Part shown: positions 1-64,000 of the stretch, in pieces
How the letters are laid out: each line of letters begins with the position of its first letter
Numbering within the stretch: the stretch's first letter is position 1
Source: Tepidisphaeraceae bacterium
GTDB taxonomy: Bacteria; Planctomycetota; Phycisphaerae; Tepidisphaerales; Tepidisphaeraceae
Direction of reading: 5' to 3'
Assembly: GCA_035998445.1 (NCBI GenBank)
Contig: DASYHQ010000061.1
Span: 1-64,000 of the forward strand
DNA length: 64,000 nt
Notes under the pieces: model-generated
What the model was told of the DNA's origin: nothing
The model's database searches: none
What the model saw: the letters and a program-made list of their open reading frames with translations, nothing else
Translations under genes and position numbers: made by a program

Positions 1-80
1 CCCCCCTTGGGGTGCGCCGCGTGGGACGGCAACAGCGTCCGCACGTCCTCCCACACCACGTCGGGCAACAGCTCCTTCAT
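1..80 (-). CDS. IS5-family-like transposase, N-terminal fragment cut by the window edge
   Basis: The frame starts at ATG 80-78 (a second ATG sits at 83-81), with GGAGGT immediately upstream on the minus strand, and runs off the left edge after 26 codons. The visible residues include LLPDVVWEDVRTLLPSH and then HPKGG. This matches the usual N-terminus of IS5/IS1182-type transposases, where a conserved Trp is followed by LLP and then a K/R-GGRP motif. The DDE catalytic core lies outside the window. It is too short for a firm family call. Confidence 0.5.
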   Translation of the reverse strand, partial: MKELLPDVVWEDVRTLLPSHAAHPKG

Positions 81-136
81 CATGACCTCCGTGTCGTTCC
101 ACAATGGTAGGCACGCACCGGTTGTGAAACAGGCTC
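1..136 (-). mobile_element. Left-edge remnant of an IS5-like insertion sequence
   Basis: Reading the minus strand inward from about 136, the sequence begins GAGCCTGTTTCACAACC, which resembles the terminal inverted repeat of IS5-superfamily (IS427-type) elements. A TAA at 137-139 lies just outside and would suit a TNA target duplication. A ribosome binding site and the start of a transposase-like frame follow on the same strand. Only one end lies in the window, so the second terminal repeat and the duplication cannot be checked. The assignment is inferred from the repeat plus the encoded N-terminus. Confidence 0.5.
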
Positions 137-175
137 TAAGCAACCAGGCCAGTTCGTTTGGTGGTGTCGCGCTCT

Positions 176-297
176 GGTCCCTCTCCCGGTACTCCGGGAG
201 AGGTTAGGTGAGGGTGATTTCGAACTGCTGACGACAATGGAGAGAACAGATCACCCTCACCCAGCCTCTCCCGGAGTACCGGGAGAGGGGCCGGACC
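176..297. repeat. Family A palindromic element, copy 1
   Basis: About 120 bp. Two short hairpins of the type CTCTCCCGGTACTCCGGGAG flank a longer inverted pair (GGTGAGGGTGATT against AATCACCCTCACC type) with a core reading CGAACTGCTGACGAC. The outer ends are GGTCC and GGACC. Related copies lie at 18214-18334, 33437-33556, 34458-34580 and 35159-35285, with half copies at 15016, 55071 and 61112. It sits between the IS end and the 3' end of the glycosyltransferase gene. Confidence 0.85.
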
Positions 298-298
298 G

Positions 299-1834
299 TC
301 ACCTGGCAAACCGTAGCACGCGGACCAACCGCAACGGCGTTTCTTCGATCAATCTCCAGCGGGCGCGCAATTCACGCTCGGTCCGATCGTCCGGATCGGA
401 AAACGCCTCGTGTGACAAAATCAGCACGATCTCATCCCAATTGCCCGAATCCATTTTGGCTCGCAGCGTGGCAAGGTCCGCGTCGGAGGTGACGCGCCGA
501 ATGGTCTTGGGTGGATCGAGGTCGAAGAACCCCGCGGGCGTGCCGGTGCGCGGCTCCGGTGGGCGCGAAGAATCGTGGGCGGCGTAATAGGCGAAGGGCA
601 GTTCCCCCTCATTGGCCGTGAAGACGATCAACCGCCGCGGCGGGGGTGGCAACTGCGCCACGGTTGCGTACGCGCCGCGCCAATCTTCCTTGCGCGATTC
701 CAACGACAACGCCGCGGTAGATACAGCCCCTAAGAGCAGTAGGGCGGACAGCATCGCGCTCGCGGTCCACCGCAGCGATCGCACGCGGTCGTGATCGATC
801 GCCATCGCCAGCAGGATCGGCATCGCGGCGCTGCTGGCGATGAAGACGCGTTCCATGAAGATCGGCTGGCGCACCTGACTGTAGAGGAAGACGAGGACCA
901 CCGGCGCGATCGCGAACGCCGCCACCGCCAGCACGCACCGGCGGTGGGCCGCGTCGCGCGTCGACAGCGCGATCAATAGCAGGCCGAGCACGATCACGCC
1001 CACCGCCGTGCCGACTTGGCCCGCCGTCACACCGGTGCCGAACCAGCGCCATGCGAGGCCGGGTGGGGCGTAGACGTCGACGCCGGTGATCGCACTGGTG
1101 GTGACGCCCAGGTCGAACAGGTTTGGCCGCGTTGCCCAGAACGTGCCGGTCATCCACTTCATCTGTTGGAGCAACGTCGGCACCCACGGCAAGTACAGCA
1201 CCACCACGATCCCATTCGCGATCGTGAGATCGATCAGTCGCGAACGCAGCGAGCGCTCGCCCGGCCAACACAGCCACGCGAGGTTCAACCCCACCAGGCA
1301 GAACATCATCATGTTGTGCGTGTACAACCCGACGATCACACACGCGACGAACCCGGCGATCGCGCCCCACGACCGCCGGCTGGCCAACGGCACTGTGCAG
1401 GCCAACGCCGTCATCGCGAGCAATGCCATTAGCGCGTAGTACCGGGCCTCCTGCGCGTACTGCACCTGCATGAACGAGATCGCCATCAGCAGCCACGCGG
1501 CGCCGATCGCCAATCGCGACTGCAGGACGCGGTAGGTGATATAGCCGAACGGCACAAGCGTCAGCGTCGCCGCCAGCGCGGACATTGCCCGCATCGCGGC
1601 CGCTGAGTCACCGAAAATCGTTTCCCACCCGCGCAGCAATAGAAAGTAGACCGGCGCCGCCACGTCACCGCGGATCGTGCGCAGCATTTCCGCAGGGGGC
1701 AGCGACGCCAGCCACCAGGTCATGCCCTCGTCGAACCAGAGGCTTTCCCGGCCCAGGCCGGTCCAGCGCAGCACGACCGCTACGATCGCGCAGATCGTCA
1801 CCCAGCCAGTGGTTAGCCGCGCCGCCCGCGTCAT
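299..1834 (-). CDS. GT39-type membrane glycosyltransferase (ArnT/PMT-like)
   Basis: About 511 residues from ATG 1834, or 515 from an in-frame GTG at 1846; neither has a clear ribosome binding site. The N-terminus is a membrane helix followed by LWFDEGMTWW, the acidic loop typical of GT-C fold enzymes that use a polyprenyl-phosphate sugar donor. Roughly ten hydrophobic segments follow, then a soluble periplasmic C-terminal part of about 120 residues. It probably transfers a sugar to a lipid, protein or glycan on the outer face of the inner membrane. Acceptor and donor cannot be read from sequence. It stands alone, with its 3' end against a family A repeat. A second GT39-like gene is at 58296-59891. 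Confidence 0.8.
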   Translation of the reverse strand: MTRAARLTTGWVTICAIVAVVLRWTGLGRESLWFDEGMTWWLASLPPAEMLRTIRGDVAAPVYFLLLRGWETIFGDSAAAMRAMSALAATLTLVPFGYITYRVLQSRLAIGAAWLLMAISFMQVQYAQEARYYALMALLAMTALACTVPLASRRSWGAIAGFVACVIVGLYTHNMMMFCLVGLNLAWLCWPGERSLRSRLIDLTIANGIVVVLYLPWVPTLLQQMKWMTGTFWATRPNLFDLGVTTSAITGVDVYAPPGLAWRWFGTGVTAGQVGTAVGVIVLGLLLIALSTRDAAHRRCVLAVAAFAIAPVVLVFLYSQVRQPIFMERVFIASSAAMPILLAMAIDHDRVRSLRWTASAMLSALLLLGAVSTAALSLESRKEDWRGAYATVAQLPPPPRRLIVFTANEGELPFAYYAAHDSSRPPEPRTGTPAGFFDLDPPKTIRRVTSDADLATLRAKMDSGNWDEIVLILSHEAFSDPDDRTERELRARWRLIEETPLRLVRVLRFAR

Positions 1835-2041
1835 CGTGCGGCACACAATACCGACAGGCGATTAAACGTCACGCGGTGGCGCTCGGTGGTGCGAGCATCC
1901 GGTTTGCTAACCTTTGCGTGATACAGACGTCATGCTTGTCATAGCCCGTCGCGGAAATCGCGCAGAAGGACGGTGGATCGCTGGTTTTCGGTGGGTCGGA
2001 AATATTGCCGTGGTAAAGTCAGCCCTATCAAGGAGACGCAC

Positions 2042-2242
2042 ATGATGGGGCTGATCAACGACTGGGTGTACATGCTGGAACGAACGTTCCCAAATCTTGC
2101 GGGGGCGAGTACGTTCCTCCTCGGTGCACTGCTGGTAATTGCCGTCTGTGCCGTGATGTACCTGTTCACCCGGCAGAAGGTTCACCTGTTGACGCTAGGC
2201 AGCGCCGCGATCTACATGGTTCCGCTCATGCTGAAGCATTGA
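2042..2242 (+). CDS. Small membrane protein, 66 aa, unknown function
   Basis: The start is set by AAGGAG at 2030-2035, seven bases before ATG 2042 (a second ATG follows at 2045). An upstream ATG at 1973 is in frame but lacks a binding site and would add 23 unlikely residues. The product has one strong hydrophobic segment (about residues 23-42, ending in VMYLF) and a second moderately hydrophobic stretch near the C-terminus (SAAIYMVPLML). I do not recognise the family. The good binding site and membrane profile suggest a real gene. Confidence 0.6.
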   Translation: MMGLINDWVYMLERTFPNLAGASTFLLGALLVIAVCAVMYLFTRQKVHLLTLGSAAIYMVPLMLKH

Positions 2243-2404
2243 TTATCGGACTGCGTACGAAACGCCACCACAACTAATGGTGGAGCGACGAATGCGACGA
2301 TGCTATGGACGACGTGGGTAAAGAAAATTTAGGTATATGTTAGGATCGGGTCGATAGCAACCGGCCATGGTCGATGAAGACCGTCGCGCACAGGAGCACG
2401 CATC

Positions 2405-2590
2405 ATGATGAACACGATCACCCCCGGCCAAACCAGCATCGCCCAGCCCATCCTTGCGGCGCTGGGGCGTCTGAACCCCGCCCAGCAGCAGGCCGAGCGG
2501 GACAAGCGAGAGCAGTTTGACACCCCGGAACTCCGCGGCGCCCTCGAATCGCGTCTTGAAGATCCCGAGCGTTGGGACGGCATGGCGTAA
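2405..2590 (+). CDS. Small hydrophilic protein, 61 aa, unknown function
   Basis: ATG 2405 follows AGGAG at 2392-2396. The product is charged and probably helical (PAQQQAERDKREQFDTPELR), with no membrane segment and no recognised domain. It ends with WDGMA. An H-family hairpin (2627-2652) follows about 40 bases after the stop and may close the transcript. Short length and lack of a known family limit confidence; the binding site is the main support. Confidence 0.45.
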   Translation: MMNTITPGQTSIAQPILAALGRLNPAQQQAERDKREQFDTPELRGALESRLEDPERWDGMA

Positions 2591-2626
2591 GCCGACGTTC
2601 TTCCACTTGTCCGCGCGATACCCACC

Positions 2627-2652
2627 GGCCTGGTCGCTTGAGCGACCGGGCC
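2627..2652. repeat. Family H hairpin, copy 1
   Basis: An inverted repeat, GGCCTGGTCGC and GCGACCGGGCC, around a four-base TTGA loop, just downstream of the small gene ending at 2590. The same GGTCGC/GCGACC stem recurs 3' of genes at 5440, 14734, 25175 and 29527. There is no T-run, so if it stops transcription it is not a classic intrinsic terminator. Confidence 0.7.
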
Positions 2653-2988
2653 AAACGCCCCGGGGGCACTTCCAACGCCTGTTTTGCCCAATCCGTCAGA
2701 ATAAGCCTGTTTCACCCCGTTCTTTCTCTAATTCCCGACATTTTGGCGTATTCAGTCCTAACGTCCGCACCCAAACGTCGCGTCGGCTCGCGTGTCTTAT
2801 CCGGTGTGCAGTTCGGCGACGGATGTTACCGATCCAAAGGCACGATATCGAAAAATTGCATATCCGTGGTGCGATTTTTTAGTAACTCGACATCGCGAAC
2901 CGAATGACAATGACCGATTCGCAGTGCCGCCCGCGCAACACCTTTGAAGGTAGCGCGAGGGAGTACTGCGGTTGGCTTGGAGAAACAG
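2653..2988. other. Intergenic region upstream of the envelope lipoprotein cluster
   Basis: About 335 bases without a convincing gene. The sequence is less GC-rich than its surroundings around 2860-2900 (a run of T at 2875-2880) and so is a reasonable place for the promoter of the 2989-8772 cluster. I could not identify a clear -35/-10 pair. Forward ORFs crossing it have no binding site and no recognisable product. Confidence 0.4.
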
Positions 2989-4332
2989 ATGAAGATCAGC
3001 AAATGGTGTCTTGTCGGATTGTTGACCGCGGCCGTACCGTCGTTGGTGCTGCCGCCGGTTCCCACGTTCGCCGCCGATGAAGCGACGACGCGGGACGCGA
3101 AGCCGCGCACGGTCGCGATCTTCGTGAAGAACCGCGCCAAGGAAATCGACGACGACAAGGTCACCGCGCTGGAAGACCTGATCGCGTCGCGGCTGACCGA
3201 CCAGGGCTTCCAGATCATCAGCCGCGACGACGTGGTCAACGCCTTGAGCAACACGTATCGCACCGGCCCCAACGCCGGCAGCGCGACCGAGCCGGGCGCG
3301 ATGATGGACGCGGTGCTGTCGAACAACACCTCGGCGTTGCGCCTGGCGCAGAACATGAACGCCGACTACGTGCTGGTCGCGTCGATCACCACGTTCGGCA
3401 CCGACGTCCGCCGGTTCAATCGCGAGGGGATCAACACGGTCGTCACCGAGTCGACGATGCGCGTCAGCAGTCGGCTGTTGGACGGCGTGGTGGGTGGGTC
3501 GCTCACGGGCGACGTGGTCGAGGTGAGCGAGAAGGACATCGCCGACGCCGCCGGTCACACCGAGCGCGACGTGGTCAATGCGCTGCTGAACAAGGCCTCG
3601 GTAAAGCTTACCGACTCGCTCGGCGCCAAGGCCGCCAACAACCAGATCGCCGCCGCGCCCGCCGCGGCCAAGCTGGTCGACTTCAGCGTCGAGGCCAGCA
3701 TGGCCGACCTTGCGATCCCCGAGATCGTGAAGGACGAGCAGGGCAACTACGTCATCCTGCCCAACAAGTACCGCATCGACGCGATGAGCGTCACCGTCGA
3801 GATGGACGGCGTGCTGCTGGGTTCCGCCCCGGGCACGTGGCAGGTCGCGCCTGGCCTGCACAAGGTGCGCCTCAGCCGCGAACTGTGCGAGGATCAGGAG
3901 ACGACCGTCAACGTCGGTCGAAATGGCAGCACGTGGCGGCCCGCGATGAAGTTCAGCGAGGAAGGCCACGCCCGCTGGGCCCAGAACATCGCGTTCCTCG
4001 AGGAGATGCGCGACAAGGCCAAGCGCTCCGACGCCGAGATCAAGCAGATCGAGGCGATCGCCAAGATGTTCGAGCAGAGCGGGTTCCGCGTCGACAGCCG
4101 ATCCGAAATCAAGGCCGACATCAAGGGCGACAGCCTCTGGCCCAAGATCGAGTACAACTCGATCGGCCGCGACGGACGCGATGGTCGGGACGGCCGGGAC
4201 GTGCGCGAGGAACGGGAAGAGCGCGAGACGCGCGAGCAACGCGAACAGCGCGGGGCCCAGGAACGGGAGGATGCGCGACAGATGGTGCAACCTCCGGCCC
4301 CGGTCACGCCCGACGTGAAGCGTTTTGACTAA
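2989..4332 (+). CDS. Exported CsgG/TolB-N-like protein with PEGA-like domain and charged RDG-repeat tail
   Basis: 447 residues from ATG 2989; an earlier in-frame start at 2944 would precede the signal peptide. A Sec signal (residues 1-28, ending TFAA) is followed by a domain with VAIFV...LIASRL...GFQIISRDDV, the pattern of the alpha/beta fold shared by CsgG, FlgO and the TolB N-domain. At about residues 265-305 a PEGA-like beta segment (VEMDGVLLGSAPGTW) appears. The C-terminus carries three RDG units followed by Arg/Glu-rich residues, probably disordered or helical. First gene of a five-gene envelope group. Likely periplasmic or outer-membrane associated; the precise role is unknown. Confidence 0.7.
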   Translation: MKISKWCLVGLLTAAVPSLVLPPVPTFAADEATTRDAKPRTVAIFVKNRAKEIDDDKVTALEDLIASRLTDQGFQIISRDDVVNALSNTYRTGPNAGSATEPGAMMDAVLSNNTSALRLAQNMNADYVLVASITTFGTDVRRFNREGINTVVTESTMRVSSRLLDGVVGGSLTGDVVEVSEKDIADAAGHTERDVVNALLNKASVKLTDSLGAKAANNQIAAAPAAAKLVDFSVEASMADLAIPEIVKDEQGNYVILPNKYRIDAMSVTVEMDGVLLGSAPGTWQVAPGLHKVRLSRELCEDQETTVNVGRNGSTWRPAMKFSEEGHARWAQNIAFLEEMRDKAKRSDAEIKQIEAIAKMFEQSGFRVDSRSEIKADIKGDSLWPKIEYNSIGRDGRDGRDGRDVREEREERETREQREQRGAQEREDARQMVQPPAPVTPDVKRFD

Positions 4333-4446
4333 CCTGCACCTTTGGCGTGCCCATATCAGTGGGCACGCCGAGAGCATCGCGAAGCTCGCAGGGGCAACTG
4401 CAACGAACAATGCGTCTCCCCACAGCAGGGGAACACGAGGCAACTC

Positions 4447-5415
4447 ATGAACACGTTTAACAAGTCGATCATCGTCAGCCTGTGCGCCACCGTCCTGGCG
4501 CTGCCAACAATCGTGAGCGCGCAGGACACCACCAACGCACAAACGCCGCCCGCCGCGCCGGCGCCGAAGGGGCCGGACTCGGTCATCGTCACGCCCGCGA
4601 CCGTTACCGAATCGCTCGCCGCCGCCAACGCGGCCGAGGGGCGCACGATTCAGATGAAGCGGGTCGCCGAGGCGCTGGACACGCAGCTGCGTTCGGCGCT
4701 GGGTGGCACGGGCAAGTACAAGGTGATCGTCGGCAGCAACTTCAAGCAGGTGGTCGACGAGATCACGCGCCAGCGCAACAGCGGCCTGTTCGATTCGGAC
4801 AACGCCAACTTCCGCGGCATCGGCAGCATGGAACCGCCGAAGTACCAGATCGTGCCGAAGATCGACGACTTCCAGGACATCGCCGAGCAGGCCATGGTGG
4901 AAGGGCTCGAACTGACCGCCCGCACGCTGCGCATGTCGCTGGTCGTCAGCATCATCGACGCCACCGGCGCCGAGGTGGAGAATGCGAACATCACGGTCAA
5001 GAGCCCGCGCAAGAACACCCGCCGGGTGGAAGGCACCGGGCGCACCGGTGACGCCAGCGACGAACTGCTGATCGCCATGGCGCGCGAGGCCGCGATCAAG
5101 GTCGCCGACCGGTTGGTCGACGTCTCCTTCCCGGCCAAGGTCGCGGCGTTCAACGACAAGGAAGTGACGATCAACCGTGGCGACGGCACGAACGTCGCGC
5201 CCGGCCAGGTCTACAATGTCTACTTCGTCGGCGATGCCGTCACCGACCCCGACACTGGCGCCGTCCTCGGCAAGGAAGAGACCATGGTCGGCCAGGTGCG
5301 CGTCACCAGCGTGATGCCCAAGTTCAGCAAGGCCACTATCCTGACCAACAACGGCATCGACCGGGGTCACGTGCTGCGCCTGCACGAAGAACTGATCGAG
5401 GAACCGACGGAATAG
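4447..5415 (+). CDS. Exported CsgG-related protein
   Basis: 322 residues. ATG 4447 opens a signal peptide (hydrophobic IIVSLCATVLALPTIVSAQ) with cleavage after about residue 25; the upstream in-frame ATG at 4342 would bury that signal. A Pro/Ala linker is followed by an alpha/beta domain with a paired 'GKYKVIVGSNFKQVVDEI' and 'LRMSLVVSIIDATGAEV' arrangement resembling CsgG/FlgT-type proteins. The C-terminal part (NRGDGTNVAPGQVYNVYFVG) looks like the C-terminal beta domain of FlgT-like proteins. It lies 114 bases after the previous gene and probably acts with it. Family placement is by pattern only. Confidence 0.65.
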   Translation: MNTFNKSIIVSLCATVLALPTIVSAQDTTNAQTPPAAPAPKGPDSVIVTPATVTESLAAANAAEGRTIQMKRVAEALDTQLRSALGGTGKYKVIVGSNFKQVVDEITRQRNSGLFDSDNANFRGIGSMEPPKYQIVPKIDDFQDIAEQAMVEGLELTARTLRMSLVVSIIDATGAEVENANITVKSPRKNTRRVEGTGRTGDASDELLIAMAREAAIKVADRLVDVSFPAKVAAFNDKEVTINRGDGTNVAPGQVYNVYFVGDAVTDPDTGAVLGKEETMVGQVRVTSVMPKFSKATILTNNGIDRGHVLRLHEELIEEPTE

Positions 5416-5439
5416 CCATGCTGGGTGATTGAGGAATTG

Positions 5440-5479
5440 GCGCACTGGCGTGGTCGCTTGCGCGACCACGCCAGTGCGC
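5440..5479. repeat. Family H hairpin, copy 2 (18-bp perfect stem)
   Basis: GCGCACTGGCGTGGTCGC at 5440-5457 pairs perfectly with 5462-5479 across the four-base loop TTGC. It lies 25 bases after the stop at 5415 and no T-run follows. It shares the GGTCGC/GCGACC core with the other H hairpins but has a longer stem. Confidence 0.8.
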
Positions 5480-5560
5480 AGTATGCGAACCAGCACTGCG
5501 CCATCTTTCAGAAAGGTCCGGAGAGGGCGCAGTCGGCGCATTTTACCTTACGCAATGCTC

Positions 5561-5850
5561 GTCATCCTGAGAGGGTGTTAATGAACAGTGCCGCGTCCGC
5601 TCCGACCGTGGCATGGGCGTCTCGCCCATGCGTGTCATGAGGCCGTAAGACTTGATTAGGGCCCGCGGCCTGATCGGCGCAGTCGCCAGCAAATGGAATT
5701 TCCCGTTCCAGTCCACAGGCATGGGCGAGACGCCCATGCCACGTGAAACGCGGACGCGAGCGCGTTCTTTACACCTCCGTGGTACTCCGAAAGATCTCTT
5801 CCGTCCCGCGACGAAGACGAAGAGATCCTTCGGAGTACCTCAGGATGACG
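5561..5850. repeat. Family C element interrupted by a family B element
   Basis: A C-type left end (GTCATCCTGAG, 5561-5571) and the remaining C inverted repeat (GGTACTCCGAAAGATCTC at 5781, its inverse ending CAGGATGACG at 5850) are separated by about 200 bases that contain a complete family B copy (5607-5743). In other places the C sequence is continuous. This is consistent with a later insertion of B into C, although rearrangement cannot be excluded. Confidence 0.65.
5607..5743. repeat. Family B palindromic element, copy 1
   Basis: 137 bp bounded by GCATGGGCGTCTCGCCCATGC-type ends in inverted orientation (5607-5631 and 5719-5743). Each end is itself a short hairpin. The interior (TTTCCCGTTCCAGTCCA near the right end) matches copy 3 at 23048-23185; copy 2 at 7974-8112 appears related in the opposite orientation. 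The form resembles a non-coding miniature element. Confidence 0.8.
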
Positions 5851-5984
5851 GGTTCGCTGGGGGTTGTGGAAATTACATACGCGCCGCGCAGTCTTGATGG
5901 TCGTCCTTCTTCAAACCCGCTCGTTGAATTTCTCGTATCAATCCAGACGATACCGGTAGTCGGGGGCCCACGGAGCACGCACGC

Positions 5985-7439
5985 TTGAATCAGTCGGTCG
6001 TCAGCACACGAAAGAGCATCGTCCGCCGCGCCGTTGGCGTGGTGGTGATGTCGTTGCTGGGGCTGACGGGCTGCCAGACCAATTGGCACCAGAACTCGCA
6101 CGAGTTCCTCGTGCCCTACGAGAACGGCAACTTCCAGCAGGCTGCCAAGGTGGTGACGACCCACGCCAAGAATGGCGTGGCGCACGACAAGGTGTTGCTG
6201 CATTTGGAGGAAGGCGCCATCCAACGCGCCGCCGGCAACCTGCAGCAAAGCAACGCCGCGTTCGACGCGGTCGACATGCTGGTCGGCGATTACGAGCAAT
6301 GGCCGACCGTTCGCCTGAGCGAAGAGACCGCCATCGCGTTCACCACCGTGCGCAACGCGAACTATCGCGGCACGCTGACCGACCTGGTCTTCATGAACGC
6401 CTATCGTGCGCTGAACGCGATGGAAATGGGCAACGCGGAACTGGCGCGCGTGGCGCTCGTGCGGGCGGCGTTCGTGCAAGGGGACATCGCGGCCAAGTAT
6501 CAGTCGGAACTGAACCGCGCGCAGGCGAAGCTCGACCAGCAGCGCAAGAGCAAGGACTACGACGCCGACCGGACGTTGAACGCCAAGGATGCCAGCGGCC
6601 TGAACATTCAGCAGCGCATCTCCGCCAGTTCCGGCCTGAACGAGCTGCAACCGTACGCCGACTACATGGGCCCATGGGCCGACTACCTGCAGGGCATCTT
6701 CTTCCTGGCCAAGGGAAGCGACGCATCGGACCGCGACCGGGCCCGCGTCGCCTTTCGGCGGGCCGCGGGCATGCTGCCCGGCAACGCCTACGTGGCGCAG
6801 GACGTCGCCGAGGCCGAACGCGTGAGCGAGGGTGGCCAGCGGTCGCCGATGACGTACGTCTTATTTGAAACGGGCCTGGCACCCCTGCGCGATCAGGTGC
6901 AAATCCCGTTGCCGCTGTTTCTGTTCGCCGCCCGCGCGCCGAGCATCGTGGTCGCGTTCCCGGTTCTGTTGGAGCGGGGCGGGCACGTTTCGTCGCTGAG
7001 CGTGTCGGCCGGGGGTGGCACGTTTCGCACGGAAATCGTCTGCGACGTCGACCGCGTGGTGAAGCAGGAGTTTAAGAACAACCTGTCGACCACGATCACC
7101 CGCATGGTCATCGCCGCCGTCACCAAGGCCGTGCTGGACGCGGCCACGCAGCAGGCGCTAAAGGATCAGGACCCGTCGGTGCAGGCGGTGGCCAGCCTGG
7201 GCATGCTGTTCTACCAGATCGCGTTCAACCAGGCCGACCTGCGCACGTGGAAGACATTGCCCAAACAATTTCAGGTGGCGCGTGTCCCTACTCCCAGCGA
7301 CCGCGCGCTTACGCTGCACCTGTCCGACGGCGGGGGCAGCATTCCCGTGCAGCTGCCCGAGGGGCAGGTGAACGTGGTGTACGTGAAATCGGTGCGGGCC
7401 GGCGTGCGGCCAACGGTGCGCACGTTCATGCTGCGATAG
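5985..7439 (+). CDS. COG3014-like outer-membrane lipoprotein
   Basis: 484 residues from TTG 5985, with GGAG ten bases upstream; no ATG or GTG gives a complete signal. The signal ends in the lipobox LTGC (Cys at about residue 29). The mature part starts with a repeat-like helical region (YENGNFQQAAKVV... LLHLEEGAIQRAAGN), as in tetratricopeptide-type folds, then a C-terminal beta-rich part. The order and motifs match the uncharacterised COG3014 lipoproteins, which in some Gammaproteobacteria lie beside ycfL and lpoB genes, as they do here (recalled, not searched). Probably an outer-membrane scaffold of the cluster. Confidence 0.7.
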   Translation: MNQSVVSTRKSIVRRAVGVVVMSLLGLTGCQTNWHQNSHEFLVPYENGNFQQAAKVVTTHAKNGVAHDKVLLHLEEGAIQRAAGNLQQSNAAFDAVDMLVGDYEQWPTVRLSEETAIAFTTVRNANYRGTLTDLVFMNAYRALNAMEMGNAELARVALVRAAFVQGDIAAKYQSELNRAQAKLDQQRKSKDYDADRTLNAKDASGLNIQQRISASSGLNELQPYADYMGPWADYLQGIFFLAKGSDASDRDRARVAFRRAAGMLPGNAYVAQDVAEAERVSEGGQRSPMTYVLFETGLAPLRDQVQIPLPLFLFAARAPSIVVAFPVLLERGGHVSSLSVSAGGGTFRTEIVCDVDRVVKQEFKNNLSTTITRMVIAAVTKAVLDAATQQALKDQDPSVQAVASLGMLFYQIAFNQADLRTWKTLPKQFQVARVPTPSDRALTLHLSDGGGSIPVQLPEGQVNVVYVKSVRAGVRPTVRTFMLR

Positions 7440-7484
7440 CCGTTTCACCGAAGATGTACCAAGACCTCAGGAGCGAACCCGACT

Positions 7485-7913
7485 ATGTTACGACACACAC
7501 TCAACGTATCCCTGTTATCGGCCGTCGTGCTGATCGGCGGCTTTGGCTGCAAGTCGGTCAACACGACCGAACGCGCCCAGCCCACCTATGAAGCCGACCG
7601 CATCAAGGCCAAGAACGTCGTCACCGACGGCTACGCCCGCGACTACGCCAAGGTGCTCGACGTGCGCCAGTCGACCGTGTCGGGCGACATCATGAAGGTG
7701 CAGGTGGAGGTGCGCAACGACAACCTGCGCCCCGGCAATCTCGACTACAAGTTCGAGTGGTTCGACGAGAGCGGCATGATCGTCAACTCGCCGTCCAGCA
7801 CGTGGCAGGCGCTGGAGATCCTGAAGGGCGAGACGAAGTCGCTGTCCAGCGTCGCGCCCAACTCGCGTGCCAAGGACTTCCGACTGAAGATCGAACGCCG
7901 GCGCCGGAACTAG
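7485..7913 (+). CDS. YcfL-like lipoprotein (DUF1425)
   Basis: 142 residues. ATG 7485 follows AGGAG at about 7469. The signal peptide ends at FGC (lipobox LIGGFGC, Cys about residue 22). The mature domain carries VQVEVRNDN...LDYKFEWFDESGMIV and a later conserved Trp (STWQAL), the beta-sandwich pattern of DUF1425/YcfL. In E. coli, ycfL lies directly before lpoB; here the LpoB-like gene also follows, 295 bases downstream, separated by C and B repeats. Role unknown in any organism, probably linked to the LpoB partner. Confidence 0.75.
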   Translation: MLRHTLNVSLLSAVVLIGGFGCKSVNTTERAQPTYEADRIKAKNVVTDGYARDYAKVLDVRQSTVSGDIMKVQVEVRNDNLRPGNLDYKFEWFDESGMIVNSPSSTWQALEILKGETKSLSSVAPNSRAKDFRLKIERRRRN

Positions 7914-7933
7914 TGGCGAGAAGCCGCTGATCC

Positions 7934-8112
7934 CCGTCATCCTGAGGTACTCCGAAGGATCTCTCCGCCTTTCCGTGGCATGGGCGTCTCGCCCATGCGT
8001 GTGGATTGAAACGGAGAGTAAAATTCATTGGCTGCTGCGCCGGCCGAGCGGTAGCTACAAAATTGAATCGCTTGGCCGAACAGCGAGCATGGGCGAGACG
8101 CCCATGCCACGG
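7934..8112. repeat. Family C half copy followed by family B copy 2
   Basis: A C half (GTCATCCTGAGGTACTCCGA..., 7935-7963) lies directly before a complete B element (7974-8112) whose ends are again GCATGGGCG/CGCCCATGC hairpins. The B interior is in the opposite orientation to copies 1 and 3. The pair fills most of the gap between the YcfL-like and LpoB-like genes. Confidence 0.75.
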
Positions 8113-8208
8113 CCGGAGCAAACGCGGCTTTGTTCCTCCACGTCCTCTTAGGAAGACGCGAGTTCCCGTATGATATTTTCAGTACACGTAGAAGAAGAAG
8201 GCAGACTT

Positions 8209-8772
8209 ATGACCAACATCCTCTCAACCAAGTTTCTCTCCCTCGGCGTCGCCAGCGCGCTCCTCGTCGCGCTCAACGTCGGCTGTGCCGATACGTCGGC
8301 GCGGCGCATCGAGACCGGCGGGCCCAACTCGATCACCACGGTCGACCAGATCGACGACCAAGATTGGGCCGAGGCCGCCAACACGCTCGTGGCCTCCATC
8401 GTCGATCAAGGCGAGATCACCGGTGGGCCCGGCGGGCGCAAGAAGCGGTTGGCGATCCGCAGGTTCGTCAACAACACCAGCCAGATGGTCGACGTGGACC
8501 TGCTGATCCGCCAGGTGCGCATCGGCCTGAACAAGACCGGCAAGGTCGTGACGATCGTGGAGGACGCCGAATCGCAGATGAACACCGGCGAGGTGCTCAC
8601 GCCCGACTATCGCCTGGAAGGCAAGATGATCGAGAACCGCGCCCGCGCGGGGAACATCAAGCAGTCGACCTTCTACTTCCAGATGGGCCTCTACAACCAG
8701 GCGGGCGAAATGGTCTGGGAAGACCAGGTGCCGATCACGAAGGCCGGAAGCCGGAACTCGGTGGGGCTGTAG
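8209..8772 (+). CDS. LpoB-like penicillin-binding protein activator lipoprotein
   Basis: 187 residues from ATG 8209 (in-frame ATG 8170 would prefix 13 charged residues to the signal). The lipobox is ALNVGC. The mature domain reads LAIRRFVNNTSQMVDVD...GLNKTGKVVTIVEDA, then DYRLEGKMIENRARAGN, TFYFQMGLYN and VWEDQVPITKAGSRN. This tracks E. coli LpoB closely (F/IVNDT, YRLSGKI, TYTFQLTL, WEEE.PI.K.G). LpoB spans from the outer membrane to activate the bifunctional synthase PBP1b; no class A PBP gene is in this window. Followed 24 bases later by an intrinsic terminator. The last gene of the cluster. Confidence 0.85.
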   Translation: MTNILSTKFLSLGVASALLVALNVGCADTSARRIETGGPNSITTVDQIDDQDWAEAANTLVASIVDQGEITGGPGGRKKRLAIRRFVNNTSQMVDVDLLIRQVRIGLNKTGKVVTIVEDAESQMNTGEVLTPDYRLEGKMIENRARAGNIKQSTFYFQMGLYNQAGEMVWEDQVPITKAGSRNSVGL

Positions 8773-8793
8773 TCGTAAGGACGAACTTGAAAC

Positions 8794-8879
8794 GTAGGGG
8801 CAGGCCTCCGTGCCTGCCCTTTTTTTGTTGCGCGGACGCCAGAAGCGGTTGAGGGCAGGCACGGAGGCCTGCCCCTACG
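8794..8879. repeat. Long inverted repeat between convergent genes
   Basis: GTAGGGGCAGGCCTCCGTGC (from 8794) recurs inverted at the right side (ending CCCCTAC, 8879), enclosing a short unique core. The left arm by itself is the terminator described at 8797-8826. It lies between the 3' ends of the LpoB-like gene and the EF-G-like gene and could serve both strands. Confidence 0.75.
8797..8826 (+). terminator. Intrinsic terminator of the LpoB-like cluster
   Basis: The stem GGGCAGGC/GCCTGCCC (8798-8805 and 8812-8819) with loop CTCCGT is followed directly by seven T (8820-8826). It is placed 25 bases after the stop codon at 8772. One of the few hairpins in the window with a proper T-run. Confidence 0.8.
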
Positions 8880-8886
8880 GGAGGAA

Positions 8887-10956
8887 TCACTCCTCCTCCA
8901 CGTGCGGCTTGTACTGCGACACCACCTGCTGCTGCACCTGGGATGGCACGGCGTCGTAGTGGCTTAATTCCATCGCGAAGGAACCGCGGCCGCCGGTGAC
9001 GCTTTTCAGCTGCGAGCCGTACTGCATCACCTCGCCCAGCGGCGCTTGGGCCGATACGACCGCCATCGCGCCCGTCGCGACGTCGGTCGAGTGGATCCGA
9101 CCGCGCTTGGACGACAGGTCGCCGGTGATGGCGCCGACGGTCGTTTCCGGCACGGTCACCTCCATGTTCACCACCGGTTCGAGCAGCACCGGGTGCGCCT
9201 TGGCGAACGCCTCCTTGAACGCCATCCGGCCGGCGGTCTTGAAGGCGATCTCCTTGCTGTCGACGGGGTGGTGCTTGCCGTCCGTGACCACCACGCGCAC
9301 GTCCTGCACCGGGTAGCCGGCCATCACGCCCTGGTCGATCACCTCGCGCACGCCTTTCTCGATCGCGGGGATGAACTGGCCGGGAATGCTGCCGCCGAAC
9401 GTTTCGTCGATAAACTCAAAGCCCGTGCCGCGCGGCAGCGGCTCGACGCGCAAATACACCTCGGCGAACTGCCCCGCGCCACCGCTCTGCTTCTTGTGCC
9501 GATAGTGCCCCTCGGCCGGCGCCGACACCGTTTCGCGGTAGGCGATCTTCGGTGGCTTCGTGTCGACGTGCAGCCCGCGGGCGGTGAGCTTTTCGAGCAC
9601 GAAGCGCAGGTGCATCTCGCCGACGCCGTTGATCACGATCTCGTGCGTCTGACGGTCGGTGTGCCACTTGAAGGTGGGGTCTTCCTCGGCCATGCGTGAG
9701 AGCACGGTGGAGATCTTCTGCTCGTCGCCGCGCGCCTTGGGCGTGATGGCCAGGCCGAACATGGGGGCGGGAAAGGTCAGCGGGCGCAGGTGGACGCTGT
9801 CGAGCGCGTGGTCGTCGTGCAGGACATCGTTGAGGTGGATGTCCTCGATCTTCGCCACGCCACCGATGTCGCCGGCGATGATCTCGTTGGCCTCGCGGTG
9901 CTCCTTGCCCTGCAGGTGGAAGACGTGGCCGAGCTTGATGCTCTTTTTGTTGTAGCCGATGTAGACGTGCGACTGGCCGGTGGCACGGCCCTGATGTACG
10001 CGGAAAATGGCCAGCTTGCCGACGAACGGGTCGTTGGTGACCTTGAACACGTGCGCCAGCAGCGGTTTGGTTGGGTCGTTCCAGTAGTCGAACGGTACCT
10101 CATCCTGCGGCGACCCCGCACGATCGCCGCCGCGATAGCTGAGGAACGGGCGCAGGTTGCCTTCTTCCGGGCTGGGGAAGTGCCGCGCGATCGAGTCGAG
10201 CAGCTCGGCGATGCCGACGTTGTTCTTCGCATCGGTAAACAGCACGGGCACGACGTGCGCCTCGTCCATGGCACGCTCGAACGGCGCGTGCAGCGCGTCG
10301 TAGTTGGGCTCCTCGCCGCCGAGGTAGCTTTCCATGAGATCCTCGTCCATCTCGACGATCTGATCGATGATGGCCGAATGCGCGGTCGCGACCGGTCCCA
10401 GGTCGCTGTCGCCGGCCTTGTTCAGCAGGCACTCGACGAGTTGCGTACGATTGGCCGCCGGCAGGTTGATGGGCAGGCATTCGCTGCCGAAGGTGGTGCG
10501 GATGTCGATCAGCAGGGCGTGAAGCTGGTCGGGATCGGTCGCGAGGTCGATCTTGTTGATGATGATGGCGCGCGGCAGGTTACGTTCGCGCGCGGCCTCC
10601 ATAAGCCTGCGGGTGACGATGTCGATGCCGGCGGCGGCGCTGATGACGACGGCGACCGTCTCCACCGCGGGCAGACAGGCGATGGCTTGGCCGATGAGGT
10701 CGGGCGAGCCGGGGGTGTCGATCAGGTTGATGCGCGTGCCGGCATGGTCGGCGTGAAGCACGGCGGCGTAGATCGAGTGCTTGTGCTCCTTCTCTTCCCG
10801 CTCGAAGTCGCTGTAACTGGTGCCGTCGGTGACGCACCCCTTGCGCGTCACGATGCCGCTGGCCAGCAGCATGGCGTCGACGAGCGTGGTCTTGCCACTG
10901 CCGGCCCCGCCGGCGATGAGGAGGTTTCGGATATCTGCGGTGGTGTAGCTGAGCAT
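8887..10956 (-). CDS. Elongation factor G-like GTPase
   Basis: 689 residues, start ATG 10956 with GGGAGA upstream. Order as in EF-G: G domain with P-loop GGAGSGKT (residues 16-23), DTPG (80-83) and NKID (134-137), then domains II to V (GVGEMHLRF, the C-terminal VPETTVGAITGDLSSKRGRI). It is slightly shorter than canonical EF-G. In EF-G the DTPG motif is followed by the catalytic His (DTPGH); here it is DTPGSPD, so Ser replaces His. The RGITI motif is also replaced (HKHSI). These changes fit the EF-G-like (EF-G2) branch, not the housekeeping factor. Probably a ribosome-associated GTPase of undefined role. Confidence 0.85.
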   Translation of the reverse strand: MLSYTTADIRNLLIAGGAGSGKTTLVDAMLLASGIVTRKGCVTDGTSYSDFEREEKEHKHSIYAAVLHADHAGTRINLIDTPGSPDLIGQAIACLPAVETVAVVISAAAGIDIVTRRLMEAARERNLPRAIIINKIDLATDPDQLHALLIDIRTTFGSECLPINLPAANRTQLVECLLNKAGDSDLGPVATAHSAIIDQIVEMDEDLMESYLGGEEPNYDALHAPFERAMDEAHVVPVLFTDAKNNVGIAELLDSIARHFPSPEEGNLRPFLSYRGGDRAGSPQDEVPFDYWNDPTKPLLAHVFKVTNDPFVGKLAIFRVHQGRATGQSHVYIGYNKKSIKLGHVFHLQGKEHREANEIIAGDIGGVAKIEDIHLNDVLHDDHALDSVHLRPLTFPAPMFGLAITPKARGDEQKISTVLSRMAEEDPTFKWHTDRQTHEIVINGVGEMHLRFVLEKLTARGLHVDTKPPKIAYRETVSAPAEGHYRHKKQSGGAGQFAEVYLRVEPLPRGTGFEFIDETFGGSIPGQFIPAIEKGVREVIDQGVMAGYPVQDVRVVVTDGKHHPVDSKEIAFKTAGRMAFKEAFAKAHPVLLEPVVNMEVTVPETTVGAITGDLSSKRGRIHSTDVATGAMAVVSAQAPLGEVMQYGSQLKSVTGGRGSFAMELSHYDAVPSQVQQQVVSQYKPHVEEE

Positions 10957-11130
10957 GCGCCGTCTCCCGTGTGCACGAAAAACATCGACATGGCGGCCCC
11001 GCGATAGACGTGGAAACGATGGGGGCCGTCGGAACGACGTAAGCGTACAACGGTGGTGCGAGCCAGGGCAAGCGAAAGGTTACGTCGTCGTCGTCGGACG
11101 TGGAGGGACCCGATGCCTGGGAAACGCGTT

Positions 11131-11403
11131 CTAGATGCGGATCATTGAATCGACGAGCGCCTGCACCGCGACAGTCGCGTGGCGCACGTCGAAGGTTTGG
11201 CCTTCGATCAGCACGTGATCGCGCGCGTCGTTCGCCTGCGTGATCCACACCGTCCCGCGCACGCAGCGGATCTGGCGCACGCCGCGGGTGACGGTCCAAG
11301 CCGATCCGGTGCTCAGGCAGACGAACGAACAAGGCACGGCCTCCTGCGGCACGTCGCAGGCGGCGGGGCAGTCGAAGCGCGGTTGGTGGGGCGCCTTGGT
11401 CAT
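11131..11403 (-). CDS. DUF2917 family protein
   Basis: 90 residues. The segment GVRQIRCVRGTVWITQ...DARDHVLIEGQTF matches the compact cupin-like DUF2917 pattern (RGxVWVTQ, DHVL, G). It runs divergently from the MocR-type gene at 11588. From memory DUF2917 genes are often found beside such regulators, so the pair may be co-regulated. Function unknown. The N-terminus (Cys-containing, QPRFDCPAACDVP) lacks a clear binding site, so the start is uncertain. Confidence 0.7.
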   Translation of the reverse strand: MTKAPHQPRFDCPAACDVPQEAVPCSFVCLSTGSAWTVTRGVRQIRCVRGTVWITQANDARDHVLIEGQTFDVRHATVAVQALVDSMIRI

Positions 11404-11587
11404 ACGAACACTATGACCCGGATCCGCCTTGCAGAACAGATGTAGGGCAGCACAATTGGCACCATAACAGTTGCGCGGTGGATGAACTGTACCTATCGGG
11501 ATTCTGTGCCACTGTGATGGTGATTCCGACGGCCGTATCAGCGATCTTCATGGCACGATCGCAAAGTCCATCTTCACGGTGACGATC
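11404..11587. promoter_or_regulatory. Divergent control region of DUF2917 and MocR-type genes
   Basis: A 184-base gap shared by two divergent promoters. It contains three CTGT-bearing repeats in one orientation at 11486-11493 (ACTGTACC), 11503-11510 (TCTGTGCC) and 11511 (ACTGTGAT). MocR-type regulators commonly bind direct repeats in the divergent gap next to their own gene, so these are candidate operators. No -35/-10 pair was assigned. Confidence 0.35.
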
Positions 11588-13051
11588 ATGCCCACAGCAA
11601 CGGCAGACAATCTCTACGAACAGACGGCGGCATACATCACGACGCTCATTGATGGTGGCACGCTGCGCGCCGGTGACCGCTTGCCCTCAGTGCGCAAGCT
11701 GAGCACGCAGCGTGGCGTCAGCATCGCTACGGTGCTCACCGCCTATCGCCTGCTGGAAGATGCCGGCCGCATTAAAGCGCGGCCGCAGAGCGGGTACTAC
11801 GTCGCGCCGCGCGCATCGGGCGTGGCATCCGAACCGGGCATGTCGCAGCCGCGCGCCAAGGCGGGGCCGGTGAGCATTAGCGACCTGGTGCTGAAGTTCC
11901 TGCAGGAGAGCAAGGCGCCGGAAACCGTGGGCTTGGGCGCAGCCGTCAGTGGGTGCGATTTGCTGCCCACGCGCAAGATCAACCGCATGGCCGCCAGCAT
12001 CGCCCGGCGAATGCCGCGGGCCGCCAGTGGGTATGACATGCCCCCCGGCTGCCCGGCCCTGCGCATGCAGCTGGCCCGCCGGGCCGTCGAGTTCGGCTGC
12101 GCGCTGTCGCCCGACGACATCCTGACCACCTGCGGCAGCCAGGAGGCGCTCTCGATCTGCCTGCGCGCCATCGCCAGGCCCGGCGGCACCGTCGCGATCG
12201 AATCGCCGACGTACTACGGCGTCCTTCAGACCATCGAGATGACCGGCCTGAAGGCGCTCGAACTGCCCACCTGCCCGCGCGAGGGCGTCAGTCTCGACGC
12301 GCTGCAGTTCGCGCTCGACCAGGGCGCCGTGCAGTCCTGCCTGTTCGTGCCGAACTTTCACAACCCGCTGGGCTTCTGCACCAGCGAGTCGCACAAGCGC
12401 AAGCTCGTGAAGATGCTGGCCGAGCGCGACGTGCCGCTCATCGAGGACGACATCTACGGCGACCTGCCGTTCGACAACAAGCGGCCCAAGGCCTGCAAGG
12501 CGTTCGACGAGAAGGGCCTCGTGCTCTACTGCTCCAGCTTCAGCAAGACGCTGGCGGCCGGGTTCCGCGTAGGGTGGTGCGCGCCAGGACGGTACTACGA
12601 CGAGGTGGTGCGCCTCAAGCTCTTCACCAGCCTTGCCACGCCCACGCTCGCGCAGCTGACGATCGCCGAGTTCATGGCCACCGGTGGCTACGAGCACCAC
12701 CTGCGCACCGTGCGCCGGCAGTATCAGAAGCAGGTCGCGCGGCTGTCGCAGCTGGTCAGCGAACACTTCCCCAAGGGCACCAAGATCACCCGGCCCGCAG
12801 GCGGGTTCGTCATCTGGGTGCAGATGCCGGCCCAGATCGATTCGATGGAACTGCACGACCGCGCCATGACCAAGGGCATCAGCATCGCGCCGGGCATCAT
12901 CTTTTCGCCAAAGCAGAAGTACCGGAACTTCATTCGCCTGAACGCGGGGTTAGACTGGTCCGATCGCGTCGACTGGGCCGTTGCGAAGGTGGGCGAGATC
13001 GCTCACGAACTGCTGACCGAGGCATCGGCCGATGCGCGGCGTTCCAGTTAG
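11588..13051 (+). CDS. MocR-type (GntR/aminotransferase class I) regulator or aminotransferase
   Basis: 487 residues from ATG 11588 (GTG 11579 also in frame). The N-terminal 70 residues form a GntR winged helix (GDRLPSVRKLSTQRGVSIAT, then QSGYYV). The rest is a fold-type I PLP domain with SFSKTLAAGFRVGW carrying the Schiff-base Lys, and PNFHNPLGF. Length and order are those of MocR regulators, in which the PLP domain senses an amino compound and the HTH binds DNA. The flanking divergent DUF2917 gene is a plausible target. It could also be an active aminotransferase (as in PdxR versus 2-aminoadipate transaminase annotations). Ligand not predictable. Confidence 0.85.
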   Translation: MPTATADNLYEQTAAYITTLIDGGTLRAGDRLPSVRKLSTQRGVSIATVLTAYRLLEDAGRIKARPQSGYYVAPRASGVASEPGMSQPRAKAGPVSISDLVLKFLQESKAPETVGLGAAVSGCDLLPTRKINRMAASIARRMPRAASGYDMPPGCPALRMQLARRAVEFGCALSPDDILTTCGSQEALSICLRAIARPGGTVAIESPTYYGVLQTIEMTGLKALELPTCPREGVSLDALQFALDQGAVQSCLFVPNFHNPLGFCTSESHKRKLVKMLAERDVPLIEDDIYGDLPFDNKRPKACKAFDEKGLVLYCSSFSKTLAAGFRVGWCAPGRYYDEVVRLKLFTSLATPTLAQLTIAEFMATGGYEHHLRTVRRQYQKQVARLSQLVSEHFPKGTKITRPAGGFVIWVQMPAQIDSMELHDRAMTKGISIAPGIIFSPKQKYRNFIRLNAGLDWSDRVDWAVAKVGEIAHELLTEASADARRSS

Positions 13052-13103
13052 TCGCGGCGCGGGTAAGATGCCAGCCGCAGTTTCGCACGCGCAGGAGCCC
13101 GAC

Positions 13104-13853
13104 ATGATCTTCCCAGGCAACCGTAAGGCCGCGCTCAGCATCACCTTCGATGACGCGCGCCCCAGTCAGCCCGACAATGGCTTCCCCATCCTCGACCGCC
13201 ACGGCGTTCGCGCCACGTTCTACATCAGCACCTGGCTGATGGAAGAACGCCTCGACCGCTGGCACCAGGCCGTGGCGGCGGGGCACGAGATCGGCAACCA
13301 CACGATGAGCCACCCGTGCAGCTTCAACTTTCCGTTCTCGCGGAAGAACGGCTTAGAGACCTATACGTTGGATCGCATGGCCAAAGAATTGGACGACGCC
13401 ACCGCCGCCATCCAGCAACTGGTCGGCGTCACACCGACCACGTTCGCTTACCCGTGCGGCCAGTCGTTCGTGGGCATGGGCACCGAACGGCGCAGCTACG
13501 TGCCGCTGGTGGCCGAGCGGTTCACGATTGGCCGAACGTATCGCGTGGAATGGTCCAATCATCCCGATCTGTGCGACTTGGCCGCCGTGGGATCGACCGG
13601 GATTGATAAGCTGACTTGGCCGCAGGTGAAGGCCATCGTTGATCAGACGATCGACTCGGGCAGTTGGGGCATCCTTGCCGCCCATGATGTAGGAACGAAC
13701 GACCGCCTGAGCCTGGATACCGACGTGTTGGACGCGCTGCTGCAGTACGTGCGCGAGCGCGAGGCCGACCTCTGGACCGACACGGTGGCCGCGGTGGGTG
13801 CCCACGTGCGCACGGCCCGTGCCGCGACGGCTTCGCCCGCAGTGCACCACTGA
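13104..13853 (+). CDS. Polysaccharide deacetylase family protein (NodB-like)
   Basis: 249 residues from ATG 13104, preceded by AGGAG at 13093-13097; an upstream in-frame ATG (13032) lacks support. The NodB homology domain shows motif 1 SITFDDA (the second Asp is the catalytic/metal residue pattern), motif 2 HEIGNHTMSHP with the two metal-binding His, and AYPCGQ. It has no signal peptide, so a cytoplasmic location is likely. It probably removes acyl groups from an amino sugar or related compound. Possibly in one transcript with the next gene, which begins seven bases after its stop. Confidence 0.8.
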   Translation: MIFPGNRKAALSITFDDARPSQPDNGFPILDRHGVRATFYISTWLMEERLDRWHQAVAAGHEIGNHTMSHPCSFNFPFSRKNGLETYTLDRMAKELDDATAAIQQLVGVTPTTFAYPCGQSFVGMGTERRSYVPLVAERFTIGRTYRVEWSNHPDLCDLAAVGSTGIDKLTWPQVKAIVDQTIDSGSWGILAAHDVGTNDRLSLDTDVLDALLQYVREREADLWTDTVAAVGAHVRTARAATASPAVHH

Positions 13854-13859
13854 GACGCA

Positions 13860-14324
13860 ATGGCCGACGGAACCCCTTCAACACGAACGATGCCAGCATT
13901 CACCGTCCGCACCGCAACGGCGGATGAGATTATCGACCTGCGGCATCGCATGCTGCGGCAGGGATTGCCGCGCGAGGCTGCCAAATTCGAGATCGACGCC
14001 AACCCGCATACCCTTCACGCCGCGGCTTTAGCGAGTGATGTCGTCGTCGGCTGCGCCACCTTCACGCCGTGCCCGCTGGACACCGAGCCCGCATGGCAAC
14101 TGCGTGGCATGGCGGTCGACGGCGCCTGGCAGAACGCCGGCCTCGGCCGGGCGGTGCTGGCGTTCATGGAAGGGCAGCTCCGCGACCGCAGCGTTACCCT
14201 GCTCTGGTGCAACGCCCGCACGCCTGCGGTGCCGTTCTACCAGCGCCAGGGTTGGCGCGTGATCTCGGACGAATTCCACATCCCCACGGCCGGGCCGCAC
14301 TTTCGCATGCGAAAGGATTTGTGA
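13860..14324 (+). CDS. GNAT family N-acetyltransferase
   Basis: 154 residues. The acetyl-CoA binding motif A is WQNAGLGRAVLAFME (Q/RxxGxG/A type), preceded by QLRGMAVDGAW and followed by the motif B region FYQRQGWRV. Complete single GNAT domain; substrate not predictable. ATG 13860 is used, with an alternative at 13890. It starts seven bases after the deacetylase stop, and its own stop overlaps a GTG start for the next frame. Confidence 0.8.
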   Translation: MADGTPSTRTMPAFTVRTATADEIIDLRHRMLRQGLPREAAKFEIDANPHTLHAAALASDVVVGCATFTPCPLDTEPAWQLRGMAVDGAWQNAGLGRAVLAFMEGQLRDRSVTLLWCNARTPAVPFYQRQGWRVISDEFHIPTAGPHFRMRKDL

Positions 14325-14371
14325 GGCAGAGTCGCTCAAGATTGGCGAGGCGTTCGTCCGATAAACAGAAC

Positions 14372-14698
14372 ATGCTCTCATTCGACCCGCTCGTCGCGAA
14401 CCCTGGCCGCCTGTCGATCCTCACCGCGCTGGCGGTCGACGAACGGCAGGAGTTCGTCGCGCTTCGCCAGCGCACCCGCCTGACCGACGGCAACCTCGCC
14501 AGCCACGCCAAGCGCCTGCAGACCGCCGGCCTGGTGACGGTCGACAAGAGCTTCCGCGCCGGCAAGCCCGTGACGTGCTACTGCCTGACGCCGGATGGGC
14601 GTAGGGCGCTGGAAGTCCACGCCCGCCGGGTATTGGCCGCGATCAGCCACCGACGCATCGTGCCCCAGCCGGTCGAGACGCAGAATCTGGCGGCGTAA
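14372..14698 (+). CDS. Winged-helix transcriptional regulator (HTH_34/MarR-like)
   Basis: 108 residues from ATG 14372: FDPLVANPGRLSILTAL, LRQRTRLTDGNLASHAKRL, then the wing KPVTCYCLTPDGRRAL. This is the ArsR/MarR-like winged helix found in many small regulators beginning 'FDPLIHxPxRLxIL'. An alternative in-frame GTG at 14321 overlaps the GNAT stop (GTGA) and has AAAGGA upstream; it would add 17 basic residues and couple translation. The ATG fits the family N-terminus better, the GTG has the better binding site. The last gene before an H hairpin. Confidence 0.75.
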   Translation: MLSFDPLVANPGRLSILTALAVDERQEFVALRQRTRLTDGNLASHAKRLQTAGLVTVDKSFRAGKPVTCYCLTPDGRRALEVHARRVLAAISHRRIVPQPVETQNLAA

Positions 14699-14733
14699 TT
14701 GGTTCGTACGGATTCGGGAATTGAATAACGATA

Positions 14734-14763
14734 CCGGCCCGGTTGCTTGAGCGACTGGGCCGG
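14734..14763. repeat. Family H hairpin, copy 3
   Basis: CCGGCCCGGTTGC and GCGACTGGGCCGG around TTGA, 35 bases after the regulator stop. The stem tolerates G-T pairs. The position 3' of a gene matches the other H copies. Confidence 0.7.
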
Positions 14764-14812
14764 TGTCGTTTGTTTACGTTGGTTCATGCCGGTGGCGCGT
14801 CTCGCCGACCAT

Positions 14813-15056
14813 GTCATCCTGATGGGAGCCTGAAGGCTAGCGGATTGAATCTTGTCGCATGGCGCTCACTTGTCATCCCGAAGGGAGCGGTAGCGACCTG
14901 AGGGATCTCGAACCACGGAAGGTTCTCGGCCTTGGGAGATCCCTCCCGTCGCCTTAGGCTCCGCTCGGGATGACATGGATTGTCATTCCCGCGGCGTTGC
15001 CCGTCATTCGAAAGGCACCCTCGCCTAACCTCTCCCGGAGAACCGGGAGAGGGACC
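14813..15056. repeat. Family D compound repeat plus family A half copy
   Basis: 14813-14974 holds D-type units: GTCATCCTGATGGGAGCC, GTCATCCCGAAGGGAGCG with GACCTGAGGGATCTCGA, and an inverted unit ending GCTCGGGATGAC. 15016-15056 is one half of a family A element (CCTCTCCCGGAGAACCGGGA). Together they fill the gap before the SDR gene; no gene is visible here. Confidence 0.75.
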
Positions 15057-15077
15057 GGAGTGGAAATATTCCACTGA

Positions 15078-16124
15078 CTACCACATCCGCGCGTGGCGCT
15101 TACGCATTGGGCGTTTCGTCTCCCCGCTCACCAGTGCCGCGATCGCCAGTCCCGCGCCGGCCATTAATGCGCCGGACAGGAACGGGTGCATCTCGGCCTT
15201 GTTGTAGAAGCTCATCTTGGCGACGTGGCCGTCGTACTCGCCGCGTTCGGTCAGGTCGTTGCTCGGGCGGTCCAGCGCGTGTTGCGACCGGTCGCGCGGT
15301 GGCCGGCCGCTGTGCTGTTGCTTGAACATGGCCTTCTCCATGAACCGATCCGTCAACCGCGGCGCCCAGCTGCCCATGGCTGAGATCATCTTTCCACCGG
15401 CGCCGGCGAACAGGTCGCGCACCGGGTGCGTGGCGGCATACAAGATCGTCTCGGCGACCACGCCCGGCGCGTAGACCGGGGGTGGGTTCGTCGGCGCTTC
15501 CGACAGGTAGTTCTTCGCGTTCCGCGTGTACGGCGTATCGATGGCGGCGGGCTTGATCAGGGTCACCGAGATCGGCGCGCCCGCCTCTTCGATCTCCATG
15601 CGCAGCGCATCGGTGAACCCCTTCACCGCATGCTTGCTCGCGCAGTACATGCCCTGCAGCGGGATCGCACGATCGCTGAGCGTGCTGCCGATGTTGATGA
15701 TCGCGCCACCGCCGCCGCGGTTGCGCAAATGCTCCATCGCCACCAGCGATCCGTTCACCACGCCCCAGAAGTTCGTGTCGAACAGTCGGCGGAACTCGTC
15801 CATCGGCACCTGGTCCAACCGGCCGTAGATCGAGACGCCGGCGTTGTTCACCCAGGTGTCGAAGCCACCGAACCGTTCGATCGCCACCTGGGCGACCGTC
15901 CGCAGTTCGCCCTCGTCGGCCACGTCGACCGCGACGTGGGTCGCGGTGCCGCCACTACCGTTGATCTCCTCGACCAGCTGCTGCAGCGCATCGTCACTGC
16001 GAGCCGCCAGCACCAGCTTCGCCCCGGCCTTCGCCGCCGCGCGGGCCGTGCTGAGTCCGATGCCGCTCGAGGCGCCGGTGATGACCATCGTTTGCTGCGC
16101 GAGGGGTTTCAGTATCGGGGTCAT
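15078..16124 (-). CDS. Short-chain dehydrogenase/reductase with C-terminal membrane segment
   Basis: 348 residues. Rossmann motif TGASSGIG (residues 17-24), NNAG, then catalytic Ser in INIGS and the YCASK (YxxxK) motif. Typical classical SDR core to about residue 250. The C-terminal extension is polar (SGRPPRDRSQ), ends in a hydrophobic helix (LSGALMAGAGLAIAALV) and a basic tail, so the enzyme is probably membrane-anchored. This layout is known in a group of SDRs of unknown substrate. No partner gene is adjacent on the same strand. Confidence 0.85.
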   Translation of the reverse strand: MTPILKPLAQQTMVITGASSGIGLSTARAAAKAGAKLVLAARSDDALQQLVEEINGSGGTATHVAVDVADEGELRTVAQVAIERFGGFDTWVNNAGVSIYGRLDQVPMDEFRRLFDTNFWGVVNGSLVAMEHLRNRGGGGAIINIGSTLSDRAIPLQGMYCASKHAVKGFTDALRMEIEEAGAPISVTLIKPAAIDTPYTRNAKNYLSEAPTNPPPVYAPGVVAETILYAATHPVRDLFAGAGGKMISAMGSWAPRLTDRFMEKAMFKQQHSGRPPRDRSQHALDRPSNDLTERGEYDGHVAKMSFYNKAEMHPFLSGALMAGAGLAIAALVSGETKRPMRKRHARMW

Positions 16125-16442
16125 GAGTAAATTCCTTTCTCAAGATGAAGGCGCGTTCCAATCCGGAACCTATCGAACAGCAAGATTGGGACCAACCAAG
16201 CTCGCAACGCGACCGGCATCACACCGAGAAGCAGACTCGACAGGTTCATCGCCGTTAAACGGACCGTTGCGCGTTCGCATCACTTCACCAGCGCGTCGAA
16301 CAAAGAAAAATCGGTGTATTCATCCTCGATTCGTCCCACAAATCCAGCCATTTCCGTTGCCCATCACGTGATTCTGACGCCCCGTGCGCAACACCTCCGG
16401 CAGGTTGTGATGACACCCAAACAACAACAACCCGGAGCAAGC
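16125..16442. other. Gap upstream of the phage-like genes
   Basis: About 320 bases between the SDR gene start and the portal gene start. It must contain both divergent promoters. I saw no repeat family here and no convincing gene; forward ORFs starting at 16314 are the upstream extension of the portal frame without a binding site. Confidence 0.4.
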
Positions 16443-18191
16443 ATGATCCCAGACCCAAAGGTCCTCCAACAACGTCTGCGCGACGGCACCCAGCGGCTGC
16501 TCGCGATTGACGGCCCGCGGTATCGGCGGTTGTGGGCGTACTACCGCAACCCGATGCGCGTGGTCGCCGTCGACGCCGACGACAACGGTTCGCATCGCCC
16601 GTACCGGCAAGCGCAGGAGTGGGGCCTGCCGTCGCGCATCACCGGCGTGCGTAGCGCGACCGATCCCGATCAATCGCAGCAGGTTGACGGCGTGGCACGC
16701 AAGGAAGTCGTGGTCGAGAACGACATCGGCTGGCGCGTCGACACCATGGTCGACTCGCTGTTCGGCAAGCCGCTGGGCATCTCGTCGCTGGCGCCCGACC
16801 CGAATCGTCGCCAGATGATCAGCGAGCTGCTGCGCCTCATCGTGGCGCAGAACGGGGGCGTGTCGTTCCTGCAGCAGATCGCGCTGCTGGGCGGGGTGTA
16901 CGGCTTCGTCGACGTGCTGGTGAAGCTCGACCGCACGCAGAAGATCCCGGCCGACGCGCTGGCGGCACTGTCGATGTGCGGCACAGGCGACCTGGGGCAC
17001 GGCACCACGTGCGACGATCGCGCAACCAACGAATCTCCTGCCGCGGACGCGCCGTCGTCCGCATCGGCTGACTCGTCCACCATCACGCCGGTGGACGAGC
17101 CGGCGCCCGCCACCACGCTGCCCGTCACGGGGCTCGCGACGGTTGTCGACGATGCTGCTTCCGATGCGGCCCGGCACGCGACCCAAGCGGTGTCGCCCGA
17201 TGTGCTGATGCACATCGCCCGGGTCATTCGGCTGGAGATCGTCGAACCGGCGCGGGCCCTGCCCGTCTTAGCCGACACGGACGTGCGCGTGGTGCAGGCG
17301 TACGCACAGGCGTACCACGCGCCGCGCATCACGACGGATAAACCGCAGCGGGCGTACAAGGCGCGCTGGATTGATCGCGTGAAGCGGTCGGCCGTCGGGC
17401 TGATGGGCGCACGCGACCCGCAGGACGCGCCACCCGCGGTGGGGGATGAGCAGGACGCGTTGATCATCGACCTGATCACGCCGACGCACTGGCAGCGGTA
17501 CGAGGACGAACGGCTGGTGGCGTCGGGCATCAACGCGCTGGGCATCGTGCCACTGGTGCACGTGCAGAACGTGGCCGAGCCGTTCGCATACGAGGGCGCC
17601 AGCGACGTCGAACCACTGGTGCCGTTACAGGACGAGCTGAACACGCGCCTGAGCGACCGTGCCAATCGCATCACGCTGCAGAGCTTCAAGATGTACCTTG
17701 GTAAAGGCATCGAGGGATTCGGTGACCTGGCGGTGACGCCCGGGCGGATGTGGTCGACCGACAACATGGACGCCAACGTGATCGAGTTCGGCGGAGACGC
17801 CGCCTGCCCCAGCGAGGACGCCCACATCGCCGAGGTGCGCGAGGCGCTGGACAAGACCAGCGGCGTGACCCCGATCGCCGCCGGGGCCATCAAGGGGCGC
17901 ATCGGACGGCTCACGAGTGCCGCGGCGCTGCGCATCACGCTGCAGGCGCTGCTGAACCGCACGGAGAAGAAGCGCACGACCTACGGCACCGCGATCGAGC
18001 GCATGTGCGAGCTGTCGCTCGCGTGGCTCGACGTCGCCGGCATCTTCAAGACCACGCCACAGGAACGCCGCGTCGAGCTGACTTGGCCGAGCCCGATTCC
18101 GCAGAACGAATCCGAACTGCTGGAGCAGGCGCAAGCCAAGCTGCGCGTCGGCGTGCCACCGACGACCGTGCTGCGGGAGCTGGGATATTGA
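16443..18191 (+). CDS. Phage portal-like protein (SPP1 gp6 type)
   Basis: 582 residues, start set by GGAG at 16434-16437 and ATG 16443. The N-terminus (YYRNPMRVVAVD), the clamp-like helical part, and the C-terminal segment KTSGVTPIAAGAIKGR followed by LTSAAALRITLQALL match portal proteins of the SPP1 gp6/DUF1073-like group, which form the dodecameric DNA channel of tailed phages. A Ser/Thr/Ala/Pro-rich insert (residues about 180-252) interrupts the middle and looks unstructured. No terminase or protease gene lies next to it. Followed by a family A repeat, then small genes and a truncated capsid gene. Confidence 0.7.
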   Translation: MIPDPKVLQQRLRDGTQRLLAIDGPRYRRLWAYYRNPMRVVAVDADDNGSHRPYRQAQEWGLPSRITGVRSATDPDQSQQVDGVARKEVVVENDIGWRVDTMVDSLFGKPLGISSLAPDPNRRQMISELLRLIVAQNGGVSFLQQIALLGGVYGFVDVLVKLDRTQKIPADALAALSMCGTGDLGHGTTCDDRATNESPAADAPSSASADSSTITPVDEPAPATTLPVTGLATVVDDAASDAARHATQAVSPDVLMHIARVIRLEIVEPARALPVLADTDVRVVQAYAQAYHAPRITTDKPQRAYKARWIDRVKRSAVGLMGARDPQDAPPAVGDEQDALIIDLITPTHWQRYEDERLVASGINALGIVPLVHVQNVAEPFAYEGASDVEPLVPLQDELNTRLSDRANRITLQSFKMYLGKGIEGFGDLAVTPGRMWSTDNMDANVIEFGGDAACPSEDAHIAEVREALDKTSGVTPIAAGAIKGRIGRLTSAAALRITLQALLNRTEKKRTTYGTAIERMCELSLAWLDVAGIFKTTPQERRVELTWPSPIPQNESELLEQAQAKLRVGVPPTTVLRELGY

Positions 18192-18213
18192 GCTCGCCGA
18201 CGCAGCACACTCC

Positions 18214-18334
18214 GGTCCCTCTCCCGGTACGCCGGGAGAGGCTAGGTGAGGGTGCCTTTTGTGCTGCCGAGAACCGTCAGCAGTTTGAAATCACCCTCAC
18301 CTGGCCTCTCCCATGAGTACATGGGAGAGGGACC
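18214..18334. repeat. Family A palindromic element, copy 2
   Basis: Same double-hairpin architecture as copy 1, but the unique core is in the opposite orientation (GAACCGTCAGCAGTTTGAAA) and the right hairpin has diverged (CCCATGAGTACATGGG). GGTCC and GGACC ends are present. It lies inside the phage-like gene group, between the portal gene and the 58-aa ORF. Confidence 0.8.
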
Positions 18335-18384
18335 AGAAGCTCACGATCGCTTGACTGCAACATTCACTTTCTCAGGAGGTTTCC

Positions 18385-18561
18385 ATGCCCAACGCCCCAG
18401 AGTCCATCACCGTCGATGCGCCACCCCCGGCCGATCGGCCAGTCGTTCGCGAGGGCGCCGATGCCCACGCGCGGCTGCAACGCCTGGCCAACGAGCTGAC
18501 CGTGACGCACGATCGGCGGTACCTCATCGAGTACCTGCGTCTGCGGCGCGCCCTGCGCTAG
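18385..18561 (+). CDS. 58-aa protein between portal and capsid-like genes
   Basis: ATG 18385 follows a near-perfect AGGAGGT (18374-18380). The product begins MPNAPESITVDAPPP, has a Pro-rich start and a basic, helical C-terminus (DRRYLIEYLRLRRALR). No known domain. It is in the position where phages often encode a scaffold or small head protein, but there is no sequence support for that. Strong binding site and coding-like composition argue for a real gene. Confidence 0.6.
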   Translation: MPNAPESITVDAPPPADRPVVREGADAHARLQRLANELTVTHDRRYLIEYLRLRRALR

Positions 18562-18630
18562 CGGTCGCGGTTGCGTGCAGCAATTTCAACTTTCGATTTC
18601 CGAATTCCACCTTACCCACAGGAGATTCCC

Positions 18631-18984
18631 ATGGCATTTACTGGAAAAGCAACGTACACCGCCGGCGCGAACCTGCCCGAGATCGCCGAGGACATTAGCG
18701 ATTTGGTTGCGCTGGCCAGCCCGCACGAGACGCCATTGTTGGACGCGGTCGGCGACCCGGCGCGCGTGGCGCGGTCGACCGTGCACGAGTGGCTCGAGGA
18801 CGAGCTGCTGCCCAACACCGATCGCGTGAACGACGCCACCTTCACCAGCGCCACTGCCGACACGAGCTTCGTGGTCGACCATGCCAGCCGGTTCCGCGTC
18901 GTCCGCCAGAACGCCGACGCGCTTGCGCGGCTCACCGTCACGCAGGAGCAGCTGTTGCACGAGCTGGAAAGGAAGGGGTCATGA
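18631..18984 (+). CDS. Truncated SU10-type major capsid-like protein
   Basis: 117 residues; AGGAG at 18620-18624 sets ATG 18631. The first 85 residues resemble the N-terminus of SU10-like major capsid proteins: DISDLVALASPHETPLLDAVG, then STVHEWLEDEL and SFVVDHASRFRV. Capsid proteins of that group have about 300 residues, so this one lacks most of the HK97-type fold. The last about 30 residues (QNADALARLTVTQEQLLHEL) look helical and unlike the family, suggesting an internal deletion or fusion. Its stop overlaps the next start (ATGA). Cannot form a shell as it stands. Confidence 0.65.
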   Translation: MAFTGKATYTAGANLPEIAEDISDLVALASPHETPLLDAVGDPARVARSTVHEWLEDELLPNTDRVNDATFTSATADTSFVVDHASRFRVVRQNADALARLTVTQEQLLHELERKGS

Positions 18985-19490
18985 AGAAGGATGAAGTGAG
19001 AAGGCTGAGGTCTGAAGGAAAGGCAAGAAGGAACGGGGCCGGCCGCATGCGCACGTCAAGGCGTCTGCTTTCAGCCTTCGTTCTTCACGCGTCGTCCTTG
19101 TTGATCACCGGTTGCGTGGCGTACACGCGGACGGAGATCGCGCTGGCGGATCAGGCGCGCAAGGGACTGACGCTGCTGCGCGCGGTGCACGCCGATCATG
19201 CGGCGCTGGCGGGGCGGTTGACGGAACTGCAGCGGAAGCAGTTGGACGCCGCGTTCGACACCGACGTGCGCGAGGCGGCGGAACTGTCGCCGGACTGGAT
19301 CGTCGAACATCGCAAGGCTTACTCGGCCGGGCTAGACGCGTTGGCCCAGCAGCGTGCCGCCAGCACGAGCGCCGCCAGCGCTGCGGCCCGCAACGTGGAG
19401 GCCGCCGAGGCGGCGCTGTTGGAACTGCAGCGCCTGCAGAACGCGCGGCTGCGCCTCGAGAAGCACCTTTCACCGGAGCAGAGCAAATGA
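18981..19490 (+). CDS. Small coiled-coil lipoprotein in the phage-like group
   Basis: 169 residues from ATG 18981, which overlaps the capsid stop and has GGAAGGGG upstream; 147 residues from ATG 19047, which gives a normal signal peptide MRTSRRLLSAFVLHASSLL ending in lipobox LITGC. The mature part is rich in Ala, Leu and Arg and predicted to be a long coiled coil (GRLTELQRKQLDAAF...). A short lipoprotein with a coiled coil in a phage context could be an outer-membrane spanin-like or regulatory lipoprotein; no specific family recognised. Its stop overlaps the next start. Confidence 0.55.
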   Translation: MKKDEVRRLRSEGKARRNGAGRMRTSRRLLSAFVLHASSLLITGCVAYTRTEIALADQARKGLTLLRAVHADHAALAGRLTELQRKQLDAAFDTDVREAAELSPDWIVEHRKAYSAGLDALAQQRAASTSAASAAARNVEAAEAALLELQRLQNARLRLEKHLSPEQSK

Positions 19491-19747
19491 ACACGCTGAA
19501 CGTTCGCCCGTTGGTCGAGCAGGCGATCTCGAAGGAATGGCCCACCTTCGCCGCCGAGCACCCGCGCCTGGCCGCCATCCTGCACGATGATCTACTGTTG
19601 GAATCCGCCGTCGCCAGCTTGCACGACGACCCGGAGTATCAACAGGCCATGGCCCACGCCACCGCCGCGGGGCTGGCGGCGGATGCGCTGGGGGATTTGG
19701 TGGGGCGGGTGGTGCACCGGTTCCTGCGCGGTTTGTTGGGCTCGTAA
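19487..19747 (+). CDS. 86-aa protein ending the phage-like group
   Basis: ATG 19487 overlaps the preceding TGA (ATGA) and has GGAG at 19474-19477. The product is mostly helical (VEQAISKEWPTFAAEHPRL...) with a hydrophobic, basic end (VGRVVHRFLRGLLGS) that could lie against a membrane. No family recognised. The overlap indicates it is translated together with the lipoprotein gene. Confidence 0.5.
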   Translation: MNTLNVRPLVEQAISKEWPTFAAEHPRLAAILHDDLLLESAVASLHDDPEYQQAMAHATAAGLAADALGDLVGRVVHRFLRGLLGS

Positions 19748-19784
19748 TCGAACGCGCGCCAGCGCGACGTCGAACGACTCTATA

Positions 19785-19855
19785 TAGCCGCCGGCTTGCC
19801 GGTGGTCTTCTCTTCTGAGACGAAGTCAGAAGACCACCGGCAAGCCGGCGGCTAT
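19785..19855. repeat. Palindrome AGCCGCCGGCTTGCCGG (family F)
   Basis: A near-perfect inverted repeat: ATAGCCGCCGGCTTGCCGG with GTGGTCTTCT on the left and its complement AGAAGACCACCGGCAAG on the right, around a short loop. It lies between the phage-like group and argH. No T-run. Single copy in the window. Confidence 0.75.
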
Positions 19856-19890
19856 GTGAGTCCGGGGGGCCAGTCACTACAATGCCCGCC

Positions 19891-21384
19891 ATGAGCAACG
19901 CCCCCGAGAAGCCGCAACAAGAGAAGTCCTGGCAGGCCCGCATTGGCGAGGCGACCGACGCCATCGCGCAGCAGTTCGTCGAATCGATGAGCTACGACTG
20001 GCGGCTGTACAAGGTCGACATCGCCGGCAGCATCGCCCACGCGACGATGCTGGAAAAGGTCAGCCTGATCACCGCCGCTGACCGCGAAGCGATCTTCGTC
20101 GGCCTGAAGGAGATCGAGGCCGAGATCTACAAGGACGGGCCGCGGTGGAAGGGGTTCAAGCCGGAACTGGAAGACATCCACATGTGCGTGGAGAGCGCGC
20201 TGACGGAACGCATCGGCGAGCCGGGGCGGAAGCTGCATACCGGGCGGAGTCGAAATGATCAGGTGGCGACCGATTTGGCGATGTGGTTGATCAAGGCGAA
20301 TGACGATCTGTCTTCGAGCCTGCGATCGCTGTGCCTGACATTCGTTTCGCTGGCCGACAAGTCACCCGACGTCGTGCTTCCCGCGTTCACCCATCTTCAA
20401 CGAGCGCAACCCATCTCCGCCGGCGCTGAGGCGCTTGCCTGGGCGAGCATGTTTGCTGCGGATCGGTCGCGGCTCGGCACGTTGTTACAGGAAACCATGA
20501 AAGAGTGCCCGCTCGGCAGCGGTGCGATCGCAGGGTCATCACTGCCGTTGGCACCGGTGGAAACGGTAGAGGCATTGAACGAGGCCGTTTTTGCAGGAGA
20601 AGCCGGCGGGTGGGAGGAGAACGAACGATTCGTACTGTTTGACGGCCCCCCGGGTAACAGCATCGAGCGCACTGCCTCCCGCGACGCGGCCTGCGACTTC
20701 GTCTACGCCTGCGCCATGATCGCCCAGCACCTTTCCCGCTGGGCCGAGCAGTGGATCATTTATATGACGACCGAGTTCGGGTTCATCAAGATCGCCGATC
20801 GGTATACGACCAGCAGTTCGATGATGCCGCAGAAGCGGAACCCGGACATGCTCGAGCTGATCCGCGGGCGGTGCGGCAACGTCTACGGCGATCTGTTCGC
20901 GCTCATGACGATCCTGAAGGGCCTGCCCATCGGCTACAACCGCGATCTGCAGGAGGACAAGCGCATCGTCTTCCGCGCCTACGACACCGTCAGCCAGTGC
21001 CTCACCATGGCGGCGGCCATTGTGAACAGCGCATCGTTCGACAAGGAACGCATCGAGCCCACGCTCGACAAGGGGTTCCTCGATGCGACGTCGCTCGCGG
21101 AGTACCTCGTGACGAAGGGCATCCCGTTCCGCACGGCCCACCACATCGTCGGCACGCTCGTGGCGCGGTGCGAGAAGGAAGGCAAGCACGCGCTGGGGCA
21201 GCTGTCGGTTGAGGCGTTCAACGAGGTGATCGAATCGACCAAGAGCGACGCGCGCGTGACGGACGACGTCTACACCTGCCTGGGTGCCGCCAACGTCGTC
21301 AAACGCTACCAAAGCGCCGGCGCAGCAGGGGGCAAGCCGTTCGAGGATCAGTTGAAGGCATGGAAGGAACGGCTCGGGGTGTAA
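19891..21384 (+). CDS. argH: Argininosuccinate lyase
   Basis: 497 residues from ATG 19891 (19882 also possible). Catalyses the last step of arginine synthesis, splitting argininosuccinate into arginine and fumarate, in the cytoplasm as a tetramer. The fumarase/aspartase superfamily signature is SSSMMPQKRNPD, with the catalytic Ser about residue 310 and Lys 315; HTGRSRNDQVATD is the ArgH-specific segment. The region after GSSLPLAPV differs from the common LDR..A.. form (LFDGPPGNSIERT in place of the usual NSLDAV segment), so it is a divergent member. Length slightly above the usual 460. Not in an arginine operon here. Confidence 0.92.
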   Translation: MSNAPEKPQQEKSWQARIGEATDAIAQQFVESMSYDWRLYKVDIAGSIAHATMLEKVSLITAADREAIFVGLKEIEAEIYKDGPRWKGFKPELEDIHMCVESALTERIGEPGRKLHTGRSRNDQVATDLAMWLIKANDDLSSSLRSLCLTFVSLADKSPDVVLPAFTHLQRAQPISAGAEALAWASMFAADRSRLGTLLQETMKECPLGSGAIAGSSLPLAPVETVEALNEAVFAGEAGGWEENERFVLFDGPPGNSIERTASRDAACDFVYACAMIAQHLSRWAEQWIIYMTTEFGFIKIADRYTTSSSMMPQKRNPDMLELIRGRCGNVYGDLFALMTILKGLPIGYNRDLQEDKRIVFRAYDTVSQCLTMAAAIVNSASFDKERIEPTLDKGFLDATSLAEYLVTKGIPFRTAHHIVGTLVARCEKEGKHALGQLSVEAFNEVIESTKSDARVTDDVYTCLGAANVVKRYQSAGAAGGKPFEDQLKAWKERLGV

Positions 21385-21546
21385 GAACAGGGCCACGCAC
21401 GCGACAATTTGCTTCAGCCCCGCCCTGGCATCTTCGACGCGGTGGCGACCCGTTTTCGGTTTTGTTGTATTGAGTATCGCTCCGCACCGACTAACCCTTC
21501 TGTCGTGTGAACTGTCCATTCAGTTGGTCGCTAGAAAGAGGTACGC

Positions 21547-22980
21547 ATGTTCGGCAGGATGTTTATTGCGGTCGTGATGATGACGGTTTCACCACTGGTG
21601 CAGGCAAACGAGATCGCGTTCGAACTGGCGGCCCACCAGCGGCTGGATTGGGATGGGAAGGTGACCGACGCGAAGATCGAACGCAACTCGCACGGCGAAA
21701 CCGACGAGAAACCGATTGGCATCGAGTTCAGCGTCATCCCCACGCGCCCGATGTCGGTCGCCACGTGGAACAACGCCGTCACCGGCGGGGTCGAACAGCG
21801 CCTCTGGGCGCGCATCGAGCACCCCATTCCCGTCCTGCGGGCTGCCCACGTGCGGTTCTACGACGGGGCGCCCGACCTGAACGCGCTCGCGGTGGATATC
21901 GTGCAGAAGGACGAGCACGAGGTCGAGGTGACGGCCGACAAGCCCATCGCGATCATCGGCGATGGCCAAGGGCGCGTCGTGATGATGACGTTCAGCAAGA
22001 TCGAAATCCCGCAAGACCAGCCCGATCAGTGGCGGCTCGCGGGCACAATGAAGCCGATCACGCTCGTCGACCACATCGCCGACCCCGTCGCCGACCGCGG
22101 TCGGGCCGTGCTGGCGAAGGAGCCGCTCAAACTGGAGGGCTCGCTCATCTTCGGCCAGCGCGAAGACATGATGAAGCCGACGACGCTCTTCTCGCTGAAC
22201 CTGGCCGGTGACGTGAACGCCAGTAAGCCGGACGTATTGGCGCGCGACATCACCGAGGGCCGCGTGGCGGACAACGGCACGGTCGTCGACCGCGTGGACA
22301 TGCGCGTGCTGCGCGTCACCGATGCCAGCGGGAAGAAGCTGATCGAGCTTACCCAGGAGGACGAGATCGCCGAGTTCAACGTCGCGCGTGACGGCCGGTC
22401 GATCGTGCTGACGACAACGCTGCGGAAGGACCCGACCGACGACTGGTCGCCGCGCGATGTCGCGACGCTGATCTACTCGATCGACGGTCAACAGATCGCG
22501 AGGTTCTGGGCCTACGATGATGCGGCGTTCATGCCCGATGGGAACCTGCTGCTGACCGGAAAATGGTCGGACGACGGCCTGTTCATCGGCAACGTGAAGT
22601 CGGGCGAGGTGACGCGCATCGATCTGCGCGATGCCCCGAAGAACGAGGAGGAACGCGCCCCCGACTGGTGGGCGCGATCGCCCACGGTGTCGCCGGACGG
22701 CAAGCGCGTGGCGTACGTGTCGGGTCGCGGCGTGTACGTGGTGGGCACCGATGGCACGGGCTGGGCGCCCGTGTGGACGACCACGGGCGATCCCGAGCCG
22801 CAATCGGTGCCGGTCTTCTCGCCCGACGGCAAGTACATCGCGATGGTCGTAACGCCGTTGAACGTGATGACCGGGCCGGGCGAGGTCGTCGTGTTCGATG
22901 TGAACGCTCACGTTCGCCAGCACTTGCCGGCCAGTAAGGGCGTTGCCAACTCGGACATCCCGTTGACCTGGCGGCCGTAG
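21547..22980 (+). CDS. Exported beta-propeller (PD40/TolB-like) protein
   Basis: 477 residues. AGAGG lies upstream of ATG 21547. A signal peptide (MFIAVVMMTVSPLVQA) is followed by about 200 beta-rich residues and then repeats of the PD40 type in the C-terminal half (RSPTVSPDGKRVAYVSG, PVFSPDGKYIAMVV), as in TolB and DPP-IV propellers. No peptidase motif is present. Likely periplasmic and involved in protein binding; partner unknown. Confidence 0.65.
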   Translation: MFGRMFIAVVMMTVSPLVQANEIAFELAAHQRLDWDGKVTDAKIERNSHGETDEKPIGIEFSVIPTRPMSVATWNNAVTGGVEQRLWARIEHPIPVLRAAHVRFYDGAPDLNALAVDIVQKDEHEVEVTADKPIAIIGDGQGRVVMMTFSKIEIPQDQPDQWRLAGTMKPITLVDHIADPVADRGRAVLAKEPLKLEGSLIFGQREDMMKPTTLFSLNLAGDVNASKPDVLARDITEGRVADNGTVVDRVDMRVLRVTDASGKKLIELTQEDEIAEFNVARDGRSIVLTTTLRKDPTDDWSPRDVATLIYSIDGQQIARFWAYDDAAFMPDGNLLLTGKWSDDGLFIGNVKSGEVTRIDLRDAPKNEEERAPDWWARSPTVSPDGKRVAYVSGRGVYVVGTDGTGWAPVWTTTGDPEPQSVPVFSPDGKYIAMVVTPLNVMTGPGEVVVFDVNAHVRQHLPASKGVANSDIPLTWRP

Positions 22981-23047
22981 TTTGGATTTCGGCCGCGGCC
23001 GACAGGATCGGGAGACGTGTCGGCGAACGACGGGACTGGGATCCGGC

Positions 23048-23185
23048 CGTGGCATGGGCGTCTCGCCCATGCTCGTTGTGAGGCCAAGAGATTTAATTGG
23101 TGGATGCCGCTCGGTCGGCGCAGCGGCCAATCAATCCCGTTTCCCGTTCCAGTCCAAACGCATGGACGAGGACGCCCATGCCACG
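23048..23185. repeat. Family B palindromic element, copy 3
   Basis: 138 bp with GCATGGGCGTCTCGCCCATGC on the left and a slightly diverged right end (GCATGGACGAGGACGCCCATGC, reading across 23161-23181). The core shares GAGGCCAAGAGATTTAATTGG and TTCCCGTTCCAGTCCA with copy 1. It lies between convergent genes. Confidence 0.8.
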
Positions 23186-23285
23186 ATAAAAGCGACCGCG
23201 GGCGTGTGTTGTCACACGCCCGCGGCAGGATGATCGAACTGTCGTGGGCGGCCGTTGTGCGAACGGCCGAGTGCCGACGGGTCCG

Positions 23286-24050
23286 TTACTTACTCTCGAT
23301 CCCCAGCAGTTCCACGTCGAACACCAGCGTGGCGTTCGGCGGGATGGGGCCTTGGCCACTGGCGCCGTAGCCGAGGGCCGGGGGAATGACGAGCTTGGCC
23401 TTGCCGCCGACCTTCATGAGCTGGAGGCCTTCGGTCCAACCGGGGATGACGCCGTTGAGGGGGAAGCTGATCGGCTCGCCGCGGTCGACGGAGCTGTCGA
23501 ACTTCGTGCCGTCGATGAGCGTGCCGGTGTAGTGGACCTTGACGGTGTCGGTGGGCTTGGGCGAGGCGCCGTCCCCTTCGGTGGTCTTCTCGATCTGCAG
23601 GCCAGATGCGGTGGTAGTGACGCCGGGCTTCTTGGCGTTGGCGGCGCGGAAGGCTTCACCCGCCTCGGCGTTGGCGGCGCCCTGGGCCTTGGCGTTGGCC
23701 TCGCCTGCGGTGGCGGCCTGTTCCTGCAGGCGCTGCATGGCGGCGCGCAACTGGGGTTCGGGCACGGCGGCGGCCTTGCCACCGACCGAGTCGCGCAGGC
23801 CTTCGACGATGCGGTCAACGTCGAGCTTGAAGGGGGCCTGGGCGAGCTGTTGGCCCATGCTGTAGCCAATGCCGTAACTGGCGTCGTTGAGGTCGTTTTT
23901 CATGGTCTCTTGGGTGGTGGCGGCCGGGCCGGTCGTGGGCGACGTGGTCGCAGGGGCCTGCGTGGTCGTCTGGCCCATGGCGACGGTCGCGGTGGCGGCC
24001 AGGAACAGTACTGCAACGGTGGTCAACGGTCGGCTCATCATCTTCGGCAC
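23286..24050 (-). CDS. FKBP-type peptidyl-prolyl isomerase, exported (Mip/FkpA-like)
   Basis: 254 residues. Signal peptide ([17 protein letters not shown]), Thr/Pro-rich linker, an FKBP_N dimerisation region ([13 protein letters not shown]...) and a C-terminal FKBP domain: [48 protein letters not shown] and LVFDVELL, all key residues of the active site present. Periplasmic folding catalyst. The layout is that of the Mip/FkpA group. A short ORF-free gap with a B repeat follows. Confidence 0.9.
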
Positions 24051-24289
24051 CTCGTTAGTCCGGCCACGCTAATCGCAGGTGACCTGTGCACGCAACCCCT
24101 CAAACTGGAAATTCATCATAGGCCAGGTGCCGTTGCCAGGCGCGAGGTTAGGGGGACGGGCTGATTGAAGTGAGCCCGCCGCGCCGGAGGAGGGGGCGTT
24201 CTTGTTTGCTGGTGAAGGGAGTTTTCAGGGAAAGCGAAAATCCCTCGGTCCCGGGTTTGCACGACGCGTGGGAACAAGGAGAGTCGCAC

Positions 24290-24469
24290 ATGGCGAAGAC
24301 GAAACCCGCGGCCACGCAGGCCGAGCGAAACAAGCGGCAGGGCGACCGATGCTGGAAGGGCTACGAGCCCACCCCCGGCAAAAAGCCCGGTACCAAGGGC
24401 AGCTGCAAACCCACGGACGCGACGAAAAAGGCCAAATCCAAGTCCAAGAGTAAATCGAAATCGAAGTGA
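24290..24469 (+). CDS. Small basic protein with Cys-X(n)-Cys motif and Lys/Ser tail
   Basis: 59 residues; AAGGAG at 24276-24281 sets ATG 24290. The core GDRCWKGYEPTPGKKPGTKG followed by SCKP is a conserved short motif I have seen in small bacterial and viral proteins of unknown role. The C-terminus is an almost pure Lys/Ser repeat (KSKSKSKSKSK), suggesting nucleic acid binding. No signal peptide. Confidence 0.6.
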   Translation: MAKTKPAATQAERNKRQGDRCWKGYEPTPGKKPGTKGSCKPTDATKKAKSKSKSKSKSK

Positions 24470-24528
24470 CGCGGCTCCCCCTGGCGCGATCCGTGTGACG
24501 TAGTTCCCTTCGTCGCTGCGCGGCGGTC

Positions 24529-25152
24529 TCACTTCAGTGAGCCCGTCTTATCGCCCGCGCCTTGCGTCAACTTCGTCAGCACTTCGTCGACTGTGGCAAT
24601 CTTGTCTGCCAGATTGGCGAATGCGCCGACATGCTTCAAGTTCGCGTGCCCGCCCCAAAGGCTCAGTAGCACCTTTCCGCTCGCCACGGCCGCCGGCGCG
24701 TCCTCGAAGCGGCAGGTGTTGCTCGCGTCACCGTCGTAAAGGCCAAGCGCCGCAGCGGTCTCCATCCAGATGATCGCGTCGTAGCGATTCAGCTCGCGCG
24801 CGTGCGTGGTGCCAAGGTCCTGCCAGTACGCCTCGGCTCCTTCCGGCCAGTAGGCGGCGCCGTCGATCGTGCCGCGATCGAGCAGCAGCACCTTCTGTGG
24901 ATGCTCAGCCGCGGTGCGGTTTTCTTGTTCGACTTGGAGTCGGTAAATCTGCCGCTGCACGTCGCGCCGGCCGGGCAGGTCCAGCTTGTCCCAGCGCGTC
25001 TGCAGGCGGTCGTACACCTGCGTGGCCGCCTCTGGCACGCGCACGAAGCGATCGGGGTGGGCCGTCGCGAGATGGCTTGAGATGACCGATTTTCCCGCGC
25101 CGGGGCCACCCGTTAACACGATGCGTTGCACGATCGGTGTCGCGGGGGTCAT
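24529..25152 (-). CDS. AAA family ATPase/kinase (AAA_28, NadR/Ttd14-like)
   Basis: 207 residues. Walker A GGPGAGKS at about residues 15-22, followed by a mixed alpha/beta domain with a conserved LLLDRGTIDGAAYWP (DRG...D...Y) as in the AAA_28 group of NadR-like proteins. These phosphorylate or bind nucleotides, but substrates are mostly undefined. Its 5' end is followed by an H hairpin (25175-25201). No operon partner. Confidence 0.7.
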   Translation of the reverse strand: MTPATPIVQRIVLTGGPGAGKSVISSHLATAHPDRFVRVPEAATQVYDRLQTRWDKLDLPGRRDVQRQIYRLQVEQENRTAAEHPQKVLLLDRGTIDGAAYWPEGAEAYWQDLGTTHARELNRYDAIIWMETAAALGLYDGDASNTCRFEDAPAAVASGKVLLSLWGGHANLKHVGAFANLADKIATVDEVLTKLTQGAGDKTGSLK

Positions 25153-25174
25153 CTGGGGCGCACTATAACGACAT

Positions 25175-25201
25175 GCCCCTGGTCGCTAAAGCGACCGGGC
25201 C
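25175..25201. repeat. Family H hairpin, copy 4
   Basis: CCCTGGTCGC and GCGACCGGG around TAAA. It lies between the AAA ATPase gene start and the 3' end of the DUF4198 gene, so as for other H copies it is close to a gene end. Confidence 0.7.
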
Positions 25202-25237
25202 GGCGAGCTATCCGGCACCGGGCTGCGCTGCATGACG

Positions 25238-26038
25238 CTATTCTCCGCAACACGGACAGACGGCCGGCACGTACAGGCCGATGGTCGCGGAGTACTTCGT
25301 GCCGTCGTAGCCCTCCCCTTTGTCATCGTCGGCGTGGTGGGCGACGATCAGGTAGTAGTTGCCGTCGGTCGGCTCGAACGTGGCGTCGCCTCCGGCGTCG
25401 GTCTTGCGCTCGAACTTGTCGTCGAACCCGCTGGCGAGCGTGTGACCGCGCGGGATGAACGACACCCTCGTATCGGGCAGCGGCTTGCCCTTGTACAGCA
25501 GCCGAACGGTGATCGCGGTGCCGGGGCCCATCGGGGTGACGGGGTTCGTCTGCGGCACCAGTTCCAGTGGATGGCCGAGCACGCGATCAAAGCCGGGGTT
25601 GTCGACCGGCGGCTTGTCGAGGCTTTTCGATGCGACCAAGAACGCCTTGCCGCTCTTGATCGACCGCAGCGGCGCGTAGCTCACGACGGCGTCGCTCGTC
25701 TGCACGATCGTGTACATGCCGGGCTGGTCGGTCTGCAGGCGCGCGGTGTGGTAGCCTTCCTTGGGGGCGTAACCGAGGTCGGTCAGTGATGGCTTCAGGT
25801 CGCGCGACTGGCCGTCGGGCCCGATGACGTTCAGCGCAATCGTCTGGGGCGACGCCTTGCCGGCCAGCTTGAAGTCGCGGTGGTCGTTGCCGTGATTGCC
25901 GAGCATCAAATCGACGTGGACCACGTCGCCGACGCGCACGAGGTTGGCGTTGGTCTGCAGCCAGGTATCGTGCGCGTGGGCGACAAGCGAGGCGAGCGAG
26001 AGCGTGATCAGCAGCGTGATGAGCAGTGAGCGGTTCAT
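25238..26038 (-). CDS. DUF4198 family exported protein
   Basis: 266 residues. Signal peptide (LLITLSLASLVAHA) followed by HDTWLQTN, the N-terminal HDxW motif of DUF4198 proteins, which begin right after the cleavage site. A beta-sandwich domain follows, with GKPLPDTRVSFIPRG and ADDDKGEGYDGTKYSATIGL. The C-terminus is CPCCGE, a possible metal site. DUF4198 proteins are linked to metal (for example nickel or cobalt) uptake in several bacteria. Twelve bases downstream of the prepilin-like gene, with which it is surely co-transcribed. Confidence 0.8.
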   Translation of the reverse strand: MNRSLLITLLITLSLASLVAHAHDTWLQTNANLVRVGDVVHVDLMLGNHGNDHRDFKLAGKASPQTIALNVIGPDGQSRDLKPSLTDLGYAPKEGYHTARLQTDQPGMYTIVQTSDAVVSYAPLRSIKSGKAFLVASKSLDKPPVDNPGFDRVLGHPLELVPQTNPVTPMGPGTAITVRLLYKGKPLPDTRVSFIPRGHTLASGFDDKFERKTDAGGDATFEPTDGNYYLIVAHHADDDKGEGYDGTKYSATIGLYVPAVCPCCGE

Positions 26039-26050
26039 GTGTGATGTCCT

Positions 26051-26746
26051 TTAGTTCAGGTCCCAGAGCGAGTCGGTGTAATTGGGATGGGCAGGGTCGA
26101 TGATGCCGTTGGGCGTGTAGGTGCCGACCGAGCCCGGGTAAAATGGCGATCGCATCGGCAGGCGCTCGGCGTGACCGTCGACGAAGCCGACCGTGACCAT
26201 CTGCTTCGGGTGCCGCCTGTGGTTGGGCCGACAGGATGACGCGGTCGCCGCCCGACCCGGTGGCCAACAGTGAGTTGCCAACGACGGGTTGCCTGCGGGC
26301 TGGTCAGCAAGGCCGGCGTCACACAGAGCGACGGCCTCGCTCCACATCCGTATCTTGTTCAGCCGAACACCGTTCAGCGTGACGTTGAAGCCGTAGCTGG
26401 CCTCGACGTCCACGCGATCGTTTGAAGGGCAGTGCCAGACCTGGTTGCCCACGTTGTCGGTGTTGTCCTTCCCCTGGCGCAGGTAGGGGTAAAGCAGTTC
26501 CTTACGGTCTTTCGCGGGCGTGGCACCGATCGGTGGCACGAAGGCGACGTAACGCTTTGTGTCTTGGGCGTACATGATGCCCGCAGTGGCGATCTGGCGA
26601 ACGTTGGACATACAGGCGACGGCCCGTGCCTGGCTGCGGGCGGCGTTCAGCGAGGGCAGGAGGATGCCGATGAGCAGCGCGATGATGCCGATGACCACAA
26701 GCAGTTCGACCAGCGTGAACGCACGCGAGTACGGAACGGTCTTCAT
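26051..26746 (-). CDS. Type II/IV pilin-like protein with H-X9-DG-like C-terminal region
   Basis: 231 residues. The N-terminus [20 protein letters not shown] is a class III prepilin signal (short basic leader, Phe-Thr-Leu-Val-Glu, hydrophobic helix), processed by PilD-type peptidase. The C-terminus has [18 protein letters not shown], an H...DG region typical of the Planctomycetota-abundant pseudopilin group, with ten residues between His and Asp here. Such proteins are numerous in that phylum. Located between a small membrane protein gene and the DUF4198 gene; the three form a minus-strand operon. Confidence 0.85.
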
Positions 26747-26818
26747 GATGAAGCTCCCGTTGATGGGGGACAGGTTGAATTGTGTCGAGACGCGCCCGCG
26801 GAATGGCGGGCGGATGGG

Positions 26819-27196
26819 TCAGGCAGTGACCGGTGGGGCGCGGCCGCTGTAGGGCTGGTGGGCTGGTGGGCAGACGATGCGATCGATAACGGGCGGCGCC
26901 AGCGAGCCAACGAGGCCGAGCTGAGCAAAGTCGAACGTCGCGGGCGGTGCGACCATCAGCGCCGCGGCGAAGTAGCAGACGGCGCACGCGGGTTTGACGG
27001 GGGACTGCTTCTGGTCGTCGGCCGGCGCGTGGGTCGCGCAGCAGCCGGCATCCGATGAAACGCGTCCGGGCGCATCGCCACCGCCACCGCCACTGCCCGG
27101 CATCTTGACGATGCCGCGCGTGTGGCCGGGCACGATCGCGCCGAACCAGACGCTGACGTAAAGCAGAATGAAGATGCGTAGGCCGCGGGAGCGCAC
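26819..27196 (-). CDS. Small exported/membrane protein with Cys-rich middle, unknown function
   Basis: 125 residues. An N-terminal hydrophobic segment (GLRIFILLYVSVWFGAIV) leads to a Gly-rich stretch, Cys residues in DAGCCATHAP and CAVCYFAAAL, and a Pro-rich end. It resembles DUF2946-like small proteins (Cys-x-x-Cys plus hydrophobic segments) often found with metal-related genes, but the match is weak. First gene of the operon with the prepilin-like and DUF4198 genes. Confidence 0.5.
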   Translation of the reverse strand: MRSRGLRIFILLYVSVWFGAIVPGHTRGIVKMPGSGGGGGDAPGRVSSDAGCCATHAPADDQKQSPVKPACAVCYFAAALMVAPPATFDFAQLGLVGSLAPPVIDRIVCPPAHQPYSGRAPPVTA

Positions 27197-27326
27197 TAGG
27201 GCTACAACCTAATGCGGCGCGGCAGCCTGTCAAAGCGGCAAAATGCCTTCAGGCGTTCTGCGATGCGTGAAAAGCTCGATAACATCGTCTTCAAGCACTG
27301 CGAGTCATGGTGTCTGTCCCCAGTTG

Positions 27327-27361
27327 AAGACGAAGAGATCCTTCGGAGTACCTCAGGATGA
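27327..27361. repeat. Family C half copy
   Basis: GAGATCCTTCGGAGTACCTC followed by AGGATGACG, a single arm of the family C repeat, directly upstream of the 27436 gene. The other arm is absent. Confidence 0.7.
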
Positions 27362-27435
27362 CGAAACTTTCATGTGGGGCAGCAATGGAACGTGCCGCTG
27401 AATCGGCAAGCCCTCGGGGGTTCAGGAGGAACGGT

Positions 27436-27948
27436 TTGACACGCTTTTCCGTCACCTCTACGCTGGCGCCCATGCGTCTCCTGTGCGTGGTCCTGCTGTC
27501 GCTCTGCCTGTGCTCGTGCAAGTCGTCGCCGCGCGCCGCGGGCGGGCGGGGGGACCTGTTTCGCGCGACCGGCATGCGCGTCCACCCGATCTTCACCGGC
27601 GCCAAGGACTGGACCAACGACGGCAGCCCGGACGGCATCGAAGCCTTGGTGGAACTGACCGACCAGTTCGGCGACCCGATCAAGGCCAGCGGGCAGGTCG
27701 TCTTCGAACTGTTCCAGTTTCGCCGGTACAACGCCGACCCGCGCGGCCAGCCATTGCAGACCTGGACAATGTCGATCCGCACGCTCAAGGAACAACGCGA
27801 ACATTGGCGGCGCATCGGGTCGGCCTACGCGTTCCAGCTGCCGTTCCCGCAGATCGACTCGTATTCCAGCAGTGTGCTGTCGGCCGAGGTGACGCTGGAC
27901 AACGGTGGACGGCTGCGCGACCAGATCGTCCTGCAACGCCGCGATTGA
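27436..27948 (+). CDS. Small lipoprotein, unknown function
   Basis: 170 residues from TTG 27436, five bases after a strong AGGAGGA (27424-27430), or 158 from ATG 27472 without a binding site. The signal peptide ends in the lipobox LCLCSC. The mature domain is beta-rich (HPIFTGAKDWTNDGSPDG... VFELFQFRRYNADPRG ... SSVLSAEVTLDNGG), a pattern of small Planctomycetota lipoproteins. Precedes the GHMP kinase gene by 42 bases and might be co-transcribed. No function assigned. Confidence 0.65.
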   Translation: MTRFSVTSTLAPMRLLCVVLLSLCLCSCKSSPRAAGGRGDLFRATGMRVHPIFTGAKDWTNDGSPDGIEALVELTDQFGDPIKASGQVVFELFQFRRYNADPRGQPLQTWTMSIRTLKEQREHWRRIGSAYAFQLPFPQIDSYSSSVLSAEVTLDNGGRLRDQIVLQRRD

Positions 27949-27990
27949 TCACCAGCGGCATACGAGATTTCGACTGAAGACACAGGTCCT

Positions 27991-29493
27991 ATGACTCTCC
28001 CCAACCTGCTCAACCTCGAACCCGTCCCAACATTGTTGTCCCGCCTGCGGCAGGAGTTGTCGGCCGAATTTCCCGCCGGCAAGCCGGTGCGCATCAGCCG
28101 TGCGCCGGGGCGGCTGGACGTGATGGGGGGCATCGCCGACTACACCGGCAGCCTGGTGTGCGAGGCCACGCTCGACCGTGCCGCTGCGGTGGCGCTAAGC
28201 GAACGCGACGATCGGCAGGTGCAGGTCTTCAGCTTCAACCTGTTGGACGAGCACCGCCCGTTCACGCTGCGCGTGCCGCTCGATTCGCTTGCCACCGGCG
28301 ACCTCGCCACGCTTCGGCGCGAGTTTGCCGAGCCGGGGCGCGGGTGGGCGGGTTACCTCGTCGGGTGCCTGTTCCTGCTGCACGAGCAGGGATACGTAAA
28401 TCTGGCCGACCCGGGCATCAAGGGTTTGAACCTCGCGCTGCTCAGCACCGTGCCGCTGGGTGCCGGTGTCAGCAGCTCGGCGGCGATTGAAGTCGCGACG
28501 ATGATGAACCTGTGCGCCCACTTCGGCATCGACGGCACGCCCGGCGTGCCGCAGCGCAACCGGTTGCAGATCGCCAACTGCAAGACGATCGACCCGATGA
28601 AGCTGGCCGCGATGTGCCAGGCGGTCGAGAACCGCGTGGTGGGCGCGCCCTGCGGCATAATGGATCAGGTCAGCAGTTGCTACGGCGAGTCAGGCGCGCT
28701 GCTGCGCATGGTCTGCCAGCCACACGAAATTCAGGAACCGCTCTTCCTGCCGCAGGGCATTCGGGCGGTGGGCATCAACAGCAACGTGAAGCACAGCGTG
28801 GGCGGTGGCATGTACGGCAAGACGCGCTGCGCGGCGTTCATGGGCCACAAGATCATCCTGGAAAAAATGCGCGAGATGGGCGCCGCGGCCGGCAAGACGC
28901 TGGTCGGCGACCCGATGAACGGCTACCTCGCCAATCTGGACCCCGACGACTACAAACGCCTCTTCCGCCCGTTCATCCCCGAGCTCGTCAACGGCGACGC
29001 CTTCATCGCCAAGTACGGCAGCACGATCGACACCGCGACCCGCGTCGAGCCCGACGTCGACTACCACGTGCAGCACGCCACCGACCATCACGTGCTGGAG
29101 GCCCGCCGGGTGCGCAACTTCACTGATTTCCTGCAGCAGGCCGCGGCGATGTCCGCGACCGACCCGTCGCGCAAGCTGCTGCTCGATAAGGCCGGCCACC
29201 TGATGTACGCGTCGCATCTGTCGTACACGAACGACGCGATGCTGGGCGCCGACGAGTGCGACCTGCTCGTCAAACTCGCCCGCGACCGCGAGCCTGAAGG
29301 TCTTTATGGCGCGAAGATTACGGGTGGGGGAAGTGGCGGCGCCGTTGCAATCCTCTGCGACATCAGCGACCGCGCCGATGCGGTGCTGGCGGAGATCATG
29401 ACCGAGTACGAGAAGCAGACGGGCAAGAAGCCGGAGGCGTTCCTGGGTAGCAGCCCGGGCGCCTGGCATGCGGGGACGACGGTCGTCGTGTAA
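27991..29493 (+). CDS. GHMP-family sugar kinase resembling L-arabinokinase
   Basis: 500 residues. Motif 1 APGRLDVMGGIADYTGS, motif 2 PLGAGVSSSAAIEVA and the C-terminal GGGSGG are those of GHMP kinases. Galactokinases usually read APGRVNLIGEHTDYN, whereas APGRLDVMGGIADYSGS is found in plant L-arabinokinase and galacturonokinase-type proteins. Further matches to the arabinokinase pattern are HSVGGGMYGKTRCAAFMG and DPDDYKRLFR...DAFIAKYG. It phosphorylates a sugar at C-1 in the cytoplasm, probably L-arabinose, galactose or a uronate. An insert of about 30 residues after the motif 2 helix (GVPQRNRLQIANCKTI) is unusual. Confidence 0.8.
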   Translation: MTLPNLLNLEPVPTLLSRLRQELSAEFPAGKPVRISRAPGRLDVMGGIADYTGSLVCEATLDRAAAVALSERDDRQVQVFSFNLLDEHRPFTLRVPLDSLATGDLATLRREFAEPGRGWAGYLVGCLFLLHEQGYVNLADPGIKGLNLALLSTVPLGAGVSSSAAIEVATMMNLCAHFGIDGTPGVPQRNRLQIANCKTIDPMKLAAMCQAVENRVVGAPCGIMDQVSSCYGESGALLRMVCQPHEIQEPLFLPQGIRAVGINSNVKHSVGGGMYGKTRCAAFMGHKIILEKMREMGAAAGKTLVGDPMNGYLANLDPDDYKRLFRPFIPELVNGDAFIAKYGSTIDTATRVEPDVDYHVQHATDHHVLEARRVRNFTDFLQQAAAMSATDPSRKLLLDKAGHLMYASHLSYTNDAMLGADECDLLVKLARDREPEGLYGAKITGGGSGGAVAILCDISDRADAVLAEIMTEYEKQTGKKPEAFLGSSPGAWHAGTTVVV

Positions 29494-29526
29494 ACAAGTC
29501 GATAAGTTCTTTGGGAAGCAAACCGG

Positions 29527-29548
29527 ACTGGTCGCTTTAGCGACCAGT
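29527..29548. repeat. Family H hairpin, copy 5
   Basis: ACTGGTCGC and GCGACCAGT around TTTA, a perfect 9-bp stem 34 bases after the GHMP kinase stop. No T-run follows. Confidence 0.75.
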
Positions 29549-29590
29549 TCTTCCGCCACATACACCAGTGAAAAGAGAAAAGCCGGGGGG

Positions 29591-29671
29591 AGACACAGAC
29601 AAGAATGTCTGTTCCACAGAAGACGGGGGGAGAGGAAGAGAGACAGGCAGGAATGCCTGTCTTACAGAAGA
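29591..29671. repeat. Family E repeat copy 1
   Basis: Two units of an ACAGACAAGAATGTCTGT / ACAGGCAGGAATGCCTGT hairpin, each followed by a CACAGAAGA or TACAGAAGAC tail, separated by GGGGGGAGAGG. The same units recur at 44090, 48214 and 48678. It lies in the convergent gap between the GHMP kinase and rodA. Confidence 0.8.
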
Positions 29672-29706
29672 CTTGATGCGTGCGTCTCGCGCGCTGTCGG
29701 GTGCTT

Positions 29707-30894
29707 TCAATCGAACTCGAACGCGGTGCGCGCCATCACCATGGGTCGGTTCTGACCGATGTTCAGCAAAAACCCAGCTGCGATAAAGCTGCTCAGCAGG
29801 CTGCTGCCCCCGTAGCTGACGAACGGCAATGTAATTCCGGTAACCGGGAAGATGCCGGTCGCCACGGCCAGGTTCAGGAAGGTTTGGCCGGCCAGCATCG
29901 TCACGATGCCCAGCGATACCAGCTTACCGAACGGTTCTTTGGTAGACGCGCTGATCTCGATGCCGGCGGTGAAGAAGACGATGTAAGCCCCCAGCAGCAC
30001 GGCGCTGCCGAAGAAGCCGAACTGTTCGCCGACGAGCGCGAAGACCATGTCGTTGTGGCTTTCCGGCACGCGCCGGCCGATCGGGATCTCGCCGAAACCC
30101 TTGCCTGCCACACCACCGCTGCCAAGGGCGATCTTGGCTTGTTCCTGCTGGAAGCCAGTTTCCTGGAGCGTCTTGGGGTCGCTGCTGAACATCGCGTAGA
30201 CGCGGGCGCGTTGGTACTCCTTCACGATCGCAGGCATGTGGCGGAAGATCGGGATCTCCTTCTGCCCGCTGAACCAGGCGAACGGCACGATCGCAAAGCC
30301 GATGCCCACCACGGCCAGCAGGTGCAGAAACTTCGCGCCAGCGGCGTACAGCATCGCGAACAGGCAGGGGATGAAGACCAACGCCGTGCCGAGGTCCGGC
30401 TGCTTCAGGATAAGGCCCAGCGGGATCAGCGCGATCGTGAACGGCAGGATGAGCCCGGGAATCGTGCGGTAGTTGCTGCGGAACCGCAGGTAGCGCGCCA
30501 GCACGAGGATAAAGCTGATCTTCATCAGCTCGGCCGGTTGAAGGCTGAACGTGCCGAAGTTGATCCAGTTGTAGGCGCCCTTCACGTTGCGAATGAGCGG
30601 CAGCGGGGTGTCACCCTGCCGGCCGGTGCCGAGGACCGAGCCCAGGACGGTGTAGCCGACCAGCAGGATGCTGACGACGTAGAAGACCCACGCGAGGCGC
30701 CCGAGGATCTGATAGTTGATCATCTGGATGCCCGCCATCACGCCGAGCCCGATGAAGATGAACAGCAGCTGCTTGCGCCCGTCGGCGTTGTCGTCGGCCC
30801 AGATCGAGATCACGCCCATGCCCACCAGAACCGCCGTGGCGGCCAGCACCGGCCAGTTGGTCGCGATCGCAAGTTGTTTCCAGAGGGCGTTCAT
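29707..30894 (-). CDS. rodA: Rod shape-determining glycosyltransferase RodA (SEDS family)
   Basis: 395 residues from ATG 30894 (an ORF start at 30981 adds 29 unlikely residues). Ten membrane segments. SEDS hallmark motifs include NWINFGTFSLQPAELMK, LKQPDLGTALVFIP, and the C-terminal FVSYGGSSLLSSFIAAG. It polymerises lipid II glycan strands together with PBP2 in the elongation complex at the inner membrane. mreB-mreC-mreD-mrdA lie on the other strand about 1.5 kb away. In many bacteria rodA follows mrdA; here it is displaced to the other side of mreB and inverted. Confidence 0.92.
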   Translation of the reverse strand: MNALWKQLAIATNWPVLAATAVLVGMGVISIWADDNADGRKQLLFIFIGLGVMAGIQMINYQILGRLAWVFYVVSILLVGYTVLGSVLGTGRQGDTPLPLIRNVKGAYNWINFGTFSLQPAELMKISFILVLARYLRFRSNYRTIPGLILPFTIALIPLGLILKQPDLGTALVFIPCLFAMLYAAGAKFLHLLAVVGIGFAIVPFAWFSGQKEIPIFRHMPAIVKEYQRARVYAMFSSDPKTLQETGFQQEQAKIALGSGGVAGKGFGEIPIGRRVPESHNDMVFALVGEQFGFFGSAVLLGAYIVFFTAGIEISASTKEPFGKLVSLGIVTMLAGQTFLNLAVATGIFPVTGITLPFVSYGGSSLLSSFIAAGFLLNIGQNRPMVMARTAFEFD

Positions 30895-30993
30895 GGGTTG
30901 ATAACAGTGGGCGGTGGACAGTGGCCGGTGAAAGGCGGATCGACGTGTGGCCGTCTTCACGGCCCACGATCCACTGTCCACTTCATGCCTTCA

Positions 30994-31740
30994 TCAACGA
31001 TGGAACCATCCCGCGGCCACCATGCGGGCGGGGCCTTTGTGGATGACGGGGACCTCGTCGCCGGCCGACACGGAGGGGTGGCCGCTGGGCAGGTAAACGC
31101 TGGCGACGCGATTGTCGCCACCGTCGGTCAGCGTACAGCGGACGAGCTGAGACGCGGGCGCCAGCGCGGCATGACGAACCTCCACCACGCTGGCGGTGCT
31201 GGGTTGGCCATCGCGGTACAGCGAAAGCAACTGTCGGCGAGTCCAAAGGCCACCGGCCAAGCTCAGCAGTGCCAATGGCGCCAGCGTCCACGCCGCCACC
31301 AGCGCGGCGGCCAGGGAACTGGGCTGCGTGCGGCCGGTCCAGAGCTTGGGGTTCTTCGGATCGATGCGCAGCGGCACCGTGCTCTTGATGACGATTGGCT
31401 CGACGCGCCCCAACAGCGGGCCGATCACGTTGTGTGTGACACCCTCGTACTCGTACGTCAGGTTCACCGTCGTCTCCGGTGGCACCTTGGTGCCGGCGAC
31501 GGAGAGGTTGTCGAACGACGACAGCACCACCGCGTCGACCGGTACGCCGACCGTCAGCAGTTGGTTTTCCTTGCGCCACGCGTTCACCTGCCCGTAGGCG
31601 AAGTAGGCCGCCACGAGCGCGATGCCGATGATCGCCAGCCACCACCCGCGCACGCGGGGCTCGGTGGTGGCGCGGGCCCGAACCTCGGACGACAGGGGCC
31701 GCGGGGGAGGGGGAAGGATATCGAGGGTCATGTTGCTCAT
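30994..31740 (-). CDS. DUF3592-like membrane protein
   Basis: 248 residues. One N-terminal membrane helix (WWLAIIGIALVAAYFAYG), a periplasmic beta-rich region (VDAVVLSSFDNLSV... TVNLTYEYEGV), a second hydrophobic segment (LAAALVAAWTLAPLALLSLAG) and a beta-rich end. This order matches DUF3592 proteins, whose role is unknown. It ends 99 bases before rodA on the same strand and may be co-transcribed. Confidence 0.6.
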   Translation of the reverse strand: MSNMTLDILPPPPRPLSSEVRARATTEPRVRGWWLAIIGIALVAAYFAYGQVNAWRKENQLLTVGVPVDAVVLSSFDNLSVAGTKVPPETTVNLTYEYEGVTHNVIGPLLGRVEPIVIKSTVPLRIDPKNPKLWTGRTQPSSLAAALVAAWTLAPLALLSLAGGLWTRRQLLSLYRDGQPSTASVVEVRHAALAPASQLVRCTLTDGGDNRVASVYLPSGHPSVSAGDEVPVIHKGPARMVAAGWFHR

Positions 31741-32372
31741 GTGAAGGGTCCGGCGGCATTCTAAAGGCAGGCGGATGATATTGCCCGTCTGCCGCAGGCA
31801 ATATCGACCGAGTCGGACTTGCCGATCCCCTATTCAGACGCGACCCGGGCGCGGTCACCGAACCGAAGCTGCCTTCCACGTTTCGCCGCAGGAGCAGCTT
31901 CTCGCTTTTTCGTTATCTCGTCAGACGAAAAGCCCGGAGCTGCGCTCCTGCGGCGAAAAGAGGAGGTGGCTGATACCGCTTCTGAAACATCGCGGGCCAC
32001 AGCCTCGGCGCGGCTCGGCGACCCTCCGTCTGGTTTGCATCCCCCTCACAGTCCCTGTATTTTAACGCACGACCGGGCACCGGCTGACGTACATGCGTTA
32101 GGCGGTTAGGGATTGAATGGACGTCCGGGTTCCCGATGGATCGGGAAACCGCTGGTTTCTCGCTGAAAACGGGCTGTTTTGCCGTCGTGGGCTTTGCGGG
32201 CCAAAGGGCATTGCGAAGTTGGCGATCGGCGAGCAGGCACGCTTCGGCGCACGTCCCGATGAATCCTTTTTAATTGCCCGGCGATGCATCGCGTCTGTGG
32301 CGAGCGTCACTTTTCGATGTTTGGAGGGTGGCCGATGCCGGTGCGGTTGATGCCCCTTACGGGAGATGGCTT
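31741..32372. other. Divergent control region upstream of mreB
   Basis: About 630 bases between the divergent DUF3592-like gene and mreB. A single inverted repeat (family G) lies at 31879-31960. The remainder has no convincing gene; the stretch 32200-32340 is less GC-rich in parts and likely holds the mre promoter. Forward frames starting at 32274 extend mreB upstream without a binding site. Confidence 0.4.
31879..31960. repeat. Family G inverted repeat
   Basis: TTTCGCCGCAGGAGCAGCTT on the left and GAGCTGCGCTCCTGCGGCGA on the right, around a core including TTTTTCGTTATCTCGTC. Single copy in the window, upstream of mreB. Confidence 0.75.
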
Positions 32373-33428
32373 GTGATCTTCGATGGCCTGATGGGCATGT
32401 TCAGCATCGACATGGGGATCGACCTTGGCACCTGCAACACGCTGGTCTGCGTGAAGGGCGAAGGCATCGTCCTGAACGAACCGAGCGTCGTCGCCGTGAA
32501 AAAAGGCACGAACCGCGTGCTGCAGAACGGCAACGCGGTCGGCTTGGTCGCCAAGGAGATGCTCGGCAAGACGCCCGGCAGCATCACCGCGATCCGCCCG
32601 CTTAAGGACGGCGTGATCAGCGACTTCGAAGTCACCGAGGCGATGCTCGCCTACTTCATCCGCCGGGTGCATGGCCGTAAGCACTTCATCGGGCCGCGCG
32701 TCGTCATCGCGATTCCCTCGGGCATCACGGCCGTCGAAAAACGCGCGGTGCTCGATAGCGCCGAGCGCGCCGGTGCCCGCCGGGTGTACCTCGTTGAGGA
32801 ACCCATGGCCGCCGCCATTGGCGCGGGTTTGCCCGTCACCGAACCGACCGCCAGCATGATCGTCGACATTGGTGGCGGCACGACGGAGGTCGCGATCATC
32901 TCGCTGGCCGACATCAGCGTGAAGGAGTCCGTCCGCACCGCCGGCGACGACTTTGACGACGCGATCGTCGCGCACATGAAGAAGACCTACAACATGGCGA
33001 TCGGCGAGCAGATGGCCGAGCGCATCAAGATCGAGATCGGCTCCGCCGCCCAACTGAGCGACGACGAGCCCAGCATGGAAGTGCGCGGCCGCGACATGAT
33101 CAGCGGTTTGCCGCGCAAGACGTCGGTGACGTCGGAAGAGATCCGCGAGGCGCTGCAGGAACCGGTCACCGCCATCATCGAGGCCGTCACCCGCACCCTG
33201 GAAATGGCCGAGCCCGAACTCGCCGCCGACCTGGTCGACAACGGCATCACGATGGCCGGCGGCAGCTCGCTGCTTCGTGGCCTCACGACCGTCATCAGCA
33301 ACGCGACCGGCTTGGAAGTGAAGTTGGCCGAAGACCCCCTCACCTGCGTCGCCCGCGGCACGAGCGTGTACCTGGAAAATCTGGAACTCTGGAAAGACAC
33401 CATGGAAAGCGACGCCGACGAGATGTAG
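32373..33428 (+). CDS. mreB: Rod shape-determining protein MreB
   Basis: 351 residues from GTG 32373 with GGGAG at 32361-32365; ATG 32391 and 32397 are alternatives. The GTG start gives MIFDGLMGMFSIDMGIDLGT, which aligns directly with the E. coli N-terminus including the amphipathic membrane-binding part. Actin-fold motifs are IDLGTCNTL (phosphate 1), VDIGGGTTEVA (phosphate 2) and MAGGSSLLRG (adenosine). It polymerises at the membrane and organises the elongasome with MreC, MreD, RodA and PBP2. First gene of mreB-mreC-mreD-mrdA. Confidence 0.95.
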   Translation: MIFDGLMGMFSIDMGIDLGTCNTLVCVKGEGIVLNEPSVVAVKKGTNRVLQNGNAVGLVAKEMLGKTPGSITAIRPLKDGVISDFEVTEAMLAYFIRRVHGRKHFIGPRVVIAIPSGITAVEKRAVLDSAERAGARRVYLVEEPMAAAIGAGLPVTEPTASMIVDIGGGTTEVAIISLADISVKESVRTAGDDFDDAIVAHMKKTYNMAIGEQMAERIKIEIGSAAQLSDDEPSMEVRGRDMISGLPRKTSVTSEEIREALQEPVTAIIEAVTRTLEMAEPELAADLVDNGITMAGGSSLLRGLTTVISNATGLEVKLAEDPLTCVARGTSVYLENLELWKDTMESDADEM

Positions 33429-33436
33429 CGGCGTCG

Positions 33437-33556
33437 GGTCCCCTCTCCCGGTACGCCGGGGGAGGGTTAGGGTGGGGGTGCATTTGACCTGCTGACGGTT
33501 CAGGAAGAACCAATCACCCCCTCCCAGCCTCCCCCGGCGTACCGGGAGAGGGGCCA
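33437..33556. repeat. Family A palindromic element, copy 3 (mreB-mreC gap)
   Basis: Fills most of the 163-base mreB-mreC gap. CTCTCCCGGTACGCCGGGGG... at the left, CCCCCGGCGTACCGGGAGAG at the right, core GACCTGCTGACGGTTC. One of three copies that sit in consecutive gaps of this operon. Confidence 0.85.
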
Positions 33557-33591
33557 GAGCAAGCCGCGGATTGCCTTCCCACTCCGACGCG

Positions 33592-34443
33592 ATGAAACAG
33601 CTGAAGTTCCAACACGTCTTCACCGCGCTGATGCTCGTCAGCTTCGTCACCGCGTTTCTCTTTCCACGACAGACGACGCCACGGCGCCCACAGTTGGCGG
33701 GCTTGTTCGCACCGGTGTCGCGGCCGGCCAGCTCTTTTGGTGCGTGGTTTCGAGAACGATTTGATCGCAAGGAATCGACCGACGAGCGGACGGAAGAAGA
33801 CGTGAAGGCCGAGAACGAGGCGCTGCGCGCGGAACTGGTCTACCAGGTGCGGCAACTCGACCTGCTGAAGAAGATCAACACCGACCGGGCGTTGCTCGGG
33901 TCGGTGCGCGAGTACTGCACGCCGGTGCGGGTCGTCGGTGGCGATCCACTGGCGGCCCGGCAGACGCTGTCGCTCAGCGGCTCCAGCAGTGATGGCCTGG
34001 CGACCGAGCAACCGGTGCTGTACGGCTTTTCGGTCGCGGGGCGCATCACCAACGCCGGGGCCGCCGGGGCACAGGCGCGACTCATCACCGACAAGGGCTT
34101 TGCCCTCAGCGGCGCGTTCTGCCGGTACGAGGCGACGCCCAACGGCGGCCAGGTGCTCAACCGCATCAACACGACCCCACCCGTGCTGGTGGGGGCTGGC
34201 CGCAACCGGTTGACGATCACCAACCTCTACATGAAGGAAGTCGAAGATCGCCAGGTGAAGATCGGCGACTGGGTGCTGCTGGAGGACGTGAAGTGGCCCG
34301 AACCGTTGCAGGGCCGCCTGATCGGCAAGATCGTCGCAATCAACCCGCTGCCCAGCGCCGCGTTGCACGCCGAGATCCACGTGGAGCCGGAAGCCGCCTT
34401 GTCGCGGTTGCGCGAGGTGATGGTGATGAACAAGGAGTTGTGA
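33592..34443 (+). CDS. mreC: Rod shape-determining protein MreC
   Basis: 283 residues from ATG 33592. An N-terminal membrane helix (VFTALMLVSFVTAFLF) is followed by a coiled coil (DVKAENEALRAELVYQV... LLKK) and the periplasmic double beta-barrel domain, as in MreC. The RLITDKGFALSG region and LTITNLYMKEV match the family pattern loosely. MreC links MreB in the cytoplasm to PBP2 and activates it. The gene context makes the assignment secure despite weak conservation. Confidence 0.88.
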   Translation: MKQLKFQHVFTALMLVSFVTAFLFPRQTTPRRPQLAGLFAPVSRPASSFGAWFRERFDRKESTDERTEEDVKAENEALRAELVYQVRQLDLLKKINTDRALLGSVREYCTPVRVVGGDPLAARQTLSLSGSSSDGLATEQPVLYGFSVAGRITNAGAAGAQARLITDKGFALSGAFCRYEATPNGGQVLNRINTTPPVLVGAGRNRLTITNLYMKEVEDRQVKIGDWVLLEDVKWPEPLQGRLIGKIVAINPLPSAALHAEIHVEPEAALSRLREVMVMNKEL

Positions 34444-34457
34444 GGAGATGGCGATCG

Positions 34458-34580
34458 GGTCCCCTCTCCCGGTACGCCGGGAGAGGGTTAGGGTGAGGGT
34501 GATTTCGAACTGCTGACGACTCTCGAAAGAACGAATCACCCCCACCCAGCCTCCCCCGGAGTACCGGGAGAGGGGCCGGA
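34458..34580. repeat. Family A palindromic element, copy 4 (mreC-mreD gap)
   Basis: Occupies the 173-base mreC-mreD gap. Core TTTCGAACTGCTGACGACTC is nearly identical to copy 1 and copy 5. Ends GGTCC and GGATC. Confidence 0.85.
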
Positions 34581-34616
34581 TCACGGCCGCGGAAGCTTCC
34601 TCGTACTGGTTCCCCT

Positions 34617-35144
34617 ATGCGTCTCGTCCCCTACATCCTGCTGGCCTACCTCGCCCTGGGCCTCCAGGTCGGGCTGGGGCGGTACATGGAGTGGAACGGG
34701 GCGCAGCCGAACTTCGTGCTGCTGGCGGTCGTCTTTATCGCGGTGAACGCGCCGCGCGACGCGGCGTTGTTGGGTGGCTTCAGCATGGGCGTCCTGCAGG
34801 ACCTGATGTCGCAGCAACCGCCGGGGTTGTACGGCATGGCGTACGGGGTGGTGGCGATGATCCTCAGCAACACGCAGACCACCGTCTACCGCGGGCACCC
34901 GCTTACCCATGTGTCGCTGGCGGCGCTGGGGGGTGTGGTGACGGCGGCGATGCTCTGGCTGCACTCGATCATCTGGGCCGGCAGCAGCGCCGCCGACCCG
35001 TCCCCGATCGCCGTCCGGCTCAGCCTTGTGCAACTGCTGCTGGCCGTCATGTACACCGCGTTGCTCGCCCCGTTCGTGATCGGGCCGCTGCAACGCATAA
35101 GGCGCGGGTTTGCGTTTACACCGAACCGGAAGGGAATGAGGTAG
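34617..35144 (+). CDS. mreD: Rod shape-determining protein MreD
   Basis: 175 residues with about five membrane segments; the central GLLGGFSMGVLQDLMSQ-type region (here ALLGGFSMGVLQDLM) followed by GLYGMAYG is the recognisable MreD signature. A small integral membrane protein of the elongasome. The position between mreC and mrdA supports the name. Confidence 0.88.
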   Translation: MRLVPYILLAYLALGLQVGLGRYMEWNGAQPNFVLLAVVFIAVNAPRDAALLGGFSMGVLQDLMSQQPPGLYGMAYGVVAMILSNTQTTVYRGHPLTHVSLAALGGVVTAAMLWLHSIIWAGSSAADPSPIAVRLSLVQLLLAVMYTALLAPFVIGPLQRIRRGFAFTPNRKGMR

Positions 35145-35158
35145 AAATAGTAGTCCGC

Positions 35159-35285
35159 CTCCGGCCCCTCTCCCGGTACGCCGGGGGAGGTTGGGTGGGG
35201 GTGATTTCGAGCTGCTGACAACCTTCGAAAGAACGAATCACCCCCACCCTAGCCCTCCCCCGGCGTACCGGGAGAGGGGACCGGA
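35159..35285. repeat. Family A palindromic element, copy 5 (mreD-mrdA gap)
   Basis: Fills the 166-base mreD-mrdA gap. Core TTTCGAGCTGCTGACAACCT and ends CTCTCCCGGTACGCCGGGGG / CCCCCGGCGTACCGGGAGAG. Third copy in the operon. Confidence 0.85.
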
Positions 35286-35310
35286 TCACGGCTGCTGACA
35301 TTGATAAGCC

Positions 35311-37710
35311 ATGTTCGAACGTCGACTGAAAGTCGTGCTGCTGATCCTGTTTGCCATGACCGGCGTGCTGCTGGCCCGGGCTGCGCACCTGCAGGTGATC
35401 AACGGTGACGAATGGGCCGAGCGCGCCGAGGCGGCGATGAAGCGGCCGCAGTGGGTGGAGACGGTGCGCGGGCGGTTGCTGGACGTGAAGGGGCGCCCGG
35501 TCGCCGAGGATGTGGCCAGCACCGACGCGATGGTCGACTACCGCGCCGTGTTGCGCCCGCCGGACCCCAAGTGGGTCGCCAACAAGGCGATCGAGCGGTT
35601 GCGCCTGCGCATGGGGGACGGGTACCGCAAGGCCTCGCTGTCCGACCGGCGGTCGCTGCGGGACGACGAGGTGCAGTTCGTGCTGGCCGACATCGAGCGC
35701 ATGTGGCTGCGGCTGGCGGACGTGTCGCGCCTGCCGAGCGAGACGCGCGAGCAGTCGGTCGCACGCATCGATGAGGTGCGGACGTCGATCATCGCCCGCG
35801 TCGAGATGCGCCGCCGGTACCTGTGGTATCACAACTACCACAAGGCGATCAAGGAACAGGAAGAGCAGCAGAAGCTGCGCGAGAACCAGAGCATCTGGGA
35901 GAAGTGGCTGCTGGACGCCAGCGCCACGCCACCGGACGTCGACAAGTTCATCATGACGGTCGCCGAGCAGGAACAGCCGCACGTCGTGCTGCGGGCGCTC
36001 GACCCGCACATCATCGCCGAGCTGGCGCGCGACGTGGAATCGCTGCCGGGCCTGTCGCTGTCGCCGAGCACGAACCGGTACTACCCGTTCCACGAGGTGG
36101 GCGCGCACCTGGTTGGCCGGCTGGCGCGCGTGGGGCCCGAGGACATCAAGAACGACCCGAACCGCCGCGGCACCGGTGGCGACGAGCTGCGGCAGTACTT
36201 CCCGAACGACTTAATCGGCCGGACCGGCTTGGAAGCGATGTGCGAGCCGGCGCTGCGCGGCACGCGCGGGCGCATCGAGCGCCGCGTGGACGCCGATGAC
36301 GAGATCACCGCCAACGCCCACCCCCAACCGGGCAAGGACGTGCGCCTCGCGATCGACATGGACCTGCAGGCCGACCTGCAGCGTTTGTTCAAGCACGTGA
36401 ACGTCGAACTGCTGGCCGGCGAGCGCGATCTGCCCCAGTTGTACGGCGCCGCGATCGTGATCGACGTGCCGACCGGTGAGGTGCGGGCCATGGCGTCCAA
36501 CCCGTCGTTCGACCCCAACGAGTTCAACGAGAACTTCAACGCCTGGTACGACGACGCGATCAACCGCCCGCTGTTGAACCGCGCCACGATGATGGCGGTC
36601 GAGCCGGGGTCGACCGTGAAGCCGGTCGTCGGGCTGTCGGCGATCACCGAAGGGGCGATCGGCGTACACGAGGGCATCGAGTGCACCGGTTACCTGACCC
36701 TGGGCAAGTGGAGCTACCAGAGCGGGCGCTGTTGGACGGCCAACATGTACGGCAAGAAGTACCCCCACATGGTCGCCCATCACCAGCTGCCCGGTGGCTC
36801 GGCGCGGCACGTGGGACAGCACGGCAACCGCGACGGGTTCCTGACCTACGCCGACGGCCTCGAACGCAGCTGTAACATCTGGTTCGAAGTTGCAGCCGAC
36901 CGGTTGGGGCCGGCGAAGATGCGCGACTGGATGCTGCGGTGGGGCCTGGGCCGCAAGACCGGCATCGGCCTGCCCGAGGCGTTCACGTGGCTGCCGAGCG
37001 ACACGTGGCCGAAGAAGGTCGAACCGAAGACCGCGCACCTGCTGGCGGCGTTCACCGGCATCGGTCAGGGACAGATCACCGCCACGCCCATCCAGATGGC
37101 TAACGTGGCCGCGACGATCGCGCGCGACGGTGTGTGGAAGCGCCCACTGTTGGTTTCCACACAGAACAGCTTCGATGCGCTGCCGAAGATGGATGGTCCC
37201 GACGAGGTCGATCTGAAGCTGTCGCCCGGGGCACTGGCCGAGGCCAAGTTGGGCATGATGCGCGTCGTGAACCGCCTGTCGGGCACGGGCCACGATGCGT
37301 TCAAGAAGCACCCGGAACTGCTGACCCAGTTAAAGGTGGCCGGTAAGACCGGGTCCGCGCAGGCGGGCCGCGAGTTCAACGTTCCACTGCGCGACCCGGT
37401 GACCCGCGAGCCGCTGCGCGATGAGAAGGGGCGCGTCCAACGGCAGTACTTCAAGCCGATGGCCAAGGCGTTCGACAACGGCATGCCATGGTATCGCGGG
37501 GGTGGCGAGGACAACGACAAGCTCTCGCACGCGTGGTACATCGGCTTCGCGCCGCATGACAACCCGAAGATCGCGTTCTGCGTTTTCGTGGAGTACGGCG
37601 GCTCCGGTGGCCTTGCCGCCGGCGACATCGCCAGGCGCCTGCTTGAAGCCTGCCAGACCCGCGGCTACCTGCCGGGGGGCGCTATCGACGCGGGTATTGG
37701 GATGCGATGA
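35311..37710 (+). CDS. mrdA: Penicillin-binding protein 2 (elongation transpeptidase)
   Basis: 799 residues, longer than the roughly 630 of E. coli PBP2. One N-terminal membrane helix (VVLLILFAMTGVLLARA), a pedestal domain expanded by a charged coiled-coil segment (about residues 160-215, KEQEEQQKLREN), then the transpeptidase. Active-site motifs: STVK (Ser434, Lys437), SCN (Ser520, Asn522) and KTGS (Lys679). It crosslinks peptidoglycan during side-wall growth together with RodA. A Pro-Met rich insertion near the C-terminus precedes HAWYIGFAP. Intact catalytic residues indicate an active enzyme. Confidence 0.93.
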   Translation: MFERRLKVVLLILFAMTGVLLARAAHLQVINGDEWAERAEAAMKRPQWVETVRGRLLDVKGRPVAEDVASTDAMVDYRAVLRPPDPKWVANKAIERLRLRMGDGYRKASLSDRRSLRDDEVQFVLADIERMWLRLADVSRLPSETREQSVARIDEVRTSIIARVEMRRRYLWYHNYHKAIKEQEEQQKLRENQSIWEKWLLDASATPPDVDKFIMTVAEQEQPHVVLRALDPHIIAELARDVESLPGLSLSPSTNRYYPFHEVGAHLVGRLARVGPEDIKNDPNRRGTGGDELRQYFPNDLIGRTGLEAMCEPALRGTRGRIERRVDADDEITANAHPQPGKDVRLAIDMDLQADLQRLFKHVNVELLAGERDLPQLYGAAIVIDVPTGEVRAMASNPSFDPNEFNENFNAWYDDAINRPLLNRATMMAVEPGSTVKPVVGLSAITEGAIGVHEGIECTGYLTLGKWSYQSGRCWTANMYGKKYPHMVAHHQLPGGSARHVGQHGNRDGFLTYADGLERSCNIWFEVAADRLGPAKMRDWMLRWGLGRKTGIGLPEAFTWLPSDTWPKKVEPKTAHLLAAFTGIGQGQITATPIQMANVAATIARDGVWKRPLLVSTQNSFDALPKMDGPDEVDLKLSPGALAEAKLGMMRVVNRLSGTGHDAFKKHPELLTQLKVAGKTGSAQAGREFNVPLRDPVTREPLRDEKGRVQRQYFKPMAKAFDNGMPWYRGGGEDNDKLSHAWYIGFAPHDNPKIAFCVFVEYGGSGGLAAGDIARRLLEACQTRGYLPGGAIDAGIGMR

Positions 37711-37765
37711 TCGGCGGTTTGGGCGGTCCCTTTGCGATTCCCATTCGGCACCCCGTGCGTTAGTT

Positions 37766-37998
37766 GTCATCCCGAACGGAGCCTAAAGGCTAGCGGACAA
37801 AACCTCCGCGCAATGCTCAACCTGTCATCCCGAGGGGAGCGGTAGCGACCCGAGGGATCTCCCATGGCCCACACCTCAGTTGATCGAGATCCCTCAGGTC
37901 GCTACCGCTCCCTTCGGGATGACATGGGGTTTTGTCCGTTGGCCCTAAGGCGACGAGAGGGATCTCGATTGACGGCCGCCTAGCGGCGATCCCTCGCA
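37766..37998. repeat. Family D compound repeat, copy 2
   Basis: Several D units in both orientations: GTCATCCCGAACGGAGCC, GTCATCCCGAGGGGAGCG with GACCCGAGGGATCTC, then inverted units GAGATCCCTCAGGTCGCTAC and CTTCGGGATGACATGG. It fills the gap between mrdA and ndh (convergent 3' ends). Confidence 0.8.
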
Positions 37999-38013
37999 TA
38001 ACCCGGTTCCCCC

Positions 38014-39444
38014 TCATCCATTGGCCGCCGGCACTTGCGATTGCTGTGGCCGGCCGTCCGAGCCGTTGGCCCGTTCGCGCGTGGGGTCTTCGATTCGCGC
38101 CTCTTCCTGCGGCCGGGGCTCCGGTGGATCGCCGGGCGGGCGGCAGGCGACGTCCATCTTGACCAGGTCATTCTTGAAGAACAGCGTGATCGTCCAATCC
38201 AGCATAATGCGGATCTGGCGGTTGATGCGCGGCATCTGCATCAGGTAGTAGCTGCGCCACACCCACCACGCGATGAACCCCTTGATCTTGAACTTGTACA
38301 CTTTGCCCACGCCCTTGAACTGCCCCAGCGACGCCAGCGTGCCCTTGCTCTCGTACTTGAAAACTTGGGTCGGCTTGCCCTCCATGGCGCACAGGATGTT
38401 GTCGGCCAGCAGGCGTGCTTCCCGAATCGCGTGCTGCGCCAGCGGGGGGTAGAACTTGTCCGGCACCGATGGGTCGGGCACCGCGGCGCAGTCGCCCAGC
38501 GCCCAGACGTACGGGTGCGACGTGCTGCGCATCGTGCCGTCCACCGCGATTCGACCACGGCGATCCTTGGCGAGCGGGAAGTGCGCGATCAGCGGGCTCG
38601 GCTTGACGCCGGTGCTGATGACGATTGTCTCGGCTTCGATCGTCTCGGTGTCGCTCACGATCACCTTGCCGCGCGCCATCGCCTTCACGCGCACGCCGTT
38701 GCGCACGATCACGCCACGGCTCTGCAGGATGCCCTTGGCGTAGCTGCTGAGGTCCTCGCTCATCTCGGCCATCAGCCGGTCGCCGGCCTCGATCAGGATG
38801 AACTGCTCGGCCCCCTCGGGGACGTTGCGGTAGTGCCGGGTAACGTTGGCGACGAACTCGGTGAACTCGCCGATCAGCTCCACGCCCACCAGTCCACCGC
38901 CGACGACGACGATGGTCATCAGCGCCTGCTTGCGCTTGGGGTCCAGTTCCACGTCGGCCCGTTCGAAGCAGTCGATGAGGTGGTTGCGCACGTGGATCGC
39001 GTCGCCCATCGTCTTGAACGTGAAGGCGTTGTTCGAGCCCGGCACGAGCGACGTGTTGGTGATCGACCCAAGCGCGACGACGAGCTCGTCGAACGGGGTG
39101 GTGTACTCGTCGCCGTTGGAGAGGACCGAGATGACGTTCTTTTCCTCAAAGTCGACGCGGGTGATCTCCCCCTCGACGAACTGCACGCGTTTGAACAGCG
39201 GGCGGATCGGGTTGACCGCGTGGCGCGGTTCGAGAATGCCCGAGCCGGCCTCGAACAGCAGGGGGGTCATCAGGAAGTAGTTGTCGCGGCTGATGAGCGT
39301 GACCTGCACGTCGTCGCGCCCTTTCAGCTTCTTCTGCAACCGCAGGGCCGTGTAGATGCCACCGAACCCACCGCCGAGAACGACGATGCGATGCGGTGTG
39401 CCTGCGGGCGCCTTCGCGGTGGTGGGCGTGGTGTCGTCGGTCAT
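38014..39444 (-). CDS. ndh: Type II NADH dehydrogenase (NDH-2)
   Basis: 476 residues from ATG 39444 (39477 alternative). Two nucleotide-binding folds: VVLGGGFGGIYTA (FAD) and IVVVGGGLVGVELIGE (NADH), then WALGDCAAVPD and the AQHAIREA stretch of NDH-2. A C-terminal amphipathic/hydrophobic region (KIKGFIAWWVWRSYYL) anchors it to the inner membrane; the final about 45 residues are Pro/Arg-rich and disordered. It oxidises NADH and reduces quinone without proton pumping. Confidence 0.88.
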   Translation of the reverse strand: MTDDTTPTTAKAPAGTPHRIVVLGGGFGGIYTALRLQKKLKGRDDVQVTLISRDNYFLMTPLLFEAGSGILEPRHAVNPIRPLFKRVQFVEGEITRVDFEEKNVISVLSNGDEYTTPFDELVVALGSITNTSLVPGSNNAFTFKTMGDAIHVRNHLIDCFERADVELDPKRKQALMTIVVVGGGLVGVELIGEFTEFVANVTRHYRNVPEGAEQFILIEAGDRLMAEMSEDLSSYAKGILQSRGVIVRNGVRVKAMARGKVIVSDTETIEAETIVISTGVKPSPLIAHFPLAKDRRGRIAVDGTMRSTSHPYVWALGDCAAVPDPSVPDKFYPPLAQHAIREARLLADNILCAMEGKPTQVFKYESKGTLASLGQFKGVGKVYKFKIKGFIAWWVWRSYYLMQMPRINRQIRIMLDWTITLFFKNDLVKMDVACRPPGDPPEPRPQEEARIEDPTRERANGSDGRPQQSQVPAANG

Positions 39445-39613
39445 GATCTTCGTTTGTATGAGGCTTGGCGTGGTCAAGGCAAGGGTTAATCGCAGGTTTC
39501 ACGAAAGCGCGACGGAAATGAACATGCGATGTTCCGAACATATGGACGAGGTGCGCGCATTCCCTTGGAACCGTCGCATCGCGTAAGCTTCCACCCGCCA
39601 AGGAGCAAGCAGC

Positions 39614-40477
39614 ATGAAGAAAACCGTCGTGATCACCGGTGGTAGCGGCAAATTGGGCCGAGCCTGCGTCGCCCATTTTCTCGAGCACGGCTACAGGGTC
39701 GTGAACGCCGACCTCGTGCCGCCGGTTAAGCCTCAGGGCCTGTTCGTTAAGGTGGATTTGACCGATTTCGGGCAGGCAATCGACGCGCTGTCGGGCATCG
39801 ACAACCGCCTGCAGGCGCCGGTGGACGCGGTCGTGCACTTGGCGGCCATTCCGGCGCCGGGCATGGAGACGAACGCGGTCACGTTTCGGCAGAACATCGT
39901 CAGCACGTACAACGTCTTCGAGGCCGCGCGGCGGCAGGGCGTGAAGAACGTGGTCTGGGCATCGAGCGAGACCGTCCTCGGCCTGCCGTTCGACGTGCCC
40001 CCACCCTACGTGCCGGTGGACGAGGCCTACCCCGGCCGGCCCGAGACGGCTTATTCGCTATCGAAGTATCTCGGTGAACAGATGGCCGAGCAGTTCTGCC
40101 GCTGGGACCCGGCGATGAAGATGATCGGCCTGCGCTTCTCGAACGTGATGGAGCCCGAGGCCTACCAAAACTTTCCGTCGTTCGAGCGCAACCCGAACGG
40201 CCGCAAGTGGAACCTGTGGGGCTACATCGACGCCCGCGACGCCTCGCAGGCGATCCGCAAGGCCGTCGAGGCCCCGCTGACCGGCGCCGACGTCTTCATT
40301 ATCGCCAACGCCGACACCGTCATGACGCGCCCCAACAGCGACCTGCTGACCGAGATGTTTCCCAACGTGCCCGTGAAGGGGCAGGTGGGCGCCAACGAGA
40401 CGTTGCTGTCGATCGAGAAGGCCCGCCGGGTGCTGGGGTACGAACCGCAGTACAACTGGCGCTCGGAGAAGGTGTAG
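39614..40477 (+). CDS. NAD-dependent epimerase/dehydratase (extended SDR)
   Basis: 287 residues; AAGGAG lies about 10 bases before ATG 39614. Rossmann motif VITGGSGKLGRACVAHF, HLAAIPAPG, active site Ser in WASSE and YSLSK (YxxxK). The short C-terminal domain and the motif set resemble NAD-dependent epimerases and uronate dehydrogenases. Substrate unclear; neighbours with sugar-related functions (esterases, mutarotase-fold) suggest carbohydrate metabolism. Confidence 0.82.
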   Translation: MKKTVVITGGSGKLGRACVAHFLEHGYRVVNADLVPPVKPQGLFVKVDLTDFGQAIDALSGIDNRLQAPVDAVVHLAAIPAPGMETNAVTFRQNIVSTYNVFEAARRQGVKNVVWASSETVLGLPFDVPPPYVPVDEAYPGRPETAYSLSKYLGEQMAEQFCRWDPAMKMIGLRFSNVMEPEAYQNFPSFERNPNGRKWNLWGYIDARDASQAIRKAVEAPLTGADVFIIANADTVMTRPNSDLLTEMFPNVPVKGQVGANETLLSIEKARRVLGYEPQYNWRSEKV

Positions 40478-40486
40478 CGGGTCGGC

Positions 40487-40617
40487 CGTGGCATGGGCGT
40501 TTCGCCCATGCATTTGAGAAGAACGCGAAGTGCCGTTCCGTACTATCGACGCCGGCCGCGCGGAAAATCACCCGCTCTGTCCTGTTTACGCGCATGGGCG
40601 AGACGCCCATGCCACGG
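40487..40617. repeat. Family B palindromic element, copy 4
   Basis: 131 bp with GCATGGGCGTTTCGCCCATGC on the left and GCATGGGCGAGACGCCCATGC on the right; the core differs from the other copies. It sits between the convergent epimerase and acetyl xylan esterase genes. Confidence 0.8.
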
Positions 40618-40630
40618 TGCAGCGGCTCGG

Positions 40631-41956
40631 CTACATCTTCGGCACCGGCTCGCCGGCGCGGATCGCCTTGTTCCACTGGTTCACACGCGTGTAGTAGTCG
40701 CCGTGGCCCTTCGTGTGGTCGGCCGCTGGCAGGATGAGGATTTCCTTCGGCCCGTTCAGTTCGTTGTACATCGCGAACACGCCCGCGGGTGGGCAGGTGG
40801 CGTCGACCAGGCCCATGCCGACCAGCGTGGGCACCGTCACGCGCGATGCGAAGTTGACGGCGTCGAAGTACCGGCTGGTGTTCATGATCGCCTCGGCGTC
40901 GTCCCCCCTGGCGCGGCCCTGCCAGTAGGGCCAGCCAAAGGCGCGGTTGGCCTGCTTGGCCGTCGCGTCGCAACCGGCGGGCACGTTGGCCATGACGTGC
41001 GTGACCTTCGGGTGCAGCGCCGCCGTCACGATCGCCTGTAGGCCACCCTGGCTGCCACCGTTGACAATAAGGATCTTGCCGTCCCAGTCGTCGCGGGTGG
41101 TCAGGTACTCGGCCGCGCGGTGGCACGACAGGAACATGCGAAGGAAGTAGCTCGTCTCGCGATCGGTCTGGCCGATCGCCACGTAGTTGCCGATATTCAG
41201 CTTGGCGTACTCTTCCTTGGTCGAATCGAACTTCGCATCGTGCGCGGAAATGTTGAACGCCAGCCATCCCTCCTTCGCCCGATCAACCACCCAGCCCCGC
41301 TGTAGCGGATAGACGCCCGCCCACTGCACGATCAACATGGCCGAGAACTTCTTGCCCGGCTCGCTCGTGACCGGCTTGGCGAGCTGGCCGTAGACCTTGG
41401 AGCCGTTGATGTTGTCCAACGTAACGCGCGAATAGTCGACCTCGCTGATCTCGGCCACGGGTTCCAACTGCGCGTTTATCGGGATGGCCTGCAGCTGCGC
41501 GATCTTGCCGTCCCAGAACGCGTCGAAATCGTCCGGCCGGGGTGCCGACCGCTCGATCTGCTCGAACGCCACTACGGCACCGCGGCTGGCGACGATGGGC
41601 TTGGTCGTCGGCTGCTTCAGCGTGACGGCCACCTGCACCGTGCCGGGCTGGTCGATTGACGTCGACACTTCGGCGCTACCGTTGGCAAGATCGAGCGTGC
41701 CGGATTTCAGCGTCTCGCCGCCGTCGCGCTTTACGGTGTATTCCACTTCGCCCATGTCCGACGGCGCGTCGGCGAGGGATACGTCGAACCGAATGGTCTC
41801 GCCGGGCTTGTACTGTTCAGTGGGGCGATCGCCTTCGATCTTCAGGGTTGGCACTGCGACCTTATCCGGCGCGGTGGTCTGGCCCATGACAGGCGAAGCG
41901 AGGGCAAGCAGGGGCAACAGGAGCATCGCAGCGCCGCGAGGTGATGGGAAGGTCAT
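40631..41956 (-). CDS. Acetyl xylan esterase family protein (AXE1/cephalosporin-C deacetylase-like)
   Basis: 441 residues. Signal peptide (MLLLPLLALASPVMG), a 100-residue beta domain (PGETIRFDVSLADAP), then the alpha/beta hydrolase AXE1 domain starting at PDDFDAFWDGKI. Nucleophile Ser in GGSQGG, Asp in GLVDATCPP and His in ADHTKGH complete the triad. Exported; probably removes acetyl groups from plant or algal polysaccharides. Next to another esterase on the opposite strand. Confidence 0.85.
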   Translation of the reverse strand: MTFPSPRGAAMLLLPLLALASPVMGQTTAPDKVAVPTLKIEGDRPTEQYKPGETIRFDVSLADAPSDMGEVEYTVKRDGGETLKSGTLDLANGSAEVSTSIDQPGTVQVAVTLKQPTTKPIVASRGAVVAFEQIERSAPRPDDFDAFWDGKIAQLQAIPINAQLEPVAEISEVDYSRVTLDNINGSKVYGQLAKPVTSEPGKKFSAMLIVQWAGVYPLQRGWVVDRAKEGWLAFNISAHDAKFDSTKEEYAKLNIGNYVAIGQTDRETSYFLRMFLSCHRAAEYLTTRDDWDGKILIVNGGSQGGLQAIVTAALHPKVTHVMANVPAGCDATAKQANRAFGWPYWQGRARGDDAEAIMNTSRYFDAVNFASRVTVPTLVGMGLVDATCPPAGVFAMYNELNGPKEILILPAADHTKGHGDYYTRVNQWNKAIRAGEPVPKM

Positions 41957-42119
41957 GGCTATAGATTACGATGCTTTGAATCGCGTTTCACGTCCTCTGA
42001 CTTCTTCGCAGGACGACGCACCCAATGCGGCATATCATGATGTGTCGCGGCCGACACCGGAGTGCAGACCGTAGCGTTGCGCTCGCCGCGTCACCCGACT
42101 TTCCAATGAAGGACACGCC

Positions 42120-43034
42120 GTGGAGATGAAGCTGACCATGCTGGTGGTCTCAGCCTTGTGCATGTTATTGATGAGCGTGGTTGCCGCGAACCCGCGCGGC
42201 ACGCCGGTTTCGGGTGGGCAGGTCTATCGCGACCTGTCGTACGGCCAACCGGGGCAACGCCGGCACCTGCTCGACCTGTACGTGCCGCGCGGTGACCAAA
42301 ACGGCCAGCCGCGGCCGGTGATCGTCTGGATCCATGGCGGCGCGTGGGAGCAGGGGGACAAGAGCCATGGCCCCGGCGCCGCCGGCATTCGCGCCGGATA
42401 CGCGATCGCGAGCGTCAACTACCGCTTGAGCCAGGACGGGCCGTTCCCCGCGCAGATCCACGACTGCAAGGCCGCGGTGCGCTGGTTGCGCGCCAACGCG
42501 CAACAGTACGGCTTAGACCCCGACCGCATCGGCGTGTGGGGTGCCTCGGCCGGTGGACACCTGGCGGCGCTGCTCGGCACGAGCGCGGACGCGAAGGACC
42601 TGGAAGGGGAGGTCGGCGGCAACCTGGAGTTCAGCAGCCGCGTGCAGGCGGTGTGCGACTGGTTCGGCCCGACGGACTTGCTGGACAACCTGCGCGCCAT
42701 CCGCAAGTTCGACCCGCAGAACGCGATCGTCGGCAAGACTGACGCCATTAGCCGCCTGCTGGGCGGGCCAGCGTTCGAGCGCGTCGACCTGGCGCGCCAG
42801 GCCAACCCCGCTACGCACGTCACGCCCACCACGCCACCGTTCCTGATCATGCATGGCGATCAGGACCAACTGGTGCCGCTGTCGCAGAGCCAGCTGCTGT
42901 ACAAGGTGCTGAACGCGCAACAGGTCGAGGCCGAACTAGTCGTCGTAAAGGGCGGCGGCCACGGTGATGGGCCGTTCTATCAACCGGAACAGTTACTGCG
43001 CGTGATCGCGTTCTTCGACAGGCACTTAAAGTAG
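42120..43034 (+). CDS. Exported alpha/beta hydrolase (esterase/lipase, BD-FAE-like)
   Basis: 304 residues from GTG 42120 or 302 from ATG 42126; AAGGA lies at about 42109. Signal peptide (MLVVSALCMLLMSVVAA). The oxyanion HGGAWEQG, nucleophile in GASAGGHLAA, Asp in HGDQDQLVP and His in GGGHGDG give a complete triad in the hormone-sensitive lipase/carboxylesterase fold. Related to esterases from polysaccharide-degradation loci. Probably secreted to the periplasm. Confidence 0.85.
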   Translation: MEMKLTMLVVSALCMLLMSVVAANPRGTPVSGGQVYRDLSYGQPGQRRHLLDLYVPRGDQNGQPRPVIVWIHGGAWEQGDKSHGPGAAGIRAGYAIASVNYRLSQDGPFPAQIHDCKAAVRWLRANAQQYGLDPDRIGVWGASAGGHLAALLGTSADAKDLEGEVGGNLEFSSRVQAVCDWFGPTDLLDNLRAIRKFDPQNAIVGKTDAISRLLGGPAFERVDLARQANPATHVTPTTPPFLIMHGDQDQLVPLSQSQLLYKVLNAQQVEAELVVVKGGGHGDGPFYQPEQLLRVIAFFDRHLK

Positions 43035-43060
43035 CAGTGCGTGGTCCGCTAGTGAGCTGT

Positions 43061-43089
43061 CGTCATCCTTCGGAGTACCTCAGGATGAC
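43061..43089. repeat. Family C short copy
   Basis: CGTCATCCTTCGGAGTACCT followed by CAGGATGAC: both ends of a C element with the interior missing, between convergent genes. Confidence 0.65.
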
Positions 43090-43120
43090 AGGTGCTTCAG
43101 GAACTAACGTGCCTTTCACC

Positions 43121-44020
43121 TCACGTCGCCGCGGCGCAGGTCCAGACTGTTTTCCACTCGCAGCGTCCGCTGGGCCCGATGCGGGCGGCGGTGCCGTCTT
43201 TCACAGCCTGTTCAATGCGATCCGCCCGGCCGGTGGTCGCTTCAACGGCGACGTGGCGGTGGCTTTCCCAGCCGCCGGTGTTGATCCACACGCCCCAGTA
43301 ACCGGTCGCGTCTGCCGAGGCATAGCTGATCTGCAGCTGGCGGTTTCGTTCGGGATAGTGCACGGTCGCGGTGCTGGCGATCGCGTCGGCCGAGTAGATC
43401 TTCCACCCGCGCTTCGCCGGCAGCGAGCTGGGTTGCGACAGGTCGTCACCCGCGGCTGTGATTGGCCAGGGGAAGGACTGATCGACCGGCTTTCCATCGT
43501 GGTCGTGGCTGATGGAGAACGGCGCGCCCTGCGGCATTCGCAGTTCGACGGGTGACGTCATCGACAGCAGCGCGTGTTGTGCCCAGACAAACCGAAACTC
43601 GAACGGCGACAAGTTGATCAACGTGTACTCGGCCACCACGCTCGGTCCGTCCAGGTACAGCTTGCGCGTCAGGCGGTAACCGAACCGCAGGCCGTACCAG
43701 ACGGTGGTGACGCCGTCCTTCGTCGGCACCGCCACGGTCGACAGGCCCCACAGTTCACCGTGGTCCGGCACGCCGATGCCTTGGTATGGCCGGGCGGGAT
43801 ATGGCCCCGGCGCGATCGCGGGAAAGCACTCGTCCCAACCGGCGTACCAGCTGTCGCCGTAGGGGATGTCGTAGTAATTTTCGGTCGGAATTTCCGCGGG
43901 GAAGTTGAACAGCAGCTCGTGCCGGTCGGCCTTATCGATGATCGACCCCACCTTTCCGCCGAGGTTCGGGTAGACCTTGATCGCCAGATGATCGTTTTCG
44001 ATTGAAACGGGTTGCTGCAT
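43121..44020 (-). CDS. Galactose mutarotase-fold protein (aldose 1-epimerase-like)
   Basis: 299 residues from ATG 44020; the longer frame to 44155 runs into repeats. The beta-supersandwich pattern: NDHLAIKVYPNLGGKVGSI at the start, then GWDECFPAI, PDHGELW, and later WVWINTGGW-like aromatic repeats. GELWG and the WDECFP signature place it with mutarotase-like proteins (DUF4380/aldose epimerase group). The exact sugar is not known. Part of the carbohydrate gene group 39614-44020. Confidence 0.72.
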   Translation of the reverse strand: MQQPVSIENDHLAIKVYPNLGGKVGSIIDKADRHELLFNFPAEIPTENYYDIPYGDSWYAGWDECFPAIAPGPYPARPYQGIGVPDHGELWGLSTVAVPTKDGVTTVWYGLRFGYRLTRKLYLDGPSVVAEYTLINLSPFEFRFVWAQHALLSMTSPVELRMPQGAPFSISHDHDGKPVDQSFPWPITAAGDDLSQPSSLPAKRGWKIYSADAIASTATVHYPERNRQLQISYASADATGYWGVWINTGGWESHRHVAVEATTGRADRIEQAVKDGTAARIGPSGRCEWKTVWTCAAAT

Positions 44021-44089
44021 TTCTCGTGGCCTCCGTGGCGGCCAATTGTAACCGCGGCCCCCGATGGCTAAAGGGGCGGAATTTGCGTC

Positions 44090-44300
44090 TCTTCTGTAGG
44101 ACAGGCATTCCTGCCTGTTTCTCCCCCCGTATTCGCTCTTCTGTGGCAAAGACATAATACCTGTCCGGACCTATGCATTTGTCGAAACCTCGTCATCCTG
44201 AGGTACTCCGAAGGGTCTCCTTCTTCCCGACGTGAATATGGGGGGAGAGAAGACCGGGCGGAGAGACAGGCACGAATGCCTGTCCTACAGAAGAGGGGGG
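44090..44300. repeat. Family E repeats around a family C half copy
   Basis: An E unit at 44090-44120 (TCTGTAGGACAGGCATTCC), a C half at 44191-44219, and a second E unit in the other orientation at about 44260-44295 (GAGAGACAGGCACGAATGCC). The array fills the gap between lpxK and the mutarotase-like gene. Confidence 0.8.
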
Positions 44301-44311
44301 CGGCGGGCGGA

Positions 44312-45427
44312 TCAGGCCGACCGGTATCGTTCGACGATCGCCTCGTACAGCCGCTGTTCATCGTCCCCCACGAACGCCAGCCCCACGTCCACGCGGTAGA
44401 ACGGTACTGGCGACTCGCGGACGGTCGACAGGAAGACCAGCTTCGACCAATCCTTCTCCGTCGTCACGATCGCCGTTGCGCCGAGTTGGGTCGCGGTGGC
44501 GATCAGTCCCGAGACGTCGCCGTCCGTGTACGCGTGATGGTCCGGCCACCACGTGTGACCGACGAACGGACCGTCGAAGCCTTCCAACTGGCTCTGCAGC
44601 GACTGCGGGTGCCCGATGCCGGCGGTGGCGAAGAACGGCTGGTCGGTCAACGTGTTCAGCGGCACGTCGGGTGGCGCGTTGATCGGACACGTGGCGGTGC
44701 GCAGGCCCGCCAGCACGTGGTCGCACTGGTAGGTCGGCACGGCGGCGTTGGCGGCGCGAATGGTGGCGAGCGTTGCTTCGAGCGATGCGCCACCGCGCGA
44801 GGCGTGCGTGATCAGCACCGCGGTCGCCCGGCTCAGGCCGGTGATCGGCTCGCGCAGCAACCCGCGCGGGTGCACGTGGCCGTGCCCGAACGGGTCGGCG
44901 GCGTTGATCAGCACGAGGTCGAAGTCGCGCCTGGCCCGGCGATGCTGGAATCCATCGTCCAGGATGAATAGCTGCACCTGCGGATGCTCGGCCAGCGCCC
45001 GATCGGCGCCGGCGGCGCGGTCGGCGTTCACCATCACCACGCCGCCCGGTTCAATCGCGCGGGCGAGCAAATCGGCCTCGTCACTATGACCGGCGGCGCT
45101 ACCGGCGTACCCGCGCGTCAGAACGGCGGGGATGATCTGGTCGGCCAGCAGCCGCTGGGCCAGCCAGCGCACGACCGGCGTCTTGCCAGTTCCGCCCGCG
45201 GTCAGGTTGCCCACGCTGATCGTCCAACGGCGAAGGTCGACCGACCGCTTCACGCCCCGGTCGAACATCGCGTTGCGCAGCCGCATGATGCCCGTGTATG
45301 GCAATTCCGCAGCCGCCAGCGCCACCCGCAACGTCGCTGGCCCCACCCCGCGGCGCTGGCCGGTGATCGTCTCGAGGTACAGCTTTTCCAGGTCGGCGGA
45401 CACATGGGCGATGATACGGCTGCGCAT
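44312..45427 (-). CDS. lpxK: Tetraacyldisaccharide 4'-kinase
   Basis: 371 residues from ATG 45427 (in-frame start 45466 adds 13). The P-loop is SVGNLTAGGTGKTP, followed by RGYAG and the hallmark DDGFQHRRARRDFDLVLIN (DDGxQH). It phosphorylates the lipid A disaccharide precursor at the inner face of the inner membrane. Its presence indicates that this organism makes a lipid A-like molecule, and thus an outer membrane. The C-terminus with TEKDWSKL matches the family. Confidence 0.92.
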   Translation of the reverse strand: MRSRIIAHVSADLEKLYLETITGQRRGVGPATLRVALAAAELPYTGIMRLRNAMFDRGVKRSVDLRRWTISVGNLTAGGTGKTPVVRWLAQRLLADQIIPAVLTRGYAGSAAGHSDEADLLARAIEPGGVVMVNADRAAGADRALAEHPQVQLFILDDGFQHRRARRDFDLVLINAADPFGHGHVHPRGLLREPITGLSRATAVLITHASRGGASLEATLATIRAANAAVPTYQCDHVLAGLRTATCPINAPPDVPLNTLTDQPFFATAGIGHPQSLQSQLEGFDGPFVGHTWWPDHHAYTDGDVSGLIATATQLGATAIVTTEKDWSKLVFLSTVRESPVPFYRVDVGLAFVGDDEQRLYEAIVERYRSA

Positions 45428-45528
45428 AGGTAGGACAAAGCAGCCGCCGGTGGGGCGACCAATCATCGTCCCGTGAAGTCGCCCATCTGTCCGATCCCGG
45501 TGCCCTTGAATACAATGTGGACGTGCCC

Positions 45529-46956
45529 ATGGACCTCTCTCATCCCCGCCTGTTGATCGGCCGCGATTGGGTGACTTCGCCCAAGTCGTACGACGTGGTT
45601 GACCCGTACACCGGAACGACGATCGCCAGCGTGCCGTTGGGCGACGCGGTGATGCTGGACCGGGCGATCGAGGTGGCGCACGCCGTCTTCGAGATCACGC
45701 GTCGCCAGCCGGCGTTCGAGCGGGCGGCGGTGCTGCATCGGGCGGCGGCGCTGATGGAGGATCGCAAGGCGCTGCTGACCGACACGATCGTCGCCGAGGC
45801 GGGCAAGCCGATCACCCTGGCGCATGCCGAGGTCAGCCGCGCGATCATGACGCTCACCGCCTCGGCCGAGGCGGCCCGGCAACCGAACGGGGAGGTGCTC
45901 GACATCGACGCCTTCTCCAGTGGCGCAGGGCATTTTGGTGTCGCCAGACGGTTTCCGATTGGCGTCGTCTACTGCATTACGCCATTTAACTTTCCGCTGA
46001 ATCTGGTCTGTCACAAGCTGGGTCCGGTCATTGCGACGGGCAACACCGCGGTGCTGAAGCCGGCGCCGCGCACGCCGTTGTCGGCGCTGTTGCTGGCGGA
46101 AATTCTGCGGGATGCCGGCATGACGCCAGGGCAGGTGAACGTGGTCACCGTGCCGAACGAGCTTGCGAGCCGGCCATTGGCCGACGAGCGCGTGGCGATG
46201 GTCTCGTTCACCGGCAGTGTGAAGGTCGGCTGGTCGATTCGTGAGCAGGCGCCGCGCAAGAGGGTCGTGCTGGAACTGGGCGGCAACGCGCCGGCGATCG
46301 TCGAGCCCGACGCCGACCTGGAGACCGCCATCCCGATGCTGGCCACGGGTGGGTTCGGGTACGCGGGGCAGTCGTGCATCCACACGCAGCGCATCTATGT
46401 GCACGAGCAAATCTACGATGCGTTCCGCAGCCAGTACCTGGCGCAGGTGAAGGACAAGGTAAAGGCCGGCGACCCGCGCGACCCCACGACGCTCGTCGGC
46501 CCAATGATCGACCGCGGCAACGTCGACCGCGTGTCGAATTGGGTAAACGAGGCAATCGCCGGCGGCGCGACGTTGCTGTGCGGTGGCTCGGCCGAGGGTT
46601 CGACCTACGCGCCAACGGTGCTCGAAAACGTCCCCGCGTCCGCCAAGGTGTTGTGTGAGGAGATTTTCGGGCCCGTGGTGGTGCTGCAGCCGTATAAGAC
46701 GTTTGACGAGGCAATCGAACTGGCCAACGGCACCCGCTACGGCATTCACGCCAGCCTGTTCACGCGCGATCTCAGCAAGGCACTGGCCGCGTACGATCGA
46801 CTGGACTTCGGTGGCGTGCTGATCAACCAGGCCCCGACATTCCGCGTCGAAACGTTGCCCTACGGCGGCGTGAAGGACAGCGGCGTCGGCCGCGAGGGCG
46901 TGCGCTACGCGATGGAAGATATGACGGAGATCAAGGCGCTGGTGGTGAAGCGCTGA
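45529..46956 (+). CDS. NAD-dependent aldehyde dehydrogenase
   Basis: 475 residues from ATG 45529; the upstream GTG at 45517 is an alternative. Fold and signatures of the ALDH superfamily: FPIGVVYCITPFNFPLN, LKPAPRTP, VVLELGGNAPAIV (catalytic Glu), GQSCIHTQRI (catalytic Cys283), EEIFGPVV. The closest pattern is the glyceraldehyde-3-phosphate/lactaldehyde/succinate-semialdehyde type. Substrate not predictable. Divergent from lpxK. Confidence 0.9.
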   Translation: MDLSHPRLLIGRDWVTSPKSYDVVDPYTGTTIASVPLGDAVMLDRAIEVAHAVFEITRRQPAFERAAVLHRAAALMEDRKALLTDTIVAEAGKPITLAHAEVSRAIMTLTASAEAARQPNGEVLDIDAFSSGAGHFGVARRFPIGVVYCITPFNFPLNLVCHKLGPVIATGNTAVLKPAPRTPLSALLLAEILRDAGMTPGQVNVVTVPNELASRPLADERVAMVSFTGSVKVGWSIREQAPRKRVVLELGGNAPAIVEPDADLETAIPMLATGGFGYAGQSCIHTQRIYVHEQIYDAFRSQYLAQVKDKVKAGDPRDPTTLVGPMIDRGNVDRVSNWVNEAIAGGATLLCGGSAEGSTYAPTVLENVPASAKVLCEEIFGPVVVLQPYKTFDEAIELANGTRYGIHASLFTRDLSKALAAYDRLDFGGVLINQAPTFRVETLPYGGVKDSGVGREGVRYAMEDMTEIKALVVKR

Positions 46957-46970
46957 TGGGTGAAGCGAAC

Positions 46971-47018
46971 GCAAAGTCGCGAAGGTAGACACGAAGGGTA
47001 CCGGGAGAGGGGACCGGA
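46971..47018. repeat. Fragments of the CGCGAAGG repeat and family A
   Basis: Between ALDH and the ABC gene: GAACGCAAAGTCGCGAAGG (fragment of the repeat seen at 48351) followed by GTACCGGGAGAGGGGACCGG (half hairpin of family A, 46998-47017). Truncated copies, probably decayed. Confidence 0.55.
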
Positions 47019-47050
47019 CGAACGTGCGATGGAGTACGAATCGGATCGAC

Positions 47051-48178
47051 ATGACGGATAGCGCCAGCCCCATAGTTTCAACCTCGTCGTCACCGCCATC
47101 CGTCATGATCGACGTGCAGAACGTCACGAAGCGCTGGGGCAGCTTCACCGCGGTTGACGATGTGAACCTTCAGATCAAGGCTGGCGAGTTCATCACGCTG
47201 CTGGGGCCCAGCGGGTGTGGCAAGACGACGCTGCTGCGCATGATCAGCGGGTTCGAGGTGCCGACGGCGGGGCGGGTGATGCTGGACGGTCGGGACGTGA
47301 CGAGCGTGCCGCCGTACAGGCGCGACGTGAACCAGGTCTTCCAGAGCTACGCGCTCTTCCCGCACCTGACCGTTCGCGACAACATCGCCTTCGGTTTGCG
47401 GATGAAGAAGGTCGCTCGCCGGGAGATCACCAGCCGCGTGGATGAGGTGGTGGCGATGGTCGCGCTGAACGGCATGGAGGACCGCCGACCGTCGCAACTG
47501 TCGGGCGGGCAACGGCAACGGGTCGCGCTGGCGCGGGCGATCGTCAACCGCCCCAAGGTGCTGCTGCTCGACGAACCGCTGAGCGCGCTGGACGCCAAGC
47601 TCCGCCATGCGATGCAGATCGAGCTGAAGCGGTTGCAACAGCGGCTGGGCATCACGTTCCTGTTCGTCACGCACGACCAGGAGGAAGCGCTGACGATGTC
47701 CGACCGCATCGCCGTCGTGAACAAGGGTCGCATCGAACAACTCGGCAAGGTCGACGACATCTACCACCGCCCGCAGACGGCGTTCGTGGCGCACTTCATC
47801 GGGCAGGCCAACGTGATCGACGTAACGGTGCGATCGATCGACAATGGCCGGGCCCGCATTCACCTCGGTGGCGACGTCGAACTGCTCGCCGACGCCGGCA
47901 ACCTTGGAGCGGGCGCCACGCACGCCCGCGTCTCCATTCGTCCCGAAAAGTTCCACCTGACCAAGCACCCGCCGATTGGCGACAACGTCTTCCCCGCGAC
48001 GGTGGTCGAAGAACTCTTCCGCGGCGCGATCGACGAGTTGCTGCTGCGCACCGCGTGGGGCCAGGAGCTGACCGCCGTCGTCGCCAACGAGGGCGGCATG
48101 ACCGAATCGCTGCACGCCGGCGACGCGGTGTACGTGCAGTTGCACCCCGACGACATCGTGATCGTTCGGGATGAATGA
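47051..48178 (+). CDS. ABC transporter ATP-binding protein (PotA/polyamine or ion uptake type)
   Basis: 375 residues from ATG 47051 (47105 also possible). Walker [11 protein letters not shown]-loop [13 protein letters not shown], signature [14 protein letters not shown], Walker [13 protein letters not shown]-loop [16 protein letters not shown], and a C-terminal TOBE domain. The arrangement is that of the spermidine/putrescine, maltose or ferric ATPases (CUT1/PotA). No permease or binding protein gene is adjacent, so it is an orphan ATPase here; it may serve permeases elsewhere. Substrate not predictable. Confidence 0.88.
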
Positions 48179-48213
48179 GCGACTTCGCCCGATCGCACTC
48201 GCTAGTTGCCATG

Positions 48214-48282
48214 CTCTTCTGTAGGACAGGCATTCCTGCCTCTCTTCTGTGGCACAGGCATTCTTGCCTGTGTCTCTTCTGT
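48214..48282. repeat. Family E repeat, copy 3
   Basis: TCTTCTGTAGGACAGGCATT followed by CCTGCC and a second unit (TCTTCTGTGGCACAGGCATT CTTGCCTG) in the same orientation. Confidence 0.8.
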
Positions 48283-48350
48283 CTTTGACTCTCTTATGGT
48301 GGGACGGACATCCTTGTCTGCCACGCGGCGGAGCCGCGATGGCGAAGAGG

Positions 48351-48643
48351 CAGAGACGCGAAGGCGCGAAGGACGCGAAGGCGGACGCGAAGAAAAGCTG
48401 AGCGCGTTGCGCTGAATCCACCTCAACTGCGCAGCGCGGGCGTAGAGATGGATAGCATGCTCTTTGACAACCGAATAGCCGACGAACTCGACAGCACCGT
48501 CGCGGTTACCCTCACTCGATGGTGCACAATGGTGCATAATGGTGCACGGATTCGCGTTTTCGCTTACCCAAACCGCCGCCGGTCCATCGGCCTGCAGAGT
48601 CTCCTTCGCGATTCCTTCGCGTCTTCGCGCCTTCGCGTCTCTG
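48351..48643. repeat. 293-bp region bounded by 21-bp perfect inverted repeats
   Basis: CAGAGACGCGAAGGCGCGAA(G) at 48351-48371 is exactly inverted at 48623-48643. Around both arms the CGCGAAGG unit is repeated several times. The interior includes a second palindrome (AGCGCGTTGCGCTGA...TCAACTGCGCAGCGCGG type, about 48400-48440) and three 10-bp tandem units (48519-48548). No coding gene is convincing inside. Similar Planctomycetota chromosomes carry CGCGAAGG-like repeats, but the function is unknown. Confidence 0.75.
48519..48548. repeat. Three tandem 10-bp units ATGGTGCANN
   Basis: ATGGTGCACA, ATGGTGCATA and ATGGTGCACG follow each other without spacers. Each contains GTGCA(C/T), a six-base palindrome core. 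Too few units for an iteron array, but the spacing of one helical turn would suit a DNA-binding protein. Confidence 0.75.
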
Positions 48644-48677
48644 TTCGGCTGATGGAAGCGCAACGGTGGCGCGAAGC

Positions 48678-48769
48678 GAGACAGGCAAGACGGTCCGTCC
48701 TACCGAAAACGGAATACGGGGGGAGAGCGGGGGGAGAGACAGGCAGGAATGCCTGTCCTACAGAAGAGA
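48678..48769. repeat. Family E repeat, copy 4
   Basis: GAGACAGGCAAGACGGTCCG, GGGGGAGAGCGG spacers and GAGACAGGCAGGAATGCCTG, followed by TCCTACAGAAGAG. It lies directly upstream of coaE. Confidence 0.8.
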
Positions 48770-48814
48770 GCGCGGGCAAGATATCGCGGGCGGTTCGGCT
48801 ATCATCGGACGCAC

Positions 48815-49435
48815 GTGTTCAACGGCAAACCCATCATCGGTGTCGCAGGGGGGATCGGCAGTGGCAAGAGCTTCGTCGCGCGGCTGTTCGGCGAGATGGG
48901 GTGCGTCGTCATCCACTCGGACGACCTCGTCCACCAGGCGTACGCGGACCCGCAAGTGCGGCAAACGGTGCGGCAATGGTGGGGCGAGGGTGTCATCCTG
49001 CCAGACGGAAAGGTCGACCGACGGGCGATCGGGCGGATCGTCTTTGCCGACCCCGCCCAACGGGAGCGGTTGGAAGGGCTGCTGCACCCGATCGTCGACC
49101 GCATTCGGCAGGCGCAAATGACGGCGGCGTCAGCTGGCACGTTGGCGTTTGTCTGGGATTCACCGCTGCTGTTCGAAACCGGGCTGAACAAGCGGTGCGA
49201 CGCCGTCGTATTTGTGGAAGCTGACCCGGCGGTAAGGCTTGTGCGGGTAGCAGGGCGCGGTTGGGATGCGAACGAACTGGCCCGGCGGGAAAAAAATCAG
49301 TGGCCACTAGACAAGAAGCGTGCTTTAGCCGATTATGCCTTGGACAACACTGCCGACGCGGCCCAAACCCGCGATCACGTCAGTCGCCTGCTCTCCCGAA
49401 TCCTATCGACTAACGCGAAGGAAACGGCCCGGTGA
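48815..49435 (+). CDS. coaE: Dephospho-CoA kinase
   Basis: 206 residues from GTG 48815; the longer frame from 48749 translates a repeat. Walker A GVAGGIGSGKS (residues 9-19), then SDDLVHQAYADPQVR (the substrate-binding part with conserved Asp), and WDSPLLFETGLN. It phosphorylates dephospho-CoA, the last step of CoA synthesis, in the cytoplasm. Followed by rho after a 570-base gap. Confidence 0.92.
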   Translation: MFNGKPIIGVAGGIGSGKSFVARLFGEMGCVVIHSDDLVHQAYADPQVRQTVRQWWGEGVILPDGKVDRRAIGRIVFADPAQRERLEGLLHPIVDRIRQAQMTAASAGTLAFVWDSPLLFETGLNKRCDAVVFVEADPAVRLVRVAGRGWDANELARREKNQWPLDKKRALADYALDNTADAAQTRDHVSRLLSRILSTNAKETAR

Positions 49436-50006
49436 ACCCCACCGAGGCGAGCGCAAGGAACTGAAATTGTCCCTTCCTCGGCAAAAGACGGGGCAACGCA
49501 GTGCGGTCGAACGTGTTGGGGTAGAACCTTCGAAGCGGTTTTGCTGTACTACTATTGGATTCGACCTTTTCCCCTTTGCATTAGCTGACTTCTGGCACGC
49601 GTCTCGCGTGTAGTGAAGTGCGTCTTTAGGCTGACCGCCGTCGTTTTCCCTTCTTCGATGAAGTGGATGAATCGACCGCGAGCAACTGAGGATGATGCAG
49701 GGACAGGACGAGGCGCGAGATCCGGGGAAGTCCGAGACTCATCGAAGTTCCGCCCGTTTCCCAGAACATATTCATGGGCCAACGATGGTGTTGGTCCAGC
49801 GCATCGGCGGTCGCTCCGCTGCCGGGTGCCGTGATATTCCGGAGCGCTTCCCAGGCGTCAATGACGTCGCCTGGTTCGATTCGATTTGTGCTTGTCTGAA
49901 GTTGATTCCACAGTCGAGCGGCCTACCGTTGCGTAGCCGCTGCCAAGCAAACGCAAATCCCAGTGAATTGAAACGTTTTTCATCCCCCCTTAGGAGGCCT
50001 AGCCAC
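49436..50006. other. Long leader of rho
   Basis: About 570 bases between coaE and rho with no repeat family and no convincing gene. The sequence is partly AT-richer, for example TTTTGCTGTACTACTATTGG near 49540. Long rho leaders are known to be used for autoregulation, but no specific signal was identified. Confidence 0.4.
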
Positions 50007-51725
50007 ATGGCGAAGTCCACACCCCGTCCCCGACGGACTGCCGCGCAGTCCGAACCGGAAGTTCAAGACGCCCCACAGACCACCCCCGCCCCCGAGGCCA
50101 CCGTCGCCGTCGCCGAGCCCCCCGTGGCCCGCGAAGAGCAGCGCCAGGAGCGCGCCCCTGCAGCACCCCGCAGCGAGCAGCAGCCCGCCCGCGCCGATCG
50201 CGGTGAGTCGCAGCAGCGCGAGGAACGCCCCCAGCAGCAGCGCGAAGAGCGCCCGCAGCAGCAGCCCCGCAACGACCGCGGCAATGACCGTGGCGGCGAG
50301 CGCAACGACCGTGGTGGCGACCGCGGTGACCGCGGGAACGACCGCGGTGGCCAGCAGGCGCGCAACAACAATAGCAACAACAACGACGGCGGCCCGACCG
50401 GCGCCACTGGTGAGGATGTTGGCTCGTTCGACGCCGAGACCAACGCCAAGTACGAGCAGGTGAAGGGCGGCAAGCTCTACATCAAGGACCTGCAGCAGAT
50501 GGACACCATCGCGCTGCACGACATTGCTCGTCAAGAAGGCATTCAGGACTACGTCGGCCTGAAAAAGCAGGACCTGATCTTCCAGATCCTGCGCAGCCGC
50601 ATCCGCCAGAACGGCCTGATGTACGGCGAAGGCGTGCTCGAGATTCTGCCCGACGGCTTCGGCTTCCTGCGCAGCCCCGAGTACAACTACCTGCCCTGCC
50701 CGGACGACATCTACATCAGCCCCAGCCAGATCCGCCGGTTCGGCCTGCGGAACGGGCACGTGGTGCAGGGTCAGATCCGTCCACCGAAGGAGAGCGAGCG
50801 CTACTTCGCGCTGCTGCGCGTCGAGGCGATCAACGGGGAAGACCCCGAGCGCATCACCGACACGAGCAACTTCGAAGATCTGACGCCGCTGCACCCGAAC
50901 AAGCGCATCGTGCTCGAGTCCGACCCGAAGGATTTGAACATGCGCATCGTCGATCTGGTGACGCCGATCGGCAAGGGTCAGCGCATGCTGATCGTCGCGC
51001 CGCCGCGTACCGGTAAGACGGTGCTGCTGCAGAAGATCGCCAACAGCATCAGCGCCAACCACCCCGAGGTGGTGCTGATCATCCTGCTGATCGACGAGCG
51101 CCCGGAAGAAGTGACCGACATGGAGCGCAACACAAAGGGCGAGGTCGTCTCGTCCACGTTCGACGAGCCCTCCAGTCGTCACGTGCAGGTCGCCGAGATG
51201 GTGATCGAGAAGGCCAAGCGCTACGTGGAGTTCGGCAAGGACGTGGTGATTTTGCTCGACAGCATCACCCGCCTGGCCCGCGCCTACAACAGCGAGATCA
51301 CCCACAGCGGTAAGATCCTGTCCGGTGGTCTGGATGCCAACGCGCTGCAGAAGCCCAAGAAGTTCTTCGGCGCCGCCCGCAGCATCGAGAACGGCGGCAG
51401 CCTGACGATCCTGGCGACGGCGCTGATCGACACGAACTCGAAGATGGACGAGGTGATCTTCGAGGAGTTCAAGGGCACCGGCAACGCCGAACTGCACCTG
51501 GACCGCCGGTTGGTCGACCGCCGCACGTACCCCGCGATCGATATCAACAGCTCCGGCACCCGCCGCGAGGAGCTGTTGCTGGACCGCAAGGAACTGGAGC
51601 TGGTCTACCGCCTGCGCCGCGTCCTGAGCGACATGAACCCGGTGGAAGCCGTGGAACTGCTGAAGGGTCGCCTGGAGAAGGTGCCGAGCAACGGACAGTT
51701 CTTGATGAGCATGAACCTGGATTAG
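50007..51725 (+). CDS. rho: Transcription termination factor Rho with extended disordered N-terminus
   Basis: 572 residues; TAGGAGG at 49991-49997 sets ATG 50007. Residues 1-150 are Pro/Ala/Gln/Arg-rich ([20 protein letters not shown]) and low complexity. The usual Rho then follows: N-terminal helical domain ([14 protein letters not shown]), cold-shock RNA-binding domain ([13 protein letters not shown]), Walker [12 protein letters not shown] (about residue 331), [13 protein letters not shown], and the C-terminal ring interface. Hexameric RNA helicase that ends transcription. E. coli Rho has 419 residues, so about 150 are added in front. Arg/Gly-rich extensions are known in Actinobacteria and some other phyla. 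Confidence 0.94.
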
Positions 51726-51816
51726 GCGTCTGCTGTCCAATTCGATTTGACGAGAAGGGCTCGCCATGAAAATGGTGAGCCCTTTACTCATGGCGGATGA
51801 CGACGGTGGCGTAGTT

Positions 51817-51898
51817 CGTCATCCTGAGGTACTCCGAAGGATCTCCCCCGTATGGGGTTCGGGGAAGAAGTGATCCTTCGGAGTATCTCAGGATGACG
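51817..51898. repeat. Family C complete hairpin
   Basis: CGTCATCCTGAGGTACTCCG at the left and its complement TCGGAGTATCTCAGGATGAC at the right around ATCTCCCCCGTATGGGG. It lies between rho and the PEP-CTERM gene and is one of the two complete C copies in the window. Confidence 0.85.
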
Positions 51899-51933
51899 AT
51901 GCTTCTTCAGGTCAAAAAAACTTCCCGCCCGAC

Positions 51934-51961
51934 TTGCCCGATCGGGAAACCGGTATATATT
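51934..51961 (+). promoter_or_regulatory. Candidate promoter of the PEP-CTERM gene
   Basis: TTGCCC (51934-51939) and TATATT (51956-51961) with a 16-base spacer, giving a start about 60 bases before ATG 52025. A CGGGAA/TTCCCG inverted pair overlaps the -35. Inferred from consensus only. Confidence 0.4.
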
Positions 51962-52024
51962 GAATGCAACAGTTGTGGAGTGTTTCGGAACTCTGCGGCT
52001 GCACTTCTTTTCACGCGAGGGAAA

Positions 52025-52624
52025 ATGGCACGTCTTGCAATTGCGTTAGCGGTCGGTGTCTCCATGTCCGCCGGGGCTGCCCACGGGGCGATCGTCAATT
52101 CGTGGGAGACCGGCGTCGAAGGATGGTCCGGGATCACAACGACCACCGGTACGGGTGTCACTCACGGGTCGTCTGCGGCCCTGCGCGATATGCCTGCTGG
52201 CTGGAGCAACACCATGCAGAGCGGCTACTCGAACGATATTCGGGTTGCGCTGACCGGTGAGAACCTGCTGAAGGTTGACGTGACGCCGGAGTTCGCGGCG
52301 CCTAGCTGGGCAACCTTCAGGATCACGGCGCAGGTGATCGCCAACGGTGGCGTCGATCAGCAACTCGGCGCGCAGTCGGTGATTGGCGGCGCGACTCAGA
52401 CGCTGACGTGGGACTACAGTTCGATCAGCAGCGCGATCGACGCCGCCACCAGTTGGGGTCACGTTCGCTTCATCACCGAAGTGTACGGCGGCGTCGACGT
52501 TGGCAACGTCACCTTCGACAACCTGCGCACCGGTGAGGACGTGATGGTCCCCGAGCCCGGCGCGCTGGCGGCGGTCGCGCTCGGGGCGCTCAGCCTGACG
52601 CGTCGTCGTCGGCCAATCGCATAA
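52025..52624 (+). CDS. PEP-CTERM domain exported protein
   Basis: 199 residues from ATG 52025; longer frames have no signal. Signal peptide (MARLAIALAVGVSMSAGAAHG) is followed by beta-rich NSWETGVEGWSGITT and repeats of TLTWDYSS. The C-terminus VPEPGALAAVALGALSLTRR is a PEP-CTERM tail: Pro-Glu-Pro, a hydrophobic segment, then Arg-rich end. Such proteins are anchored or processed by exosortase. No exosortase gene is visible in this window, so one must lie elsewhere. Likely cell surface or extracellular. Confidence 0.8.
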   Translation: MARLAIALAVGVSMSAGAAHGAIVNSWETGVEGWSGITTTTGTGVTHGSSAALRDMPAGWSNTMQSGYSNDIRVALTGENLLKVDVTPEFAAPSWATFRITAQVIANGGVDQQLGAQSVIGGATQTLTWDYSSISSAIDAATSWGHVRFITEVYGGVDVGNVTFDNLRTGEDVMVPEPGALAAVALGALSLTRRRRPIA

Positions 52625-52657
52625 GGAGTTACTTCCGATCGGGGTAGGTTTAGATCA

Positions 52658-52690
52658 GCGGCCCGCGCGTCACCACGACGCGTGGGCCGC
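52658..52690. terminator. Bidirectional hairpin between PEP-CTERM and TetR genes
   Basis: GCGGCCCGCGCGTC (52658-52671) and GACGCGTGGGCCGC (52677-52690) with loop ACCAC. The 14-bp stem lies between convergent genes. No T-run follows on either strand, so the terminator call is inferred from position and stem strength. Confidence 0.5.
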
Positions 52691-52748
52691 GGTCGTTGTG
52701 GAGGGCATACCGTATCCGCTTCGGCGGGAGTGCGGACAGGCCGTGTGG

Positions 52749-53360
52749 TCAGACGGACAGAGCTGCCATCCCACGCCGCGGCGGGCATTCGGACGGTTCA
52801 AAGTAACGGTCGAGCAACGGCGTCGCGGTCTGTTTCGCGATGCGCGCGGCTTCCTTTCCACCACTGATATGCCGGTAAACGATCGCGCCGTTCAGCAGCA
52901 GCAATAACTGCTCGGCCAACACGCGCGGATGGCTGGCGCCAGCGAGGGTGGCCAGGTACTGCAGGTTCTCCATCACCGACTGCTCGTGATCGTTGGCGGC
53001 GATGTGGACCGGGTCGTGGTGGCTGGGGAACTCGGCGGCGGCGGTCAGGAAGATGCAGCCGCGGAACTCGGGCTCGTTGAACCACACCTCCAGCACGTCG
53101 AATAACGCGTACAACTGCGCTTTGGGGTCGGGCCCGGCCACCTGCTTGAACAGCTGCGCGAACTTCTTCGATTCCGCCTCGTGCCGCGCCGCCAGCACGG
53201 CCAGGATCAACTCGTCCTTGCTCGCGAAGTGGTTGTAAAACGTCTGCTTGCTCACGCCCGCGTCGGCGATGATGCGGTCCAGCCCGATCATGTGGAACCC
53301 GTGCCGGCCAAACAGCTCGTACGCGGCCTCGATCAACGTCTGTTTCGTGCTGCGTGCCAT
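52749..53360 (-). CDS. TetR family transcriptional regulator
   Basis: 203 residues from ATG 53360; longer frames have no support. The N-terminal HTH is LIEAAYELFGRHGFHMIGLD followed by VSKQTFYNHFASKDEL, the TetR DNA-binding signature. The ligand-binding C-terminal part is not family-specific but contains FRGCIFLTAA, typical of the DUF-like C-terminal TetR domain. It is divergent from the methyltransferase gene and likely controls it. Confidence 0.88.
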   Translation of the reverse strand: MARSTKQTLIEAAYELFGRHGFHMIGLDRIIADAGVSKQTFYNHFASKDELILAVLAARHEAESKKFAQLFKQVAGPDPKAQLYALFDVLEVWFNEPEFRGCIFLTAAAEFPSHHDPVHIAANDHEQSVMENLQYLATLAGASHPRVLAEQLLLLLNGAIVYRHISGGKEAARIAKQTATPLLDRYFEPSECPPRRGMAALSV

Positions 53361-53448
53361 CGGATAACCCCTGTCGGTAAATGCGTGCGGTCGAAGGCGT
53401 GGCGACTGTTGCCAGGGGCGCCTGGTCAGACGCTGGGCAACCGCGAGC

Positions 53449-53477
53449 ATCTTAAAACTATACCACAAGTCAAGCAA
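53449..53477 (-). promoter_or_regulatory. Candidate promoter of the TetR gene
   Basis: On the minus strand, TTGCTT (53477-53472) and TAAGAT (53454-53449) are 17 bases apart, followed by about 80 bases to ATG 53360. The AT-rich core (GACTTGTGGTATAGTTT) is unusual for this GC-rich window. Consensus match only. Confidence 0.35.
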
Positions 53478-53591
53478 ACTTAGACGAAGAGTAAAGTATC
53501 CCCTGCCCGTGGCGCATGTATGTTTCCTCGTCCAAGGGAAGCGAAGTGTTTCCCAATCGAAGCGAGGATCTGTTCCAACGGAGAACTTACG

Positions 53592-54677
53592 ATGTGTACC
53601 GCATGTGCCCCCGCGATTGATACGACCGCAGTTGACGCCTTCGCCGAGAAGCTGATCGGCATGGTCAACGGCGCCGCCCTGATGCTGATGACCAGCATCG
53701 GCCACCGCACCGGGCTATTTGACACCATGGGCGACGGTGTCGCCCGCACCAGCACCGAACTGGCTGAGAAGGCCGGCCTCAGCGAGCGCTACGTTCGCGA
53801 ATGGCTGGGCGCGATGACGACCGGCGGCATTGTCGAATTGAATACTGCTACCCGCCAATACACGCTGCCCGCAGCCCACGCCGCGCTGCTCACCCGCGCC
53901 GCCCGGCCGAACAACTTTGGCGTCACCGCCCAGTGGGTCGGCGTGCTGGCAAGCGTGGAAGATGAGGTCGTCGACGCCTTCTCGCACGGTCGCGGGGTGC
54001 CGTACTCGGCGTACAACCGCTTTCACGAGGTGATGGCCGACGAAAGCGACCAGACGGTCGTGGCGGCCCTGTCGCAGCACATCCTGCCGTTGGTGCCGGG
54101 GCTGCCTGCCAGACTCGAACAGGGCATCGACGTGTTCGACGTGGCCTGCGGCAGTGGTAGGGCGCTGTGCGAGATGGCTGAGGCGTACCCGAACAGCCGG
54201 TTCGTCGGGTACGACACCTCGCCCGAGGCCATCGCCGCCGCCAAGCGCGAGGCGGACCGCCTGAAGCTGACCAACGTCACCTTCGAGGCGCGCAGCGTCA
54301 GCGATTCGCTCGGCGAACGCCGGTTCGACCTCGTAACCGCGTTCGACGCCATCCACGACCAGGCGAAGCCCGAGACCGTGCTGGCGAACATCAAGAAGAG
54401 CCTCAAGCCCGGTGGGGCGCTGCTGATGCAGGACATCCTCGGCTCCAGCCATGTGGAACAGGACATTGCCCACCCGATCGGGCCGTACCTCTACACGGTC
54501 TCCTGCATGCACTGCATGAGCGTATCCCTCGCCAACGGCGGCCCCGGCCTGGGCGCCATGTGGGGCAAGGACGTCGCGCTGCGCATGCTCGGCGAAGCCG
54601 GCTTTGGCGACGTGCAGGTGCATACGCTGTCGCACGACATTAGTAATTACTATTACATCGCCGAAGCGGGGAAGTAG
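53592..54677 (+). CDS. SAM-dependent methyltransferase with N-terminal winged-helix-like domain
   Basis: 361 residues from ATG 53592. Residues about 10-100 form a winged-helix-type domain (STELAEKAGLSERYVREWLG). The class I methyltransferase part has motif I DVFDVACGSGRALCEMAE and VGYDTSPEAI, then FDLVTAFDAIHDQAKP. This two-domain order is that of O-methyltransferases and Rv2258c-like proteins. The divergent TetR gene shares a 231-base gap. Substrate unknown; a detoxification or secondary metabolite role is possible. Confidence 0.8.
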   Translation: MCTACAPAIDTTAVDAFAEKLIGMVNGAALMLMTSIGHRTGLFDTMGDGVARTSTELAEKAGLSERYVREWLGAMTTGGIVELNTATRQYTLPAAHAALLTRAARPNNFGVTAQWVGVLASVEDEVVDAFSHGRGVPYSAYNRFHEVMADESDQTVVAALSQHILPLVPGLPARLEQGIDVFDVACGSGRALCEMAEAYPNSRFVGYDTSPEAIAAAKREADRLKLTNVTFEARSVSDSLGERRFDLVTAFDAIHDQAKPETVLANIKKSLKPGGALLMQDILGSSHVEQDIAHPIGPYLYTVSCMHCMSVSLANGGPGLGAMWGKDVALRMLGEAGFGDVQVHTLSHDISNYYYIAEAGK

Positions 54678-54725
54678 GCGGAAGCGAGAGGGTAAAAACT
54701 AGGAAAGGCTATGGCGCCCACAGTT

Positions 54726-55010
54726 GTCATCCCGAGCGGAGCCTAAAGGCTATCGGACAAACCCCTCGCGCTGATCAGGGACGTGTCATCCCGATGGGAG
54801 GCTTGCCGACCTGACCCATCTCCCAAGGCCGAGAACCGTCCGTGATTCGAGATCCCTCAGGTCGCCAAGGCTCCCATCGGGATGACAAGTGCGCGTGAGG
54901 CGACAAGGTGTTGTCCGCTCGCCTTAGTGAGGCGGGAGGGATCTCGACGCTACGATCGCCTCTTGGCCATTCGAGATCCCTCAGGTCGCTACCGCTCCCA
55001 TCGGGATGAC
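54726..55010. repeat. Family D compound repeat, copy 3
   Basis: D units GTCATCCCGAGCGGAGCC, GTCATCCCGATGGGAGGC, then inverted units GAGATCCCTCAGGTCGCCAA, CATCGGGATGACAAG and GAGATCCCTCAGGTCGCTAC ending CATCGGGATGAC. Between the methyltransferase and asd. Confidence 0.8.
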
Positions 55011-55070
55011 ATTCTGCGCGCCTGCGACTGCGGCAGACGATGGATGCACGACACGGGAGCATCGTCGGAG

Positions 55071-55121
55071 TCGCCCTCGCCCAGCCTCTCCTATGCGTAC
55101 ACGGGCGAGGCGAGGGGCCCG
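55071..55121. repeat. Family A half copy, diverged
   Basis: TCGCCCTCGCCCAGCCTCTC then CTATGCGTACACGGGCGAGG: half of a family A element with a diverged hairpin. The remainder to 55402 has no gene. Confidence 0.55.
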
Positions 55122-55402
55122 GCGCACAGCGGCCGCGGTCGCTACCGGCCAGTTGCAGTCGGCCGATTCAGTTGCCATACTATTGCCACGAGACCGCCGC
55201 CTGGCGCAGTCGGCCGGTGGATCGTTGGTGTATCGAGTAACAGCCACGGCTAGCGGACCCGCATCTTGTTGACCACGACGACGAAAACGACGACGGCAAA
55301 GTGAACCCACCCGGTTCGCTCGCGGTCGTGTTTTGGTTCGTGAAGGTCAATAAGGTATCAGGTCGGCATCCGTGGCTGAACGTTTTTAGTGGAGCAGCGT
55401 AA

Positions 55403-56404
55403 ATGTCCGTGAACCTTGCTGTCGTCGGCGTGACCGGTGCGGTCGGTCAGGAATTCCTGAACGTGCTGGCCGAGCGCAACTTCCCCATCAAGAACCTCAA
55501 GCTGCTCGCCAGCGCGCGCAGCGCCGGCAAGACGGTGGAGTTCAAAGGGACGACGTTCAAGGTCGAGGAACTGACCAAGGACAGCTTCAAGGACGTGCAG
55601 ATCGCGCTCTTCAGCGCCGGTGGCAGCATCAGCAAGGAATTTGCCCCGGCGGCGGTGGCGGCCAAGGCGGTGGTGGTCGACAACAGCAGTTGCTTCCGCA
55701 TGAAGGACGGCGTGCCGCTCGTGGTGCCGGAAGTGAATCCGGAAGCCATCAGCAAGCACGTCGGCCTGATCGCCAATCCCAACTGCAGCACGATCATCAT
55801 GAACGTGCCGGTCTGGCCGCTGCACAAGGTGAACCGCGTGAAGCGCATGGTCGTCAGCACCTATCAAGCCGTCAGCGGGGCGGGCGCGTGGGGGCTGTAC
55901 GAACTGGAAAAACAACAGCGCGACTATGCCAACGGCGAGCCGATCCAGAAGGAAAAGTTCCCGCATCAGATCGTCAACAACCTCTTCAGCCACAACACCA
56001 CCATTGGTGACAACGGCTACAACGAAGAGGAGATGAAGATGGTCAAAGAGACGCGAAAAATCTTCGGCGACGGCCGGGTGATGATCAGCGCCACCTGTAT
56101 TCGCGTGCCGGTGCCTCGCGCCCACTGTGAGGCGATCAATCTCGAATTCGAGCGGCCGATCACGCCCGAACAGGTGCGGCAGATTTTGAGCAAGGCCCCG
56201 GGCGTGCGCATCGTCGACAACGTGGCCGACAACCACTTCCCGATGCCGCTGGAGGCCAGCGGGCAGGACGACGTGCTGGTCGGCCGGATCCGCCAGGACA
56301 TCAGCCGCGACGACGGCCGGGGGATTGATCTGTTCGTCGCCGGTGACCAGATCCGCAAGGGCGCTGCGACGAACGCGGTGCAGATCGCCGAGAAGCTGCT
56401 GTAG
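55403..56404 (+). CDS. asd: Aspartate-semialdehyde dehydrogenase
   Basis: 333 residues. NADP-binding GVTGAVGQEFLNVL, active-site Cys128 in LIANPNCST, and a later His/Arg region (AHCEAINLEFERPI). It reduces aspartyl phosphate to the semialdehyde that feeds lysine, diaminopimelate (for peptidoglycan), threonine and methionine synthesis. Cytoplasmic. Single gene, ended by the hairpin at 56571-56640. Confidence 0.94.
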   Translation: MSVNLAVVGVTGAVGQEFLNVLAERNFPIKNLKLLASARSAGKTVEFKGTTFKVEELTKDSFKDVQIALFSAGGSISKEFAPAAVAAKAVVVDNSSCFRMKDGVPLVVPEVNPEAISKHVGLIANPNCSTIIMNVPVWPLHKVNRVKRMVVSTYQAVSGAGAWGLYELEKQQRDYANGEPIQKEKFPHQIVNNLFSHNTTIGDNGYNEEEMKMVKETRKIFGDGRVMISATCIRVPVPRAHCEAINLEFERPITPEQVRQILSKAPGVRIVDNVADNHFPMPLEASGQDDVLVGRIRQDISRDDGRGIDLFVAGDQIRKGAATNAVQIAEKLL

Positions 56405-56458
56405 GGGATTGTGGGGAAACCTTCGGCGGATTGGCAGCGTGGTCTACTCGAAAGGCGT

Positions 56459-56545
56459 CGCGCCAAGAGGCCAAGTGCGCCAAGAAGTGAAGCGAGGCTA
56501 AAGCGCTTCCTCTAATTTGCCTTGGCGCTCTTGGCGAACTTGGAA
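56459..56545. repeat. Inverted repeat with CGCCAAG units (family J)
   Basis: CGCGCCAAGAGGCCAAGTGC and its opposite CCTTGGCGCTCTTGGCGAAC around AAGCGAGGCTAAAGCGCTTC. CGCCAAG-type repeats occur as inverted pairs here once. Between asd and the terminator. Confidence 0.65.
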
Positions 56546-56570
56546 TCCCTGGCGCGATATCATCAAGATT

Positions 56571-56640
56571 CGAAAGCCGAAACACCCGCTAAACCGTCCC
56601 GTGTCTTCCCACCCTATTGTAAGACACGGGGCGGCTTTCG
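56571..56640. terminator. Bidirectional terminator-like hairpin of asd and the LuxR-type gene
   Basis: CCGTCCCGTGTCTT (56594-56607) pairs with AAGACACGGGGCGG (56621-56634) with one wobble; CGAAAGCC (56571) pairs with GGCTTTCG (56640) outside it. It lies between the asd stop and the 3' end of the minus-strand LuxR-type gene. No long T-run. Confidence 0.55.
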
Positions 56641-56655
56641 CCCTCGCGATCGCAT

Positions 56656-57456
56656 TCACTCTCGCTTGCCACCGATGAACTTGGCCAGCAGCTCATTTCG
56701 CGTGTTCACCTGAAACGTGCGGTAGAGCGACTTCACGTACACGTGCACCGTGTGCGGCGACAGTCCCAGCGCGGCGGCGGCTTCCTTTTCACTGTCGCCG
56801 GCGAGCAGGCGGTCAAGGGTCTGGCGCTGACGCTCGGTCAGGCCGTCGATCTCCGGATGGGATGCGCTGGCGCCGCCATTGGGGTGGTAGAGCCAGTCCA
56901 TCTCGCTGTGGATGACGTGCAGCAGCTCGCGATCGCGCCGCGAGAAGGCTGGCCCGCCACCGACGCGCCGGTAGAGGAAGATCTACGCCGACGTGTTCGT
57001 GCGCGGCAGCGGGTACATCGAGACGATGCACTCGTCGATCTTCATCGCTTGCCGGCGATGCCGGACCAGCGGGATCGCCGCCCACGCCGCCGCGTTGAAG
57101 AAGTCGCTCCGGCGGCAGGTCGCCAGGGCGTACCCGTTGCGCGCGGTGTGGTCGACGATGCGCTCGTACATCGGATCGGCACGGCAGTTGGCCTTGAAGT
57201 GCTGCGCCGCGGCCCGTTCATCGTCGGCGTGCGGCCAGCCGACCGTCACGACGCTGGTCTGGCCGTCGATGGGCTTCCCATCCCCCGCGGGCGAGGTGAG
57301 GTTCAGTCCGACGTGGGCGTTCAGCAGCTTGCAGAGCCCCTCGATCAGGTGCCGTCGACGGCGGTGCGGCGCGGTGGGCATCGAGTGCAGCTCGTTCGCC
57401 AGGCGCAACGCGCCGCGAATGTCGGTGGAGGTGAGCAACTGCAACGACGATCCCAT
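56656..57456 (-). pseudogene. LuxR-type HTH regulator interrupted by an in-frame amber codon
   Basis: On the minus strand one frame runs from ATG 57456 to 56656, broken only by TAG at 56985-56983. Before it lie 157 residues (GSSLQLLTSTDIRGAL... MYPLPRTNTSA); after it the frame continues IFLYRRVGGGPAFSRRD, then the HTH LTERQRQTLDRLLAGDSEKE and LSPHTVHVYVKSLYR. The whole would be 265 residues, normal for a sensor-LuxR regulator. The HTH part alone could start at MDWLYHP (56901). The single stop with an intact frame suggests a recent nonsense mutation, a sequencing error or read-through. Confidence 0.75.
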
Positions 57457-57682
57457 AAAAACACCCCGCGGGCCTCTCTCGTACGTCCCTCTTCATCGGC
57501 CGGACGCACACCGCCCCTGACCGTTACAGCACGCGGAGTTATGCGCATTTTGGAAAAGATCGAAATTCACCTATTCAGGTTATCTGGGAAACTTGGGCTG
57601 AATTTGCCGGCTTTGTCGTGAGAATTCGGAGGGAAAGAACTTCGATGGCCCCCGTTGCGGTACGATTTCTCATCGATGGGGA

Positions 57683-58123
57683 TCAACTGCGCTTAGTGAC
57701 GCCGCGGGGCGCGGTGTCGCTGCGCTTCACCCAGCGCGCCAGCAGTTCGCCCCGGCTGGCGACGTTGAATCGCTTGTACAGCGCCTTCACGTACACGTGA
57801 ACCGTGTGCGGGCTGATGTTCAGATGGCGGGCGACCTGCTTTTCGCTGTCCCCCTCGAGCAAACCGGCCAGCGTCTGGCGCAGGCGCGGCGGCAGGTCGG
57901 CGATGTCGTCGGGCGGTTGGGCGAAAGTCGCCGGCGGTGGGGTGCTTGCCTCCGGAGACGCAACGATCAGCCGGCAGAAGTCGGCGAGCATGCGGCGTTT
58001 CACGTCCAGCGGGTCGCCGGGCGCGTCCGGTGACGACGCCGCCGTCACGGCCCGCCGCGCCCGCACGCGGATCGCCACGTCACCGAGACCGGCCGTCTTC
58101 CGCGTTTGCTTTCGACTGGCCAT
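57683..58123 (-). CDS. LuxR-type HTH protein, short
   Basis: 146 residues. The C-terminal GerE/LuxR domain LPPRLRQTLAGLLEGDSEKQ, LNISPHTVHVYVKALYKRF and SRGELLARWV is closely related to the one of the neighbouring 56656-57456 gene, so the two are tandem paralogues. The N-terminus is basic and Pro/Ala-rich with no sensor domain. It probably binds DNA as a dimer; signal unknown. Divergent from the GT39 gene at 58296. Confidence 0.82.
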   Translation of the reverse strand: MASRKQTRKTAGLGDVAIRVRARRAVTAASSPDAPGDPLDVKRRMLADFCRLIVASPEASTPPPATFAQPPDDIADLPPRLRQTLAGLLEGDSEKQVARHLNISPHTVHVYVKALYKRFNVASRGELLARWVKRSDTAPRGVTKRS

Positions 58124-58295
58124 CGCGCGTTCCCCTTACTCAAACAGGGTAATTGCATTCGCAGCGATGCGCGCCCCGTCGGTTCCGGATGATATCGGTT
58201 GAACCGCCGGCGGGGAACCGCCGCAGATCGGTATGTGACGGATTGTGCCCGCGCCTTCAACCGACGGGCGATCGCCGTTAGCATCACCCGCCCAC

Positions 58296-59891
58296 ATGAC
58301 CGCACTGCCCCTGGAAGCTCGTCTGACCGATCGCCTGCTGCTCTGGGTCGACCGCTATCGCCACTTCATCTTCGGGGCGATCGCGTTGCTCTACCTGGCC
58401 GGCTACAACGCGCAATGGCGGGTGAACTCCGACAGCGCGCTGTACGCCGCCATCGCGCGCAACCTGGCGAGCGGGCAGGGGTACAGCTACCTGGGCCAGC
58501 CAGATCGCATCGTCGAACCGGGGCTGCCGTGGACCATCGCGCTGGGCTTTCGCCTGTTCGGCCAAGACAACTTCGTCCTGCCCACGCTCGTGCTGCTGCT
58601 GGCGGCGCTCGGGTCGCTGGCGCTCGTCTACCGCCTGTTCAAGCTGCACGTCGACCGCCCGACCGCGGTCATGATGGTCCTGCTGGCGGCGGTGGCGGAA
58701 CGCGTCTACCGCTACAGCTTCGAGATGTTCACCGACATGCCGTTCTTCCTCGGCGTGATGCTCACGCTCGTCGGCTACGAACAAATCGTACGCGACCGCG
58801 GCGACGATGACGGCGACGTCGATCACAACTCGGGCCACGCCGCAGTGGGCTATCGCAGCCCGATCGCGTGGATCACCATTGGCCTCGGCTTGCTGATCAT
58901 GAACGTGTTCCGCGCCACGTCGCTGACATTCATGGGCGCGCTGGCCTTGGCGATCGCGTGGCAGGTGTTGCGCGGACCGAAGCGGTATCGTCACCTGGCC
59001 ATCGCCGGGCTGGCGGTGGCGATCGTGCTGGCGCTGCGGCTGATCGACCCGCGGCGGCAGCACGTCGATCAACCGCTGGCACGCGAGGCGCTGCTGGGCA
59101 GTTTGCTAACCGACCGGTTGTCGTGGGCGCTGAGCCGTACGTTCTTCGACTTCCTGCCGATGCTGACCGGCGAGACCGCGATCGAGGCCATCCTGACCTT
59201 CCGCATTGCGCCGGGCATCAACCACCTGTTCTGCCTGGGACTGGCCGCGATCGGCCTGTGGCTGTTCCGCCGGCGCGTGCTGTGGGGGTTGTGGGTGATG
59301 GCGACGCTGGCGCAGATGCTGGCGTGGCTGCCGCGCGAGCGCTACTTCCTGCCCATCCTGCCGCTGCTGCTGTTCGGTTTGTGGTCGGCCATCGTGTGGG
59401 TCAACCGCCGGCTGGACGCGCGCCGGGGCAACCTCGTGGCCGCGGTGGCGCTGGTGCTGCTGACCGTGCCGAACCTGATTCAGGTCGTCCGCTACATCGC
59501 CGTGCAACGCCGCACGCCGTTCTATGCGCATCATAACGATGGTGAGACCCAGCGCACGATCGACTTCGCGAGGCAGATGGGTTCCGCCACCCGTCCCGAC
59601 GATCTGCTGGTGGCCGACAACGACCGCGTGCTGGCCTACTTCAGCGGGCGCACGGTGATCGCCTCGCCGTTCGCGCGGCGCATTCCACCGAGCGAGCGCG
59701 AACTGCAGGCCTACCGCGACCGACTGGCCGCCGCGCCACGGTTGCTGGTGCTGCTGCCGGGGGACAACGCCGAGGAAGCGGTCGAGGCGCTGGCCCTGCA
59801 GCCGCGCGAGGTAATCTTCGAGGGTGACGGACTTTCGTTATGGCAGACGATCGTGCCGATCGTGCTGCCAACGACCAAAATGACGGATTGA
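58296..59891 (+). CDS. GT39-type membrane glycosyltransferase, second copy
   Basis: 531 residues from ATG 58296. N-terminal membrane helix, then NSDSALYAAIARNLASGQ, the acidic first periplasmic loop of GT-C enzymes, followed by about 10 membrane segments (LPTLVLLLAALGSLALVYRL ...) and a soluble end (VLAYFSGRTVI). It may extend or decorate a glycan on undecaprenyl phosphate. Near the coupled glycan operon on the other strand (61279-63999), but separated by a repeat and convergent. Confidence 0.8.
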   Translation: MTALPLEARLTDRLLLWVDRYRHFIFGAIALLYLAGYNAQWRVNSDSALYAAIARNLASGQGYSYLGQPDRIVEPGLPWTIALGFRLFGQDNFVLPTLVLLLAALGSLALVYRLFKLHVDRPTAVMMVLLAAVAERVYRYSFEMFTDMPFFLGVMLTLVGYEQIVRDRGDDDGDVDHNSGHAAVGYRSPIAWITIGLGLLIMNVFRATSLTFMGALALAIAWQVLRGPKRYRHLAIAGLAVAIVLALRLIDPRRQHVDQPLAREALLGSLLTDRLSWALSRTFFDFLPMLTGETAIEAILTFRIAPGINHLFCLGLAAIGLWLFRRRVLWGLWVMATLAQMLAWLPRERYFLPILPLLLFGLWSAIVWVNRRLDARRGNLVAAVALVLLTVPNLIQVVRYIAVQRRTPFYAHHNDGETQRTIDFARQMGSATRPDDLLVADNDRVLAYFSGRTVIASPFARRIPPSERELQAYRDRLAAAPRLLVLLPGDNAEEAVEALALQPREVIFEGDGLSLWQTIVPIVLPTTKMTD

Positions 59892-59928
59892 AGTTGATTC
59901 TGTGGAAGCGTCCACGCTCGCACCGATT

Positions 59929-60063
59929 GTCATCCCAATGAGAGCCTAAAGCCCAGTGAACAAAACCCCATGTCATCCCGAAGGGAGCGGTAGCGACCTG
60001 AGGGATCTCGACTGGCTGACGGTGCGGGCCGTGGGAGATCCCTCGGGTCGCTCTCGGGATGAC
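59929..60063. repeat. Family D compound repeat, copy 4
   Basis: GTCATCCCAATGAGAGCC, GTCATCCCGAAGGGAGCG, GACCTGAGGGATCTCGA and an inverted GAGATCCCTCGGGTCGC unit ending TCGGGATGAC. Between convergent GT39 and flippase-like genes. Confidence 0.8.
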
Positions 60064-60072
60064 ATCGAATCG

Positions 60073-60981
60073 CTAGCCCGCCACCTGCGCCACGTGCGGC
60101 GACCTGCGCAGCGCCGGACGGATCATGCGGACCATGCCGACCTGGGCGATGAGGATGACGACCATGCTCCAGACCAGCCGATCGAGGATGGACGCCGCCA
60201 GCGCGACGTCGGGTGTCGTGTTCAGCAGCGGGGCCGAGTAGCTGATGGCCGCCTCGCGGAAGCCTAGGCCGGCGGGCGTGACGCTGACGAAGAACGCCAG
60301 ATCGCCCAGCAGCGACGCCAGCAGCGCCGCCGGGTACGACACGGGCTGGCCGACGGCGTAGAACGACATCTGCACGCGCCACGCGCGCAGCAGCAGCATC
60401 GGCACGTTCCACGCCGCCGCGATGAGCACGGTACGCGGCTTGCCCATCTTGGCCCACCCTTCGCCTACGCGCTGCAGCACGCGCGCGATTCGCCCGCTCG
60501 GCTCTCGGCCGGTGGGCACGCGGATGAAGACCGTGCCGATCCCCACGATAAACACGGCCACGAAGCTCAACGTGATCGGCCACGGGGCCCGCGCGCCGTA
60601 GCTTAGCGCCAGCACGACCTCGCAGGCCAACCCGACCAGGCCGATCGTCACCAGTTGAAGCATGGTGGCGATCAGGCTCTGCGCGCCGAAGTCGGTGAAT
60701 GGCACGCCGTGCGTCGCCTTCAGGTAGACCGCGGGCATGCCGATGCCCACGCGCGGCACCAGCAAATTCGCGTACGACGTGAGGATGACCAGCATCCACG
60801 CTTCGGCGAAGCCCACCGCGTACCCCAGCGCGCGCATGCAGACGCGCAACACCTGCCCGTTCAGCGCGCGCGTCGCCAGGTAACAGGCGATCATCGCCAC
60901 GATTAGCCCCGGCGGCGCGTCGCGCAACCGATGCAGCTCGCCGTAGTACCGCCGGCCGAGGTAGGCGAGCGGCACGAGCAC
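60073..60981 (-). CDS. Flippase-like (LPG synthase TM/UPF0104) membrane protein
   Basis: 302 residues from GTG 60981. About seven to eight hydrophobic helices with VPRVGIGMPAVYLKATHGVP, VSVTPAGLGFREAAISYSAP (the FREA motif) and a C-terminal RMIRPALRRS. This is the lysylphosphatidylglycerol synthase transmembrane fold, found in lipid/glycan transfer proteins. The frame continues upstream without an ATG/GTG/TTG (FSFARSPLLTRARLFKLLIA), and the first helix would begin there, so the true N-terminus is uncertain. Located beside glycan genes; possibly part of the same pathway. Confidence 0.7.
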   Translation of the reverse strand: MLVPLAYLGRRYYGELHRLRDAPPGLIVAMIACYLATRALNGQVLRVCMRALGYAVGFAEAWMLVILTSYANLLVPRVGIGMPAVYLKATHGVPFTDFGAQSLIATMLQLVTIGLVGLACEVVLALSYGARAPWPITLSFVAVFIVGIGTVFIRVPTGREPSGRIARVLQRVGEGWAKMGKPRTVLIAAAWNVPMLLLRAWRVQMSFYAVGQPVSYPAALLASLLGDLAFFVSVTPAGLGFREAAISYSAPLLNTTPDVALAASILDRLVWSMVVILIAQVGMVRMIRPALRRSPHVAQVAG

Positions 60982-61054
60982 GATGATCGCGATGAGCAGT
61001 TTGAACAGGCGGGCGCGGGTGAGCAGGGGAGACCTCGCAAAGGAGAATGATCAA

Positions 61055-61265
61055 GCCCCAATGACCAACAAATAACCAATGATCAGATCCCAATCAGAGC
61101 GCGGTACGCTCTGGCTCCCTCTCCCGGTACGCCGGGGGAGGGTTAGGGTGGGGGTGATTCGTGGAATGACCAATGACCAAACCCGAATGACCAATCAAAC
61201 TCCAAAGACCAGGATCCAATGGAAGCACATTTTCTTCCATGGTCATTGTGGCTTGGACATTCATT
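61055..61265. repeat. AATGACCAA-type repeats around a family A half copy
   Basis: Direct short units AATGACCAAC, AATGACCAAT, GAATGACCAA and inverted TGGTCATTG, CATTGGTCC from about 61055 to 61265, with a half A element CTCTCCCGGTACGCCGGGGG at 61112-61161. No gene in the gap between the flippase-like and methyltransferase genes. Confidence 0.65.
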
Positions 61266-61278
61266 GGTCCCTTCCCAC

Positions 61279-61926
61279 CTACGCTTTCACTTCCGCCAAC
61301 ACCACCGTCCACGGCGTGGGCGTGTGGCATTGCCGCACCGTCGCATGTTGCCCGACGAACTGCTGGAACTTGGCGCTCGACCAATGGTTCAAATGCCCCG
61401 GCGTGTTGCCGAGATCGGCAATGTACTTCAGGCGGGCCATGTTCAGCACGCGCCACATCGGCTCGCGCGGCACCGACGCAATTACCCACTTCCGCGACAC
61501 CCGGCAGACCTCCGCCAGCGCGCGGGCGGGGTGGTCGAGATGCTCGAGGACTTCCAAGACGAAGACAAGGTCGTACGCGTTGTCCGGCCGGGCCAGGTCG
61601 TAGATGGACTCGCGGGCAATCGGGATGTGCGGGTTGCGCTCGCGGGCCTCGCGCACGAGGCGCTCTTCGATGTCGCTGGCCTCGAAGCGCGCCCCGGCCG
61701 GCAGCATCGCCTGCAGGCGGGCGGTGCTGAAGCCTTCGCCACAGCCGACCTCAATTGCGTTGCGCACGTCCAGCCCGCGGGTGGCCTGCGTGATCGCGCC
61801 GAAGAAGCCGTCGAGCAACCGGCGCGAGATGAAGTTCGTCTGCGTGTACTTCGAGCGAAAGTCGAAGCTCGTGTCGGCGACTTCCGCGGCGGCGTTTTGT
61901 GGATCGGTGGAAGGCGGCGGGTTCAT
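61279..61926 (-). CDS. Class I SAM-dependent methyltransferase, end of glycan operon
   Basis: 215 residues. SAM motif AIEVGCGEGFSTARLQA, then EASDIEERLV and VFVLEVLEHLDHPARALAEV. Its start ATG 61926 overlaps the stop of the preceding gene (ATGA), so the two are translationally coupled. Methyltransferases of this kind modify glycan or lipid intermediates in polysaccharide loci. Substrate unknown. Confidence 0.85.
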   Translation of the reverse strand: MNPPPSTDPQNAAAEVADTSFDFRSKYTQTNFISRRLLDGFFGAITQATRGLDVRNAIEVGCGEGFSTARLQAMLPAGARFEASDIEERLVREARERNPHIPIARESIYDLARPDNAYDLVFVLEVLEHLDHPARALAEVCRVSRKWVIASVPREPMWRVLNMARLKYIADLGNTPGHLNHWSSAKFQQFVGQHATVRQCHTPTPWTVVLAEVKA

Positions 61927-62672
61927 CGCGCCTCCGGCTTCACCACTTGCCAGAACGTCAGGATGCGGGCCGGACCGGGCCAGACTTTTTCAATGCCGTG
62001 CAGCGTCCACGCCATCCAGCGGGGCAACAGGCGATAGGCGCGGGTCGGGATCACGTAAGCCGTGCGCCGTTGGCGCACTTCCAAGCCCAGTCCTTCAATG
62101 CCGCGGGACAACTCGGCGGGGTTGGCGAAATGCAGGCGCGTCGCGCCGTCCTTCTGCCGACCTGGGCTCGCCAGCGATGCCGCCCGGCGCAGCGAGAGCG
62201 GGTTGAGCGTGTCGAACACGATGCGCCCGCCCGGCCGCAACAACGGCGCGATACCGCGGATGATTGTCAGCGGGTCGGCATAGTGGAACATCAACCGTGA
62301 GATCAGCACCACGTCGAACGATTCATCCGGGAACGGCGGGTTGAAGATGTCGGCCCGCAGGACGCGGCCCGGGGCCTTGCGCACGGCCTCGTCCAGCATC
62401 GTCGGGCTGTAGTCGGCCGAGACGACGTCGAAGTCCAGTTCCTTTTGCAACTCGGTGAACCGCCCGGACCCGCACGGGATGTCGAGCGACCGCCCCGGCC
62501 CCTTGCCCAGCAGCGAGCGCACGATCTCCTCGTCGCGCTGCAGGGCATACCAGCCCATCTCCTGGATGTACGTGTTGATCTTGCCACGCGTCGCCCAGGC
62601 GTGGCGCTTTCGCTGGGCAGCTTCGTCGTCATCGGTGGCGGCGGGGGCATTGGCGCCTGAATCGGTCGTCAC
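61923..62672 (-). CDS. Class I SAM-dependent methyltransferase, coupled glycan operon
   Basis: 249 residues from GTG 62672; a longer frame from 63026 overlaps the glycosyltransferase and is not supported. SAM motif SLDIPCGSGRFTELQ, VVSADYSPTMLDE and FDVVLISRLMFHYADP. GTG overlaps the glycosyltransferase stop (GTGA) and its own stop overlaps the next start. Probably acts on the glycan made by the same operon. Confidence 0.85.
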   Translation of the reverse strand: MTTDSGANAPAATDDDEAAQRKRHAWATRGKINTYIQEMGWYALQRDEEIVRSLLGKGPGRSLDIPCGSGRFTELQKELDFDVVSADYSPTMLDEAVRKAPGRVLRADIFNPPFPDESFDVVLISRLMFHYADPLTIIRGIAPLLRPGGRIVFDTLNPLSLRRAASLASPGRQKDGATRLHFANPAELSRGIEGLGLEVRQRRTAYVIPTRAYRLLPRWMAWTLHGIEKVWPGPARILTFWQVVKPEAR

Positions 62673-63874
62673 TGCGCGGCTCCTTCCGTGGCAGTAGAGG
62701 CGGGTGGCCTGACGCCCGGCGCCAGCATCGCCAGCACGCGGTCGCAGAAGACGTTGACCGCCAGTTCGCGCTCGAAAATGTCGCGGCAGACGCGGCCGCT
62801 CTCGTGGCGTTTCGACCCATCTGCCAGCATCTGCCGGATCGCCACCGCCAACGCCGGCGCGTCGCCCGGTGGGGCGAGCAGGCCGGTGATGTTCGGGCGA
62901 ATCAATTCGCCCATGCCGCCGACGTCGGTCGTCACCACCGGCGTGCTGGCGGCGAAGCTCTCGAGCATCACCTGGGGCAAATGATAAATACTCGGGCTGA
63001 CGTACGGAAGCACCGTCACGTCGCACGCGGCCAAGAAGACCAGCGGGTCAACCACGCCCAACTCGCGCGCCCGGCCACTGGCGATCAGCGCCTTGCGCTT
63101 CGCATCATGGTCAGCCGACAGTTTGCCCTTGCCGCTGTAGGCCAAACCGAGCACCGCGCCGGTATCAGCCAGATGATCGGCGGCATCCACCAGCACGCCC
63201 ACGCCCTTGGCGGGGCTATAGTGCCCCAAGTAACCGTAGACGGGCTTATCGTCCCACCCCAGTTCACGGCGGGCCTCCTCGCGGGTGGGCACTGCCCGAC
63301 TGGAGGTGAACCCCGCGCCCGGCAGCACGGTAATGTTCGACGCCCCCAGCGAGCGAATCTGCTTGGCCTGATACTCCGTGGCCGCGGCGAACCGCCGGTC
63401 GCGCCACGACTGCGGACGCGCCAGCAGCCGGCTCTTGCCGATGCCGTGCTTAATCGCCTGCCTGGTCAGCCCCGCACGCCGCAGATCCGCGGGCGTCGCC
63501 AGTGGCGTTAGAAAATACGTGAGCGTCGCCGCCGGTTTCGCAGACCAGCGGGCGGTGAAGCCCATCACCGGGTTGCTCTCGACCAGCAGCACCGCGTCGG
63601 CATCCTTTGATGCGGCCTTCAACGCCTTGCGATAGTTGAAGATGCCCTTCAGCCCGCTGTCGTAGAACAGGCTGACCACCGGCGAACCGACGAGCGGCTT
63701 GCCCGTGGGTGTCAGCACGTGAACGTCCCATCCGCGGCGCAGCATCTCGGCAGCGATGCCACGGATGAACGTCCCCACGCCCTCCAGCGTCACCGTGCGC
63801 GGGAAGAATGCAGCCACGAGCATGCGCGGCCGACCACCGGCGGTGGGGCGGGGTTCAACATCGGCTTGGCTCAC
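62669..63874 (-). CDS. GT4-family glycosyltransferase
   Basis: 401 residues from GTG 63874. N-terminal Rossmann fold with FFPRTVTLEGVGTFIRGIA, C-terminal donor domain with GYLGHYSPAKGVGVLVDAAD and the family-typical PQVMLESFAASTPVVTTDVGG (E-x7-E type). Cytoplasmic enzyme that adds a sugar from a nucleotide donor to a lipid-linked acceptor. Start overlaps the stop of the upstream gene (GTGA) and the operon continues downstream with two methyltransferases. Confidence 0.88.
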   Translation of the reverse strand: MSQADVEPRPTAGGRPRMLVAAFFPRTVTLEGVGTFIRGIAAEMLRRGWDVHVLTPTGKPLVGSPVVSLFYDSGLKGIFNYRKALKAASKDADAVLLVESNPVMGFTARWSAKPAATLTYFLTPLATPADLRRAGLTRQAIKHGIGKSRLLARPQSWRDRRFAAATEYQAKQIRSLGASNITVLPGAGFTSSRAVPTREEARRELGWDDKPVYGYLGHYSPAKGVGVLVDAADHLADTGAVLGLAYSGKGKLSADHDAKRKALIASGRARELGVVDPLVFLAACDVTVLPYVSPSIYHLPQVMLESFAASTPVVTTDVGGMGELIRPNITGLLAPPGDAPALAVAIRQMLADGSKRHESGRVCRDIFERELAVNVFCDRVLAMLAPGVRPPASTATEGAAQ

Positions 63875-63999
63875 AGCGCGGGCTCCTTGGCGACAACGGC
63901 GACAGAAGAGGCGAGGGCGGGCGCCGCCATTTGAGGCGACGTCAGCACCGCGGGATCGGTCGGCCCGTCCGACAGCGCCGGCATCGCCGACTGCACCGG
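63871..63999 (-). CDS. C-terminal end of an upstream glycan-operon gene, cut by the window edge
   Basis: About 42 codons ending in TGA 63873-63871 that overlaps the GT4 start (GTGA). The visible end is Ala/Pro/Val-rich (PALASSVAVVAKEPAL) and disordered, so the family cannot be told. The overlap shows it is the upstream member of the same coupled operon. Confidence 0.65.
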   Translation of the reverse strand, partial: PVQSAMPALSDGPTDPAVLTSPQMAAPALASSVAVVAKEPAL

Positions 64000-64000
64000 C

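Follow-up and report, generated by a model that had tools for sequence, protein, structure and literature searches.

The LpoB-family lipoprotein gene of this planctomycete genome is part of a five-gene module that is genetically linked across phyla and is not a local accident, and it is found in a genome in which searches for a class A PBP gave none. The three-gene core of the module, COG3014-YcfL-LpoB, is already known from Campylobacter jejuni (cj0089-0091). The point of most interest is a role of LpoB that would be independent of PBP1b.

Gene group and encoded proteins

A preliminary description of this DNA had listed five consecutive + strand genes for exported or lipid-modified proteins at 2989-8772 of the window, which is the whole stretch of 64,000 nucleotides that was analysed. 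The five open reading frames are present there, all of their products are exported and GC3 is 0.88-0.91 across the five. The terminator described 3' of the group is real in form: an intrinsic-terminator-like hairpin with a 10-pair stem and a T-run closes the group at 8796-8821 on the + strand. Gene B is separated by 569 bp from the COG3014-type gene, and the YcfL gene by 295 bp from the LpoB gene. Both gaps contain palindromic repeats, and gene B is followed at 5440-5479 (+ strand) by a strong hairpin with an 18-bp stem, a loop of 4 and no T-run (-42 kcal/mol); a single five-gene transcript is therefore putative. A PADLOC run gave no matches, and P0003 alone as a query gave none against the genome contigs.

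Gene A (2989-4332, + strand) encodes an exported protein of 447 residues with a predicted CsgG/TolB-N/FlgT-M-fold domain, a PEGA domain, a helical hairpin and a charged, RDGRD-rich C-terminal tail. The first domain (residues 37-226, 3097-3666) was recognised by comparing a structure model (mean pLDDT 72) with the PDB, where it matches FlgT (Z 14.2), CsgG (12.8), TolB (12.3) and LpoB (10.4). The matches at Z 12-14 extend over about 120-160 residues with an rmsd of about 3 to 6. Profile-profile comparison gave no convincing match of A or B to LpoB and a borderline one between A and B (prob 62); it is therefore the structure model that assigns the shared fold to A. According to this model the N-terminal domain of A has the CsgG/TolB-N fold, as had been proposed earlier. 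The PEGA-like domain that had also been suggested was located by Pfam at residues 269-317 (3793-3939; PF08308, E 6e-6, 26.5 bits, cut-off 20.8), and PEGA is present in the A orthologues of Geobacter and Omnitrophica as well (E 2e-13 and 2e-12).

Gene B (4447-5415, + strand) encodes an exported protein of 322 residues in which a CsgG-like domain is followed by a TsaP/FlgT_C-like beta domain (residues about 216-299, 5092-5343). The B protein of the window alone has weak Pfam matches, to LpoB (E 0.005) and to CarboxypepD_reg. Its orthologues in loci L013, L049, L062 and L066 are above the CsgG PF03783 cut-off with E values of 3e-9 to 2e-15, in line with the CsgG/TolB-N fold proposed for B. B orthologues also have weak FlgT_C matches, and the B profile matches the TsaP-type chains 6ve2 (E 6e-10) and 3jc8 (E 3e-5). 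In the longer downstream B-type proteins, an additional region at the N-terminus has a weak match to LPP20. The family searches for A and B used clean seeds without fused B-A proteins, since fusions merge both profiles. By inspection, the signal peptides of A and B are of the cleavable type and not of the lipoprotein type. Taken against the architecture of FlgT, an FlgT_M-like fold is seen in A and a TsaP/FlgT_C-like part in B, and FlgT_N was recognised in neither.

The three lipoprotein genes that follow on the + strand had been named as COG3014, YcfL and LpoB, and the analysis upholds these identities. The COG3014-type gene (5985-7439) has a TTG start and was assigned from its family relatives and a structure model, as its product has no Pfam match. 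The model (pLDDT 83.5) has an N-terminal TPR domain, which agrees with its matches to TPR structures, and a C-terminal beta domain with two long inserted helices; the family motif is AD-R-W--LP. The next gene (7485-7913) is DUF1425/YcfL (PF07233, E 4.4e-21, 75 bits), and a profile of its family matches 4GIO, the C. jejuni Cj0090 structure, at E 3e-9.

The LpoB-family gene (8209-8772) matches PF13036 with an E value of 6.5e-15 and 55.7 bits (cut-off 22.3). It also matches TIGR02722, the equivalog model for the PBP1b activator LpoB, at E 2.3e-17 and 63.7 bits, which is under the equivalog cut-off of 110.55 bits. The LpoB assignment rests on Pfam because a profile built from the same-phylum LpoB rows alone has the E. 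coli LpoB structures as its top match but reaches E 0.05 only. A strong match to the LpoB structures by a profile containing E. coli LpoB was set aside as circular, and weak matches to Shiga toxin A models (E 0.003) were taken as chance. The linker of the protein has 25 residues with 1 Pro, within the 22-26 residues of module-type LpoBs, whereas that of E. coli LpoB is Pro-rich and has 58 residues with 16 Pro. The long, disordered, periplasm-spanning linker of the LpoB-PBP1b system is thus absent.

Distribution and gene order

The gene order is kept far beyond chance. The LpoB and COG3014 genes are direct neighbours in 44 of 45 neighbourhoods from the same phylum and in all 80 named loci, which are mostly gammaproteobacterial. 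COG3014, YcfL and LpoB are adjacent on the same strand and in the same order in 35 of 46 phylum loci, the window counted, and in most of the named loci. Of the 46 phylum loci, 13 have both A and B, and in five (L057, L062, L066, L069, L070) the two are fused as B-A. Gene A orthologues were found in L013, L048-L050, L055, L058 and L067, in Geobacter (L176) and in Omnitrophica (L180). These last two bins have the full five-part set in the order C3014-A-B-YcfL-LpoB. The core in the named loci is mostly without A and B; B without A occurs in four loci of Gammaproteobacteria, including Piscirickettsia. The recurrent extra neighbours of the module are chiefly MacAB-type genes of one family.

The survey of neighbourhoods therefore shows the gene order recurring in relatives, and the idea that A and B belong with the LpoB group gains from the orthologous five-part sets, the B-A fusions and the second gene order. 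The combined locus, which the preliminary description did not know from this phylum, is not unique there, and 172 of the 392 same-phylum genomes have COG3014 relatives. The two CsgG-like proteins that had been seen as additions to LpoB would rather be members of a single old module, which survives in E. coli as the remnant ycfL-lpoB.

Cell wall synthases in the genome and the phylum

A search for the Transgly domain (PF00912) found none in this genome, from which roughly 5% of the assembly is missing; the control search was positive in 10 of 14 genomes. No PBP-type UB2H domain was found either. The single UB2H match in the genome was rejected as PBP1b, as the protein is Mfd. A class A PBP with UB2H, proposed as a check on the preliminary description, is therefore found in neither of its parts. 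The pattern is repeated across the phylum: any class A PBP is present in only 6 of the 94 same-phylum genomes with both COG3014 and YcfL, leaving 88 without. Of the 59 genomes in which COG3014 was matched confidently, 58 lack class A PBPs, and confident matches have an odds ratio of 0.11 with class A PBPs (p 0.007, phylogeny not corrected for); the full COG3014 match list gives an odds ratio of 1.1 and no negative tie.

The only peptidoglycan polymerases found in this genome are of the RodA/FtsW-bPBP type, with two SEDS proteins and two transpeptidase genes. The mreBCD-PBP2 and RodA-like genes are in the same window, about 21-29 kb from the module. SEDS proteins occur in every one of the 94 genomes that have both COG3014 and YcfL, and in 372 of 392 genomes overall.

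Relation to characterized systems

E. coli LpoB acts on PBP1b via UB2H (PMC6220978), and Typas et al. described LpoB and the UB2H docking domain as restricted to enterobacteria, where they arose together (PMC3060616). E. coli ycfL-lpoB resembles the window in the adjacent YcfL and LpoB families and the LpoB fold. It differs in that no COG3014, A or B gene is in the stretch compared, whereas all are present here, and in its PBP1b/UB2H partner, which this genome lacks. The COG3014-YcfL-LpoB order and a short-linker LpoB, as here, are found in Aeromonas, Colwellia, Vibrio and other Gammaproteobacteria, but these groups are usually without A or B. Geobacter and Omnitrophica have the complete set of five, and their A has PEGA; both are metagenome-derived bins, and their order differs from the A-B-C3014-YcfL-LpoB of the window.

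In C. jejuni, cj0089-0090-0091 is a lipoprotein operon; Cj0091 is mainly in the outer membrane and Cj0089 in the inner-membrane fraction (PMC3100323). Helicobacter cells without hp0018 form vesicles in excess and have an altered shape, and MltD and AmiA were recovered by co-precipitation with HP0018 (PMC11394524). The likeness of cj0089-cj0090-cj0091 and hp0018/hp1457 to the window consists of a TPR lipoprotein, a lipoprotein matched by the YcfL profile and an LpoB homologue. Cj0089 and HP0018 are likened to COG3014 by published description and synteny (PMC3100323, PMC11394524). No A or B protein has been described for the C. jejuni and Helicobacter set, unlike the window.

FlgT, of the flagellar H-ring, and CsgG share the middle-domain fold modelled in A, and the B orthologues match the CsgG family. 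Compared with them, B of the window has no recognised FlgT_N, there is no lipobox, and A bears PEGA. FlgT and CsgG oligomerise into rings. No flagellar or curli genes were noticed in the neighbourhoods.

Proposed function

What would these proteins do in a genome without the known target enzyme of LpoB? The gene set would have another role. We give a little under an even chance to the module being an outer-membrane/periplasmic scaffold for cell-wall or outer-membrane remodelling that is independent of PBP1b. The three lipoproteins would be at the outer membrane, facing the periplasm. A and B, as relatives of one fold that in some loci are a single polypeptide, may join the lipoproteins in an oligomeric ring or scaffold, as their fold suggests. 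The assembly would hold or regulate peptidoglycan-remodelling enzymes at the interface of outer membrane and peptidoglycan without activating a class A PBP. Hydrolases may be among its targets, as has been suggested for HP0018, the TPR relative in Helicobacter; the RodA/FtsW-bPBP synthases are the alternative. On this reading ycfL-lpoB of E. coli would have arisen by reduction of the module, and its LpoB would have acquired the long linker and a different partner. The presence of Cj0089 in the inner-membrane fraction (PMC3100323) fits poorly with a purely outer-membrane assembly. No experiments on any module member from this phylum were found in the literature.

Canonical activation of PBP1b by LpoB with accessory proteins, as in the preliminary description, agrees with the adjacent LpoB and YcfL families in E. 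coli, but we regard it as very improbable where neither a class A PBP nor a PBP-type UB2H was found and the phylum repeats the pattern. We give a low probability to a role in which the module delivers the LpoB-family protein and the latter, from the outer membrane, activates RodA-PBP2 or FtsW-FtsI. SEDS/bPBP enzymes being the sole polymerases found in this genome, their presence in every genome with COG3014 and YcfL, and the RodA-like, MreBCD and PBP2 genes in the window would agree with this. However, SEDS proteins are so common in the phylum that their co-occurrence says little, the short LpoB linker would make spanning the periplasm harder, and the neighbourhoods show no direct link to rod genes. 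The folds related to CsgG, FlgT and PelC and the TsaP/FlgT_C-like domain in B would suit an export or outer-membrane assembly machine, in which A and B form a CsgG/FlgT-like ring that works with an inner-membrane exporter, e.g. of the MacAB type, and guiding or gating falls to the lipoproteins. Five loci of one family have HlyD-ABC-MacB genes next to the module, in two orientations; these would suit an export role, and in L017 the module has an RND-type adaptor gene as a neighbour. We consider this role unlikely, since the exporter genes are missing from the other neighbourhoods that were read, the window included, there is no recurrent cargo gene, and most named loci have the core without A and B.

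Implications

LpoB-family genes are conserved together with YcfL and COG3014 in Gammaproteobacteria, Geobacter-type bacteria, Omnitrophica and Victivallales, as well as in a phylum mostly without class A PBPs, in contrast to the enterobacterial restriction described previously (PMC3060616). An LpoB annotation in such genomes is therefore not to be read as PBP1b activation. More tentatively than the scaffold itself, we suggest that LpoB could be an old part of a five-part envelope machine, independent of class A PBPs and present in several phyla, with PBP1b activation in enterobacteria as a late co-option; in a planctomycete-type cell the machine would control a wall made by SEDS-bPBP alone. 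The original role of the LpoB family is testable in strains with and without a class A PBP, and the proteins of the five-part version are candidates for the envelope machinery of bacteria that have neither FtsZ nor class A PBPs.

The five-gene group and its products

Five consecutive plus-strand ORFs make up the group at 2989-8772: A (2989-4332), B (4447-5415), a gene that we take to be of the COG3014 type, following the preliminary description (5985-7439), YcfL (7485-7913) and an LpoB-family gene (8209-8772). All have coding-like GC3 (0.88-0.91), and a terminator-like hairpin with a T-run follows at 8796-8821. Gaps of 569 bp between the second and third genes and 295 bp between the fourth and fifth both carry palindromic repeats (CATGGGCG...CGCCCATG), and a very strong folded hairpin without a T-run lies at 5440-5479; a single five-gene transcript is therefore only putative. 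Strong hairpins without a T-run are found 3' of both A (4337-4376) and B (5440-5479), possibly as processing sites or mRNA stabilisers. The palindromic intergenic repeat CATGGGCGnnnCGCCCATG has 7 copies in the window (5612-5738, 7979-8106, 23053-23071, 40492-40611) against 0.01 expected, mostly paired about 100 bp apart, with two pairs inside the group. An EF-G-like elongation factor, as read from the sequence (8887-10956, minus strand), is directly convergent with the module.

One fold appears to be common to three of the five proteins. Residues 37-226 of A, which also has a PEGA domain, are modelled as the FlgT-M/CsgG/TolB/GNA1162/LpoB fold (Z 14.2 to 10.4; model pLDDT 72). B gives a weak match by itself, its orthologues score above the CsgG cut-off, and its C-terminal part is similar to TsaP/FlgT_C. 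The third protein has no match in a Pfam search; its model, built from 24 sequences (pLDDT 83.5), contains a TPR domain that resembles many TPR proteins and a beta domain with long inserted helices. The fourth is YcfL/DUF1425 (75 bits). The fifth belongs to the LpoB family (PF13036, 55.7 bits) and at 63.7 bits falls below the PBP1b-activator equivalog cut-off of 110.55 bits. A second LpoB-scoring lipoprotein of this genome (locus L004, 8615-10309; contig C41, about 44.6-46.3 kb) adjoins another apparent TolB-N-like lipoprotein, with neither COG3014 nor YcfL nearby.

Conservation of the module

The same five-gene order is present in another genome of the family (G003), and shorter versions occur in two more (G017 and G018). 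COG3014 relatives were found in 172 of 392 same-phylum genomes. Among 46 neighbourhoods picked by COG3014, this one included, 45 have intact flanks and the LpoB gene adjoins COG3014 in 44 of these; 35 have the order COG3014-YcfL-LpoB. A and B are present in 13, five times as one fused B-A protein (L057, L062, L066, L069, L070). A scan of named genomes gave 80 loci, chiefly from Aeromonas, Colwellia and vibrios, with some from Geobacter-type bacteria, Omnitrophica and Victivallales; LpoB lies beside COG3014 in all 80 and YcfL is detectable in 73. All five parts, ordered COG3014-A-B-YcfL-LpoB, are also present in a MAG of Geobacter (L176) and a genome bin of Omnitrophica (L180); in both, A has PEGA and B has CsgG. 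The order on an Azospirillum plasmid is COG3014-YcfL-LpoB-DUF6844-B-like. That parts of the module are fused, change their order and turn up again in distant groups argues strongly that it is one functional unit.

DUF6844 lies between LpoB and a B-type protein in two phyla (L017, 5047-6615; L088, 9403-10749). In five neighbourhoods from a single family (L051, L052, L067, L078 and L081) MacAB-type exporter genes (HlyD, ABC ATPase, MacB-like permease) adjoin the module, and both orientations occur.

PDB 4GIO, the structure of C. jejuni Cj0090 (PMC7857515), is matched by the YcfL profile (3e-9). One operon encodes Cj0090, the lipoprotein Cj0091 and Cj0089, a lipoprotein of the TPR type; HP1457, the Helicobacter orthologue of Cj0091, has been termed an LpoB homologue (PMC3100323, PMC11394524). 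By synteny and description this is the same three-gene core. Cj0091 is mostly in the outer membrane and its mutant shows lower adhesion, and Cj0089 was found in the inner-membrane fraction (PMC3100323). Loss of HP0018, the Cj0089 homologue, causes hypervesiculation and altered shape, and MltD and AmiA co-precipitate with HP0018 (PMC11394524). The part of the literature searched held no other functional data on the core and no mention of COG3014. The three-gene core is already on record, though poorly characterised. What appears unreported in that literature is the five-part form that includes A and B, together with its distribution, the fusions and its occurrence without class A PBPs.

Relationship to class A PBPs

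The group had been tentatively read as an LpoB-PBP1b system enlarged by two CsgG/TolB-N-like proteins and a PEGA-like domain. That activation lacks its expected target here: Transgly (PF00912) has no match in the 95.5% complete genome, where controls were positive, and the sole UB2H match is in Mfd. PBP1b activation in this organism is essentially excluded. Planctomyces was earlier listed among those without class A PBPs (PMC8406291), and the lack of an FtsZ_C match in this genome agrees with a planctomycete. Two SEDS and two transpeptidase genes are present. A rod cluster at 29707-37710 comprises a RodA-like gene (minus), then MreB, MreC, likely MreD and a PBP2-like protein of 799 aa (plus).

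Class A PBPs occur in 46 of the 392 genomes, in one of 59 with a confident COG3014 match (Fisher p 0.007, relatedness ignored) and in six of 94 with COG3014 and YcfL (p 0.07), all 94 of which have SEDS proteins. When all 172 COG3014 matches are counted, weak ones included, 21 have class A PBPs and there is no association in either direction. The module is therefore not tied to class A PBPs.

The linker of LpoB, measured from the lipobox cysteine to the globular domain, is 22-26 residues in the same-phylum rows (except L058 and L061, where the script misplaced the anchor cysteine), Azospirillum, Aeromonas and 75 named loci (22-24 in the last). In contrast, E. coli LpoB has 58 residues with 16 prolines, a long disordered tail with which it spans the periplasm to contact PBP1b (PMC6220978, PMC9593243). 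Short linkers are the rule among the loci read, and E. coli is exceptional.

Possible functions

What does the module do where class A PBPs are missing? Direct activation of SEDS-bPBP enzymes would give the LpoB-type protein another synthase, and we consider it unlikely. The other main rival is a role in export, suggested both by the CsgG/FlgT folds and by the presence of MacAB-type genes next to the module at five loci from a single family; this is similarly improbable. The reading that we tentatively prefer, at a little under even chance, is that the module would form an outer-membrane-anchored scaffold or ring acting on peptidoglycan or outer-membrane remodelling, whose candidate clients may be hydrolases or SEDS-bPBP enzymes.
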